The translations under genes and the position numbers were made by a program. Of a stretch of 17,093 nt of DNA, positions 1 to 17,093 are shown one piece after another. The number at the start of each line of letters is the position of its first letter. The first letter of the stretch is position 1. Origin of the DNA: an uncultured Mollicutes bacterium (GTDB taxonomy: Bacteria; Bacillota_I; Bacilli_A; RFN20; CAG-826); contig CAMESA010000012.1 of NCBI GenBank assembly GCA_945935945.1, positions 1 through 17,093 on the forward strand, written 5' to 3'. The notes under the pieces are model-generated. The model was given only the letters and a program-made list of their open reading frames with translations. It did no database searches and was not told the origin of the DNA.

Positions 1-74
1 TCACGGATGAAGAGTTCAACGAGTTAGCTAACTTTGCTAAATATTTAATATCAAAGAGGTCTACTCATGAATAA
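1..74 (+). CDS. C-terminal end of a probable phage repressor (partial)
   Basis: An open frame enters from the left edge (codons start at base 3) and ends with TAA at 72-74. It encodes the last 23 residues of a protein; the core, DEEFNELANFAKYLISKR, is an acidic-then-helical tail. Such tails are common at the C-terminus of small XRE-type helix-turn-helix regulators of Bacillota prophages. The DNA-binding domain is outside the window, so the repressor call is an inference from the tail and from its position directly before an integrase. Its last 8 bases overlap the integrase start at 67, which suggests that both are read from one transcript with coupled translation. Confidence 0.5.
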   Translation, partial: TDEEFNELANFAKYLISKRSTHE

Positions 75-1395
75 GATAATAAGAGTAGCTTGCTACGTTC
101 GTGTGTCTTCACAAGAGCAAAAAATGCATGGATTTTCTATCGGTAATCAAAAAGATAGACTAGTAAATTACATTCACGAACACCCAAATATGCAACTAGT
201 AGGTATATATGCTGATGAAGGTGTTAGTGCTGATAAATTGAATAAAAGATTAGAAATGAAACGCTTGTTGGAAGATTGTGAGCAAGGAAAGATAGATTTG
301 ATACTGTTCACTAAACTTGATAGATGGTTTAGATCCGTACCAAAATATTACAAAATTCAAGAAATACTAGATAATTGTAAGGTTTCTTGGCAAGCCATTG
401 AGGAAGATTATGAAACCCTGACCGCTAATGGTAAATTTAAAGTAAACATAATGTTGTCAGTTGCCCAGCAGGAGCGAGATAGATGCAGCGAGCGTATTAA
501 GTCAGTATTTGAATATAAAGTGAAGAATAAAGAACCTATAAGTGGTAGTACTTGTTTGGGATTTATGATTGCTACTGTAGATGGTAAAAAGCGTTTAGTT
601 CACGATCCTGAAGAAGAAGAGATGGTTAAGGATCTGATCCAATACTACATGATTTATCAAAACTTGGTACAAACCCAAAAGTATATACTTGATAAATATG
701 GTGTGGATCTCGGATATAATTCAATGTATAGGTTATTGCAGAACCCTTTGCTTTATGGACATTATAGTGGGGTTGATAACTTTGCAGAACCATATATAAC
801 GAAAAAGCAATATGATGATCTGCAGATTAAATTTGAGAATAACCAACGCAATCGCAAGAATAGCAATGTATACATACTGTCTAAACTAATCATTTGCCCA
901 CATTGCGGTGGTCGTATGGTCGGTCATATTGACCATCATAAAAGAAGTAGATATCGTTGTGAGCAAAGATATCGCAACAGTAAGCTAGAAAAACAATGCG
1001 ATTTTTCCAAGTCAAAATACGAAAAATATATTATTGATCAATTAAAAGCAAAACTTAATGATTATATGAAAGACTATGTCCTTAAATATGAGATAGAAGA
1101 AAAGAAGACAGTAAATGTTAGTAACATCAAAAAGGAATTAGATAGACTTAACAATCTATACATCAAAGGAAGATTAGAAGAAGATGAATATGAAAAGCGT
1201 TATAGTGAATTGAATTCCAAGCTAGTAATACCAAAGAAGAAAGATACTAGTAATATCAAAGCCTTGCTAAAAGAAAATATATTAGAAGCTTATGATACTC
1301 TTGATCCGGAAGAACAAAGTGCTTTCTGGCATGGATTGATCAAAGCTATCTATATTGATGATGACTTCAATATTACTTCTATCGACTTTTTTTAG
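67..1395 (+). CDS. Large serine integrase (site-specific recombinase)
   Basis: This 442-residue protein should cut and join attP and attB through a covalent 5'-phosphoserine link, integrating the phage. The N-terminal resolvase domain (about 5-145) has the YVRVSS motif, with S14 aligning with the catalytic serine of TP901-1 integrase, and the LDRWFR motif with R86 and R89. A recombinase domain follows (about 155-255). A zinc ribbon has C277, C280, C298 and C311, and a charged, probably coiled-coil segment lies near 350-390. Length is at the short end for large serine integrases. The ATG at 67 has an AAGAGGT ribosome binding site. The gene ends just before the attP-like element at 1404-1451, the usual arrangement in phages with this integrase type. 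Confidence 0.95.
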   Translation: MNKIIRVACYVRVSSQEQKMHGFSIGNQKDRLVNYIHEHPNMQLVGIYADEGVSADKLNKRLEMKRLLEDCEQGKIDLILFTKLDRWFRSVPKYYKIQEILDNCKVSWQAIEEDYETLTANGKFKVNIMLSVAQQERDRCSERIKSVFEYKVKNKEPISGSTCLGFMIATVDGKKRLVHDPEEEEMVKDLIQYYMIYQNLVQTQKYILDKYGVDLGYNSMYRLLQNPLLYGHYSGVDNFAEPYITKKQYDDLQIKFENNQRNRKNSNVYILSKLIICPHCGGRMVGHIDHHKRSRYRCEQRYRNSKLEKQCDFSKSKYEKYIIDQLKAKLNDYMKDYVLKYEIEEKKTVNVSNIKKELDRLNNLYIKGRLEEDEYEKRYSELNSKLVIPKKKDTSNIKALLKENILEAYDTLDPEEQSAFWHGLIKAIYIDDDFNITSIDFF

Positions 1396-1403
1396 GCTTG
1401 TGA

Positions 1404-1451
1404 GTTGTTGTAATTTTATGGTGCCGGTCGGTGCGTGTTAATTACAACTAC
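1404..1451. other. Putative attP site of the serine integrase
   Basis: A long imperfect inverted repeat begins 8 bases after the integrase stop. The arms GTTGTAATT (1407-1415) and AATTACAAC (1440-1448) are perfect complements equally far from a central CCG-GT-CGG (1424-1431). One step further out, GT (1404-1405) and AC (1450-1451) also match. The centre of symmetry falls in the GT dinucleotide at 1427-1428. Serine-integrase attP sites are about 50 bp, with symmetric outer zinc-ribbon-binding arms around a 2-bp crossover, and size, symmetry and position all fit. Both arms match each other, as expected of P and P' in attP and not of a hybrid attL or attR. No second copy is in the window to confirm it. 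Confidence 0.7.
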
Positions 1452-1471
1452 CATTATCCATTAAAAAAAAA

Positions 1472-1497
1472 GCACTTATTTATTAAGTGCCTTTTTT
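1472..1497. terminator. Bidirectional intrinsic terminator between integrase/attP and the cassette
   Basis: GCACTTA (1472-1478) pairs with TAAGTGC (1484-1490) around a 5-base loop. The + strand follows with six T after one C, and the - strand follows with nine T (bases 1463-1471 are all A). It can therefore end integrase transcripts from the left and cassette transcripts from the right. The stop codon of the 61-residue gene (1476-1478) lies inside the stem. Confidence 0.85.
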
Positions 1498-1661
1498 ATA
1501 TTCTCTCTGATCAGCTCTTTGATGTAGCCTTGCTTGTTGCTGATGCTTTGCAAGTGATCTAATATATCGTTATCGGTATTATTGTTAAACTTTAGATAGA
1601 TACCGGTAGTGTTTGCTTTATCGTACTTAGCGTTTGCTCTTCGCTGACTTTCTCTTGCCAT
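1476..1661 (-). CDS. Small basic protein, ribbon-helix-helix-like, function unknown
   Basis: This 61-residue protein begins MARESQRRANAKYDK. A strand-like stretch (TTGIYLKFN, about 18-26) is followed by two helices, ending in a KELIRENIKKALNK tail. The order strand-helix-helix and the basic N-terminus resemble Arc/MetJ-type DNA-binding proteins, and similar short proteins are common in Bacillota mobile elements. It starts one base after the stop of the 140-residue gene, so the two form a coupled pair. Possible roles are autorepressor of the pair, acting at the palindromes near 2109-2138, or an accessory factor for the nearby attP. Neither is shown by the sequence. I recognise no enzymatic domain. 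Confidence 0.75.
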   Translation of the reverse strand: MARESQRRANAKYDKANTTGIYLKFNNNTDNDILDHLQSISNKQGYIKELIRENIKKALNK

Positions 1662-1662
1662 A

Positions 1663-2085
1663 TTATCCGATAATATCTTCTTCTCTGTCTACATTGGAAA
1701 TATGATATCCATTGTCAAGTTTAACTGTTAAAGATCCATATCCATAGTTATCTACAACAACACCTCGCATTGCTTTATCAAATGTAATTTCATCGTTAGT
1801 CTCATCGCAATCATAAGTTCCAGCTTTTACAATAACCTTTTCAAAGGGATATTCAATAGTTTCTACTTCATTTTCATAAATAATATCGCCATCTTCATTT
1901 TCTACAACTTCAAAGATTTTAACTTTTTTTCCTTCTAATACTTGTAGGCTTTTACCTGCAGAAATATTTTTAAAGCATAGATCTGCAAAGTATCTAGCAT
2001 CTTTCATAGTTTCGATCAATTCATCAATAAATCTGATCTCTTTTCCAAATTCATCATAAGCTTTAACTTCGTAACGTGTTTTCAT
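1663..2085 (-). CDS. Hypothetical protein of the att-proximal cassette
   Basis: This 140-residue protein is acidic and I do not recognise it. It begins MKTRYEVKAYDEFGKEIRF. A predicted helix lies around residues 23-43, then come alternating short strands rich in E, D, K and V, and it ends with REEDIIG. There is no signal peptide, membrane segment or cysteine cluster, so it is probably cytosolic. The start is fixed by an AGAGGT ribosome binding site 7 bases before the ATG and by a promoter just upstream (2115-2143). It is the first gene of a two-gene unit separated from the late operon by a terminator. It could therefore be expressed in the lysogen, for example as a lysogenic-conversion or immunity gene; this is inference from layout only. 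Confidence 0.8.
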   Translation of the reverse strand: MKTRYEVKAYDEFGKEIRFIDELIETMKDARYFADLCFKNISAGKSLQVLEGKKVKIFEVVENEDGDIIYENEVETIEYPFEKVIVKAGTYDCDETNDEITFDKAMRGVVVDNYGYGSLTVKLDNGYHISNVDREEDIIG

Positions 2086-2108
2086 TTTATTTACCTCTTT
2101 CTTTTTAC

Positions 2109-2138
2109 ACTTATATTATACTATATAAGTATATACTT
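2109..2138. promoter_or_regulatory. Palindromic operator-like repeats overlapping the cassette promoter
   Basis: A perfect 12-bp palindrome, AAGTATATACTT (2127-2138), fills most of the -35/-10 spacer. A second inverted repeat, ACTTATAT (2109-2116) and ATATAAGT (2123-2130), spans the -10 box. The half-site ACTTAT or its complement recurs, giving overlapping dyads. A protein bound here would block RNA polymerase. The likely binder, by inference, is the small ribbon-helix-helix-like protein of the same transcript or the phage repressor. Confidence 0.5.
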
Positions 2139-2143
2139 GTAAA
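2115..2143 (-). promoter_or_regulatory. Sigma-70-type promoter for the two-gene cassette
   Basis: Read on the - strand, TTTACA (2143-2138) is followed after exactly 17 bases by TATAAT (2120-2115). This is a consensus -10 box and a -35 box with one mismatch. It predicts a start near 2107 and a leader of about 20 bases before the ATG at 2085. Confidence 0.8.
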
Positions 2144-2183
2144 GAATTATTATTGATTTTTGGAGATTTTTGCATAAAAAAAT

Positions 2184-2209
2184 GCCTAGGCTTTTGACCT
2201 AGGCTTTTT
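2184..2209. terminator. Terminator at the end of the late operon
   Basis: GCCTAGG (2184-2190) and CCTAGGC (2198-2204) form a GC-rich 7-bp stem with a 7-base loop. The - strand continues with seven T (A run 2176-2182) and the + strand with five T (2205-2209), so it works in both directions. On the - strand it comes directly after the last lysis-module gene and insulates the late operon from the cassette at 1476-2085. Confidence 0.88.
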
Positions 2210-2535
2210 CATTTTAAAATCAGATAATCCTGAATTTGCTCCTTTACTTTTTTCATAGCTTCCACATCGTTGCCATCAATTCCATGGCTTAATAATGCAA
2301 ACAACGCTTGCATCACTAATCTGTCCTGCTCTTCAAGTTCTGTTATACGTTTATTATCTCTTTCTAGTAGTTCAGTATGTTTCTTGATCAGTTCACTATG
2401 CTCACGGATCAGGTCGTTCTGCAGATCATTGGGTTTCTTTGCCCACTTGAACAACTTGATCAGGTACGCTACACCACCACCAATACATGCTATTGCTCCG
2501 AAAAAAGTCAAAATAGACTGTAGTGATATTTCCAT
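2209..2535 (-). CDS. Single-span membrane protein of the lysis module (possible second holin component)
   Basis: This 108-residue protein has one membrane segment near residues 7-27 (ILTFFGAIACIGGGVAYLIK). A charged coiled coil follows (about 38-70, with QNDLIREHSELIKKHTELL). The C-terminal part is ALFALLSHGIDGNDVE followed by a closing helix. Bacillota phages often carry this architecture next to the holin and lysin, where it is usually annotated as a hypothetical or holin-like protein. The ATG at 2535 has an AAAGGTGG ribosome binding site. It is the last gene of the late operon, 10 bases after the r1t-like holin. It may assist or regulate holin timing; the sequence does not decide this. Confidence 0.75.
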   Translation of the reverse strand: MEISLQSILTFFGAIACIGGGVAYLIKLFKWAKKPNDLQNDLIREHSELIKKHTELLERDNKRITELEEQDRLVMQALFALLSHGIDGNDVEAMKKVKEQIQDYLILK

Positions 2536-2545
2536 AATACCACCT

Positions 2546-2746
2546 TTATTTGTCTAGTTCAGGAAGACCAGCAATGCTTGTTAGTAATGATAGAATGCCT
2601 GACAATAATGAAGCACTTGCTACCATTGCCCAATTTACATCGCCGATTACTGTGCAAGTACCAATCATAGCTACTGCAGTTTGTGCGATAGTTTTGATTG
2701 CCCTAATACCAGCACATCTGATCCATTGTTTTAAATCGTATTTCAT
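2546..2746 (-). CDS. Holin, phage r1t type
   Basis: This 66-residue protein makes the membrane lesion that releases or activates the lysin. An amphipathic N-terminus with [15 protein letters not shown] is followed by [25 protein letters not shown], a layout that strongly recalls the lactococcal phage r1t holin family (AERAIKTFAQ ... VDW ... SILTSLAS). Two hydrophobic stretches (about 18-36 and 40-60) are visible. The ribosome binding site AAGGAG lies in the last codons of the lysin gene, and the ATG at 2746 follows the lysin stop almost at once, so the two are probably translated together. Here the holin follows the lysin, the reverse of the more common holin-lysin order. Confidence 0.85.
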
Positions 2747-2749
2747 AAT

Positions 2750-4066
2750 TTATTCTCCTTCGACTAATTTTTTTATCTCATTGATAATACTAGACTTGTC
2801 TGCGTATTTTTTTTCTAAATCATCATATTTAACCTTTAGTTCGTTGTACATAGCTTCATAGTCTAGCTTTGGCTCTTCTATGGGAGGAGTTGGTTGAGGC
2901 TCTACTGTCTTGTAGAAAGTCAACACATTTGCTATTGCTCTTCCGGTATATAGTATCTTTGTCCCATTCATAATCATCTGGCTAGAACCACCACCATCTA
3001 GGAAGTAAACACCTAATGCACCATATGCTTTGGCAAAGTTTCTACATTGATAGTAAGTTAATCCTGTACCTGTTACAACGAATGCATATTTGCCATCACC
3101 CATGTAAAGTAACATGGTCTTGTTGCTTGCACTATTTAAATCGACTTTAGCAGCCGAAGAAGTAAACTCAATGTCGTTGCCTTCGTGTCTTAATATTGCA
3201 AACGGAGAGCATGCTAGAATTACTTCATCTTTTGATAACCAATAATCACTTGATGGTGTGCAATGTGGTTCGTGGTTTTTATCTATATAAAGACATAGCC
3301 ATGACTCTTGTTTAGGTGCAAAATCATTCTCGAAAGACTGTTCAACACCATAATGTTGTCCGTTGTTTAAATCGAAGAAGTTACAGTTTACCTTGCAATA
3401 GTGAATTAACTCGTTGTCAATCTTGTCGATTGTTGCTCTAGCTTCATAATTTTCTTTGCCAGTTTGTAAAGCTGACATCATACCAATACTTTGGTCGGCT
3501 TTCATTAGGTAGGTATACATAGGCACACCTATCCATGATAACTTTTGATAGCCTTCAATAAAGTTCATATTATCAACCCCTTTCGTAAATTCATAAGGAC
3601 TGTTTAATATAGTCGTATATTCTTCATCAATATAGAAGTAGTCTTCTATATTTATCCAATCTTTTAAACCCCATTCACTAGAGTTAATCTTGGTTTTGGT
3701 AGTTTGTCTACCTTTTCCAATTTCTAAATGAATGTGATTGCCAGTTGCTTTGCCTGTTGTACCTTCGTAGTAGATAGTATCGTTTGGATAAAGAACCAAT
3801 CCCTTTTCTAGAAAGTTGATGTTATTGCAATGTGACATTGCTAGAGTGACATCGTTATCTTTATCATAGAATAATACTGTGTTGGCAAATCCCGTTGTTT
3901 TGTAATGTAAGATACCTATTACCTCAAGTTCGTTGAAAGTTACAAATCTATCTATTCCACTATCCTCGCCTGCTAAATCGTAAGCGTTAAGATTTTTATG
4001 TGAAAAAGAATTGTAACGACCTTGAGATATATTCAGGTATCTCATACCAAATTTTCTTTTAATCAT
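2750..4066 (-). CDS. Two-domain lysin: M23 peptidase plus phosphodiester glycosidase
   Basis: This 438-residue protein carries two catalytic modules. Residues 1-125 look like an M23 (lysostaphin/LytM-type) zinc endopeptidase. SHKNLNAYDLAG supplies H23 and D30, MSHCN supplies H79, and NHIHLE supplies H111 and H113, together the expected zinc and catalytic set. Residues about 165-388 match the phosphodiester glycosidase (NAGPA-like, PF09992) family, with its hallmark LDGGGSSQM at 356-364. A proline-rich linker (390-398) leads to a coiled coil (403-438). There is no signal peptide, so it would accumulate in the cytoplasm until the holin acts. The peptidase should cut peptidoglycan cross-bridges; the second domain may cut a sugar phosphodiester in a wall polymer, which is inference. 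A tail-associated lysin is the alternative, but the place next to the holin favours endolysin. Confidence 0.85.
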   Translation of the reverse strand: MIKRKFGMRYLNISQGRYNSFSHKNLNAYDLAGEDSGIDRFVTFNELEVIGILHYKTTGFANTVLFYDKDNDVTLAMSHCNNINFLEKGLVLYPNDTIYYEGTTGKATGNHIHLEIGKGRQTTKTKINSSEWGLKDWINIEDYFYIDEEYTTILNSPYEFTKGVDNMNFIEGYQKLSWIGVPMYTYLMKADQSIGMMSALQTGKENYEARATIDKIDNELIHYCKVNCNFFDLNNGQHYGVEQSFENDFAPKQESWLCLYIDKNHEPHCTPSSDYWLSKDEVILACSPFAILRHEGNDIEFTSSAAKVDLNSASNKTMLLYMGDGKYAFVVTGTGLTYYQCRNFAKAYGALGVYFLDGGGSSQMIMNGTKILYTGRAIANVLTFYKTVEPQPTPPIEEPKLDYEAMYNELKVKYDDLEKKYADKSSIINEIKKLVEGE

Positions 4067-4137
4067 TTATTTATCCTCACACAAGCGTATAGTATCATGA
4101 CAAATACTATAAAAATTAAAATCACTAAACCATGCAT
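4063..4137 (-). CDS. 24-residue membrane micro-ORF before the lysin
   Basis: In the gap between the small tail gene and the lysin an ATG at 4137 opens a 24-codon frame that ends in TGA overlapping the lysin start (ATGA, 4063-4066). The product is a single membrane helix (LVILIFIVFVMILYACV) with a short basic end (RINK). The lysin's ribosome binding site (GAGGAT) lies inside it, so translating it would couple to lysin translation. Its own ribosome binding site is poor. It starts two bases after the upstream stop at 4139-4141, so reinitiation is plausible. It might be a tiny holin or antiholin, or a leader that sets lysin dose. It may also be a chance reading frame. Confidence 0.4.
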   Translation of the reverse strand: MHGLVILIFIVFVMILYACVRINK

Positions 4138-4138
4138 A

Positions 4139-4528
4139 TTAACTAACTTTTTCTAGCCATGCACAAATATACACAGACCCACTAGTATGACTATTTGATA
4201 CTGCAAATGATTTAATATTTTGTGCATAGTTAAATCCTACTTTTTCTATAACAGATATATAACTAGTAAGACTTCCTTTCTGTGCTGGGTGTGTTCCGCC
4301 ACCAGCACTATAATTTAAATAGATTTTTCCTTTATCATCATTAATTTTTAATTCTCCACCTGTATTTAAATCAACACCAACTGAGCCACTAAAATATAGC
4401 GTTAATGGAATTATTCCATCTGTTACAGTTGTTCCTTTATTACCAGTTTTAAAGTTATATTTTATTCCGTTAACAAAAATATAATTCTTATCTACTCCAC
4501 CTTTTCTAGTTATTAAACATTGTCCCAT
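4139..4528 (-). CDS. Small tail or fibre-associated protein, function unknown
   Basis: This 129-residue protein begins MGQCLITRKGG and is rich in G, S, T and short strands (GTTVTDGIIPLTLYFSGSVGV), with no membrane segment. The beta-rich, glycine-rich composition and the place three bases after the fibre gene and before the lysis genes suggest a virion tip or fibre accessory protein. I recognise no defined domain. The start has a strong AAGGGGGT ribosome binding site. The alternative is a small chaperone for the fibre, which the sequence cannot exclude. Confidence 0.65.
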   Translation of the reverse strand: MGQCLITRKGGVDKNYIFVNGIKYNFKTGNKGTTVTDGIIPLTLYFSGSVGVDLNTGGELKINDDKGKIYLNYSAGGGTHPAQKGSLTSYISVIEKVGFNYAQNIKSFAVSNSHTSGSVYICAWLEKVS

Positions 4529-4531
4529 AAA

Positions 4532-5989
4532 TTAAACCCCCTTAACCATCACACTTAAACTTACTGTTGTAGGTTCACTTGCATAGAATTTTAAAGTATT
4601 GGTTGAAGTTTCAACTTTCAATATCTTGCCCCAATCCTCTTGTTGTGCTTGCATTTCTGTTAAATTGCCACTCAATACAACATCAATAACAGGATTATCG
4701 TTTGAAGTAATACCACTACAAATTATTGATTGAGTATAGTATCCGTTTGTTGTATCTTGTGTCCATGATGTGCCTAAACATGCAATAAAGTCATCATAGG
4801 TTGCGTTTAGGTTGGTTGTTATCATTGGTTTGAATAGTAGGTTATTAAAAGTAATATTTTGTTTACCCCATAATAAAAAAGTTAAGTTACAAGTTTGATT
4901 TATAGTAAATACATATCCTTTTCCTACATCGCCAATGTAGTTTTCACTTAAAGTATTATTTATAACATATGTGAAATAGTCACCATCGTTTTGCAAACTT
5001 CCTACAAATTTGTAAGTTCCTTTAGGTAATTCAAAATTGCATAAAGGAAAATCAAATGCATTTTGGCTTATGCCATTCAATGTATATGTACCATCACCAT
5101 TGTTTGCACATGTAACACCATTCTTTGTTGTTGTTTGAAGTGTTGGCTTTAATAGGTTAACTCTAATAGTATTTAATTTAGCTATATCACTTGTATTTCT
5201 TGCAATGTTAGTGTCTTGATCATCATCACGAGACTTGATTGCTTGTATATCGCTTGTATTCGTTGATGTTGTTTGTTGTAGGCTTGTGATGTCGGCTGAA
5301 ATGGAGTCGATGTCAGCTTTATTTGCACTAATATTAGCTGTATTCGTAGCTATCTTATTTGCTTGCTCATCGATTTGTAGTTGTAAACTTCCTGCCTGAT
5401 CAGTACTCAACTGTCCTTTGATAGTATCGAACCATTCATTGAATGCTTGTAGTTCATCGGCCTCGAAGTTAGCAATGTAGTCTGCCCATTGTGCAGTTAC
5501 CTGATTAAAGTCTACTTCTTCAATGTTAGATACTACCCAACCACAAATATCAGCGTTCATTCGTGTATCTGTAATGTTTTCTTGTTTGATTTCAACTGCA
5601 CTTGCAGGTACTGTAATGTGTGCTAGCACTATATCATAGATACCATTTTCTCGCACTGGCAAAGGTGCTACGGTAGTTCCTTTCACGATCATAAGTGTGA
5701 AGTCTCTGTCAGTGTCATTTCTTCGACACACGACCGCATCAATACGAGTTGAATTGGCAGAAGCTTGTTCAACAGTTAAAGTTGTTTGTGAGTCAAACTT
5801 TTTTAGTTTGCCTTCAATAAAAGCGTTACCGGTATCAACGATAACTTTCATACCAGACGAAGCTAATACTTGAAGTTCGCCATTGAATACACCGGTCTTA
5901 AAAAAAGGTCTTAACCACTCGCCAAAGCTATCAGCGTCGTAGACCCTATCGCCATTGTCACTGTTATAAAAATTAGCATATGTTCCCAT
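4532..5989 (-). CDS. Receptor-binding / baseplate fibre protein
   Basis: This 485-residue structural protein sits at the distal end of the tail. Residues 1-150 (NFYNSDNGDRVYDADSFGEW, then TRIDAVVCRRND, then ENITDTRMNADICG) match a well-known N-terminal tail-attachment module of Bacillota phage fibre proteins. Residues about 200-275 form a trimeric-looking coiled coil with repeated N-T-x-x-I heptads (NTANISANKADIDSISADI). Residues about 278-395 resemble a jelly-roll carbohydrate-binding module (NGDGTYTLNG). The C-terminal strand block contains PVIDVVLSGNLTEMQAQQEDWG, a motif common at phage fibre ends. It probably recognises a cell-surface polysaccharide. The GGGAGG ribosome binding site fixes the ATG at 5989, one base after the preceding stop. 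Confidence 0.82.
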   Translation of the reverse strand: MGTYANFYNSDNGDRVYDADSFGEWLRPFFKTGVFNGELQVLASSGMKVIVDTGNAFIEGKLKKFDSQTTLTVEQASANSTRIDAVVCRRNDTDRDFTLMIVKGTTVAPLPVRENGIYDIVLAHITVPASAVEIKQENITDTRMNADICGWVVSNIEEVDFNQVTAQWADYIANFEADELQAFNEWFDTIKGQLSTDQAGSLQLQIDEQANKIATNTANISANKADIDSISADITSLQQTTSTNTSDIQAIKSRDDDQDTNIARNTSDIAKLNTIRVNLLKPTLQTTTKNGVTCANNGDGTYTLNGISQNAFDFPLCNFELPKGTYKFVGSLQNDGDYFTYVINNTLSENYIGDVGKGYVFTINQTCNLTFLLWGKQNITFNNLLFKPMITTNLNATYDDFIACLGTSWTQDTTNGYYTQSIICSGITSNDNPVIDVVLSGNLTEMQAQQEDWGKILKVETSTNTLKFYASEPTTVSLSVMVKGV

Positions 5990-5990
5990 G

Positions 5991-7034
5991 TTAATCCTCC
6001 CATGTTATGCTTTCAGGAATAGGTTCTCCCAATGTTGGATTTATTATTACCCCACCTTGTTCATATACTTCCTCTATCCCTGTAATTCGTTTATTTAAAC
6101 TAATACCCCATGACTCTTTGCGTATCGTCACGATATCGCCAAGATCATAGTCTTTTTTGTATTTAAAGTTGCCCATTGCAGAAGTTTGGTAGTCAAAAGC
6201 TTCAACCTCAACCATTGATGACAATTTCTCCTGACCTCGTTGTTTGAGTGCATCGAGATACTCTTCATTTGTACTAAATTCCATTGACTGAATATCTTTA
6301 GCATCAACAAAAACCTCTCGCAGGTTGTATCCTACGCCACCACCTAATTCTACATAAACTCTATCAGGGCCTTCGCCTTCTCCACCTACAAATACTTTAG
6401 TTTTGTATAGTGTGGAATTGTACGAGTAAGATGTATCATTTATGTTCTCAAAGTTTTCACTAAAAATTACTTTGTTGTTGGCTGATTGAGAAGCACTTCT
6501 ATCAATACCTTTGTAAGTCTCAAAAGTAAGCTTTTTATTTACGAAGTCAGTAGCAACTCTAAATCCAATGTTAGATGTTTTCGATAATTTAGTCATGATC
6601 GTTAGCAAATTCTTCATTGTAGCCTGAAAAGTAACTTTATCAGTAAATCCATTTAAAGCTGTTGTTGATAGATTAGGTATCGGTTCAACAACGCTGATCA
6701 GATCATTCATAGCCACTTCTGTTAGACCATTAAATGAAAAAGTAGACTTTATCAATCGCCTTTCTAGTAAGCTTGATAAAAATCTACCTTTAACAACTAT
6801 TTGCTTTTTGTTTGCTTGATCAGTTAATTCGATACTCTCGATAATACCTACTTCGATACTGCCATCTTTGGCCACCAGGCGCTCTTGCTTAAGTAGATCT
6901 ATGTTATATTGTGTTAATGGTGCGTAAATTTCGAAAGTACCGCTTTCGTAGTACTTCCTTGTCCAGATCAGTGATTGGAAGTTATCAATTACCCCTTTTC
7001 GGTTTAGATCTAAATCATATACTCGTAGTTCCAT
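5991..7034 (-). CDS. Tail protein, siphovirus ReqiPepy6 Gp37-like (baseplate hub)
   Basis: This 347-residue protein begins MELRVYDLDLNRKGVIDNFQ and continues with SLIWTRKYYESGTFEIYAP, the signature opening of the Gp37-like tail family (PF14594). Members take the position of the tail-associated hub below Dit and link the tail tube to the fibres. Later parts show the expected LGDIVTIR block near 300. It lies between Dit and the fibre gene with one-base spacing on both sides, consistent with co-assembly. It has no extra lysozyme or peptidase domain, unlike longer Tal proteins. Confidence 0.85.
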   Translation of the reverse strand: MELRVYDLDLNRKGVIDNFQSLIWTRKYYESGTFEIYAPLTQYNIDLLKQERLVAKDGSIEVGIIESIELTDQANKKQIVVKGRFLSSLLERRLIKSTFSFNGLTEVAMNDLISVVEPIPNLSTTALNGFTDKVTFQATMKNLLTIMTKLSKTSNIGFRVATDFVNKKLTFETYKGIDRSASQSANNKVIFSENFENINDTSYSYNSTLYKTKVFVGGEGEGPDRVYVELGGGVGYNLREVFVDAKDIQSMEFSTNEEYLDALKQRGQEKLSSMVEVEAFDYQTSAMGNFKYKKDYDLGDIVTIRKESWGISLNKRITGIEEVYEQGGVIINPTLGEPIPESITWED

Positions 7035-7035
7035 A

Positions 7036-7911
7036 TTAAACTCCTAAATATTTCTGCCTGAATTTGACTGACACTAGTAGATTATCCTCGCCTTCATCAG
7101 CAAAGTATCTGATCGTGTTATCGCCGCCCAATAACTGAATGTAATTAGATCCTTCTTCTACATATTCATTGATGATGGTTTTTACTCCATCGTGAATAAA
7201 GTACACATTCTTATTATTTTGCATCGTAGAAATAATAACTTCATCGCCATAAACCATGTTTAAAGGTTTCAAAGAAGTGCCAACTTTAATATATGCGTCT
7301 TGTGTAACATTCAACACTTTTGGATTTAAAGCATTGCCTTCTGCTTTGATGGTTATTTCCATTCCAACAAAATCACTTGTTGATGCGTTGTTAATTACCA
7401 TTAATTTATCCTTGCGTTTAGTAGCAAACTGTTCAGATCTAAACGCATGTGGAAAAGTAAATAAACCGTCCCAACCGGTCATGGTTACGTTGGTGTCACT
7501 TGTATCACTGAAATAAGAGTCAGGGCAGATCAAGCTGATAGTAGTTGTTCTGTTTGAATTTCCAACACCATCATTAACGATACTTTCTACATAGTAATCT
7601 ATAGATCGCTTCTCATTAAATGATCCATCGGTTTCTTCATAAATAAGAGTGCAAAGTGTTTTTGGCTTGAATACATCGTATAAACGTTGTCTATTTGCAC
7701 CATGTAGGTTTTTGTTTGACACAGTCAGTACGATATTTCTTGCCTTTACATTTGAACCAATATAAGTTGATCCATCTAGCATACCATTCTCTGTTTGGTA
7801 TACTTCTGCACTAACTTCATATAGCCCGGTAGCTTCTAACAGTACGAAAGGAGAGTATGTCTCGCCAAATATTAAATAGTCATTGCCATTCTTGCAAATT
7901 ATTCTTCTCAT
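7036..7911 (-). CDS. Distal tail protein (Dit)
   Basis: This 291-residue protein should form the hexameric ring that joins the tail tube to the adsorption apparatus. The N-terminal half (RRIICKNGNDYLIFGE through RNIVLTVSNKNLHG and the RQRLYDVFKP motif at about 76-85) fits the siphovirus Dit/tail component family. A linker with CPDSYFSD (130-137) leads to a galectin-like C-terminal half ending in VSVKFRQKYLGV. The position straight after the tape measure is the standard one. The start has a GAAGAGG ribosome binding site. Confidence 0.88.
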   Translation of the reverse strand: MRRIICKNGNDYLIFGETYSPFVLLEATGLYEVSAEVYQTENGMLDGSTYIGSNVKARNIVLTVSNKNLHGANRQRLYDVFKPKTLCTLIYEETDGSFNEKRSIDYYVESIVNDGVGNSNRTTTISLICPDSYFSDTSDTNVTMTGWDGLFTFPHAFRSEQFATKRKDKLMVINNASTSDFVGMEITIKAEGNALNPKVLNVTQDAYIKVGTSLKPLNMVYGDEVIISTMQNNKNVYFIHDGVKTIINEYVEEGSNYIQLLGGDNTIRYFADEGEDNLLVSVKFRQKYLGV

Positions 7912-7912
7912 A

Positions 7913-9850
7913 CTAACCTCTTCCTAGCGCTAGTGCCATTTGTCTAGTAGCATTACGAGTTTGTCTAGCTACCTCATAAGGCGATAGTTCAGTTGGTGCA
8001 TAGATATTTACTGTTTGAGTGTATCCAGCTGGCTGACTGTTGCGTGAAAAGTTTGAATTAATCTGTAGATCTTTAGATAACGGATTAGTGATATCCTTGG
8101 CTACTGAATTGATCTCGCTTAAGATATCCTCTTTACCATCACTAATACCTTGTACTAGGCCCTCATCGATCATTTGCCCAATCCAATACATCTTCTTTGA
8201 AGGAGATCTGATCTCTAAAGTTGATTTAATTGCGTTCCATGCGCTTTGTGCAATGTTTTTAGCTGCATTCCATAAAGAGCTACCCATTGAAGTTACACCG
8301 TTGATAACTCCTTGGATCATATCAATACCGATCTGTTTCCAATCAAACTCGCCAAACGCACTACATACTTCTGTAAATAAATTAGGTAATTCTTCTAGAA
8401 TACCACTCAACAATTCCCCTATCATATCGATACCTGTTTGTACGATCGTTGGGAAGTTGTCTACTATTGATTGAATAAATGTAACTAATGCTTGCAAAGC
8501 TCCTCTTACTACTTCCGGAAGGTTAGCAATGATACCTTGCACTAGGTTACCTATTAACTCAATACCCTTTTGCAATACTAAAGGGAAGTTTTGCAATAAT
8601 ATACTTATAAATGTGTTTAAAGTTTGCAATGCACTGTTGATAATACTAGGTAAGTTATTAATAATACCAACACAAAACTCACTAATCATATTAAAGCCGT
8701 TCTCGATAACTTTAGGGAAGTTCTCTTCCATGAATACAACAAAGTTATCTATTAAAGTTGTAGCTATTTCACCTAATAAAGGTAAACCCGTCTCTAATAT
8801 CCAAGTCATAGCAATAGGTAAGTTTGTTATAATGCCGTCAATCATTGAGGTTAACATTCCAAAGCCTTCAGCTACTAAAGTAGGATATTGTTCTTGTATA
8901 AAAGTTACTAGGTTATTAATCAGATTACTAGCTCCCACTTGCAACGTTGGCAACGCTGTACTAATTCCCGTAACAATAGCTTGAGGTATATTGCTAGCTA
9001 AATTAACTAACATAGGGATTAAATTACCCGCTACGAACGTAGTAGTTGACTCTACTAATTGAGTCATTTGCGTCTTAACGTCTCCGCCGGTTGTCAATGC
9101 TCCCATAAAGTTTAAGAAAGCAGCCTTCATCGAATTAAAAGACCCCTCAAAAGTTGTACTTGCTTCTTTGGCAGTAGTTCCTGTTACACCTAATTCAGTT
9201 TGTATTACATGAATAGCATTGTAAACATCTGCTAGATTGCTGATGTCATATTTTACTCCTGATAGCTTTTGAGCATCAGCAAGCAATCGTTGCATTTCAG
9301 TTTTAGTTCCGCCATAACCAAGTTTAAGGTTATCTAACATAGTATAATTTTGCTTTGCAAATCCTTGATATGCATTTTGGATTGACTGCATGTCTGTACC
9401 AAATTTGTTTGCATTATCAGACATATCAACAAGTGCCATATTTGCTACTTCTCCGGCTTTTTCAGTGTCTCCACTTAATCCCTGGAGTAAGCTAGCACTA
9501 AATGACGTTACCGTCTCCATATACTCGTTAGCGCTTAATCCGGCTGTCTTATAAGCCTCATTAGCATATTTTACCATCTTGTCATAACTATCTTTGTAAA
9601 GCGTCTCAATACCGCCTAGGGACTGTTGTAGCTTGCCCCCTTCGGTAAGTGAGCTAGTTATAAATTTACCTACACCGGCGCCAACGATAACCTTTTTTAG
9701 AGTGCTGACTAAATTAGATCCTATTGAGTTCCCGCTAGTTTGACCGGCTTTTTTGCTCTCGCCACCTAGTAATTTAGTAATAGAGCCTTGAATTCCGTCG
9801 GCTGAGGGTATAATTTGGACGTATGCTTTTCCCAAAGAAGTTTTAGCCAT
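7913..9850 (-). CDS. Tail tape measure protein
   Basis: This is the longest gene of the window, 645 residues from the ATG at 9850. A GTG three codons upstream keeps the frame open, but it lies inside the ribosome binding site AGGAGGT, which is spaced 7 bases from the ATG; I therefore chose the ATG. It is a scaffold for tail-tube assembly and sets tail length; at about 1.5 angstrom per residue this implies a tail near 95 nm. It has a typical N-terminal region (KAYVQIIPSADGIQG), an amphipathic helical body, and hydrophobic tandem repeats of about 44 residues in the middle (NFP-x-G-x-GIIxNLP pattern). Near the C-terminus is the LEIRSPSKKM motif common to tape measures. Its start overlaps the preceding chaperone frame. 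Confidence 0.93.
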   Translation of the reverse strand: MAKTSLGKAYVQIIPSADGIQGSITKLLGGESKKAGQTSGNSIGSNLVSTLKKVIVGAGVGKFITSSLTEGGKLQQSLGGIETLYKDSYDKMVKYANEAYKTAGLSANEYMETVTSFSASLLQGLSGDTEKAGEVANMALVDMSDNANKFGTDMQSIQNAYQGFAKQNYTMLDNLKLGYGGTKTEMQRLLADAQKLSGVKYDISNLADVYNAIHVIQTELGVTGTTAKEASTTFEGSFNSMKAAFLNFMGALTTGGDVKTQMTQLVESTTTFVAGNLIPMLVNLASNIPQAIVTGISTALPTLQVGASNLINNLVTFIQEQYPTLVAEGFGMLTSMIDGIITNLPIAMTWILETGLPLLGEIATTLIDNFVVFMEENFPKVIENGFNMISEFCVGIINNLPSIINSALQTLNTFISILLQNFPLVLQKGIELIGNLVQGIIANLPEVVRGALQALVTFIQSIVDNFPTIVQTGIDMIGELLSGILEELPNLFTEVCSAFGEFDWKQIGIDMIQGVINGVTSMGSSLWNAAKNIAQSAWNAIKSTLEIRSPSKKMYWIGQMIDEGLVQGISDGKEDILSEINSVAKDITNPLSKDLQINSNFSRNSQPAGYTQTVNIYAPTELSPYEVARQTRNATRQMALALGRG

Positions 9851-10199
9851 GTTGTCCACCTCCTCGTTTTATCCATTCTTCTTCAAAATCAGAAGCTTCA
9901 ACGCCCTCGTATTCTTCGTTATCTGTTAGTTTGTTGTAAATAGATTTAGGTCTATTAATACCCAAACGACCATCTTCACTTTGAAACCATATTAGGGTGT
10001 TTAAGCTATCTAATATTAAAGATAAGAGTAGGTCACTTGATCCTACTCTTGTATTTGCTATCTTCTTTTTTATCCTTGAATTGTCCTCTAGTCCACACGC
10101 AAGTATAGCTATATAAGAAGCTTTGTATTCATACATATTGTATATATGATATGTTTGTGCCATATCACAAATCAAAGCGTTCCTATCAACTGTGATCAT
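9843..10199 (-). CDS. Downstream (T-like) part of the tail chaperone pair
   Basis: This frame has 118 codons from the ATG at 10199, but the bases before that ATG (CTAATCAATCTAGTCTAC) contain no ribosome binding site, and the open frame continues upstream to the slippery heptamer at 10217-10223. It is therefore best read as the second half of the frameshift product. It contains helical segments (YKASYIAILACGLEDN and RVGSSDLLLSLILDSLNTL) and an acidic then basic end (EEEWIKRGGGQHG). Its last 8 bases overlap the tape measure start at 9850, which couples the two. Confidence 0.7.
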   Translation of the reverse strand: MITVDRNALICDMAQTYHIYNMYEYKASYIAILACGLEDNSRIKKKIANTRVGSSDLLLSLILDSLNTLIWFQSEDGRLGINRPKSIYNKLTDNEEYEGVEASDFEEEWIKRGGGQHG

Positions 10200-10480
10200 G
10201 TAGACTAGATTGATTAGTTTTTTCCTTCTTCGCCCAATTTACCCATCAATTCGGTTATCAGGTTCTGGAATTCAACTACTGGTACCCTACCGTTGTACGC
10301 TTCTCCAAGCTTATCATAAATTTTCTTTTTATCTTCTTTAGAAAAAATAGCGCTAGTTAATCTAGCAATGCTCAAAAAGTTGCCATCTTCGATATCTGCA
10401 AGGAAGTCTACTATTCTCATATCGTCGAATACATCTTTTTTTACGTCAACAGTGACGCCACAATTCAATTCAATCTTCAT
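9843..10480 (-). CDS. Frameshifted tail assembly chaperone fusion (G-T analogue)
   Basis: The 88-codon upstream frame ends with GGA AAA AAC TAA. The heptamer A-AAA-AAC (10223-10217) is a classic -1 slippery site lying directly before the stop. After a -1 slip the ribosome reads CTA ATC AAT CTA GTC TAC and joins the downstream frame at ATG 10199 with no stop between. This gives a 212-residue fusion (88 + 124). The downstream frame has no ribosome binding site of its own, which supports expression only as a fusion. The layout matches lambda G/GT: short form plus fusion, placed between the major tail protein and the tape measure. Both forms should hold the tape measure soluble during tail assembly and be absent from the virion. 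Confidence 0.82.
10214..10480 (-). CDS. Tail assembly chaperone, short form (G-like)
   Basis: This 88-residue, mostly helical protein begins MKIELNCGVTVDVKKDVFDD, typical of Bacillota tail chaperones that sit after the major tail protein. It is soluble and acidic, without membrane segments. The AGGAGA ribosome binding site fixes the ATG at 10480. It ends at a slippery AAAAAAC followed at once by TAA, so a share of ribosomes should continue into the downstream frame. The short form normally greatly outnumbers the fusion in this family; the ratio here cannot be read from sequence. Confidence 0.82.
   Translation of the reverse strand: MKIELNCGVTVDVKKDVFDDMRIVDFLADIEDGNFLSIARLTSAIFSKEDKKKIYDKLGEAYNGRVPVVEFQNLITELMGKLGEEGKN
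10217..10223 (-). promoter_or_regulatory. Programmed -1 frameshift heptamer
   Basis: On the - strand the bases read A AAA AAC in the frame of the 88-residue chaperone, followed by TAA. Both tRNAs can re-pair after a one-base slip. A purine-rich GAAGAAGGA directly upstream may act as a weak internal Shine-Dalgarno stimulator. I saw no strong downstream stem-loop. Confidence 0.8.
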
Positions 10481-10491
10481 TTAATTCTCCT

Positions 10492-11028
10492 TTATGCTAA
10501 AGTGATATATTCTTTATGGAATGTTGGGCAAGCGATCTCCATTGGGAAACCAACTGCCTGATTAGCTTTATAAGCTACATCTCCATTTAAAATAGGTTTA
10601 GCATTATCAATTACAATTCGTTTAGCTGTACCATTCTTCATAAGCGTATCTACTACAAATACGCATGCATCTAATTCGTTACCTGTAGCTGTTACCGTAA
10701 TATTCTTTTCATTTGCTGTAACATTACTTTCTCCGTAAACAAATTTAAGAGTATCAACGTTTAATGCCTCGATTAAAGTCAATTTAGCTGTTTCGCTCTT
10801 TTCTGTTTGAGAAGAATCAACCACAGTTCCACCCCACTCTTTAATATTTTCACTTGATGTAGCTGTTGAAAAAGTAAAGCCATCTTCACTTACATAGCCT
10901 AAGTTCTTAAATTTAGTGTCTAAAGGTGTTGTAGCGTCTGTAGGTAAAGTTGTTCCTAAAGGTGCATAAAATACTGCTCCACTTACTTTAGGTTTAGCAG
11001 TAGTAACATTTTTTACTTCGTTTGCCAT
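10492..11028 (-). CDS. Major tail (tube) protein
   Basis: This 178-residue protein should polymerise as hexamer rings into the tail tube. It begins MANEVKNVTTAKPKVSGAVF and APLGTTLPTDATTPLDTKFKNLGYVSEDG follows, the usual opening of Bacillota major tail proteins, where an ordered offset is read out against the field TPLD...LGYVSEDG. Strand-rich segments continue through GNELDACVFVVDTLM and it ends without an Ig-like decoration domain. The AGGAGA ribosome binding site precedes the ATG. It lies between the tail completion gene and the chaperone pair, as in other siphoviruses. Confidence 0.9.
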   Translation of the reverse strand: MANEVKNVTTAKPKVSGAVFYAPLGTTLPTDATTPLDTKFKNLGYVSEDGFTFSTATSSENIKEWGGTVVDSSQTEKSETAKLTLIEALNVDTLKFVYGESNVTANEKNITVTATGNELDACVFVVDTLMKNGTAKRIVIDNAKPILNGDVAYKANQAVGFPMEIACPTFHKEYITLA

Positions 11029-11030
11029 AT

Positions 11031-11366
11031 TTATTCTCCTATCACATTAAATATTGCTTGATACCTATATCGTTTGGTATCCTGATCAGTGTAATTGTAG
11101 TCACTATTTAACGAGCAATCACTAACTTCGTTAAGTGCCACTATATTTCTCATAGCTTGCTTTACCTGATCATTTAATTTGCAAGCTTCTAAAAGACTAG
11201 ATCCATATGATTGAATAGCAATAGTAGCTTGTTCGATAAAGTCTACTTCGCTTGATCCTGTCTTTTCTATGATACAAAAAGAAGCAGGCTCATTTGCCTG
11301 ATGCTCAGCGTAACAAGGTACATCTAAATTGTCGTTTAAATATTTAATAATAGTAGCTTCAATCAT
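11031..11366 (-). CDS. Tail completion / tail terminator protein
   Basis: This 111-residue protein begins MIEATIIKYLNDNLDVPCYA and has alternating helices and strands (SFCIIEKTGSSEVDFIEQA, then IAIQSYGSSLLEACKLNDQV). It resembles the small tail terminators (SPP1 gp17 / lambda U-like) that cap the tube and join it to the head. Location directly before the major tail protein supports this. The AGGAGGT ribosome binding site is strong, and the start overlaps the preceding stop by 4 bases. Confidence 0.75.
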   Translation of the reverse strand: MIEATIIKYLNDNLDVPCYAEHQANEPASFCIIEKTGSSEVDFIEQATIAIQSYGSSLLEACKLNDQVKQAMRNIVALNEVSDCSLNSDYNYTDQDTKRYRYQAIFNVIGE

Positions 11367-11608
11367 TTAGTACCTCCTAATGCTTTTAATAAGGTGTTAT
11401 TTTTCAAATTGTCTTTGAGACTAGTAGAATTGATACATCTAATTACCACATTTGCCCTGACTTTCCCAACACTGACTTGTGTTTGGTAGTCTTTCGCATT
11501 TCCAGTATTAGATTGTACCTGTTGGCCATACTCATTTAATACACTTTGTATCTCTTCTGATCTCAACAATTCGCCAACACCTTTTTTATCCAATACAAAT
11601 TTATTCAT
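11363..11608 (-). CDS. Small HK97 gp10-like head-tail / minor tail protein
   Basis: This 81-residue protein has an N-terminal helix GVGELLRSEEIQSVLNEYGQ, a strand pair with VGKVRANVVIRC, and an end in SLKDNLKNNTLLKALGGTK. The R-A-N...N-N-T-L-L-K-A-L pattern is common in short HK97 gp10-like proteins placed between the head closure and tail terminator genes. It probably helps the head-tail junction mature. The ribosome binding site is weak (GAAAG) and the start overlaps the preceding gene by 8 bases, so translation is likely coupled. Confidence 0.68.
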   Translation of the reverse strand: MNKFVLDKKGVGELLRSEEIQSVLNEYGQQVQSNTGNAKDYQTQVSVGKVRANVVIRCINSTSLKDNLKNNTLLKALGGTK

Positions 11609-11945
11609 AACTTTCAGCTAAATATTGTGCATTCCAAGGAGAAGGTACTAATTCATCTATACCCCTTTTGGCTGGTGTAAAGATATGGTAGCGTTTGCCC
11701 TCAATAATGACAAACTGATCTTCCCATTTGTTAGTATCTCCTTTAGGAATAGCCAATATATGAACGTCTTTTTTTCCGACTAAATTTGTAGTATCGATAA
11801 TATCATCAGTTAAATTTGTACTCCAAAGTACGCCCTTAACTTCAATTTGTTTTTCTTCATAAATCGGCTGATTGAATTCATCAGTACCGATTTCAATTTT
11901 GTTGATCAAAGTGATCGTTTGACCACGATTAAACACCCACGCCAT
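11601..11945 (-). CDS. Head closure / head-tail joining protein (stopper)
   Basis: This 114-residue, strand-rich protein begins MAWVFNRGQTITLINKIE and has VEVKGVLW-like and DVHILAIPKGD segments, closing with KRYHIFTPAKRGIDELVPSPWNAQYL. This is the profile of SPP1 gp16-type head closure proteins, which seal the filled capsid and provide the site for the tail. There is little ribosome binding site before the ATG at 11945 and it overlaps the connector gene by 17 bases, pointing to coupled translation. Confidence 0.75.
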   Translation of the reverse strand: MAWVFNRGQTITLINKIEIGTDEFNQPIYEEKQIEVKGVLWSTNLTDDIIDTTNLVGKKDVHILAIPKGDTNKWEDQFVIIEGKRYHIFTPAKRGIDELVPSPWNAQYLAESYE

Positions 11946-12321
11946 AAATATCTACCATACCTATCCGTTGTCTGTTTAATCCTAATAGTTTTAAATCCTT
12001 GTTTAGTATGCTTAAACCACCACCGGTATTCACATATGTTCCACTCCAAGTATATCCAAGTGCGCTTTGTGACTCCTGGGAAAGTGAAGAGTTACCTTTG
12101 TCTAGTTCCCTGATAACTACATTGCAGGTAGCTAGTTTTGCATTGTTCTTCATATCCTCATCATCAATAACTTCTTGGTTTAGATCTCTGCCGTATTCTT
12201 TGGCCAAAGTCCTGAAATAGCTTGAAGTGTATGTTAACAGCTGTTCAACTTTGGCAAGCTGATCAGCATTAAGTGATCCGTATAGGTTCATTACATCTTC
12301 AACTGTTGCAAAGTTTTCCAT
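11929..12321 (-). CDS. Head-tail connector (gp6/gp15-like adaptor)
   Basis: This 130-residue protein opens with FATVEDVMNLYGSLNADQLAKVEQLL and a helix TYTSSYFRTLAKEYG-like block, the pattern of HK97 gp6 / SPP1 gp15 adaptor proteins. These form a ring below the portal. The C-terminal part (LGYTWSGTYVNTGGGLSILNKDLKLLGL) also fits. The AAGGAG ribosome binding site fixes the ATG at 12321. It is the first gene after the capsid-gene hairpin, so its level may be reduced compared with the capsid protein. Confidence 0.82.
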   Translation of the reverse strand: MENFATVEDVMNLYGSLNADQLAKVEQLLTYTSSYFRTLAKEYGRDLNQEVIDDEDMKNNAKLATCNVVIRELDKGNSSLSQESQSALGYTWSGTYVNTGGGLSILNKDLKLLGLNRQRIGMVDIYGVGV

Positions 12322-12341
12322 GCGGTACTCCTTTCGAAAAA

Positions 12342-12359
12342 AAGGGGATTGCTCCCCTT
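12342..12359 (-). terminator. Hairpin after the major capsid gene (probable transcription attenuator)
   Basis: On the - strand AAGGGG (12359-12354) and CCCCTT (12347-12342) form a 6-bp stem with a 6-base loop, followed by a run of T (12343-12337 are all A on the + strand). It begins four bases after the capsid stop codon. The form is that of an intrinsic terminator inside the operon. Partial read-through would give much capsid protein and less of the downstream connectors. Confidence 0.75.
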
Positions 12360-12363
12360 AAGA

Positions 12364-13152
12364 CTATTTATAGAATACTGTTTCAGGTTTAGAAACCATG
12401 TAACCGCAAACTTCACGACCCTGAACAGCACTAGCACCGATGTGCTTGCCATCTTTTAGATCGACGATACCAACAGGTACTGCCCAAGCATTAACAAAGT
12501 GACAGTATGTAGAGTTACCTACGATGAAGTGTTTATCAGTTAGGTTTGCAGTTTCATATACTGGTGTTCCGTCTAGCATACCAATAGCACCATTCTTTAG
12601 ATCTGACATGTCTGCAGCACTGATCCATGTAGGGTCTTTTTTGATTTCTGCTCTTAATTTAGGGCTGATTGCGATCCACATTGCTCTTGGGTCTACTTTA
12701 GCGCTTCTAGCTTCTGCTAATGTGTCTAATAATGCGTTAACGATCTTAGTTTCACTTGTTGCTGGTGTTGTGTGGTTGCTTTCATTTGTCAATAAAGCAA
12801 TTAACTTCATATCGATATCATTACCCATTGCATATCCAGCTGAGTCTAAACGGTCAGCGATCATTCCATCAGGTACAGCTTCAGCTACAAATCCATCGAT
12901 TAATTCATTTACTGCTAGATCAACATCACATACAAGTGTTTTGTAAGTTGTGTTAGGTGCTGTCATAGCTACACCGTTAGTAACATCATAAGCGCTAACT
13001 ACTGCTTCGTTTCTCACAGGGATTTTTACAGCGCCTGCTACTGGGTTGCCTTCGTATCTTCTGTTAAATAAGCCTTGGAAAATAGAAGTTGCTCTTAATT
13101 TAGCTTCAACCAAAGCTGAATATTTTTCTTGTAATTGAGTATTTTGTGCCAT
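12364..13152 (-). CDS. Major capsid protein (HK97 fold)
   Basis: This 262-residue protein builds the icosahedral shell. It begins MAQNTQLQEKYSALVEAKLR and continues with FQGLFNRRYEGNPVAGAVKIPVR, the usual opening of a capsid family common in Bacillota siphoviruses. Central helices (AVNELIDGFVAEAVPDGMIADRL) are followed by an A-domain-like block (DTLAEARSAKVDPRAMWIAISP) and the C-terminal VGIVDLKDGKHIGAS. I see no N-terminal protease-cleaved delta domain, consistent with the separate scaffold gene upstream. The strong AAGGAG ribosome binding site and the hairpin behind the gene fit high expression. Confidence 0.88.
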   Translation of the reverse strand: MAQNTQLQEKYSALVEAKLRATSIFQGLFNRRYEGNPVAGAVKIPVRNEAVVSAYDVTNGVAMTAPNTTYKTLVCDVDLAVNELIDGFVAEAVPDGMIADRLDSAGYAMGNDIDMKLIALLTNESNHTTPATSETKIVNALLDTLAEARSAKVDPRAMWIAISPKLRAEIKKDPTWISAADMSDLKNGAIGMLDGTPVYETANLTDKHFIVGNSTYCHFVNAWAVPVGIVDLKDGKHIGASAVQGREVCGYMVSKPETVFYK

Positions 13153-13164
13153 AATTTTTCTCCT

Positions 13165-13641
13165 TTATAACTCTAAATTTGGGTTCATTTCTTTGAAAAT
13201 CTTTGTCACACCATCTTCTGCACTTGTTTTAGTTGTAGATGCTTGTGGCGCAACATTTAATGAACTCTTGATGTTAACACTCATTAATTTGGCAAGCTGT
13301 TCTGCGTCCTTTTGAATTTCTTCTTCAGTTGTTCCTGTTAATCTTGAAGCCATTTCAAAAGGAAGTCCATTGTTCAGACAAATTCTCATTTTTACCGAGT
13401 TGGTCTCGTATCGTTTGATCTGATCATCTTTTTCTTGAATAGATTTGTTAAGGTTATCAATCTGTGAAGCGTAGTCAGTGCTACTCTTATTTAATTCTTC
13501 TATCTTTTTTGAAAAGTCATCATTTAGCTTTGCTACATCTTCAGGAGACATATAGCCTTCATACTTCTTTGCTTCTCTAGCTAATCTATCCTTGATAGCT
13601 TCGTCAAATTGTTCTTGTGTTTCAATCTTTTTAAATTCCAT
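13165..13641 (-). CDS. Scaffold protein (DUF4355 / GP20-like)
   Basis: This 158-residue protein is rich in E, K and Q with a long coiled coil (about 38-80). After it, LNNGLPFEMASRLTGTTEEEI fits DUF4355-type phage scaffold proteins, which guide capsid assembly and then leave. The ATG at 13641 is preceded by GGAGG at 5-base spacing. A TTG four codons upstream is open in frame but overlaps that ribosome binding site, so I chose the ATG. It lies directly before the capsid gene, as expected. Confidence 0.85.
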   Translation of the reverse strand: MEFKKIETQEQFDEAIKDRLAREAKKYEGYMSPEDVAKLNDDFSKKIEELNKSSTDYASQIDNLNKSIQEKDDQIKRYETNSVKMRICLNNGLPFEMASRLTGTTEEEIQKDAEQLAKLMSVNIKSSLNVAPQASTTKTSAEDGVTKIFKEMNPNLEL

Positions 13642-13663
13642 ATAATCCTCCAAATTCCTATTT

Positions 13664-13708
13664 ATACCGCATAGTTGCGTATATTAAAAGCGCCTTGAAG
13701 AAAGCGCT
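13664..13708 (-). promoter_or_regulatory. Two hairpins between the terminase and scaffold genes
   Basis: The gap before the scaffold holds two adjacent inverted repeats. AGCGC (13708-13704) pairs with GCGCT (13693-13689), followed by a short T run, and spans the terminase stop; it could be a weak attenuator. Next to it, ATAC-GCA (13682-13676) pairs with TGC-GTAT-like bases (13671-13664) with one bulged base and a 4-base loop. They sit just before the scaffold ribosome binding site and may set mRNA processing, decay or attenuation at the border between packaging and capsid genes. Confidence 0.45.
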
Positions 13709-15116
13709 AATAATCAAATTTAGTTTTTGTTTTTGCTTTTGAAGTCTTACAGATCCAATAAGCAAATACGCATGATTCCATGATACAAATATCAATAGAC
13801 TCTTTTATTGTTTTAAATCCAAAACCACCATTTGTGCCGATCAACCTTTTTTGACAGTTACTTACTGAATTAGTTAACGATGGCTGGCCCATATGACATA
13901 TAGCCTTGTTTTCAAGGCCATTCATGAACGTTTCACTAGCCATTAATACTTCTTTAACTGTTGGGTAAATCGGCTTTATTTTGAGTTCTTTTGACTTGTA
14001 CGCTTGATTTAATATCTCTTGTTGTCCTTGAGAACAGTCAACAACTAACTTCTCGATATCTGCTTTGTTGCAAAAATCATAGATCCATTTATTGCCTTGA
14101 CTTTGTGGCCTACAAGTAAAGGTTTCAACGAAAACTTTTTCCCCTGATTTAACAGCTATAGTCAATGCTACGTTAGTTCCATCTTTGCCAAACTTAACGC
14201 CAGCGTAAATTCTGCCATTTAGTTCAGGTAGATTGTCTACTTTCAGTTCTTCCCATTGTCTACGACTTATAAAACTCTTCAGGTTGGATTTAGTCCAATA
14301 TCCTAAACGCTGAATGTTGAAGTCCAGATCATCAGTGCCAATCTCATCTTGAATTATTCTTTCTGTTAAAATAGTTCCCAATGATGGATTGGTTTGATAC
14401 CATAATTCAATATCGTTGACTGCACTTAGCTGATCTACACTCCATTCGGCCCATGCTGAGTTGTTGGTGTTACCACTCAATACATCTTTTCTAAACTTAC
14501 TAAAAACAGTACCACTTGATACCGGAGTATTGGGTGTTCCACAGAAAATCGTTTGTGGGTTCTTACTAGAAGACACCACATATTTAAGTGTAGTTTCTTG
14601 TGTATCTTTGTACTCCTGGGCTTCATCAATCACGAGCAAGTCGAAACCTTCTCCTAAACCACCTGTATCAGTTCTTGTTCTAAAAGATATAGATCCGTTA
14701 GTTTCAAACAATATGATCTGTTCCAAACCGTATTGTCTAGCAACTTTGAAGTCATCGCCTTCTTTTAAACCACTATCTGTTATAAGTTTAAGCAGCCTTT
14801 TGAATGCACTTGATGAAGTTGCTGTTCTATGAGCGGTATGAAGCATTGCTTCTCCATTGAAAAGTCCATAGATCTCTCTGATGGCCACAACTTCATTTTT
14901 TCCATTTCTTCGAGGAACAGAATAACCAAATTTAGTATGGACCCACAAGCCATCATCATTGTAGGCTAGAATATCGTTGATCAGTAGCTGCTGCCACTCC
15001 TGGGCGATTCTTCCACTTTTTTCATATAAGTCTATTGCTTCTTTGCCATGTGAATTAACATAAGGCAGTATTACTTCGTTCGTTGGAATTTGGCGACCTT
15101 TTCTTACGTCGCTCAT
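13707..15116 (-). CDS. Terminase large subunit (ATPase/nuclease)
   Basis: This 469-residue DNA-packaging motor cuts concatemers and pumps DNA into the prohead. The ATPase domain shows a Walker A-like VPRRNGKNE (67-75), Walker B LLVIDEAQE (160-168, with D164 and E165) and the coupling motif FCGTPN (191-196). The C-terminal nuclease domain has VVDCS (D360) and KESIDICIMES (D442, E447). The usual first nuclease motif GvDl reads GVKFGKDG here, with K308 where the aspartate is normally found and D312 nearby. The AGGAGGAG ribosome binding site fixes the ATG. Unusually, the gene follows the portal and minor head genes. Confidence 0.93.
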   Translation of the reverse strand: MSDVRKGRQIPTNEVILPYVNSHGKEAIDLYEKSGRIAQEWQQLLINDILAYNDDGLWVHTKFGYSVPRRNGKNEVVAIREIYGLFNGEAMLHTAHRTATSSSAFKRLLKLITDSGLKEGDDFKVARQYGLEQIILFETNGSISFRTRTDTGGLGEGFDLLVIDEAQEYKDTQETTLKYVVSSSKNPQTIFCGTPNTPVSSGTVFSKFRKDVLSGNTNNSAWAEWSVDQLSAVNDIELWYQTNPSLGTILTERIIQDEIGTDDLDFNIQRLGYWTKSNLKSFISRRQWEELKVDNLPELNGRIYAGVKFGKDGTNVALTIAVKSGEKVFVETFTCRPQSQGNKWIYDFCNKADIEKLVVDCSQGQQEILNQAYKSKELKIKPIYPTVKEVLMASETFMNGLENKAICHMGQPSLTNSVSNCQKRLIGTNGGFGFKTIKESIDICIMESCVFAYWICKTSKAKTKTKFDY

Positions 15117-15124
15117 AACTCCTC

Positions 15125-15799
15125 CTATTCAAATCTGCCTTTTCTAGTTTGTACTAAAGTTTTATTTGTTTTATAAATGATTTTACAGCCACACCCTTCG
15201 TGGCGCTCAAACATACCTCTATTTACTGCTTCATGATAAGGTACATCAACACCTGTGCGTTGCAAGCACCATTGACATTTCTGTGTTCGGTTCCTCAACC
15301 CAACTTCATCGTAGTATCTAGATACCGTTATTTGTATTCCGTTCTTTGACTGAAAACTAGCGTTGGAACGTATATTAGTATCTACGATTTTTAAATTTTG
15401 CGTTATTTGAGGAATTTCCAAACTTTTAACGATATCCAAGATATCCATTTCATTAGTGTTTGTTTTTTTCAACGCATCGATAGTTACTTCTTGCATCGAT
15501 TTCGTGAGGATAGGATTTAGATCAACTTCAATGGCTTTATTCATTGCTTTTTGCACAACTTCATAGGCTGAATTGATATATTTACGTTGTTCTTCTCCTA
15601 ATTGCCTCAAAAAAGGTACTAGATCTGTTCCCTCAGGAACACTCTCAAGACTCTTTACCATTAGTTCTGCAAGCCTTTTTGCATATTCCTCAACATCTTC
15701 TAAAGTTCCACCATTTTTTATTGATGATCTAAAGGTATTCAGCTTCTTATCGTTAAATACTAGATCTTTAAAGTTTTCTAAAACTTCTTTGACTTCCAT
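15125..15799 (-). CDS. MuF-like minor head protein
   Basis: This 224-residue protein is largely helical in its first two thirds. Its end carries a zinc-type cluster: CQWC (175-178) and FERHEGCGC (H200, C203, C205). Together with a position straight after the portal, this matches the phage Mu gpF / SPP1 gp7 minor head family, which is taken into the capsid and may travel with DNA on ejection. There is no fused toxin or enzyme domain at the C-terminus, unlike some MuF proteins. The ATG overlaps the portal stop (TAATG) by one base, so translation is coupled; a weak GGTGG lies 9 bases upstream. Confidence 0.8.
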   Translation of the reverse strand: MEVKEVLENFKDLVFNDKKLNTFRSSIKNGGTLEDVEEYAKRLAELMVKSLESVPEGTDLVPFLRQLGEEQRKYINSAYEVVQKAMNKAIEVDLNPILTKSMQEVTIDALKKTNTNEMDILDIVKSLEIPQITQNLKIVDTNIRSNASFQSKNGIQITVSRYYDEVGLRNRTQKCQWCLQRTGVDVPYHEAVNRGMFERHEGCGCKIIYKTNKTLVQTRKGRFE

Positions 15800-17061
15800 T
15801 AGAATGTACCACCATTTTGGCTAACCGGATCAATGCCAGTTAGATCTCGCATATTTTCACTTGTTATAAAGTTAGGAATTGCTTGATTGATTTTCACTAC
15901 TGCATCGCCAATAGCACCCATAGCGTTATAGTCAGGTGTGAATACTTGTTCCCACAATGGAATAGTATTGTATAGTTCACTTCGTTTGTATGGGAATTTA
16001 TCACGGATACAAGCCCCTAAATATCCAGCATTCAAAAAGCCAATGCCAAATTGCTTTTGGGCTTTTCTTGCTTCCAAGCGTAGATTTTCATGTGAAGCCC
16101 TGATAGCTTCTTCACTAGATGGATTAGATGTTGTAAAGCCTAGATCTTCAATAGTAAGTCCGGTTTCTCCTGCAAATAAAGAAGCTTGTGTTTTGATTTC
16201 TTCCAAATAAGGTGTCATTGCAGCCTGACTAAATTGTCCAACTTTTGGCTCTTTACCGTCCTCTCCCATCGTGATCTGTAGGAATTTACTCATTGACGCT
16301 TTATTAGCGTTCAACATCTCAGTATTGTTGTCAGTAATTAAATACTTTTGAGGAAAGGAATATACTTCACTGCAAATAGCCATATTAACTAAAGTATCCT
16401 TTGCGTTATCCTGATAACTCATACAAGATCGGCTGATACGGCTATGGCCGAAAGGCCTAATTGCGTCTGGTCTATTGATGATCGGTACCAATAAAGGATA
16501 AGGTGCAGTATTGTAGACCTCTTCCGGATCTAATTCAATATAGTCCTTATTTAGATCATCAAATAACTTCCTGAAGAATGTTGTTTTCCCTGACTCGAAA
16601 TAAGCTTCGAGTATTGGATAACCAAATTCATCACGATCCAATATGGCGTACCCTTCTTTAAGCATTCCTGTAGTATCATCGATAATACCAGTAGCGTTGT
16701 AGCCATCAATGACTTGGAATTTTGGATCTCCTTCGATATCAGCGCTGATGTAAATAAAGCTACATGATGATATCAAAGCCGAAAGTATAGCACTGGAATA
16801 AAGTATATCAGCGTTGTTCAATGCGTAGATACTGTTTAGGTTGTAGTTATCATTTCTAAAGCCTCTAAACTGTAGTCTATCAGCTAACCTATCAACCGCT
16901 TTATTACACCAACCCATTTGCTGACTAAATTTGTAAGCCATCTCTTGAGGAACGAATAAATTCCTAGGCAGATGCTTATCTTTCATTTCATAATAGTCAT
17001 ACCTCAGCTTAATTCGAGGCTGTTTGGAAGCAAGTTGTGCTTTCAAGTACTGTAAACTCAT
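15799..17061 (-). CDS. Portal protein (SPP1 gp6-like)
   Basis: This 420-residue protein should form the dodecameric ring at one capsid vertex through which DNA enters and leaves. NLFVPQEMAYKFSQQMGWCN (34-53) and VDRLADRLQFRGF are characteristic of SPP1-type portals of Bacillota phages. So is the block around YNATGIIDDTTGMLKEGYAI, and the C-terminal NPSSEEAIRASHENLRLEAR segment is the conserved tail of the family. The AAGGAG ribosome binding site fixes the ATG at 17061. Bases 17062-17093 hold only the end of a preceding gene, too short to identify; a small terminase subunit would be expected there or further upstream. Confidence 0.92.
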   Translation of the reverse strand: MSLQYLKAQLASKQPRIKLRYDYYEMKDKHLPRNLFVPQEMAYKFSQQMGWCNKAVDRLADRLQFRGFRNDNYNLNSIYALNNADILYSSAILSALISSCSFIYISADIEGDPKFQVIDGYNATGIIDDTTGMLKEGYAILDRDEFGYPILEAYFESGKTTFFRKLFDDLNKDYIELDPEEVYNTAPYPLLVPIINRPDAIRPFGHSRISRSCMSYQDNAKDTLVNMAICSEVYSFPQKYLITDNNTEMLNANKASMSKFLQITMGEDGKEPKVGQFSQAAMTPYLEEIKTQASLFAGETGLTIEDLGFTTSNPSSEEAIRASHENLRLEARKAQKQFGIGFLNAGYLGACIRDKFPYKRSELYNTIPLWEQVFTPDYNAMGAIGDAVVKINQAIPNFITSENMRDLTGIDPVSQNGGTF

Positions 17062-17093
17062 AATTTATCTCCTTTCAGCGAAAAATATTCGCA

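What the first reader, a model, noticed from the sequence alone, without database searches (positions are those of the whole stretch)
1404..1451. Symmetric, apparently intact attP next to the integrase: the window reads as a free or circular phage
The arms 1407-1415 and 1440-1448 are exact complements at equal distance from a CCG-GT-CGG core, as expected for P and P' of one attP. Integrase and repressor lie on the left and phage late genes on the right. In a simple prophage this junction would be split and one side would be host DNA. Hence the source is probably a free phage, an excised circle, a virome contig or a tandem lysogen. GT at 1427-1428 is the predicted crossover dinucleotide.
Basis: partly seen in the sequence, partly recalled or inferred. 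Interest (0 to 1): 0.7.

Follow-up and report, generated by a model that had tools for sequence, protein, structure and literature searches.

The report
Intact phage attachment site beside integrase
This is the unbroken docking site that a bacterial virus uses to insert itself into its host's chromosome; related viruses have the same kind of site cut in half inside genes for cellular pumps, so this copy was most likely read from the virus in its uninserted form.

Summary
1407-1415 and 1440-1448 are exact 9-bp complements, each 8 bp from CCG-GT-CGG, just after a large serine recombinase gene. Bare dyad score is not beyond chance, but a matrix from relatives' half-sites (window excluded) ranks this site first in the window: 19.6 bits, next 11.6, best of 200 simulated windows 16.3. 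The interpretation also holds. In integrated relatives the corresponding site is broken at the central GT: integrase plus left arm, then an ABC-transporter ATPase gene cut at ADEPT|G (10 of 11 pattern matches; 9 of the 11 beside a related integrase). One convincing opposite end, with an endolysin gene, was found (L109). In the window, integrase, both arms and lysis genes are continuous: the unintegrated arrangement. Virion, circle, concatemer or tandem lysogen cannot be told apart. No integrated copy of this phage was found. Predicted attB: the Pro-Thr-Gly codons of DEPTGNLD in an ABC ATPase; the crossover dinucleotide would be the invariant first two bases of the Thr codon. That motif is present in 40 of 55 genomes of the family of the MAG carrying a 98% identical integrase fragment. 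A new member of a known kind, with a testable target.

The parts
1..74 (+). 3' end of the HTH (Cro/C1-type) repressor gene
   Evidence: Window base 1 matches L001 6189; L001 5915-6262 is the whole gene, Pfam HTH_3
67..1395 (+). large serine recombinase (integrase), 442 aa: Resolvase and zinc beta ribbon domains
   Evidence: Pfam PF00239 2.2e-27, PF13408 9.1e-10; 3099 proteins at E <= 0.001, best 120 listed
1407..1415 (+). attP left (integrase-side, P) arm; its GTTGTAA lies 14-20 bp from the crossover dinucleotide
   Evidence: same register as GATGTAA in L005 and GTACTAA/GTACTAT in other relatives
1424..1431 (+). attP core CCG-GT-CGG; GT at 1427-1428 is the predicted crossover dinucleotide
   Evidence: Integrated relatives pass from phage to host sequence at a CCN-GT-NGG core
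1440..1448 (+). attP right (lysis-side, P') arm
   Evidence: exact complement of the left arm; right half scores 9.6 bits
1472..1490 (+). terminator-like hairpin just beyond attP; could end the integrase transcript in the unintegrated form (inference)
   Evidence: consensus scan only
1476..2746 (-). small ORFs (61, 140, 108 aa) and r1t-type holin (2546-2746)
   Evidence: PF16945 8.9e-13, phrog_443 holin
2750..4066 (-). ORF in the usual endolysin position: phosphodiester glycosidase (NAGPA) and an M23-like part below Pfam's cut-off
5991..17061 (-). late genes: minor tail protein (5991-7034), tape measure (7913-9859), major head protein (12364-13152), terminase large subunit (13707-15116), portal (15799-17061), with further ORFs between
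   Evidence: PHROGs matches of the five named ORFs

Best explanation
1404-1451 is the attP of a temperate tailed phage, used by the large serine recombinase encoded just upstream. A recombinase dimer binds the two half-sites, zinc domains on the outer GTTGTAAT arms and recombinase domains nearer the core; the enzyme cuts both strands at the central GT, and exchange with a GT-centred attB inserts the phage (mechanism inferred from the known family). The host attB is most likely the codons Pro-Thr-Gly of the DEPTGNLD motif of an ABC-transporter ATPase gene, CCN-AC-NGG on the coding strand, where AC (GT on the other strand) is the fixed first two bases of the Thr codon. Because integrase, both arms and lysis genes are continuous, the window was read from DNA in the unintegrated arrangement.
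For: Exact arms and core. Homology matrix ranks the site first. Of 75 related-integrase loci with at least 90 bp after the stop (of 81 tried), 9 have CCNGTNGG within 80 bp (about 1.1 expected from a background of 0.0142 per 80 bp), and these 9 are either a dyad (7, with 9-12 of 14 arm pairs) or an ABC-ATPase junction ending ILADEPT (2). A pattern for left arm + core + DEPTG-type host half finds 11 loci, 10 with an ABC ATPase frame cut at ADEPT and 9 with a related integrase ending just before the site; the host halves of the two tested are Pfam ABC_tran at 6e-34 and 2e-34. L109 shows the opposite end: open frame GNLDSKTSMDVILLMQ... (read by eye as the ATPase remainder), GT core, right arm TTAGTAC, then an endolysin-like gene at 2.4e-54. 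RG-TP1 gives the same gene order in an induced phage. 40 of 55 genomes in the family of the MAG with a 98% identical integrase fragment carry the target motif, 66 matches against 0 for the reversed control.
Against: No integrated copy of this phage was found. The exact core CCGACCGG in such a motif occurs in 0 of 55 family genomes, so bases next to the dinucleotide would not match the host. Most relatives do not show this form of site: only 11 of 81 have a CCNNNNGG centre with 9 or more of 14 arm pairs within 120 bp of the integrase (one of them, L083, looks like a terminator), and records with other core dinucleotides (CT, TT, GA, CC, AA; TG, AA) show that targets differ in the wider family. 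The closest integrated relative is only 45% identical in the integrase. The ADE codons were part of the junction pattern; the open ATPase frame before them and the adjacent integrase were not. No integrase was found on the L109 or L099 contigs; the 50-residue host piece of L109 has no Pfam match (in the frame I gave).
Confidence: 0.83

Rival explanations
1. attP is right and unsplit, but the window comes from a tandem (multiple) lysogen, where an internal junction also carries integrase, whole attP and lysis genes.
For: The local sequence would be identical; a 98% identical integrase fragment is binned in a bacterial MAG (L001).
Against: Lysogens of this kind are usually single copy (general knowledge, no call); neither half-site was found in the MAG, whose contig ends inside the integrase gene, so the MAG says little either way.
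Confidence: 0.06
2. The site is an attP, but this integrase uses another host gene; the ABC ATPase target belongs to its relatives only.
For: Cores vary in the wider family; CCGACCGG is absent from the family's DEPTGNLD motifs (0 of 55).
Against: The nearest integrated relative (L005, 45%) shares the GT core, the arm register and the ABC target; both GT-core junctions in the set not chosen by target are in ABC ATPase genes (2 of 2).
Confidence: 0.2
3. The dyad is a transcription terminator or a chance palindrome downstream of the integrase gene.
For: Dyad score alone is ordinary; the scan lists 1421-1434 as terminator-like.
Against: The tail after 1434 is GTGTTAATTA, not a run of T; a better terminator-like hairpin lies at 1472-1490; arms and core match the attachment sites of relatives in register.
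Confidence: 0.03

Closest known systems
Prophage in IMGVR_UViG_2847190230_000001 (L005)
   Same: Integrase 45% identical over the full length, GT core 30 bp after the integrase stop, arm GATGTAA in the same register
   Different: Integrated: the right half is an ABC ATPase gene cut at ADEPTG; not the same phage
Ruminococcus (Mediterraneibacter gnavus) phage RG-TP1, PQ571303
   Same: Integrase - dyad site - small ORF - endolysin - small ORF - holin
   Different: 33% identical integrase; core TT, so another target is expected
Clostridioides phage phiCD27 and its site-specific recombinase
   Same: 35% identical integrase, dyad of the same layout with core CCA-CT-TGG right after the gene
   Different: Core CT; its attP/attB paper (Williams 2013, PubMed 23699063) is cited in PMC4430133 and PMC4009436 but was not held
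Listeria phage A118 (LI) integrase and attP (PMC3783163, passages read)
   Same: Serine integrase; attP with zinc-domain motifs at the distal end of each half-site and a central dinucleotide
   Different: Motif given there (TTTAGTATC) differs from the window's arm

Membership tests
Large serine recombinase (phage integrase) | N-terminal resolvase catalytic domain followed by zinc beta ribbon domain | tested here: met
   PF00239 and PF13408 above cut-off
Large serine recombinase (phage integrase) | Recombines attP with attB at a 2-bp core | not testable with these tools
   Needs an assay; inferred from junctions in relatives
attP of a large serine recombinase | Imperfect dyad of about 50 bp next to the integrase gene | tested here: met
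   Left arm begins 12 bases past the end of the stop codon
attP of a large serine recombinase | Corresponding site split at the central dinucleotide in integrated copies | tested here: met
   In relatives only: 10 of 11 pattern matches; L005 and L026 also appear without that pattern
attP of a large serine recombinase | Split in an integrated copy of this very phage | tested here: inconclusive
   No copy found: 0 of 55 genomes for each half; metagenome contigs could not be scanned
ABC-ATPase DEPTG-targeting integrase group | GT core, CCN-GT-NGG, arm G[TA]NSTA[AT] at 14-20 | tested here: met
   CCG-GT-CGG and GTTGTAA on both sides
ABC-ATPase DEPTG-targeting integrase group | Observed insertion into an ABC ATPase gene | tested here: inconclusive
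   Seen in relatives, not for this phage; target motif present in 40 of 55 candidate host genomes

The most novel reading that the evidence does not exclude
A group of phage serine integrases aims at one protein motif, the Pro-Thr-Gly of DEPTGNLD in ABC-transporter ATPases, with the crossover dinucleotide fixed by the invariant first two bases of the Thr codon, so that one enzyme could use any of several paralogous genes and hosts of any codon usage; the window's phage is a member.
Probability: 0.6. Interest if true: 0.5.

Novelty: new member of a known kind. Interest (0 to 1): 0.36.

Why it matters
It turns a guessed palindrome into an attachment site with a predicted partner gene, which would let prophages of this group be found and bounded, and it offers an integrase with a short defined site pair. 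It also suggests how a phage can keep a target across hosts: the core sits on codon positions that cannot change without changing a conserved motif of an ABC ATPase. Loss of an ATPase copy on lysogeny would be a testable host effect.

Tried and rejected
Plain dyad statistics: not beyond chance, so not used as proof. Walker-A idea: for relatives with CT, TT or GA cores I supposed insertion into GP[SN]G of ABC ATPases; two scans of viral contigs gave 36 matches, none on a contig stretch with an integrase of the family (tblastn), and 0 matches, so it has no support. Close relatives of the integrase: none in viral contigs by six peptide words of the single sequence, one truncated copy in genome contigs (L001), 1 of 55 family, 1 of 160 order and 2 of 395 sampled class genomes, the MAG itself counted each time (cut-offs 1e-60, 1e-70, 1e-70). 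L005's opposite end: the record starts 43 bp beyond the 3' end of an amidase gene (PF01520), so attR lies outside it. L099 is an ABC junction whose phage side has lysis-like genes (by eye) and no integrase; it does not fit the simple orientation. L100 (attL pattern) and L110 and L111 (attR pattern) look like chance matches (the last two judged by eye). Of 10 phage or plasmid records looked at, 7 showed a CCNNNNGG dyad (phiCD27 and a C. difficile plasmid have the same one); the Eubacterium plasmid and Enterococcus phage Efs 1-1-1 showed no convincing one, and the phiFL1A record ends at the integrase. Dropped before counts: 6 of 81 integrase loci with under 90 bp after the stop; one duplicate half-site. 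Not independent: L041 and L042 have identical sites and L030 and L035 similar ones, all counted among the 9; L106 and L098 are the same contigs as L005 and L026, counted among the 11. Literature: (listings and start of abstracts); passages found by term in PMC10083194, PMC8637289, PMC4430133, PMC4009436, PMC3783163; no paper read through. Nothing I saw describes the DEPTG target, but most subscription papers are not held.

Full report
Check. The window reads GTTGTAATT (1407-1415), 8 bp, CCG-GT-CGG (1424-1431), 8 bp, AATTACAAC (1440-1448). The coordinates and the symmetry are as stated. Symmetry by itself is weak evidence: 14 of 22 outward pairs match, four other centres in the window do as well, and 100 of 100 simulated windows reach 14 or more.

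Homology test. The gene at 67-1395 is a large serine recombinase (Resolvase plus zinc ribbon). I fetched 80 viral loci with relatives (the best 80 of 234), one more from a genome search (L085) and ten records of the phage and plasmid collections. In 11 of the 81 loci a CCNNNNGG centre with at least 9 of 14 arm pairs lies within 120 bp of the integrase stop (one, L083, looks like a terminator); most relatives do not show this form. Seven of the ten records show it, for example CCA-CT-TGG in phiCD27, CCA-TT-TGG in RG-TP1 and CCG-GA-AGG in an Enterococcus faecium plasmid record. L040 has the window's own core, CCG-GT-CGG. Training sites for the matrix were chosen by hand from these lists and from the junctions. 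The matrix, from 36 distinct half-sites with nothing from the window, puts the window's best site at 1427 with 19.6 bits, against 11.6 for the second and 16.3 for the best of 200 simulated windows. CC next to the core was part of how many training sites were picked, so it adds less than it seems; the rest of the score comes from the arm.

What happens on integration. L005, the nearest viral relative (45%), has the integrase followed 30 bp later by a half-site in the same register (GATGTAA) and CCT-GT-AGG, and then an ABC-transporter ATPase gene on the opposite strand that is cut at ADEPTG. L026 is alike. Of 75 integrase loci with at least 90 bp after the stop, 9 have CCNGTNGG in 80 bp, where about 1.1 are expected from the background rate of 0.0142; 7 are dyads (9-12 of 14 arm pairs) and 2 are ABC junctions. 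A pattern scan for such junctions gave 11 loci; in 10 the reading frame is an ABC ATPase ending at ADEPT, and in 9 a related integrase (28-45% identical) ends just before the site. The pattern asked for the ADE codons but not for the ATPase or the integrase. In the tenth, L099, the phage side carries lysis-like genes and no integrase was found. The scan for the opposite junction gave 3 loci, of which L109 is convincing: an open frame GNLDSKTSMDVILLMQ... that I read as the ATPase remainder, GT, the right arm, then an endolysin-like gene. No integrase was found on that contig.

Reading of the window. It has integrase, left arm, GT, right arm, terminator-like hairpin, small ORFs, holin, a lysis-position ORF, tail, head and terminase genes in one piece. 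On the left the MAG contig L001, which overlaps the window by 758 bp at 97% identity, continues into an early region with an HTH repressor. That is the circular gene order, opened elsewhere than at attP. Packaged, circular and concatemeric DNA all look like this, and so would a tandem lysogen; a simple prophage would not.

Target. On the coding strand the host core is CCN-AC-NGG, the codons of Pro-Thr-Gly in DEPTGNLD. The crossover dinucleotide AC is the first two bases of Thr, which are the same in all Thr codons. In the 55 genomes of the family of the MAG that holds a 98% identical integrase fragment (residues 1-230), 40 carry at least one GCN-GAY-GAR-CCN-ACN-GGN-AAY-YTN-GAY, 66 matches against none for the reversed control. 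The exact core CCGACCGG in that motif occurs in none of the 55, and neither half of the window's site is found in them with up to 3 mismatches. So the target is inferred from relatives.

Mechanism. Shown: the site, its match to relatives, the break at GT in relatives. Inferred from the known family (A118 integrase, PMC3783163, passages): zinc-domain contacts with the outer arms and exchange at the central dinucleotide; dimer binding, double-strand cuts and the need for a directionality factor to excise are general knowledge and were not tested. I did not look for that factor.

Literature. Ten searches showed no description of this DEPTG target; not all of them asked for it. [quoted passage not shown] The phiCD27 attB paper was not held; I recall, without a source here, that its attB may lie in an ABC transporter gene, which would make the target less new.

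Verdict. The finding is real and its interpretation is right as far as it can be tested. It is a new member of a known kind, made more useful by a specific predicted target.

Noticed in passing
window 2750-4066: ORF in the endolysin position has a phosphodiester glycosidase (NAGPA) domain and an M23-like part below Pfam's cut-off, to my knowledge an unusual pairing for a lysin.
   Followed up: no
L099 (IMGVR_UViG_3300010163_001947), junction near 1241-1274: ABC ATPase junction whose phage side bears lysis-like genes (by eye) instead of an integrase, so gene order and GT orientation are reversed or the integrase lies elsewhere.
   Followed up: partly
L001 (CAMELE010000082.1) 1-6946: Early region of a close relative (97% over 758 bp) binned in an uncultured Mollicutes MAG; the contig ends inside the integrase gene.
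   Followed up: partly
L087, L088, L089, L092, L093, L094: Relatives keep CCN-NN-NGG but change the central dinucleotide (CT, TT, GA, CC, AA, TT), which suggests switches of target within one integrase family.
   Followed up: partly
L004 (G001 contig 37, 1490-1991): The same MAG holds 502 bp that are 73% identical to the window's late region, perhaps part of a second related prophage.
   Followed up: no
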